Origin: a virus
Virus record (IMG/VR): IMGVR_UViG_3300037475_000049
Span: 1-61,990 of that record
DNA length: 61,990 nucleotides
Reading direction: 5' to 3' (one strand)
Part shown: piece after piece, positions 1 to 61,990 of the stretch
Numbering within the stretch: position 1 is the stretch's first letter
Layout of the letters: every line of letters begins with the position of its first letter
Translations under genes and position numbers: made by a program
Notes under the pieces: model-generated
The model's database searches: none
The model's input: the letters and a program-made list of their open reading frames with translations, nothing else
What the model was told of the DNA's origin: nothing

Positions 1-127
1 TTGCCAGTCAGGAGGCGGCGTTTTGCGGTATTTGCGCGGTTCTGCGTAGTACGGAGTGAAGCAATAGCGCCAGCGCTCCTTTTCCTGCTTGCGAACACTC
101 TCTGTGAACTGATGCCACCAGTTTCCA
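1..127. repeat. 127-bp terminal direct repeat (assembly overlap)
   Basis: Bases 1-127 are identical to bases 61864-61990. A 127-base exact overlap equals a common de Bruijn k-mer length, so this most likely marks a circular contig and not a biological terminal repeat. Removing one copy gives 61,863 bp. The terminase ATPase reading frame crosses the join without a break, which supports circularity or circular permutation. Confidence 0.95.
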
Positions 128-927
128 CGGCCATTGGCGCGGGATTCGAGGATCAGAAGCGTGTTTACGTTCTGCGGGAAGGTGGGGAAAAAGTCGATTT
201 CGAGAGCGCCGGGGTTGGCATACTCAGAAAGCTCCGTGCAATGCCCAAAATCGAACTGCGAACCTTGACCGAGAGAGCCTTTTTTCGCGTCGATCATGTA
301 TCCGATCTTGGATTTGGTAGAAAACGAGAGATGCGCGTTCTTTTCCTGGTAAACGAGTGCTGGCTTCAGGAACCACGGCAGATTGTCATAGGCCAAGAGA
401 TCGCGTTCATAGACTTCCTGGATTTTTTGGTCATCGACGGAAACGCCGATGCAGCGGGAGTGCTGAATGAGCGTGGCGCGGTGCATCTGGAGACCGCGTG
501 AGAGCGCCGTGTACCAGACCTGACGGGCTTTATGGGCCGCGATCATGATGCCGTCTACTGTTTCGCCGCGTGCTTGCCTGTCGTACTGCTCCGCTTGGAT
601 CTTGCCGATGAGATCCAGCAGGATTAGCTGCGATGCCCCGAGCTTTAGCTTGCCGATGCCGCCGCCAACAACGCCGTCCATCGCTATCGTACAGTAGCGT
701 TCGGCCCAATATCTAAAATCCAACTGGCACATGATCTGTTCATTGACGACGAATGCCGATTCTTCCTTGGTAAGCGGCCTGCGGAGCGGTTGGCCTTCAG
801 CAAACCACAGCGGTTGGATGAGTTCAGTGAACTCCTCAGATCGTGCGTGGTCGTGGCGAACGAGAGTAAGCCCGGTTTTGGCTTCGATAGCTTCGATGTT
901 GGCTTGGATGACGGATTCAGCGTACAT
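1..927 (-). CDS. terL: Terminase large subunit, ATPase half (5' part, continues across the contig join)
   Basis: This gene starts at an ATG at 927, reads leftward through base 1 and continues at 61863 down to a stop at 61570, giving about 406 residues. It encodes the packaging motor ATPase, which pumps DNA into the procapsid through the portal. A degenerate Walker A of the TerL type is visible around residue 133 (K-A-R-Q-V-W-Y-T, with the usual glycine replaced by W). A Walker B/catalytic glutamate candidate lies further on in the motif FDFGHCTELSEY. The protein ends at the linker after the ATPase domain, and the nuclease domain is a separate gene at 59995-60855. The start overlaps the upstream 80-residue gene by 11 nt. 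Confidence 0.88.
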   Translation of the reverse strand, partial: MYAESVIQANIEAIEAKTGLTLVRHDHARSEEFTELIQPLWFAEGQPLRRPLTKEESAFVVNEQIMCQLDFRYWAERYCTIAMDGVVGGGIGKLKLGASQLILLDLIGKIQAEQYDRQARGETVDGIMIAAHKARQVWYTALSRGLQMHRATLIQHSRCIGVSVDDQKIQEVYERDLLAYDNLPWFLKPALVYQEKNAHLSFSTKSKIGYMIDAKKGSLGQGSQFDFGHCTELSEYANPGALEIDFFPTFPQNVNTLLILESRANGRGNWWHQFTESVRKQEKERWRYCFTPYYAEPRKYRKTPPPDWQ

Positions 928-1159
928 CGTCAGCGGGGAGTGATTTGTATATTTCCAGAGTCAGCCATTCATGGAACGCTTGTCGGAAGCGCCCATAGTA
1001 CAACTCGCTCCATCTTTCTTCTGCGAATGGCGGGAAGAAAGTAAAGGCATCCGCTGGACCTTCCAACTTCCACCGAAGCATAGCATCAAAGAATTTATCT
1101 TCACCGATGTTGTTAACCACATCCAGGTAGGTGATAGTTTTGGACTCCAAAAGCATCAT
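917..1159 (-). CDS. Hypothetical protein, 80 aa
   Basis: I do not recognise this small acidic protein. It lies directly upstream of the terminase ATPase start and overlaps it by 11 nt, so the two are translationally coupled. Its own start overlaps the stop of the next upstream gene. The position suggests a packaging-related or co-transcribed accessory gene. It has aromatic-rich helices and no zinc, membrane or signal motif. Confidence 0.65.
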   Translation of the reverse strand: MMLLESKTITYLDVVNNIGEDKFFDAMLRWKLEGPADAFTFFPPFAEERWSELYYGRFRQAFHEWLTLEIYKSLPADDVR

Positions 1160-1401
1160 TCCTCCACTGGCCTCTCTGCCTTCCCCATATTCTCCAGGTA
1201 CTCGCGCTTGAAATCTTCCTCTTCATCGGTGTAGAACACCTGCGGTTCTTCGCCTGCCGTGTCGGGCTTCTGTGCCTTCATGCGGATGCCGTAAGCCGCT
1301 TCCACGATAACCTCAAGGCAGTCCGCGATGCGTGACAGATCGCGCTGGATGCCCTTAAGGGCGGTAGCGGTGGGCTTCATGCGAGCTACCGAGATATTCA
1401 T
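1156..1401 (-). CDS. Hypothetical protein, 81 aa
   Basis: Unknown small protein, probably helical: a basic N-terminal half followed by a very acidic stretch (DEEEDFKREYLE). ATGA-type overlaps link it to both neighbours, so it belongs to the leftward operon that ends with the terminase. A small terminase subunit is conceivable from size and position, but no helix-turn-helix is evident. Confidence 0.6.
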   Translation of the reverse strand: MNISVARMKPTATALKGIQRDLSRIADCLEVIVEAAYGIRMKAQKPDTAGEEPQVFYTDEEEDFKREYLENMGKAERPVEE

Positions 1402-1589
1402 TTCTTGATCTTCAATACAACTCGCTGGGATTTCCCGGTGGTGAGATCGAAAGCGAACAGGATAAAACCACCATCCGACTCCATGAAACGATTCGCTGGA
1501 TGGATTGCTTCTTTGATGGCACTAAGACTGGCAGCGTCGATCTCTGCCGTTACAGGCTTCACTGATTCGATCTCCCATGGCTCAGCCAT
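1398..1589 (-). CDS. Hypothetical protein, 63 aa
   Basis: Unrecognised protein with a predicted beta hairpin near the C-terminus (GGFILFAFDLTTG then VVLKIKK). It overlaps the KTSC gene upstream by 8 nt and the 81-residue gene downstream by 4 nt. Confidence 0.6.
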   Translation of the reverse strand: MAEPWEIESVKPVTAEIDAASLSAIKEAIHPANRFMESDGGFILFAFDLTTGKSQRVVLKIKK

Positions 1590-1782
1590 TTTCCACTACC
1601 TTCCCCCTCCAGTGCGGCGCAATGAACTTGTGGAAAAACTTGCCCTTGGACTTCGCCGCCAGCAACCCTGCGTAAACCAGCGGTGAGCAGCGCCCATGGT
1701 AGGTCTTGCCATTCTGGAACGTAACCTTGAGCGTAGTGCCTTCGTGCTCGACTTCCCTGAGATGGGAAGACTTGACCTTCAC
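1582..1782 (-). CDS. KTSC domain protein
   Basis: The sequence matches the small KTSC domain family, found in bacteria and phages and sometimes attached to lysyl-tRNA synthetases. It has a short beta sheet (EVEHEG...LKVTFQNGKTYHG), then a helix and the signature KSKGKFFHKFI. The molecular function is unknown. I chose the GTG at 1782: it overlaps the stop of the upstream 24-residue peptide as GTGA and gives the usual family length of about 66 residues. An ATG at 1830 would add 16 basic residues but would overlap the upstream peptide by 52 nt. Confidence 0.7.
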   Translation of the reverse strand: MKVKSSHLREVEHEGTTLKVTFQNGKTYHGRCSPLVYAGLLAAKSKGKFFHKFIAPHWRGKVVENG

Positions 1783-1853
1783 TTCGCAGGTTCCAGCAAA
1801 TAGACGATACAAGCGCCGACGAAAGCGCACGCGATCCCAAATCCTAATAGCAT
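1779..1853 (-). CDS. Tiny single-span membrane peptide, 24 aa
   Basis: The ATG at 1853 follows a strong ribosome-binding site (GGAGGGAA, 6 nt upstream). It encodes a 24-residue peptide that is almost entirely one hydrophobic helix (LGFGIACAFVGACIVYLL) with a short charged tail. Its stop overlaps the KTSC start. Function is unknown. It is one of about ten similar peptides in this genome. Confidence 0.55.
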   Translation of the reverse strand: MLLGFGIACAFVGACIVYLLEPAK

Positions 1854-1876
1854 AAAAGTTCCCTCCGTTCTCTCTG

Positions 1877-2446
1877 TCACTTTTGTACTAACAACTTCTG
1901 CGTCATGGCAATGGTCGCCTCAATCGAGCTAGGCTGGCCGAAGTTCTGTTGGATCGCCACACTCGGCCCTTTCTTGCCCGTCATCTCCAGCGACTCGAAG
2001 ACCAGTTCACGTGCCAACTTGTCCCCGGGGACGCGCACTTCCTTCTCGCCTTTGCAGACAGGGCAGCGGCGGGTAGGGGGTGGCGCATCCTCTCGCTTCT
2101 CCGCACTCAGGTCCTCGATTACGCCGTAGCCGTCGCAGCGGGGGCAGGAAGCCATCTTAGACTTGGCGTCGATAGCCACGTCCTCAAATACCTGCGGGAT
2201 GTGCTGCGACATCCGCATGACGCCAGCAATGCGCTGATAGTTGGAATAGAGATCCTGAAGCTGGTTCAGCGTCACTTCGGCCTTCATGCAAGCTGAAAGA
2301 AACTTGAGCGGTCGCGGCTGGAGCAGGTAGCCGAGCAGCGCCTTCATCTGGGCGTTGTCGGACCATTTGAGGGCGTTCAAAACTTCGTCCTTGCCAGCGG
2401 CTTCGAGGAACTCCTCGACGGGGACGGGGAGGCGTTCTTTAGGCAC
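1877..2446 (-). CDS. DnaJ-type zinc-finger protein, possible small terminase subunit
   Basis: About 189 residues. A CPRCDGYG ... CPVCKGEKEV pair resembles the CxxCxGxG zinc repeats of DnaJ, sits in the C-terminal half and probably binds one zinc. The N-terminal half is helical. The C-terminal segment (KGPSVAIQQNFG) resembles tails of small terminase subunits, and the gene lies four genes upstream of the terminase, so a TerS role is a reasonable but unproven guess. The start at GTG 2446 is favoured because CGGGAGGGT lies 8 nt upstream and the GTG overlaps the stop of the 34-residue peptide. An ATG at 2515 would give 212 residues but would overlap that peptide. Confidence 0.7.
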   Translation of the reverse strand: MPKERLPVPVEEFLEAAGKDEVLNALKWSDNAQMKALLGYLLQPRPLKFLSACMKAEVTLNQLQDLYSNYQRIAGVMRMSQHIPQVFEDVAIDAKSKMASCPRCDGYGVIEDLSAEKREDAPPPTRRCPVCKGEKEVRVPGDKLARELVFESLEMTGKKGPSVAIQQNFGQPSSIEATIAMTQKLLVQK

Positions 2447-2550
2447 TAATCGGCACCCTCCCGGCATTCCCATGAGGAGTCTATGTACTGATTGACCGCC
2501 CAGTTGCAAACCCACTCATCAAGAGCGCGAATATAATTTCCAACGCTCAC
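2446..2550 (-). CDS. Hypothetical small protein, 34 aa
   Basis: The GTG at 2550 overlaps the stop of the upstream gene (GTGA) and the stop overlaps the next start (TAGTG), a tightly coupled arrangement. The product is rich in tryptophan and acidic residues (YIRALDEWVCNWAVNQYIDS). Not recognised. Confidence 0.45.
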   Translation of the reverse strand: MSVGNYIRALDEWVCNWAVNQYIDSSWECREGAD

Positions 2551-2858
2551 AGTACATCCCTCCCCTGAATCACGGACTCATGGCGTTCCAAGGGAAGTAC
2601 CTTGACACTAGTCGCATCCATGGAGATCCAGGTGTCGCCGTTGAGCGCCCCGGTTTCCTCGATCAGCGCCAGTACGTCAGCCCTCATTTCCTTCTTGTTG
2701 AATTGCGCCATAGCGCCCATTGCCCGCAGATCGGACAGTTTCAATTGCACGCCCTGTTCCTCCAGAAAGACTTTAGCGGCGGTATCGACACACATTTCCT
2801 CAGAGGCTCTGAGCCCCCGTGACAGTAAGAATTGAATGGCATAGGTTTCGATGTTCAT
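2547..2858 (-). CDS. Hypothetical protein, 103 aa
   Basis: Unknown soluble, mostly helical protein. The central part (AMAQFNKKEMRADVLALIEETG) reads as two amphipathic helices. It is the second gene of the leftward terminase operon. No recognisable domain. Confidence 0.65.
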   Translation of the reverse strand: MNIETYAIQFLLSRGLRASEEMCVDTAAKVFLEEQGVQLKLSDLRAMGAMAQFNKKEMRADVLALIEETGALNGDTWISMDATSVKVLPLERHESVIQGRDVL

Positions 2859-2888
2859 AATGCGCCCTGATGCAAGCCAAATTCCAAT

Positions 2889-3239
2889 TCACTTAGCCAC
2901 CATAGTAACGCCTTCTATTAGCTTTATGGCTTTAGCCAAGCACTCATGGCAAATAGAGGCTGTTGCGCTCTCATAGTCTGGTTCTTGCCCTAGCCTTACT
3001 ACCTCTCCTACTTCAGAACCACAGGCATCGCAAGTTACCCTCGTCCACGAGGTATTTCCTATAATTGCCTCGACCTCTTCAGGACTGGCTTGTTCAGGGT
3101 CTAGCTCCTTGAGTTTGGCAAGGATTGTCTGCTTATCCGCTCCGTAGAGCTTCACGTATACATCTTCGGGACGGTATTGCGCTTCCCAGCGCTTTACTAC
3201 GCTACGGATCAACGTGCGAGTTGTGATTAGCTCAATCAT
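2889..3239 (-). CDS. Zinc-binding hypothetical protein, 116 aa
   Basis: Two Cys pairs (CDACGSE around residue 71 and CHEC around residue 97) make a probable zinc-binding site in the C-terminal half. The N-terminal half is helical and charged. It is the first gene of the leftward terminase operon. The ATG at 3239 has no Shine-Dalgarno and lies directly behind a terminator-like hairpin with a U-tract, so either the start is further in or expression depends on readthrough of that hairpin. Confidence 0.6.
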   Translation of the reverse strand: MIELITTRTLIRSVVKRWEAQYRPEDVYVKLYGADKQTILAKLKELDPEQASPEEVEAIIGNTSWTRVTCDACGSEVGEVVRLGQEPDYESATASICHECLAKAIKLIEGVTMVAK

Positions 3240-3241
3240 GC

Positions 3242-3278
3242 AAAAAAGGGGCGGCGAGGAAATGGCATCGCGCCGCCC
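3242..3278 (-). terminator. Terminator-like hairpin before the terminase operon
   Basis: Reading leftward, GGGCGGCG (3278-3271) pairs perfectly with CGCCGCCC (3256-3249) and is followed by C and six U (3247-3242). This is a textbook intrinsic terminator, but it sits immediately upstream of the first gene of the leftward operon, not after a gene. It may act as an attenuator or antitermination target. Confidence 0.6.
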
Positions 3279-3370
3279 TGGTCACAAATCGGAGGATCGT
3301 CAGACACGAAGATAGCTTATGCTAAGGGGTTAGCAAAGGCAAGAAGAAAATCTAAAATAGCCGAAAGATA

Positions 3371-3407
3371 ATTCGCCCCGGCACTCGGAGGAGATACCGG
3401 GGCGAAT
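3371..3407. promoter_or_regulatory. 11-bp perfect inverted repeat in the divergent intergenic region
   Basis: ATTCGCCCCGG (3371-3381) and CCGGGGCGAAT (3397-3407) are perfect complements around a 15-nt loop that contains GGAGGAG. It lies between the leftward terminase operon and the rightward early operon. It could be an operator or an RNA hairpin that presents a ribosome-binding-like sequence. No U-tract follows on either strand. The rest of 3279-3477 holds no convincing gene. Confidence 0.5.
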
Positions 3408-3440
3408 GCCATAGTTAGTGGCGAGCATTGTGAAGTGCTG

Positions 3441-3470
3441 TTGACAAGATATCCCGAATCATGGCACGAT
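3441..3470 (+). promoter_or_regulatory. Candidate rightward early promoter
   Basis: TTGACA at 3441-3446, an 18-nt spacer and a weak -10 box CACGAT at 3465-3470. The GTG at 3478 begins 7 nt further on, the same geometry as the leaderless starts elsewhere in this genome. The -10 box matches the consensus at only three of six positions. Confidence 0.35.
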
Positions 3471-3477
3471 TGCAACC

Positions 3478-3576
3478 GTGAAGTGCATAACCCTCTCACA
3501 ATGGTTCAAAGAAGCCCCGATGGGGAAGCTGGAGAAGTTCTGCGCGGCTTATGACAGGCTGTGGAGGAAAGTGTGA
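3478..3576 (+). CDS. Hypothetical small protein, 32 aa
   Basis: GTG start 7 nt after a possible -10 box. It encodes a basic, tryptophan-containing peptide (KLEKFCAAYDRLWRKV near the C-terminus). Its stop overlaps the next gene's start region. Not recognised; support comes from spacing and overlap only. Confidence 0.35.
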   Translation: MKCITLSQWFKEAPMGKLEKFCAAYDRLWRKV

Positions 3577-3737
3577 CAGTCGAAGTATTCACCGAAATGC
3601 TTTCTGCGGAACATGAAGAGGCCGTTCTCGCCGAGCGGGAGCGCTGCGCCAAGATCGCGGAGCGCCACGTATGGGCTTTGGATGGTCCCGGCGAAGGCCC
3701 TGCTAAGATTGCCGCAGCGATCAGGAGGGGTGAGTGA
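3573..3737 (+). CDS. Small phage protein of the ERERCAKIAE type, 54 aa
   Basis: The GTG at 3573 is preceded by GGAGGAAA. The sequence contains AERERCAKIAER and ends in KIAAAIRRGE, a helical pattern very common in short uncharacterised phage early proteins. Its stop overlaps the next gene as GTGA. Function unknown. Confidence 0.6.
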   Translation: MTVEVFTEMLSAEHEEAVLAERERCAKIAERHVWALDGPGEGPAKIAAAIRRGE

Positions 3738-3946
3738 CTAGACGCTGCTATAAATGCGGCGCGGAGATTACGATTTACCGTGGCTCCCAATACACCAGAT
3801 ACCACGAGCATACAAAGACTTGCAAAGGACTGGTCATTTCAAGGGTCGGGCAGCAAGAGGAGGCATGTAACTGTGCCCTCTGGGGACAGCGCCCACGGGC
3901 AGAACATGCGCAAGATTGCCCAGCGAGGACTTACCATGAAGCCTAA
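3734..3946 (+). CDS. Zinc-ribbon-like protein, 70 aa
   Basis: Starts MTRRCYKCGAE with a CxxC knuckle; further Cys and His residues (YHEHTKTC, CNCAL, DCPAR) could complete one or two zinc sites. GTGA overlap with the previous gene. Probably an early protein that binds nucleic acid or a host protein, but its role is not known. Confidence 0.6.
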   Translation: MTRRCYKCGAEITIYRGSQYTRYHEHTKTCKGLVISRVGQQEEACNCALWGQRPRAEHAQDCPARTYHEA

Positions 3947-4088
3947 GTTCTGCTACCAGCCTGACGTGTTGGAGCGTTCGCAGAAGCGAGCGGCAAAGAC
4001 GCTCTCCCGTTCTAACCGGGATCGAGCGCTGGCAGCGCGGTACGGGTTCTACGTCCCGAAGCGGAAGAAGGCGGAGGCTGGGAAGTAG
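3936..4088 (+). CDS. Basic small protein, 50 aa
   Basis: The ATG at 3936 lies inside the end of the zinc-ribbon gene, behind a GAGG ribosome-binding site. The product is strongly basic (SQKRAAKTLSRSNRDRALAARYG, ending KRKKAEAGK), as expected for a small nucleic-acid-binding protein. Not recognised. Confidence 0.45.
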   Translation: MKPKFCYQPDVLERSQKRAAKTLSRSNRDRALAARYGFYVPKRKKAEAGK

Positions 4089-4468
4089 TGCGGCGCTTCG
4101 TTCCGAAGTTCCATGGTGGTCCCGAAGTAAAACTACCAAGATCCAAGGATAAGAGTGGCCTTCGGCAATCCGAAAAACTCAAGCATGGCCCGGTTCTCCA
4201 GGTCGTAAAAGACGGCCAAATCATTCTCAACAAAAGATTCCGCAGAGCGTTGAAAAACGCCACGGTAACAGCATTAAGCCCAAAGCCTAGCGTGAGCGCC
4301 AGCGCAACACCGCAAAAGCTTCTTGGCCGGGGAGGCGTCCCCGCTAAAACAGAACCACCCACCCGCGAGAATCGGCTGAGCGAAGGCGCAAGTCCTGCGT
4401 ATTGGGATACTGCGCCCTCCAGACCCACCGAGGAGCGGACACCTGGGCGCGACCGTGGCTTACACTAA
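4088..4468 (+). CDS. Doubtful ORF, 126 aa, basic
   Basis: A GTG-started frame follows the previous stop directly. Its first 60 residues look protein-like and basic. The last 40 are Pro/Thr/Glu/Arg rich and coincide with a stretch of perfect RNA hairpins (4328-4479), so the frame may be partly or wholly non-coding. No family recognised. Confidence 0.25.
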   Translation: MRRFVPKFHGGPEVKLPRSKDKSGLRQSEKLKHGPVLQVVKDGQIILNKRFRRALKNATVTALSPKPSVSASATPQKLLGRGGVPAKTEPPTRENRLSEGASPAYWDTAPSRPTEERTPGRDRGLH

Positions 4469-4608
4469 GCGACGACGGTAGCTGGGGAACGTGTAGTCTC
4501 TATGCCAGTGGGGAAACCTACGGATGGGGCTATAAGTGTGTCTTTTCCTTGCTGCCGCAGGCGCTTCTAACTCTCCCAAATGCCAAGGCTCCTCAGTTTT
4601 TATTTTTT
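4328..4608 (+). ncRNA. Candidate structured RNA ending in a U-rich terminator
   Basis: No convincing gene lies between 4469 and 4854, but several perfect helices do. CGGGG/CCCCG pair at 4328-4343, and GGCGCA/TGCGCC at 4385-4416 enclose a GTA/TAC hairpin. ACCGT/ACGGT at 4452-4479 enclose GCTTA/TAAGC with a 3-nt loop. GAGGAGC (4430-4436) pairs with GCTCCTC (4588-4594), which is followed by U-rich TTTTTATTTTTT (4597-4608). This looks like a compact RNA closed by a long-range terminator stem. I do not recognise a known RNA class. Confidence 0.35.
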
Positions 4609-4790
4609 AGAAAAACGTGGCAAGTCAAACCCGCCAACGCCGGGTGGCCTACCCACCCTCGTGACAATGATCCAGCCTAATCAATCGCACCTGGAGCGCT
4701 GTGATCGCAGCAAAGGCAGCTATAACACACTGCGATGGAAGCACTAAAGTAGCAGGCTTGGTTGCGTTACGCTCGCAAGTGATTGATAAC

Positions 4791-4814
4791 AATAGCTACT
4801 TCCGATAATAGCTA
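4791..4814. repeat. Direct repeat AATAGCTA x2, 16-nt period
   Basis: AATAGCTA occurs at 4791-4798 and 4807-4814. It lies downstream of the 100-residue minus-strand gene in otherwise empty sequence (4609-4854). It may be a binding site; nothing else supports a function. Confidence 0.3.
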
Positions 4815-4854
4815 GTATGTAAACTAATGGACTATGTGGTTGACAATACGGGAG

Positions 4855-5157
4855 TTAGCTGCGCTTGTAGCCTGCGCCTGCACGAAAACCTTGCTCCCAT
4901 ATGGCACGCGCTAGCTTGTTACGCTCCACGCGATCCATGCTAAGCATCGGGTTGTCGGGATGCCACCGACGCATCACGCGAAGGGTGGCTGGGAGTGATC
5001 TAGCCCAAGCTGGGAGTTGAGCACGTAGAGCGGCGCTTTTGAGGCCGCCGCGACGTGAAATCTCCCTAAAGTCTGGCCGAGTATGCACGAGGGGTGCTGG
5101 GCGCACCCACTTATTATGAGCTACTGGATACTGAAGCGGTGTTGAAGCGGTGCTCAC
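4855..5157 (-). CDS. Hypothetical basic protein, 100 aa
   Basis: GTG start at 5157 with no Shine-Dalgarno, but with TATACT (5170-5165) ending 7 nt upstream, consistent with a leaderless mRNA. The product is basic and helical in its second half (RVERNKLARAIWEQGFRAGAGYKRS at the C-terminus), so DNA binding is possible. It stands alone on the minus strand within the rightward early region and is flanked by an operator-like motif pair (5209-5245), which suggests a regulator. Not recognised. Confidence 0.5.
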   Translation of the reverse strand: MSTASTPLQYPVAHNKWVRPAPLVHTRPDFREISRRGGLKSAALRAQLPAWARSLPATLRVMRRWHPDNPMLSMDRVERNKLARAIWEQGFRAGAGYKRS

Positions 5158-5164
5158 GGAGAGA

Positions 5165-5170
5165 AGTATA
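5165..5170 (-). promoter_or_regulatory. -10 box for a leaderless transcript
   Basis: TATACT on the minus strand, 7 nt before the GTG at 5157. No good -35 box is visible. CACTA occurs repeatedly just upstream (5171-5200, minus strand). Confidence 0.4.
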
Positions 5171-5208
5171 GCACTCTAGTGTGTTAGTGGAATAGTGGCA
5201 CGTGAAAC

Positions 5209-5245
5209 CACAACATGTGGGATTGCAACACCACTACATCTTGTG
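5209..5245. promoter_or_regulatory. Operator-like motif pair
   Basis: CACTACATCTTGTG at 5232-5245 matches the genome's 14-bp motif CACTATATSTTGTG at 13 positions. A partial copy (ATGTTGTG read on the minus strand) sits at 5216-5209. The pair lies between the minus-strand gene at 5157 and the rightward zinc-ribbon gene at 5282. Confidence 0.5.
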
Positions 5246-5281
5246 GCTTGTTATTCATCATCATCAGCATTATCATCAACC

Positions 5282-5422
5282 ATGCTCGAAACGACAAACG
5301 CAAGCGAAACGCTCTGCGAACGCTGTAAACAGCAAGAGGCAGAGTCAACCTATCGTGGCCAAGCCCTTTGTCCCAACTGTTATCAACGGACATGCGTTGA
5401 TTACAACGTGGATCTTGATTAG
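5282..5422 (+). CDS. Zinc-ribbon protein, 46 aa
   Basis: CERCKQQEAES ... CPNCYQRTC gives two CxxC knuckles spaced like a small zinc ribbon. I placed the start at ATG 5282 because the longer alternative (GTG 5195) would run through the operator-like motifs. No clear ribosome-binding site precedes it. Confidence 0.5.
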   Translation: MLETTNASETLCERCKQQEAESTYRGQALCPNCYQRTCVDYNVDLD

Positions 5423-5439
5423 TCATGGAGGCAAGGCAA

Positions 5440-5691
5440 ATGACACTGGAAGCGTTGAAAACGTTGATGGAAAGTGGTGAGTTTCACCATGCCACATATC
5501 GCTGCATGAATAGCCTCTGGGAAGGCTTATGGATTTATCGGCGCTGTGAGACTGGCTTTCGTGGCTTTGAGCCAGCGGGATGTTTCTATAAGGCATCGCC
5601 TGATCTAGACGCAGCGTATGCGGTGGTAGCTGGTACTGGCTGCGGCTGTAGTTCCCAGCTAGGCCAGTACCTCCGCAGGGGGACAGCCTAA
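5440..5691 (+). CDS. Hypothetical protein, 83 aa
   Basis: ATG 5440 follows GGAGGCAAGG. The protein begins MTLEALKTLMESGEFHHATYR and contains a central WEGLWIYRR segment and a Cys pair (GCGC) near the end. It is a small soluble phage early protein of unknown role. Confidence 0.6.
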   Translation: MTLEALKTLMESGEFHHATYRCMNSLWEGLWIYRRCETGFRGFEPAGCFYKASPDLDAAYAVVAGTGCGCSSQLGQYLRRGTA

Positions 5692-5707
5692 CCACCGAGG
5701 AGAGCAA

Positions 5708-5899
5708 ATGACAGCGACAAAACGTAAAGATAGGCCGAAGTGCATAGGGCGAACAAAGGGTGATTTTCGCGGCAGTTATCCATGCGCGTTGTATGCGATG
5801 GAAGGGTCGGATTATTGCCGCTACCACGATTGGAAGATGCTAGACAAAAAAGAAGAAGCTCGATTGGCGAAGGCTAAGCAGGAGGTGCAGCATGTCTAG
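5708..5899 (+). CDS. Zinc-knuckle protein, 63 aa
   Basis: Preceded by CGAGGAGAG. Contains C-I-G-R-T-K ... C-A-L-Y ... DYCRYHDW, a Cys/His arrangement seen in short phage zinc proteins, then a charged coiled-coil tail. Overlaps the next gene by 8 nt. Confidence 0.6.
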   Translation: MTATKRKDRPKCIGRTKGDFRGSYPCALYAMEGSDYCRYHDWKMLDKKEEARLAKAKQEVQHV

Positions 5900-6095
5900 G
5901 GCTATAGTGATAACCGTTAATCAAGCCAAAGCGCTGATCGCGCTGAAGGCTGTCGGATGCGCCTCCGCTACTGATTTTGATCGGAACACCTTGGAGCAAT
6001 GCGTTCGACATGGATGGGTAACCAAGAATCAGAACGGCCATGCTGTAACCTACGCCATTAACGTATCCGGGTTGGCGATTCTGAGGTCGCTTTAG
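5892..6095 (+). CDS. Hypothetical protein, 67 aa (winged-helix-like)
   Basis: Good ribosome-binding site (GGAGGTG). The sequence LIALKAVGCASATDF ... GWVTKNQNGHAVTYAINVSGLAIL resembles a small winged-helix fold: helices, then a beta hairpin, then a final helix. A DNA-binding regulator is possible. Confidence 0.55.
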   Translation: MSRAIVITVNQAKALIALKAVGCASATDFDRNTLEQCVRHGWVTKNQNGHAVTYAINVSGLAILRSL

Positions 6096-6099
6096 GCTT

Positions 6100-6297
6100 A
6101 TGACCACCACAACCTCCGCACCCCTCCGCTGCCTCCGCTGCGGCCACCAGTGGCAGCGCCGCAAAGCGGGCGAAGCTCGCGTCCAAGCGTGTCCGAATTG
6201 CAATAGCCGCAAGTGGGATGCTTGCGCACGCAAAGATTGCCCTGGCGTACTAATTTGCGATGAAGAGAAATGCCCACTGAGCGGAGTGTCTATATGA
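6100..6297 (+). CDS. Double zinc-ribbon protein, 65 aa
   Basis: CLRCGHQWQRR ... ACPNCNSRKWD is a classic zinc ribbon, as in transposase and TFIIB-like modules. A second cluster (CARKDCPG ... CDEEKCPL) follows. Probably binds nucleic acid. ATGA overlap with the next gene. Confidence 0.65.
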   Translation: MTTTTSAPLRCLRCGHQWQRRKAGEARVQACPNCNSRKWDACARKDCPGVLICDEEKCPLSGVSI

Positions 6298-6530
6298 CAA
6301 AATATGCCGGATGGAGAACGATGACAGCGGCGCAAAGGAGTAATGCCAAGCGCGACCGCGTTTGGGAGGAATACAAGCGTCTGGAGCGCGAAAAGTATAT
6401 GATATGCCCACGATGCGAACTGAAATGCGAGGTTGGGGACCATAAACTCTTACAGAGTTGCATCCGCGCCCTCAAGGGAGAAGTTATCCGCTTAAGACAG
6501 CAAATGAAAGAAAACAAGGAGAATGTATGA
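6294..6530 (+). CDS. Zinc and coiled-coil protein, 78 aa
   Basis: The ATG at 6294 overlaps the preceding stop and has CGGAGTG upstream. A charged helical N-terminal part is followed by CPRCELKCE and a C-terminal coiled coil (LKGEVIRLRQQMKENKENV). Role unknown. Confidence 0.55.
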   Translation: MTKYAGWRTMTAAQRSNAKRDRVWEEYKRLEREKYMICPRCELKCEVGDHKLLQSCIRALKGEVIRLRQQMKENKENV

Positions 6531-6712
6531 AACGCTTTAGTGATCTTGCGCAAGGCTTCGAGTGGATGAAGCAGAACGCCATTGGTGATTGCACGTTTAT
6601 GACTTATCACGGCCCTGCGTTCCATCGCGTGTTCGTTTACATCGCCTCTGGCCGCTCCATTGAGTTCTCGGTTCGGCGTGATTTTGCAGTCCTTGATGGG
6701 CGAAATGTATGA
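6527..6712 (+). CDS. Hypothetical protein, 61 aa
   Basis: ATG 6527 overlaps the previous stop and follows AAGGAGAAT. Mixed alpha/beta content (VFVYIASGRSIEFSVRRDFAVL). Not recognised. Confidence 0.6.
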   Translation: MKRFSDLAQGFEWMKQNAIGDCTFMTYHGPAFHRVFVYIASGRSIEFSVRRDFAVLDGRNV

Positions 6713-6903
6713 GGATCATGTGCTACTTGCTCTATAACGGCTTGGGTACTAAAGATCCAGACCCAAAGTGCCCCGTCTGTAGCGAAAAGCTCCGCTTCTC
6801 TGAATGCCTGCCTGTTCGTATCGGGACCGATTATGAGATGGTTTCGTATTGCTGGTGCCCAGTATGTTTCGCAACTGAAAACGCGAGGGCCTTAACTCAA
6901 TGA
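6709..6903 (+). CDS. Zinc-finger protein, 64 aa
   Basis: CPVCSEKLRFSEC and CWCPVCFA form two Cys clusters about 30 residues apart, a zinc-ribbon arrangement. ATGA overlaps with both neighbours. Confidence 0.6.
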   Translation: MRIMCYLLYNGLGTKDPDPKCPVCSEKLRFSECLPVRIGTDYEMVSYCWCPVCFATENARALTQ

Positions 6904-6977
6904 ACAACTCCCGCTTCACTGCCCTCATTCTCGCCGCTGCCATCGGCGCTATGATTAGCTTACTTCTGTCTAAATAA
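6900..6977 (+). CDS. Tiny single-span membrane peptide, 25 aa
   Basis: The ATG overlaps the previous stop (ATGA). The 25 residues form one hydrophobic helix (TALILAAAIGAMISLLL) ending in Ser-Lys. Function unknown. Confidence 0.5.
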   Translation: MNNSRFTALILAAAIGAMISLLLSK

Positions 6978-6993
6978 CAACATGGGAGGAATT

Positions 6994-7197
6994 GTGAAAG
7001 TAACTAATGAAGTTAACTGGAAACCAATCAGCACCGCGCCAGAAGGTGTTGTAGTGCGAACGAAGATTGACGACTCAGACGGCGCCCGCAATGATCAGAA
7101 CCTCAAGCGATTTAATGTTCTCTGGTACTTCCCTGATGGCTCGATGTATGTCTATTACACGCCGACCCATTGGGCTGACTTACATGAGGGCGCGTGA
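6994..7197 (+). CDS. DUF551-like small protein, 67 aa
   Basis: The GTG at 6994 sits behind GGGAGGAATT. The WKPISTAPEGVVVRTK motif resembles the W-x-P-I-x-T-A-P signature of DUF551-type phage proteins of unknown function, followed by a tyrosine-rich beta segment. Confidence 0.6.
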   Translation: MKVTNEVNWKPISTAPEGVVVRTKIDDSDGARNDQNLKRFNVLWYFPDGSMYVYYTPTHWADLHEGA

Positions 7198-7301
7198 ACA
7201 CCCTCATTTGGGCGCTTCTCTTCGCCCTCTGGATATGCTGCGCCGCGCTCCTGGAGCCACTAGCCAATTGGTGGTGGAAACGCAGGGGGCGGAAACTGTG
7301 A
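7194..7301 (+). CDS. Tiny membrane peptide, 35 aa
   Basis: GTGA overlap with the previous gene. One hydrophobic span (IWALLFALWICCAALL) followed by a Trp-rich, basic tail (NWWWKRRGRKL), giving an N-out or hairpin-like inner-membrane peptide. Function unknown. Confidence 0.5.
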   Translation: MNTLIWALLFALWICCAALLEPLANWWWKRRGRKL

Positions 7302-7597
7302 GTAAGCATACCCCGGGACCATGGCGATTAGTGAATACTTCGAGCGGTAACCCCATTCTAATCTATGCGGAAAATGGCAAGTATTTAGCCCTTTCGCATC
7401 ATGGAGGAAATGTAGGATGGAAGCCAATTACGGACCTCGATGAAGCTAAGGCCAATGCTAGATTGATGGCCGCAGCACCGGAATTGCTGGAGGCCTTGAA
7501 AGCGTTTCTCGAAGACACGCTAGCGCCCGTAAACACGCTTGCTATGATGCGAGCCGAAGCGATTATTGCGAAAGCAGAAGGAGCCGAGAAACTGTGA
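7298..7597 (+). CDS. HTPGPW / AAAPELLEALK family protein, 99 aa
   Basis: Starts at GTG 7298 (GTGA overlap). It contains the N-terminal HTPGPWRLV and the later NARLMAAAPELLEALKA motif of a widespread but uncharacterised phage family. A second, divergent copy lies at 13913-14296. Confidence 0.7.
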   Translation: MSKHTPGPWRLVNTSSGNPILIYAENGKYLALSHHGGNVGWKPITDLDEAKANARLMAAAPELLEALKAFLEDTLAPVNTLAMMRAEAIIAKAEGAEKL

Positions 7598-7701
7598 GAA
7601 TCGCGTTATACGCAATCGCCCCCCTGTGGCTGGTAGTTGGCGGCTTCGCATGGTCGCTGCTTCGCTGTGGATCGCGGAAACCACCAAGAAACGAGTTTTA
7701 A
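7594..7701 (+). CDS. Tiny membrane peptide, 35 aa
   Basis: GTGA overlap with the upstream gene. Hydrophobic span YAIAPLWLVVGGFAWSLL followed by a basic tail. It is the last recognisable gene of the rightward early operon. Confidence 0.5.
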   Translation: MRIALYAIAPLWLVVGGFAWSLLRCGSRKPPRNEF

Positions 7702-7769
7702 ATTGCTACAAGCTAGCCCACTCGTGGATTGGTTCAACTAGCACAAATACAAAAGACAACACTGCTTCT

Positions 7770-8060
7770 CTGGGATCTTAGTAACCACTGATCCCAGTGC
7801 GCTCCACTCCGCGTCCCGTTACTAAAGAACTAGCTATCCGCAAGTGCTGGCTTCCCCCATCCCACTTAGGAGTTGCCTCAAGCTCTTTGGCCTGCGTCTG
7901 CACCGCAGGCGGCCCCGCTCAAGCTGAATCAGCCCTGGGTTCCCTGCGTGCTTCTAGTCCAACTGAGGAGCGCGTTTCGCTTGGTCCACTTGCCTTCTGT
8001 CCTGGGGACGCTCCACCGGGGGAAGGATCTCCATACCCCGGCCCTATCTGCAATTTGGCC
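7770..8060 (+). ncRNA. Candidate structured RNA with pseudoknot
   Basis: The stretch 7702-8244 has no convincing gene. CTGGGATC (7770-7777) pairs with GATCCCAG (7790-7797). Its loop TTAGTAAC (7778-7785) is exactly complementary to GTTACTAA (7818-7825), which would form an H-type pseudoknot, although the first connecting loop is zero nt. Further perfect helices follow: GCCTGCG/CGCAGGC and CCGGGG/CCCCGG. Open frames here are Pro/Ser/Gly rich and unlike the neighbouring genes. RNA class not recognised; orientation is inferred from the upstream operon. Confidence 0.4.
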
Positions 8061-8127
8061 AGTGATCATGGTTATCCTCGTTTGATTTAAGAGTGCGTAT
8101 TGTTGAGAGGTTCCCATTGACAAAATG

Positions 8128-8201
8128 GGGCTGGGTCAATGGTTCCAGCCCCGATCCGTAGCTAATATCCCCTGGCCAGGGGAACTACAATCAGCTACGG
8201 T
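8128..8201. terminator. Nested palindromes between converging operons
   Basis: GGGGCTGG/CCAGCCCC pair at 8128-8153. CCGTAGCT/AGCTACGG (8157-8164 and 8194-8201) enclose the perfect palindrome CCCCTGGCCAGGGG (8170-8183). They lie between the end of the rightward early region and the end of the leftward RusA operon, so they may act as a bidirectional terminator or transcript-end protector. No long U-tract is present. Confidence 0.5.
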
Positions 8202-8244
8202 TATGCTACTACTTCAGACACTCCATTTGCAACCGTGATTCATT

Positions 8245-8637
8245 TTATTTTGGAGATTCAAGCCAGCCCATCTCAGTCACACACTTCTTGCAATTCGTTA
8301 GCTTGCGAGCCTGCGCCGGGTCCATGATCGGGCTCGTATACTTTGAAGTGACTGGGATCTTCTTCCCGCAAACCGTGAGGCCGCCACGCGCCCGCAAATG
8401 GTTAATCAGCACCATTTCGGCTTTGCCTTCGATGTAACGCTTCACGGTCTTTCCCCACAGGCTAGCGACTGCTCCCTCTTCGAGTAGCCGAGCCTTGCGA
8501 AACTCAATCGATTCCCTGTTAGCAACGTCCTGAATACAAAGGCACTCTAACCCTTCGTACGGTTTATCGCATCGCTTACACACGACAACGCCAGATCCTT
8601 CGGGGAACGGAAACGTCTCGCCAAATTCAAATGCCAT
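8245..8637 (-). CDS. Zinc-binding hypothetical protein, 130 aa
   Basis: Has CKRCDKPYEGLECLC near residue 20 and NCKKCVTEMGW near the C-terminus, so it is a probable split zinc site. Last gene of the leftward RusA operon. Overlaps the upstream gene by 11 nt. Function unknown. Confidence 0.65.
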   Translation of the reverse strand: MAFEFGETFPFPEGSGVVVCKRCDKPYEGLECLCIQDVANRESIEFRKARLLEEGAVASLWGKTVKRYIEGKAEMVLINHLRARGGLTVCGKKIPVTSKYTSPIMDPAQARKLTNCKKCVTEMGWLESPK

Positions 8638-8923
8638 TCTTCAACTCCTTCTCATATGCTGCCAATAAATACGCCGTCGCGCTGCCGTAGCCACCTCTGG
8701 GCTCCCGACGCATCTGAATGCGAAAGTATACACTCGCAAACACTCTCCCCGCGTTCTGTGACGTTGCCTGATTCCGGACGGCTCTATCTATCGCCCAGCC
8801 TAGAACGTCGTCAGGTAGATTGCGTAAACCACCCGCAAGAGCCCCTCTAATAAACCCTTCCTTGTAGGCTAAACAGGCGGGATTCGGAAAGTCTGGATCA
8901 AAAACCTCTTGGGGTGTGGTCAC
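8627..8923 (-). CDS. Hypothetical protein, 98 aa
   Basis: Helical protein with a Gly/Ala-rich centre (YKEGFIRGALAGGLRNLPDDVL) and a charged C-terminus. It overlaps the RusA stop by 4 nt. Not recognised. Confidence 0.6.
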   Translation of the reverse strand: MTTPQEVFDPDFPNPACLAYKEGFIRGALAGGLRNLPDDVLGWAIDRAVRNQATSQNAGRVFASVYFRIQMRREPRGGYGSATAYLLAAYEKELKNGI

Positions 8924-9291
8924 GCTTCCGTGATCTCAACTTCCACCCTTGGGTTATCCGCATCCTTAAACAGCCGCGATCCATCCCAGGAAACGATTAA
9001 ACGGTCGTTCTCCACGATCCCGCCCTTCTCCAGTGTGTCCGCCAAGGCCTGATAGAAGCCCGCAGCGTCACCGACAAGGGCTTCACGGTAGAACAAGGCT
9101 TTGACGTTACACGGAACGATCCAGCAACTGAAGGTTCTATTGGTCGCCCTTTCAGAGCGCCACTTCGCCAACTGCAACTGCGCCATGCGGTCCCAGGCGG
9201 AATACGCTGCGCTGGGCATGGAGTGGCCTTGCTTAGTGCGAAAGCCGTGATTTTTCTTCGTGCGGGGCGCTCCGTATAGAACTAACTTCAC
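8920..9291 (-). CDS. rusA: RusA-like Holliday junction resolvase
   Basis: The protein matches the small RusA family of crossover-junction endonucleases, which resolve recombination intermediates before packaging. The N-terminus has the G-x-P-x-T-K-K-N motif (GAPRTKKNHGFR). The central VGDAAGFYQALADTLEKGG supplies the conserved acidic patch and the dimer helix, followed by ENDRLIVSWDGSR and DADNPRVEVEI. Length (123 residues) is typical. It is co-transcribed with zinc and helix-turn-helix genes of the operon headed by the ribbon-helix-helix gene at 10049. Confidence 0.85.
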   Translation of the reverse strand: MKLVLYGAPRTKKNHGFRTKQGHSMPSAAYSAWDRMAQLQLAKWRSERATNRTFSCWIVPCNVKALFYREALVGDAAGFYQALADTLEKGGIVENDRLIVSWDGSRLFKDADNPRVEVEITEA

Positions 9292-9539
9292 TCTGCCTCC
9301 GGTGCCGGGTTGCGCGTCGGCGGCAGCAGGCGCATTAGATGTTCTTTCAAGCAGTCATTCCCGCAAAGATCATGAACCTCGTAATACTTAGACTCTTCAG
9401 GCATCGTGTGAGCCCCAATGAATCCAAGCTCTATCCAAATCCCGTGTTCGGCGTACTTCTGCACGCCAATCTGGTGCCAATGGTTCGTTTCGCCCTTGAT
9501 CTTGCCGCAGCAATCGCACTTCGTGCCGGAGAAGTTCAC
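9288..9539 (-). CDS. Zinc-finger protein, 83 aa
   Basis: Starts with a CDCCGK knuckle and has HDLCGNDCLKEHL towards the end, a Cys/His set likely to bind zinc. Overlaps RusA and the upstream gene by 4 nt each. It resembles short phage proteins that sit beside RusA; role unknown. Confidence 0.6.
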   Translation of the reverse strand: MNFSGTKCDCCGKIKGETNHWHQIGVQKYAEHGIWIELGFIGAHTMPEESKYYEVHDLCGNDCLKEHLMRLLPPTRNPAPEAE

Positions 9540-9727
9540 AACTTCTCCTTCGGCAGCTTCCCCACGAGACGCCCGCGATCCTCTTGCTGTGCCCTAGCGC
9601 GTCCTGCTTTCGCCTTGCGCTTATGGCTGGGCGATTCGGCAGGGATGAAGGCGCGGCGCACATCGTCTATGTTGTAGTGACCCGGATCGTAGGCCCTCGG
9701 TTCTTCGAGCGTGAGCTTGGGTTTCAT
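9536..9727 (-). CDS. Hypothetical basic protein, 63 aa
   Basis: A Lys/Arg-rich second half (SHKRKAKAGRARAQQEDRGR) suggests nucleic-acid contact. Coupled to both neighbours by 4-nt overlaps. Not recognised. Confidence 0.5.
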   Translation of the reverse strand: MKPKLTLEEPRAYDPGHYNIDDVRRAFIPAESPSHKRKAKAGRARAQQEDRGRLVGKLPKEKL

Positions 9728-9891
9728 GCTCCAATCCTCCGCAATGCTCTGTAGATGTAATCTGTGCTGACGGCATGGATGAGCGCAATCTGCTCTACCG
9801 TGTGGCCGCGCTCACGCAAGCGGTAAGCGTCCGCGCCAATGTATAGTAAACGCTCCGTGAGCCACGCGCGGGTGCGGGGGAGTTCGCTCAT
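9724..9891 (-). CDS. Helix-turn-helix protein, 55 aa
   Basis: Start ATG 9891 overlaps the ribbon-helix-helix gene stop. The sequence YRLRERGHTVEQIALIHAVS followed by YIYRALRRIG has the spacing of a homeodomain-like helix-turn-helix (RGHTVEQIA as first helix and turn). It is probably a small DNA-binding regulator working with the repressor-like gene upstream. Confidence 0.6.
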   Translation of the reverse strand: MSELPRTRAWLTERLLYIGADAYRLRERGHTVEQIALIHAVSTDYIYRALRRIGA

Positions 9892-10049
9892 GCGGCATGC
9901 CTTTTCTTAGGAGCTGGCGGCGCGGGATGCTTCATTCCAAGGTACTCGGCGACCGCACGCTCCACTACGGTTCGCACCTTCATCCCCATGGAGTCTGCGT
10001 ATTTTACGACGGCTTTGTGGAGCGCGTCCGGCAACGCTGTAGTCTTCAT
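9888..10049 (-). CDS. Ribbon-helix-helix transcriptional regulator candidate, 53 aa
   Basis: The short protein reads as a CopG/Arc-like fold: an N-terminal strand (MKTTALP), helix A (DALHKAVVKYADSMG) and helix B (VRTVVERAVAEYLG), with a basic Pro-rich tail. It heads the leftward operon and faces the rightward early operon across a palindrome (GTCAACA-N6-TGTTGAC) that overlaps the -35 boxes of both promoters. It is therefore likely to autoregulate and repress the divergent operon as a dimer of dimers. A -10-like TACCCT lies 7 nt before the ATG, so the mRNA may be leaderless. Confidence 0.6.
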   Translation of the reverse strand: MKTTALPDALHKAVVKYADSMGMKVRTVVERAVAEYLGMKHPAPPAPKKRHAA

Positions 10050-10056
10050 GCTTTAA

Positions 10057-10125
10057 AGGGTACAATGGAAGTGATGTTACTGTCAACAGAATTGTGTTGA
10101 CTTGTACTTTTCCTAGCCTTATACT
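10057..10125. promoter_or_regulatory. Divergent early promoters with shared palindromic operator
   Basis: Rightward: TTGACT (10097-10102), 17-nt spacer, TATACT (10120-10125), then GTG 6 nt later at 10132. Leftward: TTGACA (10086-10081), 18-nt spacer, weak TACCCT (10062-10057), then ATG 7 nt later. The perfect dyad GTCAACA (10082-10088) / TGTTGAC (10095-10101) covers both -35 boxes. Confidence 0.7.
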
Positions 10126-10131
10126 TAATCC

Positions 10132-10305
10132 GTGCCTAATATCACTGAAACCGAAGAAGGTCGCGCCATGCTTGAGCGCGTCCAGCGGCAGACGGAGTTT
10201 CTGCAATCGCGGGAGCCACAGCACGTCCTCAGCCGCTACGGGGAGCTGCCGAAATTCCCAGTGAAGTTGGTACTGCCGACCGTGCCAAGCAAGGAGCAGA
10301 AATGA
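10132..10305 (+). CDS. Hypothetical protein, 57 aa, leaderless
   Basis: The GTG at 10132 coincides with the predicted transcription start, so the mRNA has no leader. The product has a charged helix (EEGRAMLERVQRQTEFLQS) and a Pro/Val-rich end. ATGA overlap with the next gene. Not recognised. Confidence 0.55.
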   Translation: MPNITETEEGRAMLERVQRQTEFLQSREPQHVLSRYGELPKFPVKLVLPTVPSKEQK

Positions 10306-10520
10306 AAGCCACACCTGAGCAGCAATTATGGTTCTTGGCGCGCGATGTCCTCCCAGCGATCAAAGCCATCGTTGACGGATACGACTATAACCCAGGAGAT
10401 TCTGACTTGGACAACGAACAACCGATCCATGTCCGGATGACATTGGGGGATTATCGTCGCGCCTTTAGGCTACATCCACATATAGAGACAACAGCGCTGA
10501 TGGCGCTGGAGGAAAAATGA
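10302..10520 (+). CDS. Hypothetical protein, 72 aa
   Basis: Soluble acidic protein with a helical N-terminus (PEQQLWFLARDVLPAIKAIV). Second gene of the rightward operon, coupled by ATGA overlaps. Function unknown. Confidence 0.55.
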   Translation: MKATPEQQLWFLARDVLPAIKAIVDGYDYNPGDSDLDNEQPIHVRMTLGDYRRAFRLHPHIETTALMALEEK

Positions 10521-11782
10521 GCACCGATGTGGTGGTGATTCCGCACGCCACACTTATGCCCGTCATGAGCATTCAGCAGGCCGCTGAACGCCATAACATG
10601 CTGGTCGAGTACACCAAGTCCTTAATGGTGAAAGATCAGGACTTTGGCGTTATCCCCGGAGTCAGCAAGCCGTGTCTCTACAAGGCTGGCGCGGAGAAGT
10701 TGCTTTCGCTGTTCGGTTTTAGTCCGTCATTCTCACTGATCGAGCGTACCGAGGATTGGACCGGCAAGGATCACGGCGGGGAGCCCTTCTTCTATTACTT
10801 CTACAAGTGCCAACTACTACGCGGCGGGGAGATCCTCGGTGAAGGCGATGGCTCCTGTAACTCATGGGAGAAGAAGTACCGCTATCGCAACGGGGATCGT
10901 AAGTGTCCGCAATGTGGGAAGCCCACTATCATCGTAGGGAAACAGGAATATGGTGGCGGATTCATTTGCTTCGCTAAGAAAGGCGGGTGCGGCGCTAAGT
11001 TTGGATCAAAGGATGTAGCTATCACGGGGCAGGATACTGGACAGGTTCCCAACCCTGACATCGCGGAGCAAGTCAACACGCTTCAAAAGATGGCGCAGAA
11101 GCGGGCGTTGGTGGCGGCGGTGCTGATAGCTTGTAATGCGTCCGCGTTCTATACGCAGGATGTAGAGGACATGCAGACCATAGACGTAACGCCAACCGAG
11201 ACGCGAGATGAAGTTGTGGAGCGAAGATTAGCGGAAGAAAAAGCTAAAGCTATTCGCGACACTAACAACGATCCAACGGTTGCGGCTGTGGTGAATGATC
11301 CAAGTTATGAGGAACGTCATCGAAATATGATCCTCGAAGCCAATGCGGTGCTGGATGATGTTAACAAGGTTCTGCTGACAGAACATCCACCGGATGCGCC
11401 GACTAAACCCACCCGTAAGCGCGGCGCTATCAGCTTCACGGCACTCAAGCAATGGGGGGAGATTAAGAAAGAAATCCTTGCGCTCTCCGGCACCACGGAC
11501 CTGTACTACAAGGCGCTGTCTACTGGCGGCTACCAACACGCCGATGAGATCAAGACGCAGGAGGACGCCGCGAAGATCTGGAAGGCGCTGAAGGAGATCA
11601 CGGCAGAACTACGGCCAAAACAGCAGGTGCGCACTCTCGAAGAGGAATTGCGCAGCCACGAGAAGCAGCCTAAATTCATGGATGTGCTGGGGGCTCATGG
11701 ATTCGAGAGCGTGGGGGATGTTATTGAACGCGCGAATGGCACTCAGTTAGGATTGCTGCTTTCAGAACTGAGACAGGGATGA
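10517..11782 (+). CDS. Zinc-ribbon phage protein, probable recombination or ssDNA-binding role
   Basis: At 421 residues this is the largest protein of the early region. An N-terminal region contains YKAGAEKLLSLFGF. A central zinc ribbon (KCPQCGKPTII ... GGGFICFAKKGGCGAKF) and a conserved-looking block (NPDIAEQVNTLQKMAQKRA) follow. The C-terminal third is charged. Proteins of this architecture are widespread in phages, usually near RusA or annealing-type recombinases, and are often left uncharacterised. A role in DNA replication or recombination is inferred from context and not shown. Confidence 0.6.
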   Translation: MSTDVVVIPHATLMPVMSIQQAAERHNMLVEYTKSLMVKDQDFGVIPGVSKPCLYKAGAEKLLSLFGFSPSFSLIERTEDWTGKDHGGEPFFYYFYKCQLLRGGEILGEGDGSCNSWEKKYRYRNGDRKCPQCGKPTIIVGKQEYGGGFICFAKKGGCGAKFGSKDVAITGQDTGQVPNPDIAEQVNTLQKMAQKRALVAAVLIACNASAFYTQDVEDMQTIDVTPTETRDEVVERRLAEEKAKAIRDTNNDPTVAAVVNDPSYEERHRNMILEANAVLDDVNKVLLTEHPPDAPTKPTRKRGAISFTALKQWGEIKKEILALSGTTDLYYKALSTGGYQHADEIKTQEDAAKIWKALKEITAELRPKQQVRTLEEELRSHEKQPKFMDVLGAHGFESVGDVIERANGTQLGLLLSELRQG

Positions 11783-11812
11783 CCATGCGCTCTGCGCTAG
11801 GAGAGGAACACT

Positions 11813-12268
11813 ATGAGCAACGCTGAAAAAGCTGAATCGAATGCCCGGCCGCTGACCATGAGCGCGGAGCGATTGCAGCAGATACGCGAGCGGTGGATTC
11901 CGAATGGCCCACAGGTGCTCATTGACCTGATGGCAGAATTGGACGCTCGCGAGTTGGCCCACGCCGAGACGCGGGAGCAGTTGAATGGTGCGCTCGAAAA
12001 CGCAGATGATATCGCGGTGAAGTTGGGCGTCGAGTGCGATGACATGACCGACGCGCAGGTATGGCACGCGAGCGTTCAAGCGATCAAGGCATTAAGGGAG
12101 CAGTTGGCGCAAGCGCAGAAGGATACAGAGCACGTGATGCGCTGTCGCGAACTTCAGTGTGGCATTTGCGGACGGATCGAAAAGGATGCCGCTCTCCGCG
12201 CCAAACAAGAGCCCCCGCCGGCGAAATGTGAACTGTGCGATTGCGAGGTATGTGAATGCGGATGGTAA
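11813..12268 (+). CDS. Coiled-coil and zinc-tail protein, 151 aa
   Basis: Contains the MSAERLQQIRERW ... LMAELDARELAHAETREQL pattern of a common helical phage protein. A coiled coil follows and then a Cys-rich tail (CGICGR, CELCDCEVCECGW). A related helical block (LTMSAKDLG ... [19 protein letters not shown]) recurs in the protein at 16158-16898, so the two are paralogous in part. Confidence 0.6.
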   Translation: MSNAEKAESNARPLTMSAERLQQIRERWIPNGPQVLIDLMAELDARELAHAETREQLNGALENADDIAVKLGVECDDMTDAQVWHASVQAIKALREQLAQAQKDTEHVMRCRELQCGICGRIEKDAALRAKQEPPPAKCELCDCEVCECGW

Positions 12269-12278
12269 TTTTTGCGTC

Positions 12279-12329
12279 GCGTCCCGCAGAGTCTCCGTCT
12301 TCGGACACCGCTGGTTTTCAGGGGAGACG
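12279..12329 (+). promoter_or_regulatory. Hairpin plus SD element, copy 1
   Basis: GCGTCCCGCAGA (12279-12290), then CTTCGGAC, then TTTTCAGGGGAGA leading into the GTG at 12333. GTCC...GGAC and GAG...CTT can pair. The same order of motifs recurs at 13641-13690 before another gene, so this is a repeated leader element. Confidence 0.45.
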
Positions 12330-12332
12330 CCA

Positions 12333-12524
12333 GTGAGCGTTGCGCGTTATGAAGTCGTTCATTGGTTCACTACACCGAAGCGTCTGCGCGAATTGGCCGA
12401 CGAGATGGAGGCGTTCTGGAGGACCTGCCAGCCGGGTCAAGACAAGACTGTCGCGGTCGAATGGAGCCGCGATACGGCGCTGCACATCTTAGTGGATCAG
12501 GACAATATCGGAGCAAAGTCATGA
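12333..12524 (+). CDS. Hypothetical protein, 63 aa
   Basis: GTG start behind AGGGGAGA. The protein has a basic helix (TTPKRLRELADEMEAFWRTC) and a final beta segment. ATGA overlap with the following peptide. Not recognised. Confidence 0.5.
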   Translation: MSVARYEVVHWFTTPKRLRELADEMEAFWRTCQPGQDKTVAVEWSRDTALHILVDQDNIGAKS

Positions 12525-12604
12525 CGCCAATCGAGTTCATTGGGGCTATGGCTGTTCTTCTGTTTGTGATTGCCGCGATTGGCGCGTGCAACGGCACTTT
12601 ATGA
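12521..12604 (+). CDS. Tiny single-span membrane peptide, 27 aa
   Basis: ATGA overlaps on both sides. One hydrophobic helix (FIGAMAVLLFVIAAIGA) and a short polar end. Function unknown. Confidence 0.5.
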   Translation: MTPIEFIGAMAVLLFVIAAIGACNGTL

Positions 12605-13701
12605 CGGTTCGTCTACTACAGATCGACGGCAAGATACCGAACATCGCCCTGATGCGACTAGCGGCCCACCACCGCGCGTTGGGTGACGATGTAGTCTACC
12701 ATCACGCCGATTCACTGGCTGGCGTGCACCCGTTCCAATTCGGTAGCGAGGACAAGATTTACGCGAGCGCCATTTTCTCGCGATCCAAGCCGATCATAGA
12801 CGAATTACTTTGGGGCAGGCCGGATGCCATCGTGGGCGGAACTGGCGTCGATGTGCCGCCGCTGGTAATGAGTAGCTTGGAAAAGCTGGGCGTCTCCACG
12901 TTGGAACAAGACTATTCCATCTATCCGAAATATCGGCGTTCGATTGGATTCACGCAGCGCGGCTGCCGCCTTAAATGCTCTTTCTGCGTGGTGCCTCAAA
13001 AAGAAGGCAAGGTTAAGGAAACAGCTACCATCGCGGACATCTGGCGCGGCGATCCGTGGCCCCGTGAAGTGATCTTGCTCGACAACGATTTCTTCGGTCA
13101 ACCGCACTGGCGGGAACGCATTCAGGAAATCCGCGATGGGAATTTCAAGGTCAGTTTCAATCAAGGAATCAATGCCCGCTGCCTCACGGAAGAAACGGCT
13201 GAAGCTATCGCTTCCGTCCGCTACTACGACGATGATTTCACCCGGCGCTGCATCTATACCGCGTGGGACAGTCGCGCCGATGAGGAGCGCCTGTTCGCCG
13301 GGTTGAATCGGCTAGTGAAGTACGGCGTGAAACCGGATCACATCACGGTCTACATGCTATGCGGATATTGGCCCGGTGAAACGCAGGCGGATCGCGAGTA
13401 TCGCCGCAAGAGGCTGAGGGACTTCGGCGCTCGCCCGTTCCCGATGGTGTACGGAGAAAAGACGCCAGAACTCGCCGGGTTCCAGCGCTGGGTGATACGC
13501 AGGGCCGACGTGGGCAAAAACGCCTGCTCATGGGAAGAATTCGCGGCGGCTAACTACAGGCCCGAAAACGTAGGAATGCGAATGAATCTCACCCCAGCGC
13601 CCTTACCTGTCCGAGAAGTGGATGAACAAAATATGAGTTTGCGTCCCGCAGAAGTTGGGGCTTCGGACGCCATTTCTTTGCAGGGGAGAAAGCCTGAATG
13701 A
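12601..13701 (+). CDS. Radical-SAM enzyme with B12-binding-like N-terminus
   Basis: This 366-residue protein has the iron-sulfur motif C-x3-C-x2-C (GCRLKCSFC) near residue 120, diagnostic of radical-SAM enzymes that cleave S-adenosylmethionine to start radical chemistry. The first 100 residues look like an alpha/beta domain of the kind that precedes the barrel in cobalamin-dependent members (GGTGVDVPP). The substrate is unknown; DNA, RNA or small-molecule modification are all possible. The start at ATG 12601 overlaps the previous stop. The last ~20 residues are translated from a repeated leader hairpin (13641-13690) and are probably not functional sequence. Confidence 0.8.
   Translation: MTVRLLQIDGKIPNIALMRLAAHHRALGDDVVYHHADSLAGVHPFQFGSEDKIYASAIFSRSKPIIDELLWGRPDAIVGGTGVDVPPLVMSSLEKLGVSTLEQDYSIYPKYRRSIGFTQRGCRLKCSFCVVPQKEGKVKETATIADIWRGDPWPREVILLDNDFFGQPHWRERIQEIRDGNFKVSFNQGINARCLTEETAEAIASVRYYDDDFTRRCIYTAWDSRADEERLFAGLNRLVKYGVKPDHITVYMLCGYWPGETQADREYRRKRLRDFGARPFPMVYGEKTPELAGFQRWVIRRADVGKNACSWEEFAAANYRPENVGMRMNLTPAPLPVREVDEQNMSLRPAEVGASDAISLQGRKPE
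13641..13690 (+). promoter_or_regulatory. Hairpin plus SD element, copy 2
   Basis: GCGTCC (13641-13646) pairs with GGACGC (13665-13670) around GAAG/CTTC, and is followed by TTTGCAGGGGAGA before the ATG at 13698. It is the second copy of the element at 12279-12329, here overlapping the 3' end of the radical-SAM gene. Confidence 0.5.
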
Positions 13702-13916
13702 ATAAGGCGCAACTCTTGAGGTCGCGCAGTTGGAAGCCGGATGGAAAGGGTATGTGGTCGAAGCGTGGCTGGGAACTACCGACAGATTCCGCCTTCGCCC
13801 TGGAGGAGATCATGGAACGCGAGAAGGGCGCGATTACCCCGCGAAACGAAGTGTCGAATACCCAGGCGAGTAGGCTTCGCCGCCTCATTGAAAATCCAGT
13901 TTGGGGGCTGCAATGA
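13698..13916 (+). CDS. Hypothetical protein, 72 aa
   Basis: Basic N-terminus (LLRSRSWKPDGKGMWSKRGW) and a helical C-terminal half. ATGA overlaps on both sides. Translation start lies just behind the repeated hairpin element. Not recognised. Confidence 0.55.
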   Translation: MNKAQLLRSRSWKPDGKGMWSKRGWELPTDSAFALEEIMEREKGAITPRNEVSNTQASRLRRLIENPVWGLQ

Positions 13917-14296
13917 GCGCCCATACTCGCGGACCGTGGATAGTCGATGCCGAATTAGACGTGTGCGCCGAGGGCGGAGAACTCATTGCTAGCTGTTTTC
14001 CGATGATGTCGGACTATCACGCGAGGGAGGGCAACGCGCGCCTGATCGCCGCCGCGCCGGAACTGCTGGCGGCATTGAAGTGGGCCATGCGGGGAATCCC
14101 AAAGTACGCGCGGCGCATCAAGGGCCAGAACGAAGGGTACTGCGACGGATGGGATGCCGCGCATGCTGCAATCGCGAAGGCAGAAGAATTGGAACCTGAA
14201 AGCACAAACTCCTCCGCAGCCCCACAGCCCGAGCCGTTGGCTTCCAGCGGGGATGAGGGTGCTGATGCCTTGCCGTTCCCGGGGGGGCGCGAATGA
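13913..14296 (+). CDS. HTxGPW / AAAPELLAALK family protein, 127 aa
   Basis: Second member of the family seen at 7298-7597: AHTRGPWIVDAE at the start and NARLIAAAPELLAALKWA in the middle, with an extra Pro/Ser/Glu-rich C-terminal tail. Function unknown. Confidence 0.65.
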   Translation: MSAHTRGPWIVDAELDVCAEGGELIASCFPMMSDYHAREGNARLIAAAPELLAALKWAMRGIPKYARRIKGQNEGYCDGWDAAHAAIAKAEELEPESTNSSAAPQPEPLASSGDEGADALPFPGGRE

Positions 14297-14297
14297 C

Positions 14298-14480
14298 TCA
14301 GCAGACGTGTTTGCGCTTCGTCGCCCTCTCGACCGTCATGGCCCCACAGGGGCAACGTAGCGCGGCCCTGGGCCGTCCTGGGCCTGCGCCGTGGGTCACC
14401 CGTTTAGCCGAGGCTTGGCGGGCGGCGTCTGCTCGAATTAGCGCCGCCCTGATGGGCTTACCGCAATGGGGGCATTTCAC
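14298..14480 (-). CDS. Zinc-ribbon protein, 60 aa
   Basis: GTG at 14480, just after the upstream stop, behind GAGGTACTG. CPHCGKP at the start and CPCGAM near the end form a zinc site, with a basic middle. Third gene of a small leftward island. It ends where the rightward gene at 13913 ends, so the two operons converge. Confidence 0.45.
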   Translation of the reverse strand: MKCPHCGKPIRAALIRADAARQASAKRVTHGAGPGRPRAALRCPCGAMTVERATKRKHVC

Positions 14481-14481
14481 C

Positions 14482-14775
14482 CTACAGTACCTCGGCCTTC
14501 CATGTGCCGCAGTCAAACGCAACGACCCGAACGCGCCAGCGACGAATGGCTTCTGGCAGGGTGTGATACCAGAAGCCGAATCCAGTTCGCGGGCATTGTG
14601 CCCACACCCCGTTATTCCCGCTAACGAACTGGATTGCACCGAACGGCGTGCCAGCATCCGAATACTTCGGAAGGGCATTGAGCCGCTCCATGATCTCGAA
14701 CTCGACCGGACGCGCCTCAGCGTCAATCTGACGCGACAGAGCAGCGCTCCCCCGGCTATATGCGGCGTGACCCAT
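14482..14775 (-). CDS. Hypothetical protein, 97 aa
   Basis: Soluble alpha/beta protein (RPVEFEIMERLNALPKY, then GNNGVWAQCPRTGFGFWYH). Follows the upstream stop directly (TAG then ATG). I do not recognise it. A long rightward frame on the opposite strand (14293-15183) is rejected in favour of these minus-strand genes, which have a strong promoter. Confidence 0.6.
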   Translation of the reverse strand: MGHAAYSRGSAALSRQIDAEARPVEFEIMERLNALPKYSDAGTPFGAIQFVSGNNGVWAQCPRTGFGFWYHTLPEAIRRWRVRVVAFDCGTWKAEVL

Positions 14776-15030
14776 CTACGACGCCTCCACGAGGGCATCA
14801 GCGGAGACCGCTATGTTAAAGCGGCGTCCACGAGTGTCCACCAGCATCGCGAACTCGGATCGAGTGCACAGCTTAATAATCCGCTGATCGGGACGGCGAG
14901 CGGACTTGGCAGCGTTCAGGGTATGGAACGCGGCAGAATCGACCCAGCGATAGGGCTTGCCGCTGTGGGCGACAATGGCCTCCGGGTTGTTGTACCGGGT
15001 TTGGGTTCTGTATTTGTCTGCGTTGTTCAT
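14776..15030 (-). CDS. Hypothetical protein, 84 aa, leaderless
   Basis: Start ATG 15030 lies 6 nt after a consensus promoter (TTGACA-17-TATGAT), so the mRNA is leaderless. The protein is basic and mixed alpha/beta (PDQRIIKLCTRSEFAMLVDT). It heads a three-gene island facing against the rightward operon, a typical position for a regulator or moron. Confidence 0.65.
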   Translation of the reverse strand: MNNADKYRTQTRYNNPEAIVAHSGKPYRWVDSAAFHTLNAAKSARRPDQRIIKLCTRSEFAMLVDTRGRRFNIAVSADALVEAS

Positions 15031-15036
15031 GCTCTT

Positions 15037-15065
15037 ATCATAAAACACCTGCTGTTTATTGTCAA
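15037..15065 (-). promoter_or_regulatory. Strong sigma70-type promoter of the leftward island
   Basis: TTGACA (15065-15060), 17-nt AT-rich spacer, TATGAT (15042-15037). The ATG begins 6 nt downstream at 15030. It is the best promoter in the window. Confidence 0.8.
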
Positions 15066-15179
15066 GAATATTTTAAAAATAAGTGGTGTAGTCCCTGCAA
15101 ACGGCGCGGTGTGCGTGCCGCAAATCCAGCCGGACGGCGAAGATATTGCGGATGCGAGTGGGTTCGAGGGAGGAAAGAA

Positions 15180-15381
15180 GTGAAAGTCGGAATATCAGTC
15201 CAGTGTGCTATGTGCCACAGAACCAAGCAGCCTCACGGTCGCTCCGCTCCGATAGGTACGCCCTTCTGAGGGCTACCGGCAAGACCCGCAAGCGGGATGC
15301 CTATGGCCGGGAGAAACCGAGGAGGATTTTGGATTCATGATCTGCGGGAATGCCACCAAGGAAGTGAATGAGACGCTGTAA
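15180..15381 (+). pseudogene. Frameshifted zinc protein (GRSAP ... LWPGE family)
   Basis: GTG 15180 (after GGGAGGAAAG) opens a frame with CAMCHRTKQPHGRSAP that stops at UGA 15267. The continuation of the same short phage family (GYRQDPQAGCLWPGETEEDFG) is in the +1 frame from 15268 to a stop at 15381. The shift falls at CCC-TTC-TGA. It may be a decayed gene missing about ten codons, a sequencing error, or a programmed +1 shift at the stop codon. I favour decay, because the usual second Cys pair is missing. Confidence 0.5.
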
Positions 15382-15835
15382 TATTCCAGAGCCAGAAAAG
15401 TGTGGTGGTCTGGTCTTTCGTGAGGATACTTGTCGGCGGCAGCACGGGCACGCGGGGCTGCATTGGTCTGCCAATAGAGCATGGGGGCAGCGGGACATCC
15501 AGTCCTGGCCACGTCAACGCTTAAGCCAACGGCCTGCCCCTGAAAACGACAAACCCACAGCACTTTCAACTTCGCCGGACGGCGAACAAAAGGGTGCTGA
15601 CAAGGCGCAGGAGAGGGGCGTTGTGAATAGCAAGCCAGTAACGCATGTCTATGTATCGCGTCCCAACCACTTTGGAGGCACAACTCACACGACGCTCTGC
15701 GGTAGAATGGCGGACCCGTCGCGAACAGCCAACACGAGCCCAACCGTGAATTGCAAGTTGTGCCTAAAGAAATCGCAGCCTCCGGCAGAATCGGCGGCTC
15801 GGACTACCAGAGGGAAGGAGGAAGGACAGTGCTGA
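15368..15835 (+). CDS. Cys/His-rich hypothetical protein, 155 aa
   Basis: Three Cys/His groups are visible: CGGLVFREDTC...HGHAGLHW, then a beta segment VTHVYVSRPNHFG...TLCGRM, then VNCKLCLKK. The middle is low-complexity and charged. Multiple zinc knuckles are likely. Function unknown. Confidence 0.55.
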   Translation: MRRCNIPEPEKCGGLVFREDTCRRQHGHAGLHWSANRAWGQRDIQSWPRQRLSQRPAPENDKPTALSTSPDGEQKGADKAQERGVVNSKPVTHVYVSRPNHFGGTTHTTLCGRMADPSRTANTSPTVNCKLCLKKSQPPAESAARTTRGKEEGQC

Positions 15836-15963
15836 TTGTGATGTCATTGAGCGCGGTATGTTTTGTTGGCGGAATGCTGCTGATGAAGCACTCTTTCGCG
15901 CTGGGCCTTATGTGTTGTGTCATCGGTATGCTTATTGGTCTAGTGGGGGCCAGCCACGCATGA
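15829..15963 (+). CDS. Two-span membrane peptide, 44 aa
   Basis: The GTG at 15829 sits behind GGAGGAAGGAC. Two hydrophobic spans (LIVMSLSAVCFVGGMLLM and LGLMCCVIGMLIGLVGA) are separated by a Lys-His turn. It could be a small holin-like or other inner-membrane peptide. Confidence 0.5.
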   Translation: MLIVMSLSAVCFVGGMLLMKHSFALGLMCCVIGMLIGLVGASHA

Positions 15964-15987
15964 CGCTAAGCCAAAGGAGGAGCGGGA

Positions 15988-16161
15988 ATGACTGAGAGTG
16001 CGAAAAATATGCTTTTACCACTAGCGTTTTGGTTCTGGAGTATTGCGGTGGTTTGCACCATTGCCTCCAGATACAACATCACTTCTAGATTGGACAGAAC
16101 GATGATGATAGCCCCAACAGTGGCGTTTTACTTATTGTGTTTGTGGTTGGTGCGCAAATGA
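15988..16161 (+). CDS. Two-span membrane protein, 57 aa
   Basis: Strong ribosome-binding site (AAAGGAGGAGCGGGA). Spans at PLAFWFWSIAVVCTIAS and IAPTVAFYLLCLWLV with a basic loop between. Start of the next gene overlaps the stop (ATGA). Function unknown. Confidence 0.55.
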   Translation: MTESAKNMLLPLAFWFWSIAVVCTIASRYNITSRLDRTMMIAPTVAFYLLCLWLVRK

Positions 16162-16898
16162 ACGACAACTCAAAGTCACCAGCAAGCTCGCCGCAGGCTG
16201 GGCAGCAAGTGAAAGCTATTTTTTGCACGATTTGCGGGATAGTACATGGCCTGGAGACGCCATGCGGTGGGACGCCAACATTTTCTCTATCAATCGATAC
16301 GGAAAGGTTGAATTGGCTCGATGGCGGTAGCTGGTGGGATTTTTGTCGTTCCGCAAATCCGCAAGAGCCAGAGAAAACCTTTCATCTGGATATTGGCGAA
16401 GGTGAACACTGCGAAACCTACTCAGCGAAATCGGCCCGCGAAGCCATCGACGCCGCACGTGGGAAGACGCAGCAAGCCCCCGCTGGACAGACTGCGCAGC
16501 ACGCATGGCAGCGCGAACCACGAATTGGAGAAGGTATTGCGGAGAAGCTGAATCGTGGCGAAGATCCAACCGGACAGACTGCGCCAACTGAGAGTGAGCC
16601 GTTGACTATGAGCGCAAAAGATTTGGGTGTCTACAGGCGCATCGTCGGCAATATTGGATATGAAGGGCAGAAGGCTTTGCTTGAGGAATTGGACGCTCGA
16701 GAATTTAAACTGGCCGAGACACGTGAGATCGCGGGGGATCTGACGGCGGCACTGGAGCGCACTACGTTCGCCTTGCGACAAGCAATCCAGAGAGCCGAGC
16801 GCTCTAGCGGCGGGGATTGCCCGGAAAATTGGCTCGATGCAGAGGTTCTAGGGAGATCCGCACTCGCCAAGGCCAAGGCCGCTGATCTAATCAAATGA
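16158..16898 (+). CDS. Hypothetical protein with zinc knuckle and helical C-terminus, 246 aa
   Basis: An N-terminal [10 protein letters not shown] ... CGG zinc knuckle is followed by a region containing DTERLNWLD. The C-terminal helical block ([31 protein letters not shown]) parallels the protein at 11813-12268. Modular small-domain phage protein; role unknown. Confidence 0.55.
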
Positions 16899-17428
16899 GC
16901 GGAATAAGGATCGACCTCACTGGCAAGCGGTTTGGGAAGTTGACCGCCCTAAATGTGAGCCATCGCAACGAACGCGGAGAAATCTATTGGCTGTGTGTCT
17001 GTGACTGCGGCAATGAAACTAAAGTCCGAGCCGACCACTTACGCAAGGGTGCAACGACATCTTGCAAGTGTGTAATGCGGGATTGGATGGACAATGGGGA
17101 CCGCCGAATTCACGGCGGAAGCTACACGCCGGAACACCGCGTCTGGAAGAATATGCGAGAACGTTGCTCTAATCCGCACAATATAGGTTGGAGAAACTAC
17201 GGCGGTCGCGGCATTCAGGTCTGTGAACGCTGGAATAGTTTCGAGAACTTTTTAGCTGACATGGGTCCGCGCCCTGCTGGGCTGACCATCGAACGCATAA
17301 ACAACGACGGCAATTACGAGCCGGGTAACTGCCGCTGGGCTACGGTCAAGGAGCAGGCAAATAACAGGCGTCGTCACGGCAGACACCCCGCCAAGGCCGC
17401 TGGCATCTCACCGGAGCCGACTAAATGA
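16895..17428 (+). CDS. HNH/AP2-type homing endonuclease
   Basis: The N-terminus has [14 protein letters not shown] ... [13 protein letters not shown] ... CKC, the beta-rich module typical of AP2/NUMOD-bearing homing endonucleases. The C-terminus has [43 protein letters not shown] and EQANNRR, the HNH-like signature of this family. It is a selfish DNA element that cuts DNA site-specifically and is likely inserted into the early operon. ATGA overlaps show that it is co-transcribed. No intron boundaries are evident. Confidence 0.8.
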
Positions 17429-17607
17429 CCGAAGCTGAAGAACTCCGCGCCAAGCTAGAACTCCTGCAATCGAGGTATGACAACCTACTCCGCGACTACA
17501 AAGAGAGTTTGCGCCAGAACGCGCTACTGATGGATGCGTGGCGAGAAGCTAAAGGATTGAATCCCACAGAGGAGCATTCTCATCCGCAATCGAGCACCAG
17601 TTTTTGA
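17425..17607 (+). CDS. Coiled-coil hypothetical protein, 60 aa
   Basis: Heptad-like charged helix ([20 protein letters not shown]). Starts by ATGA overlap and ends inside the convergent endolysin-like gene (59-nt overlap). Not recognised. Confidence 0.5.
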
Positions 17608-17884
17608 CATTGGCGATATAGGTCGCGGTGTCATTATGATCGCTAGGGGGAGCCCACGCTGAAATTAACTGCGTTAAACTCTGCCCCATAGCGATCCGCA
17701 AAGCCACGACGTGTGCAACCCCAGCCACTCCAGCCTCACGCGACGGTGGCACCCAGAATCCATTAGTGACAGTAGGATGCGACATCCACGGTGCTCCGCG
17801 AAGGTTGCCGGGGTTAAGCGCTACGATTGGAGCACCTTCTTGCCGAATAATCGCATTCGTAATGCGCTGGATAAGATCACCCAT
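17549..17884 (-). CDS. Lysozyme-like endolysin candidate, 111 aa
   Basis: Pattern AIIRQEG ... NPGNLRGAPW ... [28 protein letters not shown] resembles phage structural/lytic transglycosylase-type peptidoglycan hydrolases, with a glutamate early (QEG) as the catalytic candidate and the G-x-T/S-L-x-Q-L-I-x-x-W-A-P signature. It is the last gene of the leftward lysis module. Start chosen at ATG 17884, overlapping the previous stop; ATGs at 17908 or 17920 are alternatives. Confidence 0.6.
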   Translation of the reverse strand: MGDLIQRITNAIIRQEGAPIVALNPGNLRGAPWMSHPTVTNGFWVPPSREAGVAGVAHVVALRIAMGQSLTQLISAWAPPSDHNDTATYIANVKNWCSIADENAPLWDSIL

Positions 17885-18077
17885 TTGGATGGGTCGCTTC
17901 ATCCGCCGCAATCGTCGCAAGCGTAGCGGAGTCCGTCTGATGGATCGCAGTCACGAGGGCCACAATCATATCGGGAGTCAGCGCGGGGTGCGCCTTAAAT
18001 AAGCTCGCAATGTCCTTTATGAGAGGCAAGGCTAGCGGCTCAAGCGTAAGAATGAGTTGCAGTATTTGTGGGGTCAT
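17877..18077 (-). CDS. Hypothetical helical protein, 66 aa
   Basis: Hydrophobic N-terminal helix (ILQLILTLEPLALPLIKDI) followed by an amphipathic helix. It may be membrane-associated. Sits between the lipoprotein and the endolysin candidate, so a lysis accessory role is possible. Confidence 0.5.
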   Translation of the reverse strand: MTPQILQLILTLEPLALPLIKDIASLFKAHPALTPDMIVALVTAIHQTDSATLATIAADEATHPNG

Positions 18078-18505
18078 TGGGACACCGCCGTTTGAATCTG
18101 TTGAACGATTGCCATGATCGCCGCAAAGTCAGCCTGGATAGTTGGATCAAGTCCGCTTACAGTCGGAGTCTTAAACCCCGTTAGCGTGAGGTAGATCTTG
18201 GCTTTCTGGACGCTCCACGTATCTGCGCTTCCCAGTTCCGTCGCGATGCTTTCATTGAGTGTAATGGCAGATTTTGCCCAGTTCCGAATAAGCAGGTTGG
18301 TATCCGGCGTAATCTTGCCTTGATCGCGCAAGGCAATGGAGGCGTTCACGGCTCCGCTGATTGCATCCGCTAATGTCTTGCTGATGTTGAGAACTTGAGT
18401 TTGCGGGCTATTCGGCGGCGCTGGGGTGGTCGCCGTGGTTGGGTTGCCGCACCCCACAAATGCGACTGGCAGCGAGAGCACGAGGGCGAGCGAGATAGTC
18501 TTCAT
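18074..18505 (-). CDS. Lipoprotein (signal peptide II type), 143 aa
   Basis: Start ATG 18505 overlaps the previous stop (TAATG). MKTISLALVLSLPVAFVGCGN is a lipoprotein signal with a lipobox ending in Cys-19, followed by a Pro/Thr linker (TTATTPAPPNSPQ) and a helical body. Its location beside the endolysin suggests a spanin-like or envelope-exclusion lipoprotein. The longer ATG at 18544 would bury the signal peptide and is less likely. Confidence 0.65.
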   Translation of the reverse strand: MKTISLALVLSLPVAFVGCGNPTTATTPAPPNSPQTQVLNISKTLADAISGAVNASIALRDQGKITPDTNLLIRNWAKSAITLNESIATELGSADTWSVQKAKIYLTLTGFKTPTVSGLDPTIQADFAAIMAIVQQIQTAVSQ

Positions 18506-18909
18506 TATTTCACGGGCTCTGTCATCTTCACCCAAGCGTCCCACAGGCTTGTTACGCCGTCGCCGGAGTTTATCTGCTGCATGAGGCTGATTTGCAACTT
18601 GCCGTACTTCATCCCCAGCGAGAACGGATCAATGCCCTCCGCCAATGTCGGATACCACTGTGAACGGTTTAGCGCTTCCCACACGTAATTGTCCATAATT
18701 GCCTGCGCTGTTCTGGCCGATAGGAACGTGTTGTAGTTAGGATTCAGGTATCCCTCTATATTGCTCATCGTTGAGTACAACTCAGACTGCAAGTAGCACT
18801 CGATAGTGAGAGCCTTAGTGGTGAGTGCTGGAGGCCAACCCTTGATGCTGGTGTCCGCATATACCTGCGGTTCAGGGAGCGGGTAGTACGGCTTCTGGAG
18901 GAAATCCAT
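18505..18909 (-). CDS. Hypothetical protein, 134 aa, leaderless
   Basis: Soluble helical, Tyr/Asn-rich protein. First gene of a short leftward unit; TATAAT lies 8 nt before its ATG. The promoter overlaps the divergent promoter of the membrane protein at 18933. Not recognised. Confidence 0.6.
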   Translation of the reverse strand: MDFLQKPYYPLPEPQVYADTSIKGWPPALTTKALTIECYLQSELYSTMSNIEGYLNPNYNTFLSARTAQAIMDNYVWEALNRSQWYPTLAEGIDPFSLGMKYGKLQISLMQQINSGDGVTSLWDAWVKMTEPVK

Positions 18910-18917
18910 ATGGCGAG

Positions 18918-18935
18918 ATTATACTATATCTTGTG
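18918..18935. promoter_or_regulatory. Overlapping divergent -10 boxes and operator-like motif
   Basis: TATAAT (minus, 18923-18918) lies 8 nt before the ATG at 18909. TATACT (plus, 18920-18925) lies 7 nt before the GTG at 18933. The motif TACTATATCTTGTG (18922-18935) matches the genome's 14-bp operator-like motif at 13 positions. Only one promoter could be occupied at a time. Confidence 0.6.
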
Positions 18936-19577
18936 CCTATTGGTTATGCTAATTTCATACTCGCTTGTTTGATATTGGCTTTTAAGGGACTGCTGTTACC
19001 GCGCGCTCTCCCTATGCTAGCCTTCCTTTGCTACCTCGCAGCGTCCTGCGTAACCACCTCCGCTTACCTTCTGGGCTGGGAGAGCATACAGGCCGCATGG
19101 ATGCCCACTGTGGCTGTTCTAGGCGTTGCTGCCGCCGTTGAATGCACGCGCTGGGTTCTAGGACTACAGTCCGATGAAGAGAAGTCGGCGGTGAGTAAGT
19201 GGGGTATGCTGCTGGGAATGGTGATCGTGGCTGCCGCAATGGTGAATCGCCCCATCGCTTATCCAAAGTACCCCACGCTTGTCTACGAAATACGGCTGTA
19301 CTCGATGCTGTTCACTATCGGGTATCTGGCCGCGTTGCTGGGTTACTGCTTCGCCGTCAGCGTTGGCGTTTCGCGTTACGTTTGGCACGCTTCTATTCTC
19401 CTTGTGCGACTGGCGACGATGGTGACTCTGCTGCTAGTGCCGCACGAGAACTGGTTCGCGGCAGACTTAATTGGCGGCTCTATCAATCTACTGACGCTGT
19501 GCGGGTGGCTCTGGCTGCTGCCCCGCCGCCGCACTGCGGTTCAATTGCTCCCCAAGGGTGTCGGCAATCTCCAGTAG
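18933..19577 (+). CDS. Multispan membrane protein, 214 aa
   Basis: Six or seven hydrophobic spans, starting with ANFILACLILAFKGLLLP and ending LLTLCGWLWLLP with a basic tail. GTG start, leaderless. It is the only plus-strand gene within the leftward lysis region and overlaps the convergent coiled-coil gene by 90 nt. It could be a superinfection-exclusion or envelope protein; no family recognised. Confidence 0.55.
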   Translation: MPIGYANFILACLILAFKGLLLPRALPMLAFLCYLAASCVTTSAYLLGWESIQAAWMPTVAVLGVAAAVECTRWVLGLQSDEEKSAVSKWGMLLGMVIVAAAMVNRPIAYPKYPTLVYEIRLYSMLFTIGYLAALLGYCFAVSVGVSRYVWHASILLVRLATMVTLLLVPHENWFAADLIGGSINLLTLCGWLWLLPRRRTAVQLLPKGVGNLQ

Positions 19578-19865
19578 CTTGTCCCTCGTCTCGCGGCGTA
19601 TCGTGCGGATGTCCGATTCTACCCGCTGAAATCGGCGATGCGAGTCTCCACGGTCGATGTCTACGGTTGAGGCTAGTTCGTTGAGTTGTTCGACGGCTTG
19701 ATTCATCACGCGGCGAAGCTCCTTGTTCTGGTTCTCCACCCGTATGATGCGGTCAGTATGGTTAATGCTACGCGCCTTGGAAAATAACTTATACAGTCCC
19801 GCAAAGGATACGCTTCCTCCGATCCATTTTGCGACTGCAATCCACGCCGATTGATCGTCTGCCAT
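19488..19865 (-). CDS. Membrane-anchored coiled-coil protein, 125 aa
   Basis: A short N-terminal hydrophobic helix (AVAKWIGGSVSFAGLYKLF) is followed by a long coiled coil (RIIRVENQNKELRRVMNQAV, RVESDIRTIRRETRDKLLEI). The layout suits an i-spanin-like or holin accessory protein. AAGGAGTAAT ribosome-binding site overlaps the previous stop. Confidence 0.55.
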   Translation of the reverse strand: MADDQSAWIAVAKWIGGSVSFAGLYKLFSKARSINHTDRIIRVENQNKELRRVMNQAVEQLNELASTVDIDRGDSHRRFQRVESDIRTIRRETRDKLLEIADTLGEQLNRSAAAGQQPEPPAQRQ

Positions 19866-19875
19866 CTGGACACAA

Positions 19876-19968
19876 TTACTCCTTACGGCGCATCACTTCC
19901 ACGAAGCCGAATGTCCCGCACATCGTACAAGGTCTTAACTCGCATTGACATGCGGGACAAGGGATCAT
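19876..19968 (-). CDS. Mini zinc-ribbon peptide, 30 aa
   Basis: MIPCPACQCELRPCTMCG carries five Cys in 17 residues, enough for one zinc site. The short C-terminus is basic. Wedged between two lysis-module genes. Confidence 0.45.
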   Translation of the reverse strand: MIPCPACQCELRPCTMCGTFGFVEVMRRKE

Positions 19969-19970
19969 GA

Positions 19971-20108
19971 CTACTCTTGTGCGTTTCCCGGTTTGTCGGG
20001 TTTAACTGGCTGCGGTGGTTTGGGCGCTTGAACGGGATGATCCTTCTTGGGCTTCGGTTGAGTGGGTGCGTTTCCGCCCCCGCTGGGAGGGCCGCTAGGC
20101 GCTGTCAT
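19971..20108 (-). CDS. Proline/lysine-rich small protein, 45 aa
   Basis: Low-complexity Pro/Gly/Lys sequence (SGPPSGGGNAPTQPKPKKD) likely disordered. Starts 2 nt after the upstream gene's stop region. Not recognised. Confidence 0.4.
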   Translation of the reverse strand: MTAPSGPPSGGGNAPTQPKPKKDHPVQAPKPPQPVKPDKPGNAQE

Positions 20109-20109
20109 G

Positions 20110-20592
20110 TTAGTCTCCTTTCGCTACTAAGATCGGTTGTGGTGGTGCTATTGGTTTGCCGCCAGCATCCATTGCGGGAGGCGTAACGGGGACGACTTCG
20201 GCGGGCTCTTTGTAAATCAAGCGATACAAACCCTCCTGTCCCATCTTCTGTCCACAGAAACGAATCACGCTGTCCCATAGGACATGAACTGAGGGTATGG
20301 CAAAGGTTCCATTCCATCCATGCTGGGCATCACCACTAGTCACGCTTATCTGGACCGCAAGTGCCGCAAAAAGAGCGCACAGCGTCGATACGACGCGCGT
20401 AGCTGTCTCAGTATTGGCGTTCAGATAGGGAAACAATTTGCTGCGTTTGAGAACCTGTAGTCCCCAGACGGTGATGGCAACCAAACCCGCTTGATGTGAT
20501 ATTGCCGATACGGTGTCGTTAATGCCTGGGTCCGTTACCGGGATGGCATTCGCCACTTGCTGAGCGGTCGTCTGCAACAACATCAGCATCAT
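20110..20592 (-). CDS. Holin-like membrane protein, 160 aa
   Basis: The ATG at 20592 follows GGAGGTAG. Two hydrophobic segments (AGLVAITVWGLQVL and RVVSTLCALFAALAVQISV) are separated by a basic loop. The C-terminal tail is Pro-rich and soluble. Phage proteins of this type with two spans and a long tail are common beside endolysins. Role inferred. Its ribosome-binding site is partly covered by a hairpin. Confidence 0.5.
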   Translation of the reverse strand: MMLMLLQTTAQQVANAIPVTDPGINDTVSAISHQAGLVAITVWGLQVLKRSKLFPYLNANTETATRVVSTLCALFAALAVQISVTSGDAQHGWNGTFAIPSVHVLWDSVIRFCGQKMGQEGLYRLIYKEPAEVVPVTPPAMDAGGKPIAPPQPILVAKGD

Positions 20593-20603
20593 ACGAGCTA
20601 CCT

Positions 20604-20646
20604 CCAACGGGGCGGTTTAATTACCGCCCATTGTTGGAAAGTATAC
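20604..20646 (-). promoter_or_regulatory. -10 box and 5' UTR hairpin covering a ribosome-binding site
   Basis: TATACT (20646-20641) is a possible -10 box. In the predicted leader, CCAAC/GTTGG (20637-20633 with 20608-20604) enclose the perfect helix GGGCGGT/ACCGCCC (20629-20610). The outer stem includes the first two G of GGAGG, so folding would limit ribosome access to the holin-like gene. Confidence 0.4.
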
Positions 20647-20670
20647 TACAATTCAACGAATTAGCTAGCG

Positions 20671-20955
20671 CTAAGCTACAGGAGGAGTCGGAGGAACTGG
20701 AACAGGAACGGGATCAGTGGTGCTGCTAGCCATAGCCGTCAGCGAAGCGGCCAGTGGCGCGAGGTTGCCAGCTTCCGTGGTAGCACGGGCAGCTAGAGCC
20801 TGCGCCTGCTCTAGCGTGGTGGCGCTGGCGATTTGGCCAAGCAGATTGGTGATGCGCGACTGAATGCCGGTCTGCGCGGTAGCAATAGCCGTGGTAGCCG
20901 AATCGACTTGATCGAAGGCGGCGGAAATAGTGTTGAGATCGTCTTGTAATGCCAT
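20671..20955 (-). CDS. Coiled-coil protein, 94 aa
   Basis: Helical, Ala/Thr/Gln-rich sequence (ALQDDLNTISAAFDQVDSAT ...) with a Pro/Val tail. This type often accompanies phage tail or lysis modules. Function unknown. Confidence 0.5.
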   Translation of the reverse strand: MALQDDLNTISAAFDQVDSATTAIATAQTGIQSRITNLLGQIASATTLEQAQALAARATTEAGNLAPLAASLTAMASSTTDPVPVPVPPTPPVA

Positions 20956-20958
20956 GTT

Positions 20959-21171
20959 TTATTCTCCCGGTGTTGGTTTGGTTAGTTGCTGTAACGAGGC
21001 TACCACGGTAGTTAAATGCGCCGAGATTGCCTTGGATCGAAGTGCGAGCGCGTGCAGCGTGTTGTTTGCCTGAAGGTCCAGATAGATCGCAGTCACAAGA
21101 TCCATCAGGCGCGGATCAAGTGAAATTTGGACTTGCGTGATCGGTGGTCCGTACTGATCGTTGTGACCCAT
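20959..21171 (-). CDS. Hypothetical protein, 70 aa
   Basis: Short helical protein (DLVTAIYLDLQANNTLHALAL). Three nt separate it from the next gene. Not recognised. Confidence 0.5.
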   Translation of the reverse strand: MGHNDQYGPPITQVQISLDPRLMDLVTAIYLDLQANNTLHALALRSKAISAHLTTVVASLQQLTKPTPGE

Positions 21172-21180
21172 CGGTTTAGT

Positions 21181-21378
21181 TTACCTTAGATGGAAGTCAC
21201 CGATGCCTCCACTGAAGAAGGAGCTAACGGCAACGAGAAGGATTATGAGGAGGACAACCCCGCAGATCCAGTAAGCAGCCCGGATGCCGCTAAAAAACGT
21301 GTCGCATACATACTTCATCCCGCCTGCTAGAATCGCAAATATCACGATTGCAATCAGCACGTAGATTAGGGTTTGCAT
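21181..21378 (-). CDS. Two-span membrane protein, holin candidate, 65 aa
   Basis: Spans LIYVLIAIVIFAILAGGM and AAYWICGVVLLIILLVAVSSF flank a short loop, with a charged C-terminus. This matches a class II-like small holin. Adjacent genes encode coiled-coil/TM accessory proteins. Confidence 0.5.
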   Translation of the reverse strand: MQTLIYVLIAIVIFAILAGGMKYVCDTFFSGIRAAYWICGVVLLIILLVAVSSFFSGGIGDFHLR

Positions 21379-21422
21379 AATCCCTCCTAGGATATAGAGT
21401 TAATAAGCACGTAGAGCACCAA

Positions 21423-21794
21423 TCACGTTTTCCTCGTCACAAAGTATAGAACCAGATTCACGACCATCCCGGCCAGCATTACGCCGCCCATCGCCATGTA
21501 GGTCATCCGCTCCAATGCCCGCGTACGCGAGTCGTATTTCTCGTCGAGGGCCTTGTGCGCTGAATTGTATTCTTCGCGGGATACGGCGTTCGATGTAATG
21601 TCAGTAAGCGAGGACCGGAACTCATTCATCCCCTCCAGCCTGCGATCCATTGACGCGAGAGCCCTGTCTAGGTTCTTCTCCGCCGTTTCCCGCGCAAGAG
21701 CTAACGCCTTGTCCTCCAGATTATGGACGATGGCATGGGCCGCAAATAGATCCTCGACATGCTGCCGAAGGACCTGGATATCGTCCGGCGACAT
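21423..21794 (-). CDS. Coiled-coil protein with C-terminal TM (XhlA-like), 123 aa
   Basis: A long charged coiled coil (HVEDLFAAHAIVHNLEDKAL, ETAEKNLDRALASMDRRLEG) ends in one membrane span (MAMGGVMLAGMVVNLVLYFV) and a basic tail. This architecture is typical of holin-associated phage proteins. Confidence 0.6.
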   Translation of the reverse strand: MSPDDIQVLRQHVEDLFAAHAIVHNLEDKALALARETAEKNLDRALASMDRRLEGMNEFRSSLTDITSNAVSREEYNSAHKALDEKYDSRTRALERMTYMAMGGVMLAGMVVNLVLYFVTRKT

Positions 21795-21800
21795 ACGTCC

Positions 21801-22112
21801 TCAAAGGGTCCCGCTCTGTGCGTTGGACGTTCCGCCCGTAGGCGTCCCCACCAGTTGCCAGTCCACCTTGCCTGCCGTGGCGCTGGGCTTGATCGTCCAA
21901 GTGAATGCGCCGTCTGTGGAGTTAAACTGACCCTCCATGGTCTGCCCTGCCTTCTGTACCTGGATCTGCTGATTAACGCCGCCTGAGTAGGCCGCAACTT
22001 CATTGACCCATGGCGCTCCGAGTTTCAGCCAGATATAGACGTGGCTCCCTCCGATGGTCATAGCCACAGTAGCGGGGCTGGGTTGCGAGAAGATTGCGTT
22101 TACGTTGCTCAT
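21801..22112 (-). CDS. Hypothetical beta-rich protein, 103 aa
   Basis: Start ATG 22112 overlaps the previous stop. The sequence is beta-rich and Ser/Thr/Gly-rich (GGSHVYIWLKLGAPWVNEVA, GTPTGGTSNAQSGTL). It may be a small receptor-binding or fibre-tip protein. Not recognised. Confidence 0.5.
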   Translation of the reverse strand: MSNVNAIFSQPSPATVAMTIGGSHVYIWLKLGAPWVNEVAAYSGGVNQQIQVQKAGQTMEGQFNSTDGAFTWTIKPSATAGKVDWQLVGTPTGGTSNAQSGTL

Positions 22113-25100
22113 GGCCCAGTCACACAAGCCCCGCCTAATGCGGCATTCACTACCCTCTGCACGCTCGTAGTCCCGCATCCATCAGAGGCGATGTCGTTCG
22201 TACAGGCGATGATACGGAGCGCCATATTAGTTTGCAGTTGGATGTCAGTTACAGTTGGTGGAATTAGATTGGTCTTCGGGGAGCATGTCAACGTAGAAGC
22301 ACTGCCCAGCACCGCATCAAGCAGAGAGAAGTTTACGCCAGGGTCGGTATGGTCGCTTGCCGCATTACGCCATGGACCGCTGCCCGTTAAGGCAAAGCCA
22401 TGATAATCCGCGCTCACCGTGGAGTAACTAGCAAATGGGGCTCCCGCGTAATTCGTCCCTTGAGTGGTGTCGTAAAAGGTGGGCAGTACGATTGATCCGT
22501 AGCGGCTCGTGATCGTCGCATCGCTCACGCCTTGGCCGCCATTGATGGCCCCAGAATTGATGATGGCGTTATTTATTGCGGTCCATGTCGGCCCGGTGCT
22601 TACATCTGCGGTTAGGCAAAGAGAGCCGTCCACGAAACCAGCCGAGTCAGGGCACTGATTAGTCCAGCGGTATTGATCGAACTCCGTGATGTTGTCTTTA
22701 ATCACCAGATTTGTGAAATTGTAGGGCAATCCGCTTGCTAACCGCATATTGATGCCTGCGCCCAAGAGATGGTTGTGAAGAACCTGGAGAGAATCAGTCC
22801 CGCCGCCAGAGAGCCCGCAACCCGTATACCCAGCAAGCTCGAATACTGTCCCGCCGCTCGCGATGGAGGCCGCCGCACCAGGAACGAAGAACAGATTGTT
22901 CTGAATCAATACACGCTTCAGATAGCCAGGGCACGGCCCCGCGAAGCTCTGCGCGGAAATGATGACAAACTCCCCGGCGATGTTCTTGAAAACGTTATTT
23001 GTTAAACTCACATCACTCGAAATGCACCATGGGCAATCGCCGTTCTGATCAGTCACATTGATGTTGAAAGCGAAGTTCTGGCCGTTGTTCCATGTGTTGA
23101 TGCAGACGTTACCGTTAATGTTCCAGCGCTGCCCATACTTATCCTCAATACAGTTCTTGCTGGAGCGGGTAACCCCGTCATAACTGGGATCGCTAGGATT
23201 CCAGGAGGGAGGCTTGTATAGGAAGTTCTTAGTGATCGTGATATCGGTTGGCACGATGCCCCAGAGTGCTTTTGCCGCTCCAGCAATCGGCGGGGCGTGG
23301 ATCGCTCCAAACGTCAGCGCTCCCGCCGTATTTCCCGTGATCACGGTAGAATCGGTAGGCAGATAGGCGGGAGCGCCGCTTGATGTCTTAAACATCACCA
23401 CTGTCCCAATGGCAGGAGTTGAAACTGAACCGCTATTGCCATCGACACAACTGCTCACGGTTGCGGCAGTAGTAGTGGGCGCGGGACTTGCCGCAATGGT
23501 ACAGCTATAGCCCGGAGTCGCGCCCGTACCGCCAAAGAGAATGATTTCCGTGGATGCCGACAAGAAGTTGTTCTGAATCAGATACCCTGCGGTGCCCGCC
23601 GTCCCCAAAAGAGCCTGTGCATCGCCGCTGCTTTGATAGATCTGGCTGATGTAGTTATTGACGATGGAGATGTTAGAGCCGCCCATGAGGACGCCCCGGC
23701 TCATCTGGATGCTCGCGCTCGCAGGGACGCCATGGATGTAGTTGCGGTCGAGCATTAGGTGATCGGGAAGCTGGCTCGCTACCGTTTCCGAGAGCGTGGC
23801 CATATAGATCAGAGAGCCCTGCGAAACGCTAGCCGTGACTTCGATGCAGCCGAGATAGTTGTACTTCCCAGGCGTCGTTCCATCCGTGAATTGGATCGGC
23901 GGTGCTCCGTTGGTGCTATTGATCGTCGCGTAATTAGTGAGAGACGGCGTGGCGAAAGGGGGAACGCTCGCAGAATTTACCGACGCAGTAGTTACATAGG
24001 TTGGAATCGGAACGGTGCCCGCGTTGCACCCAGCAGCCTCGATCAAAATCCAATTCGGCGCTGAGCACTGTTTATTGAAAACGAAGTTGCCAGTCTTGGT
24101 GATCCCCGCATCCAGCACTAGATCAGAACCGCACGCGGCTGCGTTGTACGTGGCTTGTAAGTCCGTTCCGCTATGAATCGGGATCACGCTTCCTGTAGGC
24201 GTTGGGCGCACAGCAGTGGGTACGGATTGGGGCGCGGTAGGGTTTGTGGGCGAAGCTCCAGTTGGACAAGCCGCCGCCGCAGTAGCCGCCGCCGTGTTCC
24301 CCGTATTCGTCCCCGGAGCCATGCCGCCCGTCTCTAGCAGGATTACATTCTGCGGAGGCGTCTGGTTGTTCATATCGCACCAGAAATTGTTTACCGTCTG
24401 CCATGTGTTGTCGCTGAACCCGATCAACTGCGCTTCGCCCCAATGTCCCGCCCGATTGTTCGATATGATAAACGCTGTGCCCATGGCCTCGATAGCGTCC
24501 GATTGATTAGAGGGTGCTCCCAAGTTCGGCCCTAGGAGGACGTTGCTGTCAATTAGGTGTCCCGTACCGCCCACCGCCACGGAGATACCCGCCTGCCCGT
24601 TGATCCCCGCTTGCGGAGTATCTATCGTATTCCCGCTGACCGTGACATTGTTGACGCTGAAATTACCCTGCACCTCGATGTTGTAGCGTGCGCTCCTATG
24701 GATCGTGTTCCCCGTGATGGTCACATTGGCGTCCGCCTGGTTCGCCGTGACATGGATCGCTTGCGTGGTCTGGGTGAAGGTGTTGTTGCTGATCGTGATT
24801 CCGGAAGGATCGAAGAACCACACCGCGCCGCATACTTCACTCCAGCCGTTGACATGGCGCGAGTCATAGATGTCCGTGAAGGAGTTTCCGCTGATGGTTG
24901 AGTCCGTCATTCCGGTCTGCGCATGGATCGCATCGGCCCCGTAGTCGGTGGCCGACCTCATGTGCTGAAAGACATTTCCCGTGATGGTGATGTTGGTAGC
25001 GGAAGTTGCCGTACTGCTGGCGCTTGATAGTATGCCGCCCCCGATGCCGCCGCCGTCAATGGTCAGGTTTTGGATGGTGATATTGGTAGCCGCATTGGCT

Positions 25101-25369
25101 GGAAGTTGAATGAATTGGGTAGTGACGGCACCGTTAAGTAAGCCACCGCCTGTCCCCAGATAAGTGCGATTGGAGAGAAAAGTGATGACGCTATTGACCT
25201 TGGTTGTTCCGGTCCAGACGATTGTATCTCCGCTAGAGGAGCCGTTAATCGCGGCCTGGACGGCTGCTGCGTCGTTAGTTGACCCATTACACGTGGCGGT
25301 CGAGCAGATGTTGACTGTAGCGGCCTGAAGCATAGAGGCCGCCGCGAGAACGATGAGAAATGGCTTCAT
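22109..25369 (-). CDS. Large secreted-type protein with two parallel beta-helix regions, 1086 aa
   Basis: Begins with a Sec signal peptide (MKPFLIVLAAASMLQA, cleavage after LQA). Residues ~50-330 show right-handed beta-helix repeats (NITIQNLTIDGGG, NVTITGNTIHRS, NVTVSGNTIDT) as in pectate lyase-like folds. A second repeat region (SNISIVNNYISQIY, YLIQNNFLSAS, DITITKNFLY) follows at ~540-900. Such folds are used in polysaccharide-degrading tailspikes and in secreted adhesins or lyases. The signal peptide is unexpected for a virion protein. It is the last of four consecutive signal-peptide genes. Confidence 0.75.
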   Translation of the reverse strand: MKPFLIVLAAASMLQAATVNICSTATCNGSTNDAAAVQAAINGSSSGDTIVWTGTTKVNSVITFLSNRTYLGTGGGLLNGAVTTQFIQLPANAATNITIQNLTIDGGGIGGGILSSASSTATSATNITITGNVFQHMRSATDYGADAIHAQTGMTDSTISGNSFTDIYDSRHVNGWSEVCGAVWFFDPSGITISNNTFTQTTQAIHVTANQADANVTITGNTIHRSARYNIEVQGNFSVNNVTVSGNTIDTPQAGINGQAGISVAVGGTGHLIDSNVLLGPNLGAPSNQSDAIEAMGTAFIISNNRAGHWGEAQLIGFSDNTWQTVNNFWCDMNNQTPPQNVILLETGGMAPGTNTGNTAAATAAAACPTGASPTNPTAPQSVPTAVRPTPTGSVIPIHSGTDLQATYNAAACGSDLVLDAGITKTGNFVFNKQCSAPNWILIEAAGCNAGTVPIPTYVTTASVNSASVPPFATPSLTNYATINSTNGAPPIQFTDGTTPGKYNYLGCIEVTASVSQGSLIYMATLSETVASQLPDHLMLDRNYIHGVPASASIQMSRGVLMGGSNISIVNNYISQIYQSSGDAQALLGTAGTAGYLIQNNFLSASTEIILFGGTGATPGYSCTIAASPAPTTTAATVSSCVDGNSGSVSTPAIGTVVMFKTSSGAPAYLPTDSTVITGNTAGALTFGAIHAPPIAGAAKALWGIVPTDITITKNFLYKPPSWNPSDPSYDGVTRSSKNCIEDKYGQRWNINGNVCINTWNNGQNFAFNINVTDQNGDCPWCISSDVSLTNNVFKNIAGEFVIISAQSFAGPCPGYLKRVLIQNNLFFVPGAAASIASGGTVFELAGYTGCGLSGGGTDSLQVLHNHLLGAGINMRLASGLPYNFTNLVIKDNITEFDQYRWTNQCPDSAGFVDGSLCLTADVSTGPTWTAINNAIINSGAINGGQGVSDATITSRYGSIVLPTFYDTTQGTNYAGAPFASYSTVSADYHGFALTGSGPWRNAASDHTDPGVNFSLLDAVLGSASTLTCSPKTNLIPPTVTDIQLQTNMALRIIACTNDIASDGCGTTSVQRVVNAALGGACVTGP

Positions 25370-25384
25370 CTTTAGGTGCCTTGC

Positions 25385-26488
25385 TCAACACGCATAAACA
25401 TTCCAATGGACAATCCAAACCGTCATCCCTGCTGCGAAATTGAAAAGTCCAAATCCAACATCGGCGGGGGTAAAATCCTGTGTTCTGGTTTCCGTAGAAA
25501 CCTGCTTAAAGGTAATCCCGTTAAAGGATAGAGAAAAGGTGCGAGTGGTAGAGCGGTCATCCCTAAATCGAGACCAAATGAGTGGACCAACCGGGAATGT
25601 GTTATATGCGTTATTGTTGGACGAAAAACTAGTCGAATTGGAGTAGTGCTTTTCCTGCCCATTAAATGCACTGCTATTCTCATATCCGTATGCCCACGCA
25701 GCAAAAGCATTGGAGGTTAGAAGTCCTGCGTTTACTGTGACTCCAGCCCCACCGTTCCCTACCTGAACATCACTTATCCAAGCCGCATCTGCGCAATACG
25801 CCCCTGATCCTGGGATTGCTAGGGCTATAAGCTGTGGCGCATGGCTACTTCCAGCGCTCGGGGTGGTCCATATAATTCCTCCATGCGTGGTTGTTAAGGT
25901 CGAATTTCCTGTTGCGATCTGTGTGAAATTACCTAGGACTGGTGGCGTTACTTGATAACCGAAAATAGTAGCCTGCCATGCAGAGCCGGTTGAGACATAA
26001 ACATACGGAAACCAGTCGCTGCAATTTAGAACGGTCCCCGCTGCTGGTACGGCGGGAAGAGATGCACACGTACTATACTGCCCCCCTCCACCGCCTCCGC
26101 CACCAAGGACAATTGCCTCATAGTTCGTCCCATCCGATGTCACGGTCCAACCAGTCGGAGCAGTAGCCGATCCTGCTATACCCGTCAGATTCGATGCCGC
26201 TCCGTTGATATTCTGGCCGCTACGCGCCAGCGTTACTACGCCCGTCCCGTAATTCAGAATCGTCACGCACTGCCCAGCCGGAGGTTGTGAGCCAGAGGCG
26301 ACGAGCGTAATCGTGAACGTACCGGAGGCGACAGGAATGAACCCACAAGGGCTGTTGAAGTCCGACGCGAGAACCTGATAGGTCGATGTCTGCGCATTCA
26401 CAGAGCCACTGAACGAACGCCGTCCATTCACCGTAGTCTGTGAAAAAGCAGTGGCCGCAAGCAACAAAACAAGAGGTATACTTTTCAT
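25385..26488 (-). CDS. Secreted-type protein with concanavalin-like C-terminus, 367 aa
   Basis: Signal peptide MKSIPLVLLLAATAFSQT. The N-terminal region has a beta-sandwich look (FTITLVASGSQPPAGQCVTI). A glycine run (GGGGGGGGQY) separates it from a C-terminal beta-rich domain ending in WNVYAC that may be lectin-like. Sits immediately downstream of a similar signal-peptide gene. Exact family uncertain. Confidence 0.55.
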   Translation of the reverse strand: MKSIPLVLLLAATAFSQTTVNGRRSFSGSVNAQTSTYQVLASDFNSPCGFIPVASGTFTITLVASGSQPPAGQCVTILNYGTGVVTLARSGQNINGAASNLTGIAGSATAPTGWTVTSDGTNYEAIVLGGGGGGGGQYSTCASLPAVPAAGTVLNCSDWFPYVYVSTGSAWQATIFGYQVTPPVLGNFTQIATGNSTLTTTHGGIIWTTPSAGSSHAPQLIALAIPGSGAYCADAAWISDVQVGNGGAGVTVNAGLLTSNAFAAWAYGYENSSAFNGQEKHYSNSTSFSSNNNAYNTFPVGPLIWSRFRDDRSTTRTFSLSFNGITFKQVSTETRTQDFTPADVGFGLFNFAAGMTVWIVHWNVYAC

Positions 26489-27625
26489 TTAGTTTTCCGC
26501 TCCCAGGGCGGCAAAGGCTGTCGGATTGGACTGATTATTGTACTCCGTCCTTAGCCAATCCGCAGATCGGACAGTACCGGAGACACGGTGTTCATCCAGG
26601 TTCCCGGTCATGCTGCCTGCGTTCAGAGAAGTTCCAAACCGCATACCGGGGCTTGAGGCGTTTCCGCTGTAGTCAATCGTGGCCCCAGCCCCAGCTACCA
26701 TCCCATCCTGAACGCCATTTACGTAAGTAATAAATCCGGTGGCGTTTGAATAAGTGAGTGCGAGATGATACCAAGTACCCGTTACTAGGGTCTGTGTTCC
26801 GAGAGTCGTGAGTCCCGTAGGGCCTGTGATGAGGATGATTGCAGTGACGTGACCCGCGCTATTGACGCTAAGATCATACCCGCCGCCAAGTCCGACCACT
26901 CGACTATTGTCCCAAGCGCCTATTGTATTAAAGCTATTGGACAAATTCGTAAAGTTTGCCCAGCCTTCGTAGGTGAGCGCGGAAGCCGGATTCAAATTAG
27001 ACCCGGTACAGCAACTTGCAAGAGAGAATGTCGCGCTAGCCCCACCATCGACCTCTCCAGTAATGGCTACGGTCGCATTCGTCGTATTGCCGCTGGCCGT
27101 CGAGTCGGCATTCTGGATAGCAGAGCCGTTGGGCCAATGCCATACCGCCCCGGTATTGGCATCATAGGTATTAGCCACTGTCATCTGCTGCGTCGAGAGA
27201 GAAGGTTCCCCGTAGCAGACATAATATAGGCTGTCTGCCGTATGAGAGACGGTCCCCGCGTTAAACCAGAAGAGTGCCGCACCCGTAGTGGCTGAATAAG
27301 CCTCAAACTCCCACCCCGCCACCCGCGTAGTGCAGGCGGAATCGCTCGTGATCACCGCATCCGCTGGGATCGTCAGGCCATACCCTCCCGATTGGGTCAC
27401 GGTATGCTGAATACTCCCGCCATTGGCAACCGTTGCCGAGATCGTTCCGCTCACGAGTACGGGGAAATTTGTTTGATCGGTATTCGGCACTAGCGTGTGG
27501 TCAATCGTAATTTGCCGGAAGTGCTGAAACCCGTTATGTGATCCGTTGAAATTCCCCGGCCCAGGGAATGGTAATGACTGGCCCCACAGAACCGGCGATA
27601 GGAGTAGAGCGGCGAGGAGTCTCAA
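26489..27625 (-). CDS. Secreted-type DUF2341 and LamG-like protein, 378 aa
   Basis: Signal peptide MRLLAALLLSPVLWGQS. The first domain (FRQITIDHTLVPNTDQTNFP) resembles DUF2341, common in surface proteins. The second (LTYEGWANFTNLSN, TWYHLALTYSNATGFITYVNG, SGTVRSADWLRTEY) is a LamG/concanavalin carbohydrate-binding fold. A glycan-binding role outside the cell or on the virion is inferred. Start directly abuts the stop codon region of the gene above. Confidence 0.7.
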   Translation of the reverse strand: MRLLAALLLSPVLWGQSLPFPGPGNFNGSHNGFQHFRQITIDHTLVPNTDQTNFPVLVSGTISATVANGGSIQHTVTQSGGYGLTIPADAVITSDSACTTRVAGWEFEAYSATTGAALFWFNAGTVSHTADSLYYVCYGEPSLSTQQMTVANTYDANTGAVWHWPNGSAIQNADSTASGNTTNATVAITGEVDGGASATFSLASCCTGSNLNPASALTYEGWANFTNLSNSFNTIGAWDNSRVVGLGGGYDLSVNSAGHVTAIILITGPTGLTTLGTQTLVTGTWYHLALTYSNATGFITYVNGVQDGMVAGAGATIDYSGNASSPGMRFGTSLNAGSMTGNLDEHRVSGTVRSADWLRTEYNNQSNPTAFAALGAEN

Positions 27626-29559
27626 CGGACTACCCTCCAGTTGATCGTGATAGCCCCTGGAGTTATCGAGGACAGAGTGTTATTACACACCTTGAAGTTC
27701 ACGGTGTTCGCGGTGGGATAAGGAATGATTGTCAGCATTCCAGTAGTCAGCGGGACATAGCCCGTTACTGCGGTAGGATCTCCATTGAAGCTGGCAATGA
27801 TTGCGTCGGTGGTAAGCGCTCCCGTAGCCGTATCGGTCTGAGCCGCCGAACAGGTAGCGCTTCCTATGGCATTTGTTGCAAGCGCCTTCGCCCCGCTAGC
27901 GATGAGCCGCGCCCCGCAAAGAGAGGCCCATGTTGCTGTCGTGGTTACCGCTACGTTTGTATTCGGAGCAAGCGCGCTATAGCCACATCCCCCGCTGACC
28001 ACGGTATCGTTCACGTTGTAATTTGCGGTCGAGTTCCAGGTGCCCTTGAAGTTCATCAAGGTCACTGGAAGCGTCAATTGCCCAGTACCGGACTGCAAAG
28101 AGCAAGCGTCGAGATAGAAGCCAATGCTTGAACTACCGCCATTGCCGGTGATCTGACCCTTGAGCGTCGTTACCAAGTTCGATCCGGCCCCGAACAGACT
28201 GATTGGGATTACTATTTGCTGATAGGAGGTGGAATTGCTGCTTAGGAAATTGAAGGCGTTATCTTTAACTACTACCTGAGAACCAACCTGCGTAGAACCA
28301 TTCAGCCAGAACAGCGAAAGAGTGCGTAGGCCGTTAACGCCATTCCCGCTACTAGTAGGCCACTGCGCCTTGGAGCGTATATAACAGACCAATGAGTTCA
28401 GCGTGGAAAGATCGGTAGTCCCCGCAGCAGGCTTAACTAGGGTGAAATTGTTCCCCAAGACTGCCGTAGTCGCCTCAATATCTTTCGTTCCGCGATAGGG
28501 GTTATTGGTCGATGCACAGTTGAGGTTTGCCGAGGTCGCGCAGGTCCATTCTGTATTTTCGTCGTAGATCGTAGTGCTGGCGATTCCACCCGGGGTGCTG
28601 CTTCCAGCCGGGACCAAGACGACATTTAAGGGAAGTTCTGTCGAATAGTCCACAGCGGGTTGCGCAGGAGTCACGGCAGGGGTTCCGGTGAGAAAGTTCG
28701 CTATCCCGGTGTTGTCCACGTAGATTACATCAATACGTGGGTTGGTCATATCGGCAGTAGTGAGTGTCAGGCTCGTAAGCGCACTCGAATATTGCGTGCC
28801 TCCGATCTGATAGGTTCCCGCCCCGACTTGGAATGTTAGGCCAGAAATGTACTCAATCCCAAGCCCAGTAAGCGGCTGATTTGGAAGCGACCCCGGAGTT
28901 CCGCCACCTGGGGGCCCAGTCGGGCCAGTGGGCCCTGCGGCCCCAGCCCCAGAAAGCACCACACATGAACCACTTTGGGAGTTTTGAAATGTCACCGTGT
29001 AACTATTCGTGGTGGTTGCCTTCTCTGTATTCGTTTCAATCCTCTGTGGCGGGCTCGCGTTGTCATAACATTGAACCTCCACATTGACGGTTCCTAGATT
29101 GTGGGTTAGCGCAACGCTAGTCTGCGAAGAGAATGATTGACTATAGGCCGAAGTTGCTGACGCCGTTGGAGCGGTCCATGTATTCGTAGCGGTACATTCG
29201 TAAATGTTCTGACCCGCCGTTGCATCGGTGGCAAAGTAAATATCACCCACCGTGCACGTAGCTGGAAGGCCAGATATTAACCCTGTCCGCACCCCCTGTA
29301 CGCTGTTATTGGCGCAGGTTCCGGTGACGTTTCCACCAAGGGAAGCGCAAGTCCCTCCTGTCCCTGTTCCCATAGGGGACCATGTATTCGTGGCGGAACA
29401 AAAGAAAGGAGTTTTGCTGGTCGTGTTGTAGTAGATATCGCCGGTAGCTGTCGAACAAGCGACTGGGGCTGAAGGAAAGTATCCTATATGCCGTGCGGTG
29501 GACGTGAACTGCCCAAACGCTGACGTTGCTAAAAAACACAGCAATAGCAGGTACAGCAT
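27622..29559 (-). CDS. Secreted-type tail-fibre-like protein with collagen-like segment, 645 aa
   Basis: ATG 29559 follows TTTGGAGG. The signal peptide MLYLLLLCFLATSAFGQ is followed by two copies of a fibre motif (GDIYYNTTSKTPFFCSATNTW and GDIYFATDATAGQNIYECTA). A short collagen-like run (GPTGPTGPPGG) comes next, then a beta-rich body with FKGTWNSTANYNVNDTV, as in carbohydrate-binding fibre tips. It is the first gene of the four-gene block, with the operator-like motif pair directly upstream. Confidence 0.7.
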   Translation of the reverse strand: MLYLLLLCFLATSAFGQFTSTARHIGYFPSAPVACSTATGDIYYNTTSKTPFFCSATNTWSPMGTGTGGTCASLGGNVTGTCANNSVQGVRTGLISGLPATCTVGDIYFATDATAGQNIYECTATNTWTAPTASATSAYSQSFSSQTSVALTHNLGTVNVEVQCYDNASPPQRIETNTEKATTTNSYTVTFQNSQSGSCVVLSGAGAAGPTGPTGPPGGGTPGSLPNQPLTGLGIEYISGLTFQVGAGTYQIGGTQYSSALTSLTLTTADMTNPRIDVIYVDNTGIANFLTGTPAVTPAQPAVDYSTELPLNVVLVPAGSSTPGGIASTTIYDENTEWTCATSANLNCASTNNPYRGTKDIEATTAVLGNNFTLVKPAAGTTDLSTLNSLVCYIRSKAQWPTSSGNGVNGLRTLSLFWLNGSTQVGSQVVVKDNAFNFLSSNSTSYQQIVIPISLFGAGSNLVTTLKGQITGNGGSSSIGFYLDACSLQSGTGQLTLPVTLMNFKGTWNSTANYNVNDTVVSGGCGYSALAPNTNVAVTTTATWASLCGARLIASGAKALATNAIGSATCSAAQTDTATGALTTDAIIASFNGDPTAVTGYVPLTTGMLTIIPYPTANTVNFKVCNNTLSSITPGAITINWRVVR

Positions 29560-29571
29560 GATGCCTCCAAA

Positions 29572-29616
29572 CACAACATATAGTGTTACGGACATCTTAA
29601 CCCACAAGATGTTGTG
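29572..29616. promoter_or_regulatory. Operator-like dyad upstream of the signal-peptide block
   Basis: CACAACATATAGTG (29572-29585) is the exact reverse complement of the motif at 59979-59992. CACAAGATGTTGTG (29603-29616) lies 31 nt further on. CACAACAT and ATGTTGTG form an 8-bp perfect dyad. It lies between the leftward block and the rightward glycosyltransferase cassette. Confidence 0.6.
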
Positions 29617-29651
29617 TTGCAATGAATGCTTTCAGAAACTACTTGCTAAAC

Positions 29652-29685
29652 GTCTAGGATACCGCTAGACTGTTTTTTGGTATCC
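29652..29685 (+). promoter_or_regulatory. Attenuator-like overlapping hairpins before the glycosyltransferase cassette
   Basis: GTCTAG (29652-29657) pairs with CTAGAC (29665-29670), followed by TGTTTTTT, an intrinsic terminator shape. Alternatively GGATACC (29657-29663) pairs with GGTATCC (29679-29685) and would disrupt the first stem. The two folds compete, which is the logic of a transcription attenuator. Confidence 0.45.
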
Positions 29686-29712
29686 CGACCCAAAAACTGG
29701 ACCGCAGTGCAG

Positions 29713-29829
29713 ATGGGACGCATCGGCGGCAAGAAGCGCATGGCTAAGATGACCAAAGAGCAGCGCACGGAGCTTGCGCGGGCTGCGGCTAGAGCGCGTT
29801 GGGATAAGAAGAAACAGGAGAACCAGTGA
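29713..29829 (+). CDS. Small basic protein of the GRIGG...RARW type, 38 aa
   Basis: MGRIGGKKRMAKMTKEQRTE followed by LARAAARARW resembles a widespread family of short basic proteins of unknown function. In-frame upstream GTG (29707) or TTG (29677) starts would extend it by 2-12 residues. First gene of the rightward cassette. Confidence 0.5.
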   Translation: MGRIGGKKRMAKMTKEQRTELARAAARARWDKKKQENQ

Positions 29830-29945
29830 CTTGGCTTGATTGGATGGCGCTGGGAGCCTTATTCCTGGCTGTCGTGCTGGAGATGCGTTGGTTCAACCGT
29901 GATTTGTGGCCGAAGTGGTGGAATATTTTTGACTGGAGACTATGA
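29826..29945 (+). CDS. Tiny Trp-rich membrane peptide, 39 aa
   Basis: GTGA overlap with the previous gene. One span (WMALGALFLAVVLEM) and a Trp-rich C-terminus (LWPKWWNIFDW). The stop overlaps the start of the glycosyltransferase. It might anchor cassette enzymes at the membrane. Confidence 0.5.
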   Translation: MTWLDWMALGALFLAVVLEMRWFNRDLWPKWWNIFDWRL

Positions 29946-31093
29946 GCCAAACCCCGATCCTTTTCCTTTCCGATAGTCCAGATATCCAGACCGGACTTGC
30001 GAGGATTACCCGCGATCTCGCCTGCATGACCGCTTCCCTGCCAGAGTTCCGAGTGGCAACGCTGGGGCGGGGCGGCTACGGCTCCGCCAAATTGCCATTT
30101 GCGCAATACAACTTCCCGGAAGCGCATCAGTGGGGCGAAGACCACCTAGAGCGCGCCTGGAAAGAGTTCTCGCGCGGCAAGATGGGGATCATCATGACCA
30201 TCTGGGACCCTAGCCGCCTCCTGTGGTTCTCGCAACCCTCTCAAGCCATGGGCGACGGGCTCTACAAGTTCCTCACGGGTGGTACGTTCCTCAAGTATGG
30301 CTATTTCCCCGTCGATGGCACGGGCATCAGCGATAAACTAACCCGAATGAGCGCGGCCACGATCCAAGGCTACAATCGCGTCCTAGCCTACACTGCATGG
30401 GGTGCTGGCGTGATCGAGCGCACCATCGGGAGGCCCGTGGACTGGATTCCGCACGGCTTTGACGGCGAGAAGTTCCAGCCCCGCGACAAGAAAGCCTCTC
30501 GGATGATGATGGGGGTGGCTGATGATGAAATCCTGATAGGGATGAACGCCACCAACCAAGCCCGCAAGGACTGGGGAATCGCATTCGCAGCGATTGCGGC
30601 GCTCCAGACGAAGCGCAAGGTTAAGTTCTGGATACATACGGACGTTCTGGAGCGGCACTGGTCGCTGAACGCGCTTGCTGCTGACTTTGGCGTGTCGCCT
30701 ACGGTTACGCTGTGCGGGACCAAGACGGATGTTGAGTTGTCGTACCATTACGCAGCGTGCAATCTAACAATCCTGCCATCAAGCGAAGGCTACGGATTCC
30801 CGCTGGTCGAGTCGATGGCCTGCGGAGTGCCGGTGATTCACGGCAGTTACGGCGGTGGGGCTGAACTAATCCCCCGTGAATCGTGGTTGGTCGCGCCGAC
30901 ATCGTTCCATCTGGAGACGCCACAAAATGTGCTTCGGCCCGTGTGGGAACCGAACGATTGGGTTGCGGCGATTGAACGAGTACTAGAGGAGAAGCCGAGC
31001 GCGGAGGAGTGCAGGGCTGCTACGGATCACCTGCAATGGTGCAATCTGTTCCCTTCAGCTTGGAAACGCTGGTTCCTTGAGGGTTTGGGATGA
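29942..31093 (+). CDS. GT-B glycosyltransferase (GT4-like), 383 aa
   Basis: The N-terminal Rossmann half begins ILFLSDSPDIQTGLARI. The C-terminal nucleotide-sugar half has the E-x7-E signature (SSEGYGFPLVESMACGVPVI) around residue 280. It transfers a sugar from an activated donor, probably retaining. It is the first of five transferases in this rightward cassette, coupled to the next gene by a 4-nt overlap. Acceptor unknown; a virion protein, DNA or a host glycan are all possible. Confidence 0.8.
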   Translation: MSQTPILFLSDSPDIQTGLARITRDLACMTASLPEFRVATLGRGGYGSAKLPFAQYNFPEAHQWGEDHLERAWKEFSRGKMGIIMTIWDPSRLLWFSQPSQAMGDGLYKFLTGGTFLKYGYFPVDGTGISDKLTRMSAATIQGYNRVLAYTAWGAGVIERTIGRPVDWIPHGFDGEKFQPRDKKASRMMMGVADDEILIGMNATNQARKDWGIAFAAIAALQTKRKVKFWIHTDVLERHWSLNALAADFGVSPTVTLCGTKTDVELSYHYAACNLTILPSSEGYGFPLVESMACGVPVIHGSYGGGAELIPRESWLVAPTSFHLETPQNVLRPVWEPNDWVAAIERVLEEKPSAEECRAATDHLQWCNLFPSAWKRWFLEGLG

Positions 31094-31728
31094 TCCCTTT
31101 CATCTGCGTAGCGGAACCTAACAATGAAGATATTGGGCCAGTGCGCCAGTACCACACGTACTACGCAACTCATGCTTGCGATCCAATAGCCGTGTTTATG
31201 CACAACGATGTGGATATTTTTGAGCCTTGGGAAGATCGCGTAATGGCGGAGTTCGATGACCCCAAGGTAGGAATAGTAGGGTTCGGTGGAGCAGTGGGTA
31301 TCGGTACTGCGGAGATTTATAAGCGACCATATGACATCTGGCAACTTCAGAGAATCGGGTACCGCTCGAATCAACGGGACTGGCATATTCATGGGACTCA
31401 TGAAACAGGAGCATGCAATGTGGCAGTTGTCGATGGCTTCTTTATCGCTGCGCGTAAAGATTTTCTGTTTCAAATCAAGGGATGGTCTTGGTTCCCATTT
31501 CAGTTTCACTGCTACGACACCGCTATCTGCTTGATGGCAGCACGCCATGGGTGGAAGGTTCGCATGGTTGGAATTGACTGCACCCATCGCGGCGGCAGCG
31601 CGTCTATAACGCCTGAGTACAAGGCGCGTTGCGAGAAGGCGGGAACTACTATTGAGCGCGAGCATTCAGAGCCTCACAAATGGCTTTATTCTGAGTTCAA
31701 AGATTGCTTGCCGCTGAGGGTTGCATGA
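31090..31728 (+). CDS. GT-A glycosyltransferase-like protein, 212 aa
   Basis: Starts MIPFICVAEPNNEDIG and has a D-x-D-like motif (MHNDVDIFEPWED) for metal/nucleotide-sugar binding, then a galactosyltransferase-type loop (VVDGFFIAARKDFLF) and FHCYDTAICL. Resembles phage and bacterial GT2/GT-A enzymes. ATGA overlaps on both sides. Confidence 0.7.
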   Translation: MIPFICVAEPNNEDIGPVRQYHTYYATHACDPIAVFMHNDVDIFEPWEDRVMAEFDDPKVGIVGFGGAVGIGTAEIYKRPYDIWQLQRIGYRSNQRDWHIHGTHETGACNVAVVDGFFIAARKDFLFQIKGWSWFPFQFHCYDTAICLMAARHGWKVRMVGIDCTHRGGSASITPEYKARCEKAGTTIEREHSEPHKWLYSEFKDCLPLRVA

Positions 31729-32225
31729 ATCGTTACAACCTTTGCAGTGGTCAGCGACCATTCTCAGCGCCCTTTATCAATGTGGATTCGCAAGCCAAAT
31801 GGAACCCGGATGTGGTGGCCGACTGCTCGCACATGCCGATGTTCGAGGATGCCAGCGCGGACATGATCGTAATCCATCACGGATTAGAACACTTCGGCTG
31901 CGGTGAGGCGGACGCGATGCTGAAGGAGTGCTACCGGATACTGGCACCTGACGGCTCCTTGATCGTGTGCGTGCCGCACATGCGAGCACTCGCGCAGCGT
32001 TGGCTAGCGCGGCAGATGGATGACCAAATCTATTTCACTAACCTGTACGGGGCTTATATGGGCGAAGAGGCGGATCGGCATCGCTGGGGATTCTCTGAAG
32101 TGTCGCTGTTCGAGACGCTGGCCGTATGTCCCTGGATGCGGATCAGAAAGTTCGACTGGCGCGAGATACCTGGGGCTGACATCGCTAAAGATTTTTGGAT
32201 TCTAGGAATGGAAGCCATTAAATGA
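31725..32225 (+). CDS. Class I SAM-dependent methyltransferase, 166 aa
   Basis: Short type-11-like methyltransferase: NVDSQAKWNPDVVADC corresponds to the motif I/II region, ADMIVIHHGLEHF to motif IV and YRILAPDGSLIVCVPH to motif VI. It lacks a classic GxGxG, as do many phage members that set the reference frame from a glycosylated object. Probably methylates a sugar or acts with the adjacent transferases. Confidence 0.7.
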   Translation: MNRYNLCSGQRPFSAPFINVDSQAKWNPDVVADCSHMPMFEDASADMIVIHHGLEHFGCGEADAMLKECYRILAPDGSLIVCVPHMRALAQRWLARQMDDQIYFTNLYGAYMGEEADRHRWGFSEVSLFETLAVCPWMRIRKFDWREIPGADIAKDFWILGMEAIK

Positions 32226-32437
32226 AGCAGATCAAGGTAGTGGTCGATGGAGTTGCGCCGATCCTCATCACAGCCAATGCGGGATGTTTTCTGAGAGTGG
32301 ACAGCGAATCGTCAAACTATTTCAAGGTAACGGCCTACAAGACCTCGAAGGTGCTCGGCGTCAGTTGGCGAGTTTCCAAAAAAGTAGTCGCTGGATTCGC
32401 AATCAATAAATTGGTTCTGTGGACGGAGGTAACGTGA
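32222..32437 (+). CDS. Hypothetical beta-rich protein, 71 aa
   Basis: Unrecognised small protein within the glycosyltransferase cassette, with alternating strands (QIKVVVDGVAPILITA, NYFKVTAYK, KLVLWTEV). ATGA/GTGA overlaps place it firmly in the operon. Confidence 0.55.
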   Translation: MKQIKVVVDGVAPILITANAGCFLRVDSESSNYFKVTAYKTSKVLGVSWRVSKKVVAGFAINKLVLWTEVT

Positions 32438-33150
32438 CGCCTGTTCTCATCCCTATCATCAATGGCCGTGAGTTGACCCGCAACTGCATCAATAGCGTGC
32501 TCGCACAAGACGTGCCCTGCGAAGCGTTCGTGCTCGACAATGGCGCGACTGATGGCAGCGGCGAGATGCTCCGCGCATGGGCCGATGATCGCATCCACTA
32601 CATCGCAGCACGCAAGCCGAGCGTTGCGGCGTCATGGAACTTTGGGTTGAAGTGGCTATTCGCACAAGGGCATGCCGCCGTTCTTGTTTTAAATAATGAT
32701 ACCGAGTTACGCCCCGATACTGTGCGCTGGCTGATGGCTGATGGTGGTCCTTTCGTCACGGCGGTCGGCGCGGTGGAAAAAGAGAAGATAGAGCCTCCGT
32801 ACATTCCTCCTGATCCTTCAAAGAAGCGTGACCACCCGGATCACAGTTGCTTTTTGATTAGAAAATCCTGCTATGAAGCTATTGGCGGATTCGATGAGGA
32901 ATATGAAGGAGGCTACGTAGAAGACGCGGAGTGGCACCTATCAATGTATCGCGCTGGAATACCCGCTGTCTGTCTGGAGCTTCCATTCTGGCATCTTGGA
33001 GCAGGGACTATCAAAAACTCTGATCCTGAAATGATGCGCGAGATACAGTTGAGGGCGGATCATAACCGATCTAGGTTCAAAGAGCGTCACGGTGCGGAAG
33101 TTGGCTCTCCTGAATATTACGCCTTGTTCGGTCACGGAGCGCCAGAATGA
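32434..33150 (+). CDS. GT2 family glycosyltransferase, 238 aa
   Basis: Classic GT2 opening: TPVLIPIINGRELTRNCINS and FVLDNGATDGSGEML. The DxD equivalent is VLNNDTELRPDTV. The acceptor part has SCFLIRKSCYEAIGGFDEEY and YVEDAEWHLSMYRAGI. Start is GTG 32434 (GTGA overlap). Inverting transferase; substrate unknown. Confidence 0.85.
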   Translation: MTPVLIPIINGRELTRNCINSVLAQDVPCEAFVLDNGATDGSGEMLRAWADDRIHYIAARKPSVAASWNFGLKWLFAQGHAAVLVLNNDTELRPDTVRWLMADGGPFVTAVGAVEKEKIEPPYIPPDPSKKRDHPDHSCFLIRKSCYEAIGGFDEEYEGGYVEDAEWHLSMYRAGIPAVCLELPFWHLGAGTIKNSDPEMMREIQLRADHNRSRFKERHGAEVGSPEYYALFGHGAPE

Positions 33151-33854
33151 CAAACATCGTTTTGATAACCAACGGTTCCCGTCCCCGCTTGCTAGCTCAA
33201 ACATTACGGACGCTGTACGTCAACACACCAGCGGACCAGTATACGCTGACGATGGTCACGGATGGGCACATAGAATTTCCCTTTGAGCAAGATTGGGGAG
33301 AGCGCATTTCAGTGATTGGGATGCGACCCCCATGCAATATCCTGGGACGCCTAAAGAACTTAGGAATTTATTGGTCCAATAAGCAGTTCGGTCGCGGTGA
33401 GTGGCTTTGTGTTTTGGATGACGATTTAGCGTTCTGGCCGGGATGGTTGGAGAAGATGGCGTATGCACTAGAGTGCAGGAATGAAGTTCGCATCCTAGGC
33501 GGCGTGAGGCATCCCTATCATGGAATAAATGAGATCCTTTCGGCTGATAATTTTAAGCGTGATGTAAAACCAAATGACCTTGTACAGACGATAGAATCCA
33601 CTGACGCCGTTGCTGGCTATTGCCACTTCATGCGCTGGAAGACGTGGGATCGCTTCGGCCCGTATGACGCTCACGCCAAGGGAACAGGGCAGAGCGAGGA
33701 CTTTGCTATCTGTCGCAAGATTGTGGACGCTGGCGGTAAGGTGGGCTATATCCACCCTCCGGTTATGGCGCATTGTGGCGTCACTGATTCGCTTGGCCGT
33801 CCAGCAATCGGCATGGAAAAGATCCAACGCAAACTAGGCGTGCTCTATGAATAG
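33147..33854 (+). CDS. GT-A glycosyltransferase, 235 aa
   Basis: IVLITNGSRPRLLAQTLRTL is a GT2-like start. The metal site is LCVLDDDLAFWPGWLE. Later GYCHFMRWKTWDRFGPYD and GQSEDFAICRKIVDAG are acceptor-side signatures. Coupled to both neighbours by short overlaps. Confidence 0.8.
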   Translation: MTNIVLITNGSRPRLLAQTLRTLYVNTPADQYTLTMVTDGHIEFPFEQDWGERISVIGMRPPCNILGRLKNLGIYWSNKQFGRGEWLCVLDDDLAFWPGWLEKMAYALECRNEVRILGGVRHPYHGINEILSADNFKRDVKPNDLVQTIESTDAVAGYCHFMRWKTWDRFGPYDAHAKGTGQSEDFAICRKIVDAGGKVGYIHPPVMAHCGVTDSLGRPAIGMEKIQRKLGVLYE

Positions 33855-34494
33855 GGGCTCGCCAGAGTACATCGAAGCCGTCCAGCGCGTGAAGATCGAC
33901 TACTTTACGGAACACCTTGGGCTGGATATAAAAGGCATTCTGCACGTCGGCACCAACGACGGTTATGAGATGCAGTTCTACCGCAGTATGGGGATTGAGC
34001 ACTTAGCGGGGGTTGATCCGCTGCCTTCGGCAATTGGACTATTCCGGGAACATTATCCGGACATACCTCTATTTGAATACGCACTCTCCGATGTTCCTGG
34101 TAGGGCAATGCTAAACGTGGTCACTCCTGGAGATGGTCAGGGGTCGAGTCTATTGGTTGAGTGTCGGCCTAACCCGGACTACAATTACAATTCTCAGGTA
34201 GAGGTGGAAGTCAGGCGCGGAGATTCGCTGCCTATTGCTTGGGAGAATTTTGACTGTATGGTTGTGGACGTGCAGGGATTAGAGCTTCCAGTTTTAGTGG
34301 GATTTGGAGACGCCCTTCGTGGATTTCGGATGCTCAATATCGAGTGTTCAATTGAGCCCGTATATGAAGGCGGAGCGAGAGCAGCGGACGTGGATAGTTA
34401 TCTAGCCTCAATGGGATTTGTTCGTAAATCTGATTTTGAAATCCATAATGATGTGTTTTGGGTGAGAGAGGACGTGCAATGCCTGAACCATTAG
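33847..34494 (+). CDS. FkbM family methyltransferase, 215 aa
   Basis: GILHVGTNDGYEMQFY is motif I, HLAGVDPLPSAIGLFREHY is motif II and FDCMVVDVQGLELPVLVGF is the FkbM hallmark (D-V-x-G-x-E in the wider family). FkbM enzymes O-methylate sugars or natural products. It follows a glycosyltransferase, so it may cap the added glycan. Confidence 0.8.
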   Translation: MNRGSPEYIEAVQRVKIDYFTEHLGLDIKGILHVGTNDGYEMQFYRSMGIEHLAGVDPLPSAIGLFREHYPDIPLFEYALSDVPGRAMLNVVTPGDGQGSSLLVECRPNPDYNYNSQVEVEVRRGDSLPIAWENFDCMVVDVQGLELPVLVGFGDALRGFRMLNIECSIEPVYEGGARAADVDSYLASMGFVRKSDFEIHNDVFWVREDVQCLNH

Positions 34495-35171
34495 TCTTCA
34501 CGGCCAACTACACATGGCCCGACGTGGACTGGTCGCTACTCAAGCGCTCCGCAGAGCGCGTGGGCATTGACATTCAAACCTACGGCGATGGTAAAGGATG
34601 GCCCGGTTACGGCGTCGGCAAGCTAGTTGGCCCATTGGAGTTCTTGCGGGGGCGAACAGAAGAGGTGGTGCTGTATACGGATTCGCAAGACTCCTTCCTC
34701 GTGCATGACGCAAAGACGATCCTGAATGGATGGATGCGCTGCGGTGCTCCGCAAGTACTGCTGCAAGCAGAAAAGAACTGCTACCCAGAACCGACATGGG
34801 AACCTGAATATCCGCGTAATGATTCATCATGGCGCTACATCTGCGCTGGCGGCTGGATGGGCACTCGTACTGGCATCATAGCCGCCTTAGAAGAGATCAT
34901 TAGCGGGGGTCAATTCAAAGAGAACTCCCATTGCGATCAGCGGTGCTGGACGGACTGGTATCTTCGTCATCCTAGCGGGAAACTGCGGGCGACTCTCGAT
35001 ACTAATTGTGAAGTTTTCCAGAGTTTCTTTACGGAGACAGAAGTTGCGAACGATGGGCGCAATCTGATTACCGGAACACGCCCTAGTATTTTCCATTTCA
35101 ACGGGCGCACGCATGGGGAACGCGAATGGTACAAGAGGATAACCGGCGATGAACCTCCAAACGTTAGCTGA
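34479..35171 (+). CDS. PLOD/procollagen-type glycosyltransferase, 230 aa
   Basis: The sequence follows the glycosyltransferase domain of lysyl hydroxylases and related viral enzymes. It has VVLYTDSQDSFLVHD (D-x-x-D metal/UDP site), VLLQAEKNCYPEP (the A-E-x-x-C-x-P element), WRYICAGGWMGTRTG (S/A-G-G-x-x-G loop), DQRCWTDWYL and IFHFNG (the H-x-N-G end). These enzymes add glucose or galactose to hydroxylysine-type acceptors. Here no hydroxylase domain is attached. ATG 34479 is preceded by GAGAGAGGA. Confidence 0.75.
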   Translation: MPEPLVFTANYTWPDVDWSLLKRSAERVGIDIQTYGDGKGWPGYGVGKLVGPLEFLRGRTEEVVLYTDSQDSFLVHDAKTILNGWMRCGAPQVLLQAEKNCYPEPTWEPEYPRNDSSWRYICAGGWMGTRTGIIAALEEIISGGQFKENSHCDQRCWTDWYLRHPSGKLRATLDTNCEVFQSFFTETEVANDGRNLITGTRPSIFHFNGRTHGEREWYKRITGDEPPNVS

Positions 35172-35784
35172 GCATACTGTCGATGTAGACTTGCTACCGG
35201 AAGCGCCCATAGTCTTCGACATCGGATGCCGCTGGTTCTCTTTCTCCGCTGAGATTAAGCGTCTTAGGCCCAACGCTCGCGTAGTTTGCTTCGATCCCGA
35301 CCCGCTTGTAGCGCTGGACCCAAAGGGCGGCGAGTTCGAGTTCCAACAGAAGGGAATCGTTGGGAGGCCAGCCATTCCCCACGATGGAACGGCTAGGCTT
35401 TATCGATACCTGGATGGCGTGTCTGATTTCATAGACGGCCTAGCCTGCGAGCACTACTTCAGGGACCATGCAATCTACCAAGGGGATTTTGTAGACGTTT
35501 CGGTAACCACAATCGAGGACGCTATGCGGGATGCCGGGGTCAATCACTTGGATGTAGTTAAGCTCGACTGCGAATGCTCTGAATTTTCCATTCTCGGCAA
35601 TTGGCCTGGGCCAATAGCTACTCAAATTAGCGTGGAGTTCCATGACTGGGCGGATCGGTCTAAGTGGTCTAAGCAATACTTTGATGCCCTGTTCTCTGGG
35701 CCCCTCAAAGACTACAGGATCGTACAGCACGAGGAACACGGCAGCTATTCGTATATGGATTCGCTGTTAGTGCTGAGGGATTAG
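35149..35784 (+). CDS. FkbM-like methyltransferase, 211 aa
   Basis: APIVFDIGCRWFSFSAEI is motif I, RVVCFDPDPLVALD motif II, and HLDVVKLDCECSEFSIL the FkbM-type core with D-C-E-x-S-E. Second FkbM-like enzyme of the cassette, overlapping the PLOD-type gene by 23 nt. Confidence 0.75.
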   Translation: MNLQTLAEHTVDVDLLPEAPIVFDIGCRWFSFSAEIKRLRPNARVVCFDPDPLVALDPKGGEFEFQQKGIVGRPAIPHDGTARLYRYLDGVSDFIDGLACEHYFRDHAIYQGDFVDVSVTTIEDAMRDAGVNHLDVVKLDCECSEFSILGNWPGPIATQISVEFHDWADRSKWSKQYFDALFSGPLKDYRIVQHEEHGSYSYMDSLLVLRD

Positions 35785-35786
35785 CT

Positions 35787-36410
35787 ATGTATGATCTGAG
35801 CGTGTACAACGATCACTTTTTCAGCAACAATCAAGCCGAAGGGCTGCGCCATGCCGAGTGGTTCATGCCGTTACTGGAGGGTTTGTTCCACTTCAAATCT
35901 CTGGTGGATGTTGGCTGCGGGACGGGACACTTTGTGAAGTGGTGTTTGGATCACGGTATAAGTGCAATTGGAATGGAGGGAGCGGACGCGGCAATTGCGC
36001 ACTCTCTCATCCCTAACGATGTGTGGCATCTAGATTTACGGACTTCATGGCCGGGGGCGGCATCCAAGCAGTTCGACCTAACACTTTGCATCGAAGTAGC
36101 CGAACACATCGAAGAGGAATATGTGAACATCTTCGTGGATACGCTGTGTTCGCTTTCCGATACCATCGTGATGACTGCTGCGTCTCCGGGACAAGGTGGC
36201 GAACACCACGTAAACGAGCAACCGCAGGAGTATTGGCAAAGCCTGATGGCGCTACGCGGGTTTGGCTTTGACTTCGCCAAGACGACGGCGCTGAAGGAAG
36301 GTGTGATGGCCGCGCGGGCTAACGGCTTCCACGTTGCTACGTGGCTACCGGGGAATCTGCAATGTTACCGCAAGGCTACTGCGGCGGGGGCGGCGGAGCC
36401 ACAGGCGTAG
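35787..36410 (+). CDS. SAM-dependent methyltransferase, 207 aa
   Basis: LVDVGCGTGHFVKWCLDHGI is a textbook motif I, AIGMEGADAAI motif II and FDLTLCIEVAEHIEEEYVNI motif IV. Last gene of the rightward cassette; it runs 35 nt into the convergent virion gene at 36376. Fourth methyltransferase of the cluster. Confidence 0.8.
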   Translation: MYDLSVYNDHFFSNNQAEGLRHAEWFMPLLEGLFHFKSLVDVGCGTGHFVKWCLDHGISAIGMEGADAAIAHSLIPNDVWHLDLRTSWPGAASKQFDLTLCIEVAEHIEEEYVNIFVDTLCSLSDTIVMTAASPGQGGEHHVNEQPQEYWQSLMALRGFGFDFAKTTALKEGVMAARANGFHVATWLPGNLQCYRKATAAGAAEPQA

Positions 36411-37587
36411 CCTTCATCTGCTGCATCGCAGCCACCACTTCATCGCGGGCTTGCTCGAACGTGCGGTGGTAGTTGCGTCCAGTAGAAGGCTCATACGGCT
36501 TCCCATTGGCATTCTTGACGTTGCGGACATGAGCATTGAACTCCGCTTCTGGCATCTGCGCGACGGCATCCGGCGTCATCCCTTTGTCTGTGAAGTATTG
36601 CCCAATCTCCAGGTTCTTGCGCGTTGTGTTGGCGCGGAGCATGTTCACTAGGTTCGTTTCGCGATCCAGCGGGGCTGTTTTACCTAGCGGTTGCGAGATC
36701 GCTGGCGCTGGCGCTGCCTCTGGCATACCGGGCGGCGGCGTGATTGCTGGGGGAGCGGCGGTCGTCGGTACTGGCTTGGGCGTGGGCGGCTTGCCAGATA
36801 GATTATTGTGAGCGTTGATCGCAGCCTGTTGATACTTAGCTGGAGCATTAGAGAACTTCTTATACGATCCTCCCGTAAGCCCAGCCACGATTTCATCTAA
36901 TGACGGAGCAGTAGATGCCGCCGCAGCAGAAGCCGCTGGCGGCGGAGGAGGTGGGACATCCATTACTCCCGGAACCGTCCCCGATGAACCTAGAAACACC
37001 TTTGACGGAGGCGGTCCTTCTATGGGAGTGACAGGTATCTTGGCCGCTGGAGCGGTGGTTCCTAGGTCCGTAGTCAGCACGGGACGCTCTACCCCTGGTC
37101 CATGGCCGAATTTAGAACCTACCCCAATTCCAGCAGCACTAGCGATAGCGCGCGATATGGTAGGCGGAACACCAACGGCACGCAGCCCCTTTTCTACCGC
37201 CCATTCCGTACCGATACCTCCGCCTACACTCGCGGCTCTCCGTAAGAATCCAGGCGCTCCAGCCGCCATGCCCGTAGCCGTAGCGGGTACGCTTGCGCCT
37301 ATCATGGATTCGGCAGATGGCACGTAGTCGGAAGCTCCAGCAAGGAAATCGGCAACCTTGCCAGCGGTTGTATCATGACCTACGGTATCAGCGAACGATT
37401 TATGGGGACCGGTGCTGGGCATTCCCCACGGAGCTAGCTGTAAACCGGGAGGGGTATACTTGTCTGGGTTGGCATGGAGCGGGTTAGGCACTCCAGGGCC
37501 TTTAGATGACGATACTAGAGTTACTTGTGACGGATCGACTGTGATTGCGCTGACCTGCGAAGGATCAACGACCAGAGTATCTGGCAT
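36376..37587 (-). CDS. Internal virion or minor structural protein, 403 aa
   Basis: Low-complexity Pro/Ala-rich protein with a Gly/Ala-rich hydrophobic middle (GASVPATATGMAAGAPGF and ISRAIASAAGIGVGS) that could insert into membranes, and a charged helical C-terminus. It follows two other candidate ejection proteins in the virion operon, and such proteins form the transient channel in short-tailed phages. Assignment is by context. Confidence 0.55.
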   Translation of the reverse strand: MPDTLVVDPSQVSAITVDPSQVTLVSSSKGPGVPNPLHANPDKYTPPGLQLAPWGMPSTGPHKSFADTVGHDTTAGKVADFLAGASDYVPSAESMIGASVPATATGMAAGAPGFLRRAASVGGGIGTEWAVEKGLRAVGVPPTISRAIASAAGIGVGSKFGHGPGVERPVLTTDLGTTAPAAKIPVTPIEGPPPSKVFLGSSGTVPGVMDVPPPPPPAASAAAASTAPSLDEIVAGLTGGSYKKFSNAPAKYQQAAINAHNNLSGKPPTPKPVPTTAAPPAITPPPGMPEAAPAPAISQPLGKTAPLDRETNLVNMLRANTTRKNLEIGQYFTDKGMTPDAVAQMPEAEFNAHVRNVKNANGKPYEPSTGRNYHRTFEQARDEVVAAMQQMKATPVAPPPPPQ

Positions 37588-39546
37588 CTAGGGCTCCAGA
37601 ACTAACTTCCCATCTTTGATGTCCGTGATTTTGTGCTGACGGCCTTGGTACATGACAGAATCGCCAACCTTATAGGCTGATGCACTAGACGGAGGAGGCG
37701 AGACGTTACCCACCACTCCGCTCTTGCGCTCATCTTGCAGGACAGTGTTGCGCGTGTCCGTGAGCACATCACGCATGGCTTTCAACTTGTCCTTGATAAG
37801 TGGAATCTGATCGGGCATCAACCCACCGGCACGATCCAGATTGGGAACATGCTCAAATGCGCGCTGAATGATGGGATAGGCGCGGGAATTGTTCCCTTTC
37901 ATCGCCGCTGCTGCGCTGCGCAAGCCTTCAAAACTGAGCTTGGTAAACAGCTCATCGTTGGCCGTATGGAAGCCCATCTTATACTTCAGGTAGTCTGTCC
38001 GTAGGCTAGGATCACCCTTCATCTGGTTCAGGATGCGGTCAGCGTCGTCAATCTCACGGAACACGGCATCTACGGATTGAAGATTAGCCTGCCCTGCTGC
38101 GCTCAGTTGAACTGGAGAAGGCAGATTTTTATTAGCCGCGTAGGCTTGAACGGCAGTCAATTCCTTGCCTGTCGGCGCAGGTCCACCGCCTACCCAGTCC
38201 TGATATTTTCGCCCTATGAGGCTGTTATCGGGAATCCCCGGCCCTTTTGTCTCTTGTGCATTACCGCGAGTTACGGAACCTGCGCCCGCTGCACCAGTCC
38301 CCTTTATCCGAGTAGTGGTCTGCGGAAGTTGTCCCGGAATGCTGGTTGTCGATGTAGATGGAAGCATCGCTGGGTTTACTGCTCCAGGAATGTTAGCCCC
38401 AGACAATCCACCCGCTGCGTTCTGGAAGAACACGTTGCCAGCAGGCCCAGTCTCCTGATGCGGAGTGGCCATATTAGGGGCGACTATTCCTGGGATGGCT
38501 CCCGCAGGACCACGATTGTTAAATAACTCCCTGCCGCCCTGTGCGTTAGTTCCAACTCCCATCACAGGAGGAAGTCCTGGTGAATATTCCATCCCCAACG
38601 GACCTAGCCGCTGACGGCTATACCCGGTAGGGTCGAGCGGGACGCCATTGATGTTAGCTTCAGGATCAACTTTTAGGATTTCGCTATTAGGAACTGATCC
38701 CGCAATTGCCATGGGCCGCAACTCAGGTGTTATCTGTTTGGCCCCGATGCGAATCTCGCTGCGCTGACGCGGCGTTAGTTTATCCCAAGCACTCTGTCCC
38801 TTTTCGTCCTTGTCCGCTTTTAGGTCCGCTATGCGCTGGTCTATCTCAGCGCGAGTAGCCCTAGTCGCAAAAGCTAGTTCTCCTTCTTTAGCCTTCTCCA
38901 TTGCGGATTGTTGCGCTCCATATTGAGCGCCAAATTTAACAGCATCAATAGCTGCCTGTCTACGAGTAGGGTTGTACGCCAAAGCGTCAGCGCTCAATGG
39001 AGTTTTAGCTGCGGCGGCGGCTTGCGGAGGTGCTTCCATCCCCGGAGGAGGAGGTACTGACATCGACTCTGGCGGCGGGGCAATCGCGGACATCGCTTGG
39101 CTGGCAGGCTGCGAGGGAGCTACCATTTGCCCCATGACGGCGCTAGGCGGCCCTCCAGCGAACTGCCCATAGTTGTTGCCTCCAGCATCGGGCGGCGGCG
39201 GAACCTGCGGAGCCTGTGCGCTAGGGGGGCCCTGTGATGCTAGGCTTTGCGTAGGCGGTGCAGAAGGCGCAGGTTGGCGTCCCTTCGCCGCCTGATTCAT
39301 CTCCGTCCAGTTTTCGAGGTCGCCCTTGACGCGATCCATCATCTTCGGATTGCGGAAGTCACCCGGCTTCTTGCGTAGAAGATCAACGTAGTTCGCGAGG
39401 GCTTGTCGGTTTACTTCTGGATCAGCGTGCGAAGGATCAGTCAGCACGTTGCTATACATATCCAGAATGTTCTTCTGAGCATTCAGGTCAGCATTGTGCT
39501 GATCCTGAAGATGCCGACCGATTACGAAGCCAAGTAGGCCACCCAT
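37588..39546 (-). CDS. Internal virion (ejection-like) protein, 652 aa
   Basis: N-terminal helical part (LNAQKNILDMYSNVLTDPS), a long Pro/Gln/Ala-rich middle, and a helical C-terminus (LTAVQAYAANKNL, RTDYLKYKMGFHT) ending in a small beta unit (YKVGDSVMYQGRQHKITDI). Size and position fit a DNA-ejection protein. No enzymatic domain was recognised. Confidence 0.6.
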   Translation of the reverse strand: MGGLLGFVIGRHLQDQHNADLNAQKNILDMYSNVLTDPSHADPEVNRQALANYVDLLRKKPGDFRNPKMMDRVKGDLENWTEMNQAAKGRQPAPSAPPTQSLASQGPPSAQAPQVPPPPDAGGNNYGQFAGGPPSAVMGQMVAPSQPASQAMSAIAPPPESMSVPPPPGMEAPPQAAAAAKTPLSADALAYNPTRRQAAIDAVKFGAQYGAQQSAMEKAKEGELAFATRATRAEIDQRIADLKADKDEKGQSAWDKLTPRQRSEIRIGAKQITPELRPMAIAGSVPNSEILKVDPEANINGVPLDPTGYSRQRLGPLGMEYSPGLPPVMGVGTNAQGGRELFNNRGPAGAIPGIVAPNMATPHQETGPAGNVFFQNAAGGLSGANIPGAVNPAMLPSTSTTSIPGQLPQTTTRIKGTGAAGAGSVTRGNAQETKGPGIPDNSLIGRKYQDWVGGGPAPTGKELTAVQAYAANKNLPSPVQLSAAGQANLQSVDAVFREIDDADRILNQMKGDPSLRTDYLKYKMGFHTANDELFTKLSFEGLRSAAAAMKGNNSRAYPIIQRAFEHVPNLDRAGGLMPDQIPLIKDKLKAMRDVLTDTRNTVLQDERKSGVVGNVSPPPSSASAYKVGDSVMYQGRQHKITDIKDGKLVLEP

Positions 39547-40217
39547 TATCCAAGCCCTGCCGTGAGGCCCTTGGTTAGATCCCCGGCCATATTGGAAGCG
39601 AGGTTTTTATTCTGCCCAGTCTCCTCTACATCCTGTCCGCGTCCACCAAGAAGATTATTGAGGGTCATTTGCAGTAGGTTACTGCCAATTCCCTGCTGTC
39701 CCATCCCGAAGTTCTGCTGCCCCATACCGAGTTGCCCTAGTTGCTGTGCAGCCTGTGGCCGCAGCGAAGCGATGATGTTCGCATTAGTCTGCGCTTGCTG
39801 GAATGGCAATTGACCCATCGCCGAAGCTCTCCCGCCGCCCATCGGAGCGAAGGTGTTCAATGCATTGCGTGAGTTCTGAAACTGCGCATTCGAGGCTTGT
39901 AGTTCAGGACTGAGCGCCTGCGCCATCTGTGCCTTGTTGCCAGAGAGGATGTCGCCCCAATAGCCCATAGACTGATTGACGCCGCCAGTCCCAGTGTTGA
40001 TATACCCCTGTGCATTGTTGAGGATATTCTGGCCCTGCTGCCCAGAGTAGTTTGTCAACGAACGGAGATACTGTTCGAGAGAGTTCTGTCCGCTGCCCGG
40101 AGTGACGCCCTGATAGGCAAGCTGTCCGGGAGCGACGGGTTGGCCGCCGTTCATATTAGTCGCGGCGGTGGGGTCGTTCTGCCCAGCGAACCAATTGTTA
40201 GGATTGAGGAATCCCAT
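39546..40217 (-). CDS. Gln/Asn/Gly-rich internal virion protein, 223 aa
   Basis: Begins MGFLNPNNWFAGQNDPTAAT and is dominated by Gln, Asn, Gly and Ala, with repeated M-G-Q-Q motifs (LGMGQQNFGMGQQGIGS). This style is typical of the smallest ejection protein of P22-like phages. It overlaps the next gene by one base. Confidence 0.55.
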   Translation of the reverse strand: MGFLNPNNWFAGQNDPTAATNMNGGQPVAPGQLAYQGVTPGSGQNSLEQYLRSLTNYSGQQGQNILNNAQGYINTGTGGVNQSMGYWGDILSGNKAQMAQALSPELQASNAQFQNSRNALNTFAPMGGGRASAMGQLPFQQAQTNANIIASLRPQAAQQLGQLGMGQQNFGMGQQGIGSNLLQMTLNNLLGGRGQDVEETGQNKNLASNMAGDLTKGLTAGLG

Positions 40218-40566
40218 TCGTGACCTCCCTTACCCAGAAATCGCCTAGCCGCTTGAAACCGCCAATCTCTGCAACACGGGCCATTTTCTCTCCCTCTGTA
40301 AAGCAATAATAAGACAAACCTTGTTTCTCCGCTAGTGCCTGATCCATGGTATGCAAAAGGCTTAGCATATATACGCGCGGGTTTTCTATCACCAAAGGTT
40401 CCAGGTGCAAAGCCGTCTGCAAGAACAACACCGCTACGATCTGGCCGTTGAAATCCTCCGCGACCGCTGCCATGGAAACCTCTTGGCGCGGCACTGACTT
40501 GCCTTGGCGCTCCATGATGGGGCCTAGCTTGTACCACTCGGCAGGGGGAAGGATGCGATACGTCAT
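40198..40566 (-). CDS. GNAT-like acetyltransferase fold protein, 122 aa
   Basis: Start ATG 40566 overlaps the previous stop. MTYRILPPAEWYKLGPIM, then VAVLFLQTALHLEPLVI and a final helix with GFKRLGDFWVRE resemble a small GNAT-fold protein. Similar genes sit in the virion operons of some short-tailed phages. Activity unproven; the acetyl-CoA loop is not obvious. Confidence 0.5.
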   Translation of the reverse strand: MTYRILPPAEWYKLGPIMERQGKSVPRQEVSMAAVAEDFNGQIVAVLFLQTALHLEPLVIENPRVYMLSLLHTMDQALAEKQGLSYYCFTEGEKMARVAEIGGFKRLGDFWVREVTNGIPQS

Positions 40567-41111
40567 ATTCCCTGCCACAAGGCCGTGAGCGTTGAATTGA
40601 GAGGATCGACGGTAGAAGTGCCAGCGCCAGCCGCTTCTTTGCGGATGACGAGCGTACAAGTTTCATCTCCAGAGACAGCCGCCACTTGCCACGATTGGTG
40701 AATGATGACCTTGCCATCAGTAGCGGAGTTGACTACACCGTAATGCGATGTCTGCGTAGCTCGATTCACTTGCAATGCAAGCCGGAAATCAACAGTATCT
40801 CCCGCAATAGTCAATGCTACGGAAGCGGTCAGCGTCCACGTTCCCTGCCGATTGAGTTGCAGCGATACATTGAACCCATTGCCATCATCGGTATCGGTTG
40901 GCGGAACAGTCACAGGATCGCCAGTGCCCACAGAAACGAGCGAGGCAGGACCGTAGGCGTCTCGTAGCCCCTGCTGATTGTCGATGATCTGGCGCAGAGC
41001 GGTGTCTATCTGAAGGTTCCCAGTAGGGCCGGGGCGATACATGCGCGTCGGCTGGGGTGGTTTCGTCTGCCCTGCGCTCTTGCGGCCTGTCAACTTCTCG
41101 AATGGGCTCAT
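40563..41111 (-). CDS. Structural protein, 182 aa
   Basis: Basic, Pro-rich N-terminus (LTGRKSAGQTKPPQPTRMYR), a helix (IDTALRQIIDNQQGLRDAYG), then a beta-sandwich-like body (GTWTLTASVALTIAGDTVDF). This suggests a virion-anchored fibre or decoration protein. No family name assigned. Confidence 0.5.
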   Translation of the reverse strand: MSPFEKLTGRKSAGQTKPPQPTRMYRPGPTGNLQIDTALRQIIDNQQGLRDAYGPASLVSVGTGDPVTVPPTDTDDGNGFNVSLQLNRQGTWTLTASVALTIAGDTVDFRLALQVNRATQTSHYGVVNSATDGKVIIHQSWQVAAVSGDETCTLVIRKEAAGAGTSTVDPLNSTLTALWQGI

Positions 41112-42802
41112 GTGCCTTGCTGCTCCAAAGGTTCAGGATAGAGCACTAACGCCTGTGGTGGGGTGGCAGGGACAAGGATACAGAATGGCGGTGGCGGGAT
41201 CGGGTTGGATACCGTCAGCGGACAGGGAGCGGCAACAACCGCCACAGTCCCTAGTGAATCCGTAACCTGGATGGTATAGGTAACTGCACCTTCAGCATCC
41301 GGGGTGCCGCTAACCACGCCCGTAGAGGCGTCTATCGTCATCCAAGACGGGCCCGTAAGTAGAACAAAGGTATCCGGCGGCGTGTCGCCAGTCACTACAG
41401 GAGGATCGCTGGTATAGAACACGCCAACTGTGGCCGTGAGCGGAGCGACAGGACAAGCAATAGATATTGCAGGAGCCGAAGAAGCAACGGAGAAGTAGAA
41501 ATGCTTTAGTGCAAGATTTCGCTGAAACGATGTCCATTTTGTTGAATCTACTTGATAGTAAACGAGGGCATCATTTTCAGCCGAAGGCGAAAGCCCACTG
41601 GCTACTAGTGGAGTCGCGAGAGGCAGGAGGGTAGCAGGAGCCTGCCACGTAGCTCCATCATCGGTGCTGGCGGAATAAACTAAACTTCCTTCTGTTGGTC
41701 CATCGCCGCTTCCATTGTTTCCATAAGCTGTGGAAGAACACCAGATGAGAAATAGATTCCCGCCAATGTACATTGGGATGGCTGGAGCTTCTTGGGCTTC
41801 CGTGAAGCAATAGTTCTGCGTCGTGTTGTCATACTCAATTAAGTTCCATGTCGGGTCTGCTACATTGGCATCGCATACCGCGACAAAGTTAGTATTTGAT
41901 GGCCCCGGCCTACTAACGGGCAGACCTTGGCTCGTACTTCCACCGACGAACGGAATGACCAAACGCGGAGTGCTAGCACCATTCACATAGTACAAAGGCA
42001 ATCCGACTGGGCCATAGGTCAGATATAGATGGCAGTTTATGTTTAATGTGGTTGCTACCGTCTGGAAAGTCGCGGGAGTTCCACTATTGTCGCTGATATG
42101 ATGCAGCCAGAAGTTGTTGGGGGAAGGGGTGTTCTGATCCGCTCCGTCAGAACTAAGCACAAAAGCATCGCTTACTAAGCTGCCACGATTAGTAACAGAA
42201 AAACACCCATAGCTGCGGGAGTTTCCAGCTTGCCCAGACATAGCGGTAGGCCCGGTCCATGTAGATACTCCATCCCAGGAGAGCCATGCGCTACGGTTGT
42301 ACTTCTGTAGAGAAATTGTCTCTGAATCTGTCGGAATGCCAAAGAGAACGGTGCCATTGGATCGCACAGCAACGCCCGCTAGGGTCTTTAGCCAATTACT
42401 AGACGGAGACTCTACATCTGCACTGACTGAAATACCCGTGTCAATGCGAGCGCCCATCGTATCCGTGCTCATATCAAACGGATGCAGCCAATAGTGGCCG
42501 GGCGTGCGGTCCAGGTCGTTCGTGAATAGGTAAAGAGTATCATTCAGAACGAAAGGAACGTGAATCAACCCAACGAACCATGCGCTACTCACGCCGCCGT
42601 CGCCAAAAGTCGTCCAAGTTCCTATGGCATCGCGCTTACAGATGAAAAACGTGTTATTCCCGCTTACCGCTTGATCGTCTACGATCACAAAATAGTGATC
42701 GGTGCCATGCTTAAACGGGCCGAGTCGGATACAGCCTTGTTCTCCCGTCGCCCCAAATAGCGAACTTAGTTGTTCGGGAGTGCCGATAGTTAAAGTAGGC
42801 AT
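41108..42802 (-). CDS. Beta-propeller (sialidase-like) plus Ig virion protein, 564 aa
   Basis: The N-terminal 440 residues look like a sialidase/BNR-type propeller (LVYSASTDDGATWQAPATLL is an Asp-box-like repeat). One He_PIG-type Ig domain follows (IDASTGVVSGTPDAEGAVTY). The C-terminus ends in LYPEPLEQQGT, closely matching the end of the next upstream gene. Probably a receptor-binding or glycan-binding appendage. Confidence 0.65.
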   Translation of the reverse strand: MPTLTIGTPEQLSSLFGATGEQGCIRLGPFKHGTDHYFVIVDDQAVSGNNTFFICKRDAIGTWTTFGDGGVSSAWFVGLIHVPFVLNDTLYLFTNDLDRTPGHYWLHPFDMSTDTMGARIDTGISVSADVESPSSNWLKTLAGVAVRSNGTVLFGIPTDSETISLQKYNRSAWLSWDGVSTWTGPTAMSGQAGNSRSYGCFSVTNRGSLVSDAFVLSSDGADQNTPSPNNFWLHHISDNSGTPATFQTVATTLNINCHLYLTYGPVGLPLYYVNGASTPRLVIPFVGGSTSQGLPVSRPGPSNTNFVAVCDANVADPTWNLIEYDNTTQNYCFTEAQEAPAIPMYIGGNLFLIWCSSTAYGNNGSGDGPTEGSLVYSASTDDGATWQAPATLLPLATPLVASGLSPSAENDALVYYQVDSTKWTSFQRNLALKHFYFSVASSAPAISIACPVAPLTATVGVFYTSDPPVVTGDTPPDTFVLLTGPSWMTIDASTGVVSGTPDAEGAVTYTIQVTDSLGTVAVVAAPCPLTVSNPIPPPPFCILVPATPPQALVLYPEPLEQQGT

Positions 42803-44109
42803 TACGTTCCCACCTGTTCCACTGGTTCATTCAGCAGCAATAGCGGCGGCGTATATCCCGGCACTGGCACGATCTCGCACATTGCAGGAGGCCCCGGAGG
42901 GGACGCACCCGTGACTGTGAAGGAGCAATTCGCCGGGGCCGTGTCCGCAGCGGCATCCGTCACGTTGGCTGTGTAGTTGAAAATGCCGTTGGTCGTCGGC
43001 GTCCCCGTGATCGCTCCCGTTGCAGAGTTGAGCGACAAGCCCGGAGGGATCGAGCCAGAGACGATGGAATAAGAGTAAGGCGCGGTCCCATTCGATGCGA
43101 TCAAGGAACCGGAGTATGCTATCCCAACCGTCGCCGTGCCCGTCAGGGGGCAAGCAAGCGCTAGCGCGCTAGGAGCGCCCGAACTGACCGTGATCCCGCA
43201 AGGCGCGGACGCAGAATTGCCGATGCTATCCACTACTCGCGCCGTATAGGAGAACGGCCCAGCTATGGTAGGAGTACCGCTAATAAGACCGGTGGAAGCG
43301 TTCAGACTTAAACCCGTAGGCAAAGCCCCTGCGCTGATCGAGAACGTGTACGGCGGCGTCCCGCTGCCCGCTACGAGGCTATGGGAGTAAGGCACTCCAT
43401 CCGTAGCCGCATTTCCTCCGATGGGGCAGGATAGGGTGGGGTTGGCTGGGAACACGCCACCAGATACAGGCATCAAGATGGGAGTGTTCGCCGTGAGCCC
43501 GTTTGCATCCGTAACACGCGCAATGAAAGGGTAGGACCCGCCGAGCGTTGGGATGCCGCTAATCACTCCGGTCGTCGGATTTAATGCCAATCCAGGCGGC
43601 AAAGTCCCGGAGAACATGGAGAAAAGATAAGGCGGCGTCCCCTGCGAAGCTAGGAGCGGGCTGCTGTAACTCACCCCTACTGCTGGACTCCCTATCACGA
43701 ATGTAAGCGACGGCGGAATTAGAACATTCCCGGCGACAACAGCGGTTGGGATCGTATTCGCAGAAGCGTCGCTGGCGATTACATTGATGAGAGTGATGGG
43801 GATCGTTCCGCTCGTAGGACTGGCTACTACCGTGAATGTGGGAACCAGCAGAAACCCGTCCGGGATGACGTTAACGTTTACTCCAGAGACAATGCAAAGG
43901 TCCCCGCTTCTGCTCAGCGTCTTCGATGCAGAAGTACCAGCCCCGCCAATCGTCGCCCCAGTTAGTGTAATATTTGCGCCGTAACTGAAGGTGCACTGAA
44001 CGGCAGTGGGTAACGCTCCGCCTGTCGAGGCCACGGACACCGTAAGTGTAACCATCCCTCCCGGAATAGTTACGAAGGAGGATACGGTGAGAGTGACAAG
44101 GGCAGCCAT
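42802..44109 (-). CDS. Multi-Ig (He_PIG) virion protein, 435 aa
   Basis: N-terminal cohesin-like domain (TLTVSSFVTIPGGMVTLTVS), then three He_PIG-type Ig repeats, each with the L-P-x-G-L-x-L-N-x-x-T-G-x-I-x-G-T-P core (LPPGLALNPTTGVISGIPT and LPTGLSLNASTGLISGTPT). The C-terminus is LLNEPVEQVGT. These repeats are typical adhesive modules and abundant in Acidobacteriota. It is likely an exposed tail or capsid adhesin. Confidence 0.7.
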   Translation of the reverse strand: MAALVTLTVSSFVTIPGGMVTLTVSVASTGGALPTAVQCTFSYGANITLTGATIGGAGTSASKTLSRSGDLCIVSGVNVNVIPDGFLLVPTFTVVASPTSGTIPITLINVIASDASANTIPTAVVAGNVLIPPSLTFVIGSPAVGVSYSSPLLASQGTPPYLFSMFSGTLPPGLALNPTTGVISGIPTLGGSYPFIARVTDANGLTANTPILMPVSGGVFPANPTLSCPIGGNAATDGVPYSHSLVAGSGTPPYTFSISAGALPTGLSLNASTGLISGTPTIAGPFSYTARVVDSIGNSASAPCGITVSSGAPSALALACPLTGTATVGIAYSGSLIASNGTAPYSYSIVSGSIPPGLSLNSATGAITGTPTTNGIFNYTANVTDAAADTAPANCSFTVTGASPPGPPAMCEIVPVPGYTPPLLLLNEPVEQVGT

Positions 44110-47055
44110 TTAAATGCGGGCACCGTTGATTCTGGTCAGGTCCCCAAAAGGCTGTTTGTAGAGATAGGGGCCTTGGCTGCCCCAAGGCTTCGTGCCCACG
44201 CTCATGTCCTTCTGCATAACTCGGAATCCAGCGGGGGACGTGGCGGAATACTTCACGGCCAATCCCTTCATCGGCTGCGTTACTAGATACACTTTCTGAT
44301 AGGCTCCCGCTGTTGATGCAAAAGTGTAGGAATAGGGAGACTGATTATTGCCATTCACAGTACAGGCCAGTGTCACCACATCGGTAGAAACGATTGGCAG
44401 ATATAAGTCCCTGTGATGGAACCATGAGTCATAATCAAACGTAGTCTCTTGCGTCGTCCATGTAGTCACCAGTTCTGGCGCAGGCTCGAAAATCCACTCG
44501 ATCCCCTCGATTCTCCAGAAATTAGCATCGGATGGAGCGAAGCGAACCAAGTGACTGATGAACGGCGTATTGAACGAGTACGCAATAGTCTGCTCTCCAT
44601 TGTGGATAACAGTGGAAGGAGTGAAAGCATGCGCCGTATTATTGTCATCCAGCACTAGAACATTTCGCACTACGTTCAGTGTGTCAGCGCGGAGTTTAAA
44701 CCCCTGAATGAACTTCGCGCCCATGTATCCGCAGTCTGTCTTGTCAGTAGCGCGGAGCGCAGTGAGTTCAGGCTTGGGAACCCAGGTAGGCGTCCAGGTA
44801 TAGAAGATCGGCTGGCCCGCAGAGCTAGTCCAGATGATGTAGAGCCCCATATTATAGGCATACTGACCGCGTCCGGAATTGATATCGCCCAATATCCGAT
44901 GTCGGCCCGTGAAGCTGGTACTGCCAGTTGCCAGAGAACTCAGCGATGAGAAGTTGTCAAATCCTACCCGGATGTCGATCTCGTTGCACTTGGAGTCAAG
45001 GTCAATCTCTACGTCGCCCCATAGTTTGCGGGGACGGGGATCTCCCGTGTCCTGCGAGCCCGTCCTGATATGGCCATCGATGGGATTGCCAAAATCGGTA
45101 TCGACGCCAAAAGTAGTCTCGCCATAGGTAGCAAGAAAGCCTGTCGTGACACCCAGCAGCATGCGAGTGCTGGAGATGCTAGGTGTTGTGGTATCTTCCA
45201 CCGTCTCGAAGTAGCGGCAGGTCACCTCTGGCGTATAGGTATCCCGTGAAATCCAGCCAACGAAGCGGCCACTGGGGACATCGAAATTGCCCACCATCGT
45301 CCGATAATGCCCGGATTGGTCGATGTAGTTGAAGTAGAGGAACCCATCGCCGTACTCCAGACGCATCTTGTCAGGCTGCTTGAAATCAGGGCGCGAAATC
45401 GGAGAGTCATCAATACCATCAATGAACGGGAAATGGGCTTCCCCGTCCTCCAGGCCGCTCGATTCATGCGGGAAGAATGGATACAGATCCTCATCCGTCA
45501 GCGACGTAGGAGATCCGCCAGCCGTCAAATAGATGCCGTCCTTGGCAATGAACGCCATGCCCCACGGGGTAACGCAAAGTCCCCAGCGGGCGAATAGTCC
45601 GCGAGAGTTAGGAATCTCCAAGGCGCTGAAGTCTGACACTTGCCCCAGCGTTGGATAGAGCGCGAACATGCGATTGGTTGAGAAAACGAACGGATTGCCG
45701 TTATAGAGCACGCCATTCATTAGCGGTTCAGACGCGCTGGTGATGTCGAGCACATTCGCACCGGGATGCGATTCAGGGTTATTCCCCTTCGTCCAATAGA
45801 TCGCTCCAGGGCGCAGCGCATCCCCGCAAGCGAACACGAAGATGCCCGTCAAGCCACCGCCGAAGGGTCCCCACATGCAGGGCAATGGCTGGTGCATGAT
45901 CTCCGGCGTGGTCATCACAAATTGACCGCCTGTGATCGCAGCAGGAGGATCTTCCAGTAACTCCACAGTAGTAGTAGAAGTGGGAGAAGCGTAAAACGTA
46001 TAATTAGTGCCGTTTATAGCGATCTGATTCCCTAGTGGGTAGAATGGATTGTCTCCGACCGCATCATAGGCTCTCAGCGTATCTCCCGCCGTAACCGTCA
46101 AAATTCCCCCTAGTCCCGGCCCAGGGGCAGTCACATTACAAGTTCCTACCTTGCTGGTATCGACACTCAGCCACGGTTGGTTATCGTTGAACTCCGCGAC
46201 AGGGTTAGATGCTATGTCCAGATCAGCGAAGATGTCTATGAGCGTGAATCCAGAGACGTTGCCGATGGTCCCAATATAGGTCCATACAGGCAGAGAACCG
46301 CCATAGCGGTAAACATCGAGCCACCGTACTTGTGGGTCAGGATGCGCCGAAGGAACGGTCACGGTGATACTGGAGGGCGGGGTGCCAGAGCCAGCAGCCG
46401 ATGACGGGGATAGCCCGTTAACGTCCCGGATAGGAGGTCCAAGGTTCGAGACTGCCCCCGTGTTCACCTGTGTATCACAACGCGCACGGAAACGGTAGAC
46501 GTAAGGCAGGTTCGTCGTCCCGATATCAGGACCGCCCGTTAGAGGCGCGTTGATCGTTGCGGTGGGCGCGAAGTTCGGAGGCGCTACGCCCATATGCCAG
46601 TTGGTATCCGCCGAAGAAACCTTGCGCGTTTTATTAAAGTCGCCAACAAAGGCCCATGGGCGCGGGCTAAAGTCCGATCCAGCCACCACAAAGGTCATCG
46701 GGTTCCCAGAATAGCCACTGTCGATGACGACGAAGAACCCCGGAGGCGTGGCAGCAGCAGCAAAGGTCAGGCTAGTGGAGATGCCCATCATGCGGCTGTG
46801 CGCCTGGAAAGAACCAGGGAAGGCTGTCGGATCAGGGATCGGGTCGTTCCAGGAGAAGATGGAATGGACGTTATTGACTACGGGCGCGTTGGTCGATTCC
46901 GGCTGGATTCCTTGGCGCGACTGAATCCTATTCGTCCCATAGCGACGTGTGTTGTAGAGCAAGCGGGCGCGCTTCTCCGGCAGGCGGTCAACCGGGGATG
47001 CCAGATTCATGCCTACAAAATCGAACAGGAACGAATTGCGTTGGAAATCTGCCAT
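44110..47055 (-). CDS. Large tail nozzle / propeller structural protein, 981 aa
   Basis: The N-terminus (NSFLFDFVGMNLASPVDRLP ... RARLLYNTRRYG) and overall beta-rich content resemble gp10-like nozzle or stabilisation proteins of short-tailed phages. These bind below the portal adaptor and close the head. No signal peptide. It is the longest virion-operon gene, between the neck genes and the appendage genes. Confidence 0.65.
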   Translation of the reverse strand: MADFQRNSFLFDFVGMNLASPVDRLPEKRARLLYNTRRYGTNRIQSRQGIQPESTNAPVVNNVHSIFSWNDPIPDPTAFPGSFQAHSRMMGISTSLTFAAAATPPGFFVVIDSGYSGNPMTFVVAGSDFSPRPWAFVGDFNKTRKVSSADTNWHMGVAPPNFAPTATINAPLTGGPDIGTTNLPYVYRFRARCDTQVNTGAVSNLGPPIRDVNGLSPSSAAGSGTPPSSITVTVPSAHPDPQVRWLDVYRYGGSLPVWTYIGTIGNVSGFTLIDIFADLDIASNPVAEFNDNQPWLSVDTSKVGTCNVTAPGPGLGGILTVTAGDTLRAYDAVGDNPFYPLGNQIAINGTNYTFYASPTSTTTVELLEDPPAAITGGQFVMTTPEIMHQPLPCMWGPFGGGLTGIFVFACGDALRPGAIYWTKGNNPESHPGANVLDITSASEPLMNGVLYNGNPFVFSTNRMFALYPTLGQVSDFSALEIPNSRGLFARWGLCVTPWGMAFIAKDGIYLTAGGSPTSLTDEDLYPFFPHESSGLEDGEAHFPFIDGIDDSPISRPDFKQPDKMRLEYGDGFLYFNYIDQSGHYRTMVGNFDVPSGRFVGWISRDTYTPEVTCRYFETVEDTTTPSISSTRMLLGVTTGFLATYGETTFGVDTDFGNPIDGHIRTGSQDTGDPRPRKLWGDVEIDLDSKCNEIDIRVGFDNFSSLSSLATGSTSFTGRHRILGDINSGRGQYAYNMGLYIIWTSSAGQPIFYTWTPTWVPKPELTALRATDKTDCGYMGAKFIQGFKLRADTLNVVRNVLVLDDNNTAHAFTPSTVIHNGEQTIAYSFNTPFISHLVRFAPSDANFWRIEGIEWIFEPAPELVTTWTTQETTFDYDSWFHHRDLYLPIVSTDVVTLACTVNGNNQSPYSYTFASTAGAYQKVYLVTQPMKGLAVKYSATSPAGFRVMQKDMSVGTKPWGSQGPYLYKQPFGDLTRINGARI

Positions 47056-48762
47056 TTAATAAGCCGTGGCGCTAAAGACAATCGTATCGCTGGTTGATGC
47101 GTTGCCCTTTATGGAACAGGTTGTGGTGCTTGTCGCGCTCTGGAATAAATCTATGCCTGTTGTAATATCACTCCCATGACAAGCCCACCCATTCGGTGCC
47201 GTATAACCAGTTGCCCCATTCATCGTGATTACAAAAGTGCATGGAGTAGCCCCAGTCCCGACTGTGAAACTGCCAGCAAATGATCCTCCCGTTATAGCTC
47301 CTGCTGATCCGCAGCCAGATACCGTGAATGTAGTCCCGGATGCTACCACGGCTGAAGGCTTAATCCCACGGCTCGTTACCGCAATGCCAGAATCAGTGAG
47401 CGTGCAGGTAGTTGAAGCTGTGGTGCAGGTAAGAAGGTCTGTGGTTGTGGGTACGGTTGCGAACCCCTTTATGGTGTTCGTGGTCGTCGCCCCACTTTGC
47501 CAGATCGTATGAGCATTGGCCGCAACGTTTGCCGTCTGGATCGTGCCCGCCACGCTGTTATCTGTACCGAGAGTCAATACCCCAGCCGATAGCGAGGCTC
47601 CGCTGTCAGTAAGGGTACAGATAATCCCAGACGATGTGCATGTGACGACATCGGTAGTGACAGGGACCACCGCGAAACCCTTGATGGTATTGCTAGTTGT
47701 AGCGGCGCTTTGCCAGTTGGTATGGGCATTGGCCGCAACGTTAGAAGCCACAAAACTGCCAGCAACGCTATTGTCCGTTCCCGAAACAAACGGCTCGGCG
47801 GTAGAAACAGTTGTGCCGTTGTCGGTGATGCTCGAATTTGTATAGCCCGTGGTGCCAACCCCCTTCGGCAGAACGTTAGCCGTCAGCGACGAAATCTGAG
47901 AGAAGATCGCGCAATTAAGCCCCGATGCCTGCCCGGAGTCAGCGACGTAGCTATAACCGTCCGTACACTTGGCGAAGCGGATGTTATTCGTTCCGTTGTG
48001 AACGATGATATCGCCCTTGGTGGTGAGCGGAGACAGGTTATTGAATCCCGTGGTCTGCGTTGATCCGTTCGTGCCGCCATTAGCGAGGGGGAGTACCCCG
48101 GTTACGCCCGTTGTGAGCGGCAAACCAGTAGCGCTGGTGAGAACGAGAGCCGTAGGCGTTCCGAGGGCCGGAGTTACCAGCGTCGGGGAAGTGCTATAGA
48201 CGATACCCCCCGTACCCGTGGCTCCAGTGCTCGTTACTCCCTCGAAAGTGGTATGCCCTGTAACTGCTAGAGTGCCAGCCAGAGACATATTACCCGCCGC
48301 ACTGAGGGTGGACGTGGCAGATGGCGTCTGGATGGTCGTAGTCCCGCCTCCCGTGACGATAGCGGTACTAGTTAAAGTTCCTGCGCCTACAACCGTTACG
48401 GTCCCCGCAGCAGTGGCGCTAGGTACGAAGAACTCAGTTACGAAGGGCGATGGGATGCCGCCGCCAGAGCGCGTTACCGCGTACTCTCCCGCTGCGGCGT
48501 AGAAGGTCCACTGCCCCGTGGTCGAACTCGCTGTGAAAGGGTTGCCTAAGACGGTTCCTGTGGAGTCCGAATAGATCGTGGCGATGCTACCCATCGTGTC
48601 GCGCACAGTGACAGTGCAGCCCTTGTAGGAACGCTGCGTAAACGTGGTGGACGATACGCCGTTAGTGACAGTGACTTGTCCCCCAAGTTCGCACCAGCCC
48701 GACACAGGCGCATAGGTTTGCGCGAAACACGGAATCGCCAGCAAAAACAGTAGTTTCTTCAT
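47056..48762 (-). CDS. Tail fibre-like protein with signal peptide and tandem repeats, 568 aa
   Basis: Starts with MKKLLFLLAIPCFAQT, a Sec signal peptide. The middle contains VLPLANGGTNGST, a hallmark of phage tail fibres. Two ~70-residue tandem repeats follow (DNSVAG ... ANVAANAHT ... NTIKGFA ... TTD). The C-terminus is Thr/Ser-rich and beta-structured. It is unusual to see an export signal inside a virion operon. Confidence 0.65.
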   Translation of the reverse strand: MKKLLFLLAIPCFAQTYAPVSGWCELGGQVTVTNGVSSTTFTQRSYKGCTVTVRDTMGSIATIYSDSTGTVLGNPFTASSTTGQWTFYAAAGEYAVTRSGGGIPSPFVTEFFVPSATAAGTVTVVGAGTLTSTAIVTGGGTTTIQTPSATSTLSAAGNMSLAGTLAVTGHTTFEGVTSTGATGTGGIVYSTSPTLVTPALGTPTALVLTSATGLPLTTGVTGVLPLANGGTNGSTQTTGFNNLSPLTTKGDIIVHNGTNNIRFAKCTDGYSYVADSGQASGLNCAIFSQISSLTANVLPKGVGTTGYTNSSITDNGTTVSTAEPFVSGTDNSVAGSFVASNVAANAHTNWQSAATTSNTIKGFAVVPVTTDVVTCTSSGIICTLTDSGASLSAGVLTLGTDNSVAGTIQTANVAANAHTIWQSGATTTNTIKGFATVPTTTDLLTCTTASTTCTLTDSGIAVTSRGIKPSAVVASGTTFTVSGCGSAGAITGGSFAGSFTVGTGATPCTFVITMNGATGYTAPNGWACHGSDITTGIDLFQSATSTTTCSIKGNASTSDTIVFSATAY

Positions 48763-50009
48763 CGAAGCGCCCCCAACTGCATTGGAATTTCCTTCTTCTG
48801 CCGCTGCCCCCGGTCCATCAGCGATTGGTGATTGGATGTCTGTGCGCGAGTACGATCCCGGTAGATTCCAGCCATTCGCATGAACCGCTCATGTTCCGCC
48901 ACGGTTGCCAAGAACTCCTCCCCGCCCTGCTTGAACGCCGCTATGTGCTGCGATTCGTCAATGATCGCGTCCTGAATATCGCGGCTGAGCACCAAGGCCG
49001 TCGAGGTCAGCGCGGGGACTGGCGTGTTCTGCACGATGTCCAGCGTCATCGAATAGACGCCATCAGGCGGCGGCGACAGCACCAGCATATTCATGCCTGC
49101 CATTGCCACGGAATCAGGTTGTCCCGGAGCGTTCTGCCATGTGGGGCTGAGTGTATCCAACTCATATAGCGTAGTAACCTGCAACGGAACGTTATTCAGC
49201 CGCGCATCGAGCACCGTAGGAGCTTCTTTGGCGATCTGAATACCTTCCTGCCAGCGCTTCTCGCAATACTGCGCCCTCAGTGGATCAGCCGCAGGCCCCG
49301 ACATCCCCAGCAAGTCAGCTAGAGCGCCCCACTTGACCACCCATGCGTAATCGTCCGGGATGCCCATGCTGACGCCTGTCGTTGGGTCTAGTGTTGCGCC
49401 AGCGCTCACTACGATCAGATTGAGAGTACCTGTGTCCTGCGGCGGCGCTGCAAGCTGGATCGTGAACGGCGGAACAACACTGACACTATAGACAGAAGGC
49501 GTGCCAGCAGTCCCCGGCCAGTTCTGCAAGAGCGTGTCCATCGCCCACTCATCTTCGCGCCAGAGCGGGTAGTAGTAGTTCCCCTGCGTCTGCCAAGCCA
49601 AACGGCGCACGTCGATCACGGAACTGCTGATAGCCACACGCCCAGCGAAGGGAGGCGCTACGTTCTGCGTGTAGTTTGTCAGCACCGCGCCCGTTTCCAC
49701 TAGGAACTGGTTGCGGCGGCGCTCCAGCGCGTTTACAACGTCATCTAGGGTGAACTGAGTGGTTCCAGTCCATGCGGTGTAGGTTGCAGGCTCCAGCAGA
49801 GAGTATTCGATAGACGCGACTAGCTGTTGGTCGGTGACGGTATAGCCGAGATCGGCGGCGGTGCCAACGGTCGATGAGAGGTCGTAGAATGCTTGGTTGG
49901 CTACGGTGTTGAAGGTGACGCGATTCCGCCAATAGCGTGCGCCTGCATTCCAGGTTCGCAACGCCTCAACCACATTTGCGTTGATCTCAGCCGTAGTCCA
50001 AAACGACAT
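48759..50009 (-). CDS. Neck/tail structural protein, 416 aa
   Basis: Begins MSFWTTAEINANVVEALRTW and contains mixed alpha/beta segments (DVRRLAWQTQGNYYYPLWRE, IQDAIIDESQHIAAFKQGG). Its position between the head adaptor and the nozzle suggests a second head-closure or tail component. Function inferred from location. Confidence 0.55.
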   Translation of the reverse strand: MSFWTTAEINANVVEALRTWNAGARYWRNRVTFNTVANQAFYDLSSTVGTAADLGYTVTDQQLVASIEYSLLEPATYTAWTGTTQFTLDDVVNALERRRNQFLVETGAVLTNYTQNVAPPFAGRVAISSSVIDVRRLAWQTQGNYYYPLWREDEWAMDTLLQNWPGTAGTPSVYSVSVVPPFTIQLAAPPQDTGTLNLIVVSAGATLDPTTGVSMGIPDDYAWVVKWGALADLLGMSGPAADPLRAQYCEKRWQEGIQIAKEAPTVLDARLNNVPLQVTTLYELDTLSPTWQNAPGQPDSVAMAGMNMLVLSPPPDGVYSMTLDIVQNTPVPALTSTALVLSRDIQDAIIDESQHIAAFKQGGEEFLATVAEHERFMRMAGIYRDRTRAQTSNHQSLMDRGQRQKKEIPMQLGALR

Positions 50010-50294
50010 TTACCACCAATCCGGTTCCAGAGCGATGTCAACGCAAGGGAGGCAAATATAAACTGTCCCAAATTTCCCCTCACATTTACCCGTTTCTTTA
50101 TAGACCCGCGTACCGGGAGGAATTTCATGCTGCCCTCCCGCCACAACGCCAAAGCATGTGTGTGCGCTTCGCGTAACTACCAGTGCCGTCTTGCGGCATT
50201 CGACTTCCGCAGGGAAATCGTCTCCCGCTCCCGGATCATAGGATAGATATTGAGCATCCGTATGGGATGGCGCTGCATCTTTCCGTTTTGGCAT
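50010..50294 (-). CDS. Hypothetical Cys-containing protein, 94 aa
   Basis: Has ECRKTALVVTRSAHTCFG and TVYICLPCVDIAL, suggesting a metal site or disulfides. Starts by a one-base overlap (TAATG). Not recognised. Confidence 0.5.
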   Translation of the reverse strand: MPKRKDAAPSHTDAQYLSYDPGAGDDFPAEVECRKTALVVTRSAHTCFGVVAGGQHEIPPGTRVYKETGKCEGKFGTVYICLPCVDIALEPDWW

Positions 50295-50476
50295 TATGGG
50301 TCACTCAGTCTCGCTTGTGTCTGCGCCGTGAAGTAGTCAATCGTTGACGTGGTAGTAGGCGTAAACGATGGAGTTGGCTGCGTCACTGTCGCATTATCCG
50401 CCACCACGCCCAAACGACTTTGAGTCGCCGTTGTGAGCGTGGCAACGGTCATATCAGGCAGTACAGGAGGCGGCAA
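50294..50476 (-). CDS. Small structural-type protein, 60 aa
   Basis: TTG start right after the upstream stop (TAGTTG), behind GGAAGG. Thr/Pro-rich (TQPTPSFTPTTTSTIDY). It is probably a linker or minor virion protein. An ATG eight codons in is an alternative start. Confidence 0.4.
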   Translation of the reverse strand: MPPPVLPDMTVATLTTATQSRLGVVADNATVTQPTPSFTPTTTSTIDYFTAQTQARLSDP

Positions 50477-50650
50477 CTAGTCACCTTCCGGCTTGTCGTA
50501 AAACTTCTCAGGAACAGCGTTGGGGCTCGGCGTGCGCGTCGGCAAATTGCCGCTGCCATTGCCATCTCCATCGTAACTACCAGAGCCACCCTTATAGCTC
50601 GAAGGGGGCTTCGGATAAGACTCGGCAGGGCCTTTCACGAAATCAGACAT
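50477..50650 (-). CDS. Disordered Gly/Ser/Pro-rich protein, 57 aa
   Basis: Begins MSDFVKGPAESYPKPPSSYK and is dominated by Gly, Ser, Asp and Pro. First virion gene after the HNH insertion. Not recognised. Confidence 0.45.
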   Translation of the reverse strand: MSDFVKGPAESYPKPPSSYKGGSGSYDGDGNGSGNLPTRTPSPNAVPEKFYDKPEGD

Positions 50651-50740
50651 TATGGTTCTCCTTTATGCGCTAAAATAAGAAGGATCGCAGCGGGTGTCAG
50701 CCCGCCACGATCCAGACACAGCGCCTATAGAGGAGGCACC

Positions 50741-51241
50741 ATGCCGAAATACCATCGTAGAACAATTCCAGAAATCTCGAAGAGCCTTGCGGATCACTTT
50801 TGGAGCAAGGTTGATATACGCAGTCCTAGAGAATGCTGGATTTGGAAGACTGGCAAATTCCCAAGAGGATATGGGGCTTTCGCCATAGGATACAGCCAAT
50901 TCCCCGCATCTCGCATTGCATTTGTTCTCCAGTATGGAGCATGGGCTATTCCTGGGAATATATTTGTTCTTCATCGCTGCGATAATCCTCCTTGCTGCAA
51001 CCCAGATCACTTGTTTCTGGGGACTGTCAAGGAAAACGCCGAAGACTGCTTCAAGAAAGGAAGAAATGTTCGCGGGGTCAATCATCCGCTTGCTAAACTC
51101 TCTGAAGCGCAAGTAAGAGAAATCCGCACAGCCCTTGATGGCGGGGAATTTACTCAGGCATTTCTTGCCCAGCAGTACGGAGTGGACCCTGCGCTCATTG
51201 GTCGTATTTTCCATCGTCGTTCGTGGTCCCATGTCAAATAG
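50741..51241 (+). CDS. HNH homing endonuclease, 166 aa
   Basis: ATG 50741 follows AGGAGG. ECWIWKTGKFPRGYGAF, then VLHRCDNPPCCNPDHLFLGT is the HNH metal-binding core with two Cys pairs, followed by NAEDCFKKGRNVRG. A helix-turn-helix tail (KLSEAQVREIRTALDGGE, FLAQQYGVDPALIGRIF) binds DNA. It lies on the opposite strand within the virion operon, a sign of recent insertion. Its end overlaps the neck-adaptor gene by 8 nt. Confidence 0.85.
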   Translation: MPKYHRRTIPEISKSLADHFWSKVDIRSPRECWIWKTGKFPRGYGAFAIGYSQFPASRIAFVLQYGAWAIPGNIFVLHRCDNPPCCNPDHLFLGTVKENAEDCFKKGRNVRGVNHPLAKLSEAQVREIRTALDGGEFTQAFLAQQYGVDPALIGRIFHRRSWSHVK

Positions 51242-52448
51242 AATGGTCCTGTAAAAATTTGGCATCCCACCATGGAGAAAAGGCCATGTTGGTAGCATAG
51301 GAAACCATATTTTCCATCGTGTTGTCGTCGTTCTTCTCTAACTCACCGATCATCATTTCGCACTTCCGTTCAATGCGATCCGACAGATTCAGATCGTAGT
51401 ACGGGTTCGGCGCGTCCACGCTCGGGCCCGGCCACCGTGCGGCCATCGCAAGCGCCATGTCAAGCAGGACATCTTGGCGGATATAACGCGGGATGACAGC
51501 GCCCAATTCGTCAATGTCCTGACATACCGCCTCGTAGAGATACGGATAAACATAATTGGAAAGATTATGCGGCCACAGTTCAAAGCGCGGCACTCCTACG
51601 GTATTGACCACAAACGCCTGAATGATGAAAGTATCGCCGTTTATATACGTCCCCGCAGGAAAAAAAATTTGGACGCCATCAGACAAATCGAGCGGGTTGC
51701 TATCCGTAGTAACGCCTGTAGTGAATCCACCCGCGTCTTTCTCCCATTCAAAAGTAGCTGTGCCGCTGGGGCCACCCGAGGTGATGATGACCGTAAAAAT
51801 AGAATTGGCGGCTCCGGTGTAATTGGCGCTCCCAGCGATCAATGGAGCAGCCCCGGAGCCAATAATCTGTACTGGATTGCGAATCGTCCCAACTGCGTTC
51901 GTGGTGTAGTCGAGCGAAGCGACAACGTAAGCCTGCCCCGTATTCGCCCGCTGCGCATCCCAAGAGTTCAATTCCTGCTGCTGAGTGTTGAGCCTCAACT
52001 GCCAGGAATAGTTCGGGTCCCACAGACTGATGAACGAACGGAAATCATTCGGCGGCGTGACGTAAGCCTGATAAATCTGGTAACCGATCCCCGCTGTGGT
52101 CTGTCCACCATACGGCAGTTCTAATTGCAGCGAAGTGGCGGAATTAACAAGCGAGATGGTATAGATCGGGGTTGAAACGCTAACGCGGAACTGACGCCCC
52201 ACCATGGAAGAATCCCATGTTGTGCCAGAGCCTATGACGGTAGCGCTGTTCTGGGTGACAATGACAGTCCCGGTATTGTAGACGACCGGGAGAATGAACT
52301 GATTGTACTTAACGAGCCAAGACCATGTTCGACGCTCCGCTATGCGGCGGAAGGCATCGGAGGTCCAGCGCTGGCACAGGAGTGCCCCCGCAGATGGACA
52401 CTGCGAGAGCACTCTGTTCCAGACAGCCTGATAGGTGGTGGTCGCCAC
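51234..52448 (-). CDS. Head-tail adaptor-like protein, 404 aa
   Basis: N-terminal AVWNRVLSQCPSAGALLCQR followed by WTSDAFRRIAERRTWSWLV is a helical block frequent in podovirus neck/adaptor proteins. A central beta-insert (GTATFEWEKDAGGFTTGV) precedes a helical C-terminus (IPRYIRQDVLLDMALAMAAR). Likely a head-closure component docking below the portal. Confidence 0.6.
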   Translation of the reverse strand: MATTTYQAVWNRVLSQCPSAGALLCQRWTSDAFRRIAERRTWSWLVKYNQFILPVVYNTGTVIVTQNSATVIGSGTTWDSSMVGRQFRVSVSTPIYTISLVNSATSLQLELPYGGQTTAGIGYQIYQAYVTPPNDFRSFISLWDPNYSWQLRLNTQQQELNSWDAQRANTGQAYVVASLDYTTNAVGTIRNPVQIIGSGAAPLIAGSANYTGAANSIFTVIITSGGPSGTATFEWEKDAGGFTTGVTTDSNPLDLSDGVQIFFPAGTYINGDTFIIQAFVVNTVGVPRFELWPHNLSNYVYPYLYEAVCQDIDELGAVIPRYIRQDVLLDMALAMAARWPGPSVDAPNPYYDLNLSDRIERKCEMMIGELEKNDDNTMENMVSYATNMAFSPWWDAKFLQDHSI

Positions 52449-52452
52449 GCAC

Positions 52453-52695
52453 CTAGTTACCCATGACGCATATCTGTGCTGCGGTAGCAGTCCCCGTGAA
52501 GGTAATCACATTCCCGCTGCTGCTCATATTGGTCAAGCCAGCGGGATTGCTGCTATCCACAAAGTAAATCTGCGTCATCCCAGGAACCGTCAAGGTATCT
52601 CCAGTCGTTACAACCGTTATGTTGTAAAACTGGACCTTGAAGTTCCCGGCAACTTTGGGGTCGATAGGCGGATTGTTTTGCGTTACGGCTGCCAT
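52453..52695 (-). CDS. Small beta-rich virion protein, 80 aa
   Basis: Beta-strand pattern (GNFKVQFYNITVVTTGDTL, ITFTGTATAAQICVMG). Lies between the coat-proximal gene and the neck adaptor. It could be a decoration or stopper protein; similar small proteins lie at 56359 and 56657. Confidence 0.5.
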   Translation of the reverse strand: MAAVTQNNPPIDPKVAGNFKVQFYNITVVTTGDTLTVPGMTQIYFVDSSNPAGLTNMSSSGNVITFTGTATAAQICVMGN

Positions 52696-52704
52696 TGATT
52701 CTCC

Positions 52705-53247
52705 TTATGGGATACCAGCGATGCTGAGATCCGCCGTACAGGTGCTACCTGATGTTGCAACGCGGCAGACGCCCAGAACTTGCGCTGGAGGAGCCGTATT
52801 GATCGCCACGCCAAGGGTTTGAGCCGCAGTCGTAGAAGTGTCGCAGACAAGCAACATACCAGCCGTTGCCGATCCCGCTTCCTTCACTGTAATCGCCCGT
52901 CCTTGCTGGAGAACGAAACAGTAATTGCCCGCCGTAACCGCATTGCGGAAAACGCCCGCCACGTTGTTACGGAAGGAACTCGCAGTTTGGCTTAGAAGCG
53001 CATTCGCCGAGTCATTGGTGACGATGTACTGCGAGCGGTCATGCCAGTAAGCCAATTGGTTCGCGGCCACGACTCCGGTAGCGGTGGAGGCCGTAGCGCC
53101 CGAATCCAACTGGACGAACTGATACTCGCGGTCATTGACATCGATGGATTGGCCGATCTGCCCATCGAAATAGGCAGAGGCCACATTCACGGTATCCGGG
53201 TTGCCGGAGATCACGTATTGAGTTTGTACACGATTTGCGTTTGGCAT
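52705..53247 (-). CDS. Capsid decoration / head-fibre-like protein, 180 aa
   Basis: Beta-rich, Ala/Thr/Ser-rich protein directly downstream of the coat gene (GNYCFVLQQGRAITVKEAGS, GMLLVCDTSTTAAQTLGVAI). Such a pattern fits head-decoration or capsid-associated proteins. Function inferred from position. Confidence 0.55.
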   Translation of the reverse strand: MPNANRVQTQYVISGNPDTVNVASAYFDGQIGQSIDVNDREYQFVQLDSGATASTATGVVAANQLAYWHDRSQYIVTNDSANALLSQTASSFRNNVAGVFRNAVTAGNYCFVLQQGRAITVKEAGSATAGMLLVCDTSTTAAQTLGVAINTAPPAQVLGVCRVATSGSTCTADLSIAGIP

Positions 53248-53265
53248 TGTAGTGGTCTCCTCTCC

Positions 53266-54372
53266 TTAGCCCGTGATTTGATACAACTGCTGGTGGTAAC
53301 GCGGAGCCCAAGTAACCGCGCCAGCAAAAAGCACCTGACCCGCGATCTTGGTATTGCCCTGCGCAGGCTTGAACCCAGTGAACCCAAAGCCATACTCCGG
53401 GTCATCGGAGATGTAGAAGTTCATGTAGGGCTTGTTGCCGTTAATCCAGAACAGCGTCTCGTTGTACGAGCCAGCAGCCGGATAGCCGCCTACCGGAGTC
53501 GGATAAGCAGTAAGCGCTCCACCCGACATGGTTTTGATGAACTGGACAGCTACCGGATCGGCGGTTCCGCTCGAACCGTAGAGGTAAGCACCAGGAGCGT
53601 AACGGGACTTGATGATCGTCGCGCTGTTGAACTTCAGGCCGTTGAAGCCAATCTTCGGGTCCTGAGTGTCATTGAAGCGCTGCTGGGTCTGGAACTTCTC
53701 CTTGATGAAGGAGTAGCCGAACTGAGTAGTACAGCCAAGATTCGGTTCTTTCGTCCCGAAGCTGGCCGCCCCGTAGGTGTTTTCGAGCGTGTTGTACTGG
53801 ATTGTACCGTTCACGTTCGTCGGCACCGAGTTCAGCGTGGTTCCTACCGAACCGCCACGGGTGATCGCCCCGTAAGTGGTATACGCCACGTTATTCCAAG
53901 AAACGGTGGACCCGTCATTCAGCGCTTCCGGGAGTCCATCAAAGTTCTTGGTGTAGTTGGCATTGAGCCCCGGCAGGTACATCGCGATTTCGAGGTAAGC
54001 GCCCATCGTCGCATACGCATTTTCCATGCGTGACTTGACGAGGGAGAAGATCATGTTCGGTCCCTTGTTGATGACCTGAACATCTTCCTTCGCCATCGTG
54101 ATGTTGACCTCGAAGAACTTGGGATTGAACTGCAATTCCTGTTCTACTTGAGGCTCAGTGATGTCAAATTCTTGACCTTTGGCGTAAGGGCCGCCGATCA
54201 GCCCGTTATACCAAAAGTTCTCGCCGATAAACCGCCCACCCGTATAGGTTTCCCGTGCGGTCGTCTTGGCATAAGCAGCCAAGGGACCTTCCTGGAAAAC
54301 CATGTCGATGAGCTTTGGAGTTTCGCGGACGAAGCGTTTAGTTGCGACTGTTATCTGGTCTAAATCAGCCAT
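53266..54372 (-). CDS. Major capsid protein, 368 aa
   Basis: Immediately follows the scaffold gene, the conserved order in tailed phages. The N-terminus (KLIDMVFQEGPLAAYAKTTA) and a domain with YLEIAMYLPGLNANYTKNFDG look like the HK97-fold coat proteins of podovirus-type phages. The C-terminus is beta-rich (KPYMNFYISDDPEYGFGFTG). It assembles the icosahedral shell on the scaffold and portal. Confidence 0.8.
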   Translation of the reverse strand: MADLDQITVATKRFVRETPKLIDMVFQEGPLAAYAKTTARETYTGGRFIGENFWYNGLIGGPYAKGQEFDITEPQVEQELQFNPKFFEVNITMAKEDVQVINKGPNMIFSLVKSRMENAYATMGAYLEIAMYLPGLNANYTKNFDGLPEALNDGSTVSWNNVAYTTYGAITRGGSVGTTLNSVPTNVNGTIQYNTLENTYGAASFGTKEPNLGCTTQFGYSFIKEKFQTQQRFNDTQDPKIGFNGLKFNSATIIKSRYAPGAYLYGSSGTADPVAVQFIKTMSGGALTAYPTPVGGYPAAGSYNETLFWINGNKPYMNFYISDDPEYGFGFTGFKPAQGNTKIAGQVLFAGAVTWAPRYHQQLYQITG

Positions 54373-54411
54373 GATGTTGTCTCCAGACCCCAGCCGCTAG
54401 GACAGGGATCT

Positions 54412-55215
54412 TCAGCTTGCCTTCTCCTGATAGTTGTTGAACGCCTCCAAGAATGCTTCCTTGGAATTGCGGTCTTGCTGAAGTTCGGATACGGGTTGAT
54501 CGGGCTTCTCGGATCGGTCGAAGAATGGATGCGCTTCTTTGGGGCGCGTATTGATCGGCAACTGGTGCTTAGAAAGAGCATCGCGTGCTCCCTCTTCGCG
54601 GGCTGCCTTCAACTTCGCGTCAAACTCGGCGTTCCGCTGTTCGTCCACCTTGGGAGCTACGAACTCCTTGTAGGCTTGGCGCAACGGCAAACCGCTCTTG
54701 ATCGCATACGCCTCCAGGGCGTCCACGTCCACAGGCTCTTTAAACCTCTGGAAGTGATCCATGGTCACGTAAGCTATATCTTTCGACAGGTTTACGTAAG
54801 CCTGATCCTTCTGGGCGCTGTTCGCCTTCAGGATCTCCTCAACTTGGTCCTTGGTTAGCCCGGTGGCTTCGGCTGCACGCCGAACGTCCCCCGCGCCGTC
54901 GATAGCTCCGTAGGTTTGCTGGTACGCCTGCAACTGCTGGGTCAGCGTGCCGAATTGATCGAACGCTGGCTTGGCGGTCTTGGAATACCAATCACGAACC
55001 GAAGCGGCTTCCTGCTCCGCCTTGGTCGCACGCCCCTCCCATTCACCCTTCATTCGGTCGAGTGTCGAGTGGTGAGTCGGCGTTTCTACGAACCCATCTT
55101 TAAATGCTTTCGCAACAGTGTCATCGCCCAGAGCTTCGCTGATGGCTTTCATCTTCTCTTCAGAGACGCCAGCCTTCTTCGCTAACTCCTGCCAGTACTG
55201 TTTTAGGTCTGCCAT
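54412..55215 (-). CDS. Scaffolding protein, 267 aa
   Basis: Acidic, almost fully helical protein (MADLKQYWQELAKKAGVSEE, RATKAEQEAASVRDWY, RNAEFDAKLKAAREEGARDA) just upstream of the coat gene. Typical of internal scaffolds that leave the procapsid. The C-terminus has helix-rich SKEAFLEAFNNYQ. Confidence 0.75.
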   Translation of the reverse strand: MADLKQYWQELAKKAGVSEEKMKAISEALGDDTVAKAFKDGFVETPTHHSTLDRMKGEWEGRATKAEQEAASVRDWYSKTAKPAFDQFGTLTQQLQAYQQTYGAIDGAGDVRRAAEATGLTKDQVEEILKANSAQKDQAYVNLSKDIAYVTMDHFQRFKEPVDVDALEAYAIKSGLPLRQAYKEFVAPKVDEQRNAEFDAKLKAAREEGARDALSKHQLPINTRPKEAHPFFDRSEKPDQPVSELQQDRNSKEAFLEAFNNYQEKAS

Positions 55216-55279
55216 ATTTTTGTGCTCTCATTCCCCAGAACCCTGCCTTGATTGCCCAGGCTCCTAGAAAGTCGATCAA

Positions 55280-55672
55280 CTACATACCCGGTCCAGGCGG
55301 AGGTCCGCCGGGAGGGGGAGGGGGAGCCATTGGCATTCCACCACCACCCGGAGGGCCTGCTGCTGCCGGAACTTGCATCGGATTCCCGCCTGTCATAGCC
55401 TGCGGCACCGCCTGACGGACAAATGCCACCACCTGACCCAGCGGGTCTTGTAAAGCCGGAAACCCTTGAACGAGGAGTTGCGCCCCTTTTTCCATCAACT
55501 GCAACCCCTGGAGAGCCATGATCTGCGGATTGCCCGCGTCGGCTCCTAACCCCTTCGGCTGCTGATCCATTAACGTAGACTTTCGCCCCCCGCCGCCAGT
55601 AGGCAGAGGAGGCGGACCATCCAAACTCGTATGGCGGTCGTCCTGCGCAGGACCAGCAACTTCTAATGCCAA
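55280..55672 (-). CDS. Pro/Gly-rich virion-operon protein, 130 aa
   Basis: A helical centre (MALQGLQLMEKGAQLLVQGF) is followed by a Pro/Gly/Met tail. Similar proteins lie between portal and scaffold in related phages. Role unknown, possibly capsid assembly. Confidence 0.5.
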   Translation of the reverse strand: MALEVAGPAQDDRHTSLDGPPPLPTGGGGRKSTLMDQQPKGLGADAGNPQIMALQGLQLMEKGAQLLVQGFPALQDPLGQVVAFVRQAVPQAMTGGNPMQVPAAAGPPGGGGMPMAPPPPPGGPPPGPGM

Positions 55673-55673
55673 C

Positions 55674-55781
55674 TTATTTCCCTTTGCACGCTACGGACTT
55701 GACTTGGGTGGCGGGGCCGACAACCATACCCTTTTTCGAGCCCTTACCCATAGACTTCATGCCGCCTGATTTCTTTTTCAC
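55674..55781 (-). CDS. Small basic Gly/Lys-rich protein, 35 aa
   Basis: GTG start overlaps the upstream stop (GTGA). MKSMGKGSKKGMVVGPATQV is basic and glycine-rich. Seen as a short gene beside the next two conserved basic genes. Function unknown. Confidence 0.4.
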   Translation of the reverse strand: MKKKSGGMKSMGKGSKKGMVVGPATQVKSVACKGK

Positions 55782-55990
55782 GTTTTTGCTCCTGACATAG
55801 ATGGTTTTGGAATGGATGCGCCCGCTTTCCTCGCTTTGGAAAGAAGGATGGCAACTCTTTGCTTGGATGCTCGACCGGGGCCGTACTTCGCGGCGGTCTT
55901 GCCGAGGATGGCGGGAGGGTTCTTTTTGATTTCCGTCCCGACTTCGTTCAGGACACCTTCGTTGTCTTCGGTGGGGGCCATGCGTGCCAT
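55778..55990 (-). CDS. Small basic conserved phage protein, 70 aa
   Basis: Contains NPPAILGKTAAKYGPGRASK followed by QRVAILLSKARKAGA, a pattern widespread in phages downstream of portals. Unknown function; may bind DNA or the capsid interior. TAATG overlap with the next gene upstream. Confidence 0.6.
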   Translation of the reverse strand: MARMAPTEDNEGVLNEVGTEIKKNPPAILGKTAAKYGPGRASKQRVAILLSKARKAGASIPKPSMSGAKT

Positions 55991-56166
55991 TACTTGTGCA
56001 TCCTTCCCAGCGTCTTCGCTAGATCCGCCCTGCGGCGCAACGTCGGATTCTTGCTTTTCTCAGCTTTTTCCAATTTGGCCTGTGGAATCTTCTTCCCTTG
56101 CGGAACTCCCAACTCCTTATGGAGCGCTCCCGGATGCTTAATAGCGCCCTTGATCCAATTCGCCAT
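55990..56166 (-). CDS. Small basic conserved phage protein (IKHPGALHKELG family), 58 aa
   Basis: ATG 56166 follows TGGAGGTTCG. MANWIKGAIKHPGALHKELG and NPTLRRRADLAKTLGRMHK belong to a widespread short family in phage head modules. Preceded by its own promoter at 56202-56230 and an operator-like motif. Confidence 0.65.
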   Translation of the reverse strand: MANWIKGAIKHPGALHKELGVPQGKKIPQAKLEKAEKSKNPTLRRRADLAKTLGRMHK

Positions 56167-56178
56167 AAATCGAACCTC

Positions 56179-56230
56179 CACAAAATGTTGTGGTTATTAG
56201 AACGGTACACCACTACCAGTAGTGTGTCAA
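56179..56230 (-). promoter_or_regulatory. Internal head-operon promoter with palindrome and operator-like motif
   Basis: TTGACA (56230-56225), a 17-nt spacer and TACCGT (56207-56202, weak). The spacer holds the palindrome CACTAC-CA-GTAGTG (56211-56224). CACAAAATGTTGTG (56179-56192), a relative of the genome's 14-bp motif, lies in the leader just before the ribosome-binding site of the gene at 56166. Confidence 0.5.
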
Positions 56231-56359
56231 GAACAGGCGCACCTTATTCCACCAGCGGATAAGCAGAGGTTCTTGGATTATGGCTGGAGGTGGAATAGGC
56301 GCGGCGGCTCGGGGAGCCCGCTTGTAAAACATGTTGTGCGCCATCCGATACCGATTCAT
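56213..56359 (-). CDS. Hypothetical protein, 48 aa
   Basis: ATG 56359 overlaps the upstream stop by one base. Basic N-terminus (MNRYRMAHNMFYKRAPRAA), a Pro-rich middle and a Trp-rich end. Its 3' end overlaps the promoter of the next gene. Not recognised. Confidence 0.4.
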   Translation of the reverse strand: MNRYRMAHNMFYKRAPRAAAPIPPPAIIQEPLLIRWWNKVRLFLTHYW

Positions 56360-56646
56360 CATCGGATGCCGTAGATAAACTGGAGCCCGTCCCCGCTATT
56401 GGCGGCATCCACCCACATTTCCCCTAGGTCGTACATGGCGATATCAGCCACAGGCCAAGTAACATAGGCGTCTCCCGGCAAAATGACGACGCCTCTGGTG
56501 GCACTAACGGTTTTGCCCCCTAGGTAGACGCCCCCTTGATTTGTGGCGAATGGCTGGAAGGTGATCCAATTCGCCATCGTTTGCACGGACGCAACTCTCT
56601 GCCGTGTGCCCGCCGCTGCTACTGTTACGTTCCCGTCGTAGACCAT
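56359..56646 (-). CDS. Small beta-rich virion protein, 95 aa
   Basis: Beta-strand-rich (GNVTVAAAGTRQRVASVQTM, GGVYLGGKTVSATRGVVILP) and ending in LQFIYGIR. Resembles small capsid- or portal-associated proteins. Next to a similar gene at 56657. Role inferred from location. Confidence 0.5.
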   Translation of the reverse strand: MVYDGNVTVAAAGTRQRVASVQTMANWITFQPFATNQGGVYLGGKTVSATRGVVILPGDAYVTWPVADIAMYDLGEMWVDAANSGDGLQFIYGIR

Positions 56647-56656
56647 AATGCGCCTC

Positions 56657-56953
56657 TCAACAAATCAGCGTTATACGCAATTTTTGATTGTTCGTCCCCA
56701 GGAACCAAAACTCATCGGCATTGCTGATAACCGCCTGGAAAGCCCCGATGATAACAGAGGCGTCAAGCGTGGCTGTGTTTGGCGTGATCGTTCCTGCGTA
56801 GGAACTCGTTGTTAGCCCCGTCAGGCCGAAGTACGCGATAGCATTGCCGATGTCGCTCTCAATGCGCATGTAATAGAACGGCGTGCGCGTGGTCGTGCAT
56901 TGGACTGGCGTGCTGGTGCCAGCGAGGGTAATTGTTAACTGAATCAGTGCCAT
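56657..56953 (-). CDS. Small beta-rich virion protein, 98 aa
   Basis: Alternating strands (LIQLTITLAGTSTPVQCTTT, PFYYMRIESDIGNAIAYFG). Directly follows the portal gene. Possible decoration or stopper-like protein; not recognised. Confidence 0.5.
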   Translation of the reverse strand: MALIQLTITLAGTSTPVQCTTTRTPFYYMRIESDIGNAIAYFGLTGLTTSSYAGTITPNTATLDASVIIGAFQAVISNADEFWFLGTNNQKLRITLIC

Positions 56954-58864
56954 TTAGCTTGACTCCTTCATCACTAGCCGGGGCGCTTCTCCCCCTGATG
57001 CCTTGCGCCCAGCGCTTGAAATATTCATACCCAGGCCCATTTGCTGTTCTGCCTGAAGCCTCTCCGAGATAGTTCCGGCAGGCGCTTCCCCAACGTTCGG
57101 AATCCCCAATTTTTCCAATAAGGTCCAGTGGTCGAGAAGTCCAGCACGCGACAACTGCAAGTACATCATCTTCTCTTCCATCTCCGACGCCGATAGCAGA
57201 GATCCCGGAGCAATGTGGTACGTGAAACGTCGCAGGTATTCGCGGGACCGTTCATAGCGGGGCATGGGCCCGCGCAATAGCGCATCGGGAGAAACCACGC
57301 CGCGTTCGTCAAAATCTTCGTCGTGGACGAAATCGGGGATCATACTGCCCGGATCGAAGTCGAAATCCTCGAATGTGGCTCCATCGGGACCCAGAATTGT
57401 CAGACGCTTCGGAAGATCGTAGAACTGTGCGAAGTTGTAGGCCGTCATCATGCCGAACTCGCGCATAACGGCTTCTATGGCTCGCGAACGACCGCGAACG
57501 CTGGGGGACATCGCTTCCATCACCTTTTCGATAGTCCCTGCGCTCGGCATCTGATTCAGCCGCATCATCTGGCTGAGATCGCGGACGCCAGAGAGCATGT
57601 CCATCTCGTTCGAATCAAGCTCCAACGACTTGAAAATGGTGTCCGGAAGAGGATTCGGGTAGACAATCTGAATACCTTTGCCCATCATCGGGTTTTGCTG
57701 GAGCTTCAGGCCCGATTTGCGGGTGTCGATGCGGTCCATCGCCTGCCGGGACGTGCTGTTTTTGTCCGCGATGAGGTCAGGTCGAGCCATTTTCTCAGTC
57801 CAGTCGTCAATGACACGCAATTTCTTGTCATACGACTTCTGGAGCGGCAAAAGATCCCACAGAGGCGCTTTCCCTAGCCAAGTCCACGGCCAATCGTCCA
57901 AAGTCAGCTTACAAACAGGGAAAAGGCCATGCCAGTAGATGCTAGGACCGTCGTAGAGCACTGCATCGGAGGTAAAAACGATGCAGCGCTTGCGGGGATA
58001 GAGCAATTCACCCTTATGGACGATGTAGGACCAGTTGGTTTTGGGCTCTCCGCGCTCATTCGTTTCGCCCATGACGCGCGGGGTTGTGCCTTCGTGCCGC
58101 CGCGTGTCCGTAATGTACATTTCGTACAGGTCCACGGTGGGGATGCGCGGCAATTCTTTGGCTGGCTTGTCGTCGCCGAACAAACGGGCGCGGAAAGGGC
58201 TCGACATCGCCTCAAAAACGCGGCCAGCGCGGGTATTTTTTAAACCCGTGATCGCGGAACCGTCCCGATCCGCGTGAATACGGTTCTTTTTGCTAGGGTA
58301 GAGGCCGCGAACGTAGTTTACGCTGCGGGAGCGCCGGATGATGACGCCCATTGCCGTCTGGATGGTGGAATTATCGGCTGGACGGATAGGGATGACATCG
58401 CGGGGATCTTCGGCGGAAAGGTCCAAATCCTCCGTGTCTTCGTTGTAAAACGGGTGAATCCAGCCCGTGCCACCGACTAGATAGTATTTGATCCCCTCCG
58501 CAAAGCGCATGTCGATCTGGCGCTGGGTGTACCATGCGCTCGATAGCTTGCCGAAGATTTCCGCGTTCTTCTCAAAGCGCTTGTTGTAGGTTCGGAACTC
58601 CCAGAAGGGCTTAACGTCCGTCATTAACGCTGCAAGGTCGTTGGCGATCTTGCCGATGTGATTGGAGGTGGTGGTTGAGAGCGTAGAGGACCGCATTTCG
58701 CGGCCTTTGCCCATAATGGCGGCTATGCACTCATCAATGCGGTCGTAACCCTCTTGAGCCTTGAGAAACGCTGATCCTTCCTCCAGGGCTTCTGTAGCCC
58801 ATTCGAGGATGCGAAATTCGTTCGATTCGTCCGTAGTGGAAGGGATCGGCGGTTGATAGGCCAC
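56954..58864 (-). CDS. Portal protein (P22 gp1-like), 636 aa
   Basis: The size, the helical N-terminus (STLSTTTSNHIGKIANDLAA, LMTDVKPFWEFRTYN) and the central region (GGTGWIHPFYNEDTEDLDL, EDPRDVIPIRP) match portal proteins of podoviruses with large P22-like portals. The C-terminal clip/crown part contains YNFAQFYDLPKRLTILGPDG and is helical at the end. It forms the dodecameric DNA gate and docks the terminase. Gene order terminase-portal-scaffold-coat supports this. Confidence 0.85.
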   Translation of the reverse strand: MAYQPPIPSTTDESNEFRILEWATEALEEGSAFLKAQEGYDRIDECIAAIMGKGREMRSSTLSTTTSNHIGKIANDLAALMTDVKPFWEFRTYNKRFEKNAEIFGKLSSAWYTQRQIDMRFAEGIKYYLVGGTGWIHPFYNEDTEDLDLSAEDPRDVIPIRPADNSTIQTAMGVIIRRSRSVNYVRGLYPSKKNRIHADRDGSAITGLKNTRAGRVFEAMSSPFRARLFGDDKPAKELPRIPTVDLYEMYITDTRRHEGTTPRVMGETNERGEPKTNWSYIVHKGELLYPRKRCIVFTSDAVLYDGPSIYWHGLFPVCKLTLDDWPWTWLGKAPLWDLLPLQKSYDKKLRVIDDWTEKMARPDLIADKNSTSRQAMDRIDTRKSGLKLQQNPMMGKGIQIVYPNPLPDTIFKSLELDSNEMDMLSGVRDLSQMMRLNQMPSAGTIEKVMEAMSPSVRGRSRAIEAVMREFGMMTAYNFAQFYDLPKRLTILGPDGATFEDFDFDPGSMIPDFVHDEDFDERGVVSPDALLRGPMPRYERSREYLRRFTYHIAPGSLLSASEMEEKMMYLQLSRAGLLDHWTLLEKLGIPNVGEAPAGTISERLQAEQQMGLGMNISSAGRKASGGEAPRLVMKESS

Positions 58865-59265
58865 TACTTATCCTCATGGCCGCGACCACTGCCACGGTCA
58901 AACCAAGCGCGTTCGCTGCGGGTGCCTGTGGCCTTCTCGATTTTCTCCAGTGAGCGGAGATTACGCGCCTCGAATCGCTCATAGCCCATACGGGCATAGC
59001 GTTCCGGGATCGGCACGTCATTACGCGCGGTGAATTTGATGTCACCGCTTCCCGGATGACGCCAAACCACCGCCGCCTCGGAGGGATGACAAGGGAGCCC
59101 GGTATCGGGAGCCTTCCCTCTAAGGTCAATGGCTTTTGTCTGGATTTCGGCGATATGGCCCCGGTCGAGGTCCCAATGGATCACCTTCTTTCCCAGTAAG
59201 TGACTGTTGGTCTGGGCATCGCCCACAATCTCAAACCCGCACTCGCATTGTGCAACGAATGGCAT
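58864..59265 (-). CDS. Hypothetical protein, 133 aa
   Basis: Start ATG 59265 overlaps the previous stop (TAATG), with GAGG upstream. Begins MPFVAQCECGFEIVGDAQTN, with a Cys pair. A beta-rich centre (EAAVVWRHPGSGDIKFTARN) and a charged tail follow. It sits directly upstream of the portal gene. Not recognised. Confidence 0.55.
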   Translation of the reverse strand: MPFVAQCECGFEIVGDAQTNSHLLGKKVIHWDLDRGHIAEIQTKAIDLRGKAPDTGLPCHPSEAAVVWRHPGSGDIKFTARNDVPIPERYARMGYERFEARNLRSLEKIEKATGTRSERAWFDRGSGRGHEDK

Positions 59266-59507
59266 TAGCGAAGCCTCATATTGGACCAAGCCAAAACGTA
59301 TTCGTTGTCGAGGAATAGTTGACACAGGGCATCATAGGACCAGTTATCTGGCAGGGGCGTTGATTCCTGTCCCGTTAGAATGTATCTCGCAAGAGCGCTT
59401 TTCAGCCCATAAAGACTTCCAAAATGTTCGATTGCGTTATTTGAGCTTAACTGATTTTGAAACCACCAATTAAGAGCATCTTGTAGGCTTGGATTTGTAG
59501 AGGTCAT
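59265..59507 (-). CDS. Hypothetical protein, 80 aa
   Basis: ATG 59507 overlaps the preceding stop. Helical, Trp/Tyr-rich (QDALNWWFQNQLSSNNAIEH). Second gene of the head operon. Role unknown. Confidence 0.5.
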   Translation of the reverse strand: MTSTNPSLQDALNWWFQNQLSSNNAIEHFGSLYGLKSALARYILTGQESTPLPDNWSYDALCQLFLDNEYVLAWSNMRLR

Positions 59508-59914
59508 CGCATCCCCGCCGCCGCTTCCGCCCACTCATTGACGCAATCCGTGAGGTAAGTACCAAAGTCCCGGCTATGGTCGAAGTGCCTCGTACGCAAG
59601 CGTTCCAGAACTTCAGGCCGGATCGTCATGCTGATGCCGTTGACCTTCACAGTCAGGAAACGGCGGATGATTTCGAGCACTTCGCCGGGGCCGTTGATAT
59701 TGCGGCCCAGCATGGTTTCGAGGTTGCGGCGCTGTGTGTCGGTGAAGTAGAGCGGCTTCGTAGCGTTGTAATCGACGCACTCAGAGAGGCGATTCGCCAG
59801 CAGTTCTTCGAGTTCGACGCCGTAGGTTTCCGACTCTTCGCGGTACTTCTTGAGCACTGCGTCGGAGAGGTCCAAGCGCAGCAAGATACTGGGAGCGGGC
59901 GTAGTGGCTGCCAT
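59504..59914 (-). CDS. Tandem ribbon-helix-helix-like DNA-binding protein, 136 aa
   Basis: Two segments each look like strand-helix-helix: ILLRLDLSDAVLKKYREESE ... LEELLANRLSECV near residues 9-47, and ISMTIRPEVLERLRTRHF ... FGTYLTDCVNEW near 93-130. A fused pair would act as a single-chain RHH dimer. It heads the head operon, immediately downstream of the paired 14-bp operator-like motifs (59947-59992). An autoregulatory repressor or late-gene regulator is likely. TAAGAT lies 8 nt before its ATG, so the mRNA may be leaderless. Confidence 0.5.
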   Translation of the reverse strand: MAATTPAPSILLRLDLSDAVLKKYREESETYGVELEELLANRLSECVDYNATKPLYFTDTQRRNLETMLGRNINGPGEVLEIIRRFLTVKVNGISMTIRPEVLERLRTRHFDHSRDFGTYLTDCVNEWAEAAAGMR

Positions 59915-59922
59915 TAGAAGTC

Positions 59923-59992
59923 ATCTTAGACTGGAAATGGTGCAAACGCAAGATATAGTGCCAAGTGGAACATTTGACCACTATATGTTGTG
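59923..59992. promoter_or_regulatory. Head-operon promoter with paired operator-like motifs
   Basis: Leftward promoter TTGCGT (59951-59946), 17-nt spacer, TAAGAT (59928-59923), ATG at 59914. CGCAAGATATAGTG (59947-59960) overlaps the -35 box. Its inverted partner CACTATATGTTGTG (59979-59992) lies 32 nt away, giving a dyad ATATAGTG/CACTATAT. Confidence 0.6.
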
Positions 59993-59994
59993 TA

Positions 59995-60855
59995 TTAATC
60001 GGAGTCTAGGATTTGCGCGAATCGTTCTTCCCAAGCGTCGAACAGCCCTTCGGCGGTGATGTCCATCGCTTGCCAGTTGCGGGGACCGCCTTCGCTGACT
60101 TCGACCTTCATGGTGTCGATATCCTCCCACTGCCAGTCATGGGCGGCGTAAATCGCTAAAAGCAGCGCCACTACGCGGTCATCGTGCTTGCCGAACTTGG
60201 CGCGTGCAGTTTCCGTCCACATCCAGTCATCGGCTTGGCAATCCGCCATTTCTTCGATGGTGAATGACGAATTGATGCGGATCTTGCGCTGGATGATGTG
60301 CTTCATTCCGCGCGTCCAGAGATCGCGACGGCTGCGCTCGTTCGACACCCAGCCCACGGTGTTGCGCCCCCGCTCTGGCGTCAGTGTATTGGCATAGCGG
60401 ATGGGCGTGTAGAGGTTGGTATAGCCGTACTTCGTGACCATGCGGCGCTGCGTTGGTTCTCCAGGTCCAGGCCACACTTCGATGATGGCGAGCGCTTGGC
60501 CATCCTCGTTGTTACCCGCGTAGAGCCGTCCCATAGCGTTTGCCACGTCACCAAGGTCTTCGGCGTCGATGGGAGCCGCATATTCCGCTGCCTGTACGTC
60601 AGGATGGCCGCTACGCCCAGCCCGGATGATCTGGATCACGCCATTGTCGATTTTATTGTCATCGGTCTTCTTCAGCCGCCGATCCCAGCCCACGATGCCG
60701 CGTGATGGGTCTACCCCCATGAAATACGTGGCTCCGGGTTGCGGTGTCTCGAAGATCAGGACCGTGCCTAGCGGATCGCGGATGAGTTCGCGTGTTTCGC
60801 TAGCGTCGATCAGTTTAACGTCGCCGCAAAACGGGATGTTGTAGAGATCACTCAC
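59995..60855 (-). CDS. terL: Terminase large subunit, nuclease half (separate gene)
   Basis: This 286-residue protein is the RNase H-like headful nuclease domain alone. It has ATYFMGVDPSRGIVGWD (first acidic strand), ALAIIEVWPGPGE (second acidic position) and FGKHDDRVVALLLAIYA (third). It cuts concatemeric DNA at packaging start and end. The ATPase domain is encoded by a separate gene (927 across the join to 61570), with a 49-residue and a 161-residue gene between. ATGA overlap with the 161-residue gene shows that they are co-translated. Confidence 0.85.
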   Translation of the reverse strand: MSDLYNIPFCGDVKLIDASETRELIRDPLGTVLIFETPQPGATYFMGVDPSRGIVGWDRRLKKTDDNKIDNGVIQIIRAGRSGHPDVQAAEYAAPIDAEDLGDVANAMGRLYAGNNEDGQALAIIEVWPGPGEPTQRRMVTKYGYTNLYTPIRYANTLTPERGRNTVGWVSNERSRRDLWTRGMKHIIQRKIRINSSFTIEEMADCQADDWMWTETARAKFGKHDDRVVALLLAIYAAHDWQWEDIDTMKVEVSEGGPRNWQAMDITAEGLFDAWEERFAQILDSD

Positions 60856-61337
60856 GCCGCTTCAGTTCGGTTATGAAGTTTACAGAAAGGATGAAGGGCA
60901 ACGCGCATTTCTCCGAACTCTTCGTCATGGATCATCTTGTGCCCAATAATCTTAGCGGAGCAGGTGCATTTTTGATCTAGGAAACTTTCCATAAGGGACT
61001 TAGCGCCGTCTATCTTGACCTGTACCATTTGCTCTAATGGAGTTTCAGCAGCCCACCCATGCGCCATGCGATAAGCTACCCTCTTTATCGTCTCAACATT
61101 TGGCGCATTGAGTTCTATGGACTCTTGCAAAGAAATAGGGACATGGGCGAAGAAAAACTCTCCATCGTTACGCTGTCCCATTAGTTGCCCAATAAGCCTA
61201 AGTGAACTGGGGTCCCTCTGTAGCCCATACCATTCCAAGTGCGTATACCACCGCTCTGGAGAGATCTTTTTAGTTATCTCTGGCGCAAGGCAAGCCGCCA
61301 GAACAGTGCCTAGGAAATCGCGTCTCGAAAGTTCCAT
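60852..61337 (-). CDS. Protein with Tat-like N-terminus, between the terminase halves, 161 aa
   Basis: Begins MELSRRDFLGTVLAACLA, a near-perfect twin-arginine signal (S-R-R-D-F-L-G) with a short hydrophobic stretch. The body is mixed alpha/beta, with a Cys pair and His residues (QKCTCSAKIIGHKMIHDEEF, HPFCKLHN) that could bind metal. Unknown family. Its place between the terminase halves, coupled to the nuclease gene, is unexplained. The RR motif may be fortuitous. Confidence 0.55.
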   Translation of the reverse strand: MELSRRDFLGTVLAACLAPEITKKISPERWYTHLEWYGLQRDPSSLRLIGQLMGQRNDGEFFFAHVPISLQESIELNAPNVETIKRVAYRMAHGWAAETPLEQMVQVKIDGAKSLMESFLDQKCTCSAKIIGHKMIHDEEFGEMRVALHPFCKLHNRTEAA

Positions 61338-61348
61338 AGAATCCGCTC

Positions 61349-61415
61349 AAAGCATCGCCCGAAATCGGTCGGAGGCCCGATCCATCCCCTGTGCCCCAGA
61401 GGTGGGCGATGCTTT
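61349..61415 (-). ncRNA. Three-way-junction RNA fold between the terminase halves
   Basis: A perfect 12-bp stem (AAAGCATCGCCC with GGGCGATGCTTT, 61415-61404 and 61360-61349) encloses two hairpins. These are CCTCTG/CAGGGG with a 5-nt loop and ATCGG/CCGAT with an 8-nt loop. It ends 11 nt before the ATG of the 161-residue gene, so it may control its translation. It is not a tRNA: no T-loop or anticodon arm of the right size. Confidence 0.5.
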
Positions 61416-61423
61416 CAACGGAT

Positions 61424-61573
61424 TCACGCCTGCTTGCCTAAAACCCAAAATACGATCTTGTGAAGGTATCCAGTCCAAAAAAGGATCTGAATGATCCCTG
61501 CCAACAGTAGCAAGAAACAGAGAATTTTAACATTCCTATCAATCACCCTGATGTTATCGTCAACCTTGCTCAT
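61424..61573 (-). CDS. Small membrane protein between the terminase halves, 49 aa
   Basis: ATG 61573 overlaps the terminase ATPase stop (ATGA). A charged N-terminus (MSKVDDNIRVIDRNVK) is followed by a membrane span (ILCFLLLLAGIIQILFW) and a basic tail. Function unknown. Confidence 0.5.
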   Translation of the reverse strand: MSKVDDNIRVIDRNVKILCFLLLLAGIIQILFWTGYLHKIVFWVLGKQA

Positions 61574-61990
61574 GCCGCGTCCTTCTCCCTCTCAAAATCA
61601 TAGAATAACGGCTGCTTAGCGCGATTGCGAAGCTCATCGAGCAATTCCGGGTCGAAAGCACTACGTTCGTTGTGCTGGAATGACTCCTCCGGGGTCGCGC
61701 AGTAATTCGAGAGGAAGAAGTTGAGCGAACCCGACTTGCGATACTCCTCCCGCATCGCTTCCCACCAGCAAAGTTGCTCTTTTGGCAGCATCACCTGTCG
61801 CCCGACGAACTCAGTGCTGGTTTCCCAGACCTTTTTGGCGTGCATAAGGCCGATTTCGCTGGGTTGCCAGTCAGGAGGCGGCGTTTTGCGGTATTTGCGC
61901 GGTTCTGCGTAGTACGGAGTGAAGCAATAGCGCCAGCGCTCCTTTTCCTGCTTGCGAACACTCTCTGTGAACTGATGCCACCAGTTTCCA
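61570..61990 (-). CDS. terL: Terminase large subunit, ATPase half (3' part)
   Basis: Continuation of the gene that starts at 927. From 61863 the same frame runs to a stop at 61570 and adds about 97 residues, including SNYCATPEESFQ and FDPELLDELRNRAKQP. The protein then ends at the expected inter-domain linker. Bases 61864-61990 duplicate 1-127. Confidence 0.88.
   Translation of the reverse strand, partial: GNWWHQFTESVRKQEKERWRYCFTPYYAEPRKYRKTPPPDWQPSEIGLMHAKKVWETSTEFVGRQVMLPKEQLCWWEAMREEYRKSGSLNFFLSNYCATPEESFQHNERSAFDPELLDELRNRAKQPLFYDFEREKDAA
61864..61990. repeat. second copy of the 127-bp terminal repeat
   Basis: Exact copy of bases 1-127, lying inside the terminase ATPase gene. See the entry at 1-127. 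Confidence 0.95.

Follow-up and report, generated by a model that had tools for sequence, protein, structure and literature searches.

An operon that would produce a methylated oligosaccharide, probably on the phage's own virion protein or proteins, is encoded by a circular, 62-kb viral contig, analysed here over its whole length of 61,990 nucleotides (the window). Judged by sequence comparison, this cassette belongs to a widespread, mix-and-match family present in dozens of environmental phages. Glycosylation of phage virions has been shown in a few mycobacteriophages, where protection against the antibodies of animals is the benefit under discussion. Such antibodies are not an obvious threat to phages in the environment, yet the cassette is common, its frame conserved and its content diversified. 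If their virions are indeed decorated, this would point to a not-yet-described selective force acting on environmental phage surfaces.

Organization of the cassette

The operon of overlapping genes (29677–36410, forward strand) comprises five glycosyltransferases, assigned with Pfam as GT4, a GT-A enzyme of PF13712 (GTA5), GT2, GT2_3 and a PLOD-type enzyme, together with four methyltransferases (MT11, FkbM, a weak FkbM and MT23). Taking the longest start codons, adjacent ORFs overlap by 4–37 bases, with a 2-base gap as the one exception. The cassette is wedged between leftward virion genes, namely a divergent gene for a tail-fibre-like protein with a signal-peptide-like N-terminus (27622–29622, reverse strand) and p403 (36376–37587, reverse strand), with which the leftward virion operon ends. 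The C-terminus of p403 is conserved beside the cassette in two relatives (G001 and G002). An earlier note had described nine enzymes in one overlapping rightward operon that interrupts the leftward genes and is led by a small basic protein and a membrane peptide; Pfam assignments, ORF overlaps and the leftward genes on both sides agree with this description, and both leading ORFs are present.

GC3 is 0.599 in the cassette and 0.602 in the virion genes; this agreement with the remainder of the phage gives no hint of a recent import. Promoter and terminator scans gave nothing above shuffled controls. The divergent intergenic region contains a perfect 6-bp inverted repeat, GTCTAG-N7-CTAGAC (29652–29670), a candidate operator or terminator. 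Its role as a repeated operator was rejected, as the window holds no further exact copy and matches with two mismatches occur at chance level.

All genes of the cassette lie on the forward strand. The small basic protein (29677–29829) starts at TTG 29677 or at the previously noted 29713. Among 74 loci, only two (those of the window and of its relative G003) have a protein of this kind ahead of GT4, which is therefore placed outside the conserved unit as far as this small protein is concerned. It is followed by a 39-aa peptide read from the sequence (29826–29945, GTG start), which has one hydrophobic stretch and overlaps both neighbours. GT4 (29942–31093; Glyco_trans_1_4, 8e-14), with an EX7E motif, and GTA5 (31090–31728; PF13712, 3.5e-11) are the first and second enzymes of the conserved cassette. 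Next come the class I SAM methyltransferase MT11 (31704–32225; 5e-10; alternative ATG at 31725), a tenth ORF of 71 aa without a family match (32222–32437), GT2 (32419–33150; 3e-13), which is the last enzyme in most other cassettes, and GT2_3 (33147–33854; 1e-6), which carries a DDD motif and is fused to GT2 in G003. The FkbM methyltransferase (33847–34494; 2e-10) has an MT24 enzyme in the matching position of G003. The PLOD/LH3-type glycosyltransferase (34458–35171; 9e-22; alternative ATG at 34479) has conserved DxxD and HxNG motifs. The second of the two FkbM enzymes claimed previously (35149–35784), a methyltransferase similar to FkbM or Methyltransf_22, scores only 7e-4, just under the curated cut-off. 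The Methyltransf_23 enzyme MT23 (35787–36410; 2e-8) closes the series, its 3' end overlapping the convergent p403 gene by 35 bases.

By a crude hydropathy scan, none of the nine enzymes has a transmembrane helix. The GT4 profile matches the solved B736L (1.5e-11). For the predicted model of GTA5 the closest structure is majastridin, followed by polypeptide GalNAc-transferases, with LH3 lower in the list; the likeness to polypeptide GalNAc-transferases does not go beyond the fold (TM about 0.5, identity about 10%). With the PADLOC defence models, eight of the nine enzymes gave no match; the ninth, MT11, matched mad2 weakly and in part (2.9e-5), which a shared methyltransferase fold would lead one to expect.

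Related cassettes in other phages

A scan of viral contigs with the GT4 profile returned 117 relatives. Of the 28 complete non-redundant cassettes, 24 open with GT4, 19 have GTA5 in second place and 22 end with GT2. In a gene-order shuffle test, which ignores shared ancestry, the shuffled mean was about 4.6 and none of 2000 shuffles reached the observed values. The cassette is more than a chance assembly, since dozens of further phage contigs contain its enzyme families, again in conserved order. The window follows this order with GT4 first and GTA5 second, but its GT2 stands fourth instead of last, which makes it a rearranged member.

The interior of the relatives' cassettes is variable, with extra methyltransferases, radical-SAM/B12 enzymes, a sugar epimerase, a DegT aminotransferase, GNAT and an SDR dehydrogenase; two relatives (L077 and L089) carry SDR, aminotransferase and GNAT. 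In one pair of phages, three virion proteins are 94–99% alike while single cassette enzymes fall to 53–59%. The earlier reading had seen the cassette in one phage; its nature as a mosaic family emerged only through comparison. When phage records were searched with the region by Megablast, nothing matched. Scans of viral contigs with the single PLOD, 981-aa and GT4 proteins also returned no relatives, and alignments were needed. Alignments of the 981-aa protein and GTA5 run against genome contigs yielded none either; the GTA5 search used a single narrow pattern, so that absence from cellular genomes is only weakly shown.

The probable acceptor and its alternatives

Since the enzyme families, their motifs and the operon hold, and the relatives add sugar-tailoring enzymes, a phage cassette producing a methylated oligosaccharide is well supported at the sequence level. 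The earlier note had named two targets for such a glycan, of which a virion protein is now favoured and the host surface is less likely. The cassette would probably serve cytosolic, stepwise glycosylation of the phage's own virion protein or proteins, with O-methyl tailoring. This target is preferred because the genes lie in or against virion operons in phages of several types, the enzymes lack membrane segments, and both polyprenyl-phosphate sugar transferases (PGT, PF02397) and GtrA-type flippases are missing from all 36 records searched, whereas controls were positive for each. In the window the cassette is convergent to the end of the virion operon; in several phages (e.g. L061, L062, L069, L081) it is co-directional and located between TerL and portal, and in a further group GT4-GT2 adjoins head-gene-like ORFs.

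The observed enzyme set and the recurring GT4-GTA5-...-GT2 cassette suggest that nine soluble enzymes of one operon, with glycosyltransferase motifs kept, act in the host cytoplasm. GT4 or GTA5 would attach the first host-supplied nucleotide sugar to the side chains of a virion protein present in many copies, for example the major capsid protein. The other glycosyltransferases would add further sugars singly, and the FkbM and MT enzymes would O-methylate sugar hydroxyls. The likely benefit would be shielding, or altered adsorption or recognition of the particle. The Ser/Thr-rich, Ig-like neighbours p435 and p564 (41108–44109) were considered as the acceptor, and an obligatory role was rejected because no counterpart is detectable in the cassette-bearing L135 and L138.

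Comparison indicates that interior enzymes are swapped between otherwise near-identical phages, and the glycan may therefore differ from phage to phage. It is conceivable, though we advance it tentatively, that the cassette is a polymorphic 'glycotype' locus in many uncultured phages, with a GT4-GTA5 start, a GT2 end and an exchangeable sugar-building and methylating interior, so that near-identical phages would show different virion glycans. This would be akin to bacterial variation of O-antigens or flagellin sugars.

The main rival is that the cassette alters LPS, capsule or another surface glycan of the host during infection or lysogeny and thereby blocks superinfection by related phages. 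We consider this unlikely, and less so than the remaining alternatives. It is typical of host surfaces that their glycan loci are polymorphic, and gtr systems of phages remodel such surfaces. The window cassette adjoins adsorption-type genes (22109–29622), and a tyrosine integrase in 11 of the 36 records makes lysogenic host modification possible; however, the integrase (PF00589) is missing from the window and 24 other records. The missing flippase and sugar transferase, the lack of a membrane-spanning enzyme and the position between TerL and portal likewise speak against a host-surface target.

The suggestion, raised among the earlier checks, that the glycosyltransferases build sugars on hydroxylated phage DNA bases and so block restriction is disfavoured, and we regard it as very improbable. 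Multi-sugar DNA glycosylation by viral glycosyltransferases is known (Pyle et al. 2024, as cited in PMC12619734). Nevertheless, a search for the thymidylate synthase/dCMP hydroxymethylase family (PF00303), which matched nine control genomes, found no such protein in any of the 36 records, ten non-cassette ORFs of the window lack a base-modifying Pfam match, and the cassette sits with virion genes and not replication genes. A TET/JBP oxygenase search gave no match even in the control genomes and so carries no weight here.

It is equally improbable that the PLOD-type enzyme acts on a collagen-like tail fibre, the role anticipated for lysyl-hydroxylase/glycosyltransferase proteins of other phages. 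Its profile does match human LH3 (2e-32) and R699 (6e-29), and the PLOD-GT proteins of Roseobacter phage CRP-6 and Synechococcus phage S-PRM1 (about 590–615 aa, exceeding the GT domain) are encoded close to proteins that contain 98 and 58 Gly-X-Y triplets. In contrast, the window enzyme is 237 aa long, has one Pfam domain and lacks an oxygenase domain, and the sole Gly-X-Y run in the window, within 27622–29622, has four triplets; on these two grounds the role was discarded for the window.

Antibiotic pathways, too, include FkbM and radical-SAM/B12 enzymes, but modification of a small molecule or other metabolite, or a patchwork of unrelated moron genes that share no product, is scarcely credible: the cassette families examined include no biosynthetic scaffold enzyme, and the conserved ordered core with step-wise exchange argues for a single shared product.

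Comparison with known glycosylation systems

Capsid and tail tube of mycobacteriophages are glycosylated by phage glycosyltransferases (Freeman et al. 2023, as cited in PMC11600133, PMC12363180 and PMC12619734), and cluster O mycobacteriophages have three tandem glycosyltransferases beside an O-methyltransferase (PMC11600133, PMC12363180). The mycobacteriophage genes (Che8 gp108-110; Corndog; Myrna) resemble the window in combining tandem soluble phage glycosyltransferases with a methyltransferase; they belong to a different phage group and number about three or four, compared with nine enzymes here. Against the MT24 profile from the relatives' cassettes, a family not found in the window, Che8 gp108 scores 17.5 bits, whereas the Che8 glycosyltransferases gave no significant match to the window's GT4, GTA5, GT2, GT2_3 and PLOD profiles (best 8.8 bits). 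In chlorovirus PBCV-1 the capsid glycan is assembled and O-methylated by A064R and A061L (PMC9614988). Chloroviruses and giant viruses (A064R, A061L, B736L; R699) resemble the window in that glycosyltransferases and methyltransferases are encoded by the virus, and in them such enzymes assemble and cap a capsid glycan with an N-glycan linkage; they are giant viruses of eukaryotic hosts with another gene set. By analogy, the window cassette is best read as functionally like mycobacteriophage and chlorovirus self-glycosylation, with glycosyltransferases of no detectable relation to the proven Che8 enzymes.

Flagellin glycosylation islands, such as the viosamine island of Pseudomonas syringae (PMC3927599), also combine glycosyltransferases and tailoring genes acting on a self-assembling surface protein; they are bacterial, target flagellin, and are likened here by gene content, not orthology.

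The nearest cultured relatives found for the virion module of the window are the Tunturiibacter phages Tunturi_1 and Tunturi_2 (PMC11924767), with 24% for the portal, 27% for the MCP and 31% for the 981-aa protein; no cassette enzyme family was found in Tunturi_1. Synechococcus phage S-CBS4 encodes GT4 (4e-27), GT2 (3e-20) and MT11 (4e-8) in tandem (gp014-016), between portal and capsid genes. Unlike the window it has these three genes only, without GTA5, PLOD and FkbM, and gp015 is annotated as hypothetical. As S-CBS4 is in culture, its minimal form of the cassette offers a direct test of the idea.

Cassette composition and genomic setting

The nine enzymes described in the earlier note were all recovered by Pfam at 29677–36410 (+), in a single rightward run. 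They are a GT4 glycosyltransferase, a GT-A glycosyltransferase of PF13712 (GTA5), MT11, GT2, GT2_3, FkbM, a PLOD (LH3-type) glycosyltransferase, a second, weakly matching FkbM and MT23; a 71-aa ORF of no family (p71; 32222–32437, +) lies between MT11 and GT2. The tight overlap noted previously was borne out, with neighbouring ORFs, measured with the longest start codons, overlapping by 4–37 bases and a 2-base gap as the sole exception. Leftward virion genes flank the cassette on either side, as had been proposed, and its last gene overlaps by 35 bases the convergent p403, the last gene of the leftward virion operon (36376–37587, −). GC3 is 0.599 in the cassette vs 0.602 in the virion genes, so nothing suggests recent import.

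An exact 127-bp direct terminal repeat (1–127 and 61864–61990) makes the contig look complete and circular, which it probably is; it encodes head, portal, terminase and tail genes. Among cultured phages, two podoviruses of Acidobacteriota, Tunturi_1 and Tunturi_2 (PMC11924767), came nearest to the virion module (portal 24%, MCP 27% and 981-aa protein 31% identity). No cassette families were found in Tunturi_1, and an acidobacterial host is therefore only a guess. The early genes include a radical SAM protein (12586–13701, +; phrog_9298, 6e-48).

A conserved order with exchangeable enzymes

The 981-aa protein is common to four IMG/VR contigs (58–65% identity), three of which (G001–G003) carry the cassette; the fourth, G004, has a reduced set of PLOD, GT and MT genes, which are encoded on the other strand from its virion genes. 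Viral contigs were scanned with a four-sequence GTA5 alignment, giving 16 loci, and with a 17-sequence GT4 alignment, giving 117 relatives (80 kept). Gene order was compared across 28 complete, non-redundant cassettes, each holding GTA5 and four or more labelled enzymes: 24 begin with GT4, 19 have GTA5 in second place and 22 end with GT2. Shuffled means were 4.6–4.7, and none of 2000 shuffles, which ignore shared ancestry, reached any of the three counts. Loci were located via GT4, yet 6 kb upstream was checked too, and enzymes preceded GT4 in four cassettes. The commonest order is GT4-GTA5-GT2_3-(MT24)-(PLOD)-MT11-GT2. With GT4-GTA5-MT11-p71-GT2-GT2_3-FkbM-PLOD-FkbM2-MT23, the window cassette is a rearranged member of this GT4-GTA5-GT2 family. 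G003 follows the window order as far as PLOD, but has MT24 at the FkbM position and GT2 fused to GT2_3. No description of such a cassette was found in the open-access literature, which is weak evidence of novelty, many journals lying outside that scope.

Between G001 and G002, identity is 94–99% for the portal, 981-aa and 182-aa proteins, and GT4 (98%), MT24 (97%), PLOD (98%) and GT2 (93%) are likewise conserved, but GTA5 falls to 83%, a methyltransferase-like protein to 68%, GT2_3 to 59% and MT11 to 53%. Near-identical phages thus differ through the replacement of single steps. Cassette interiors also hold a radical-SAM/B12 enzyme (11 loci) and, across loci, NAD epimerase, DegT aminotransferase, SDR and GNAT acetyltransferase genes, all usual tailoring enzymes of glycan loci.

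At most loci leftward genes run towards the 3' end of the cassette. Homologues of p403, p652 or p223 (window proteins named by length) were detectable directly past 10 of the 27 convergent GTA5 cassettes, and leftward genes of similar size lie past others. A second location type has the cassette between the TerL and portal genes and co-directional with them; the third is a GT4-GT2 pair adjoining ORFs that were judged head-gene-like from their sequence. In the cultured phage S-CBS4, GT4-GT2-MT11 is flanked by portal and capsid genes. G003 (10.1–42 kb, L023–L026) differs from the window, G001 and G002 in that the portal block and the cassette have traded places without a change of strand; misassembly is possible. 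Close to the G003 cassette a protein (L024 11641–12966) carries many short RDSVGASV/WASVRDSV-type repeats.

Probable target of the cassette

We consider it fairly probable that the cassette is a cytosolic virion-glycosylation system with O-methyl tailoring. It would work like the virion glycosylation systems of mycobacteriophages (PMC11600133, PMC12363180) and chloroviruses (PMC9614988), although its glycosyltransferases have no significant homology to those of mycobacteriophage Che8. A simple hydropathy scan saw no membrane segments in the nine enzymes. The main rival, remodelling of the host surface, seems unlikely; integrase, a point in its favour, occurs in 11 of 36 records, and in the same 36 neither the polyprenyl-phosphate sugar transferase (PF02397) nor the GtrA flippase of gtr systems (PF04138) was found, the controls matching in both cases. 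None of the 36 has a member of the thymidylate synthase family (PF00303) either, again with matches in the controls. In the TET/JBP search no control gave a match.

As to virion glycosylation, majastridin is the best structural match of the predicted GTA5 structure (pLDDT 88), followed by polypeptide GalNAc-transferases at a TM of about 0.5; LH3 ranks lower. The likeness to GalNAc-transferases would back a protein target at the level of fold only. In the PLOD enzyme both LH3 motifs, DxxD and HxNG, are kept. The Ser/Thr-rich Ig-like neighbours (41108–44109, −) were ruled out as required acceptor; MCP, p404, p416, p981 and p223, which cassette-bearing relatives share, are better candidates.

Longer PLOD-GT proteins (about 590–615 aa) occur in CRP-6 and S-PRM1 (L007 8287–11899; L008 1–8176), next to or near GxKGQKG-rich proteins with 98 and 58 Gly-X-Y triplets, and possibly modify phage collagen; the window has no collagen-like protein of this kind.

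Export signals are unusual on adsorption-type phage proteins. A crude home-made scorer called Sec signal-peptide-like N-termini on five large tail-fibre/spike-like proteins of the window (22109–29622, −; 47056–48762, −), on at least four in Tunturi_1 (10371, 13940, 15931, 19474) and on some in G003. The two adjacent Ig-like virion proteins at 41108–44109 (−), like a pair in L010 (12940–16255), have a common C-terminal tail, PPxxCxxVPx...LxxxEPxEQxGT, which may be a motif for attachment to the virion.
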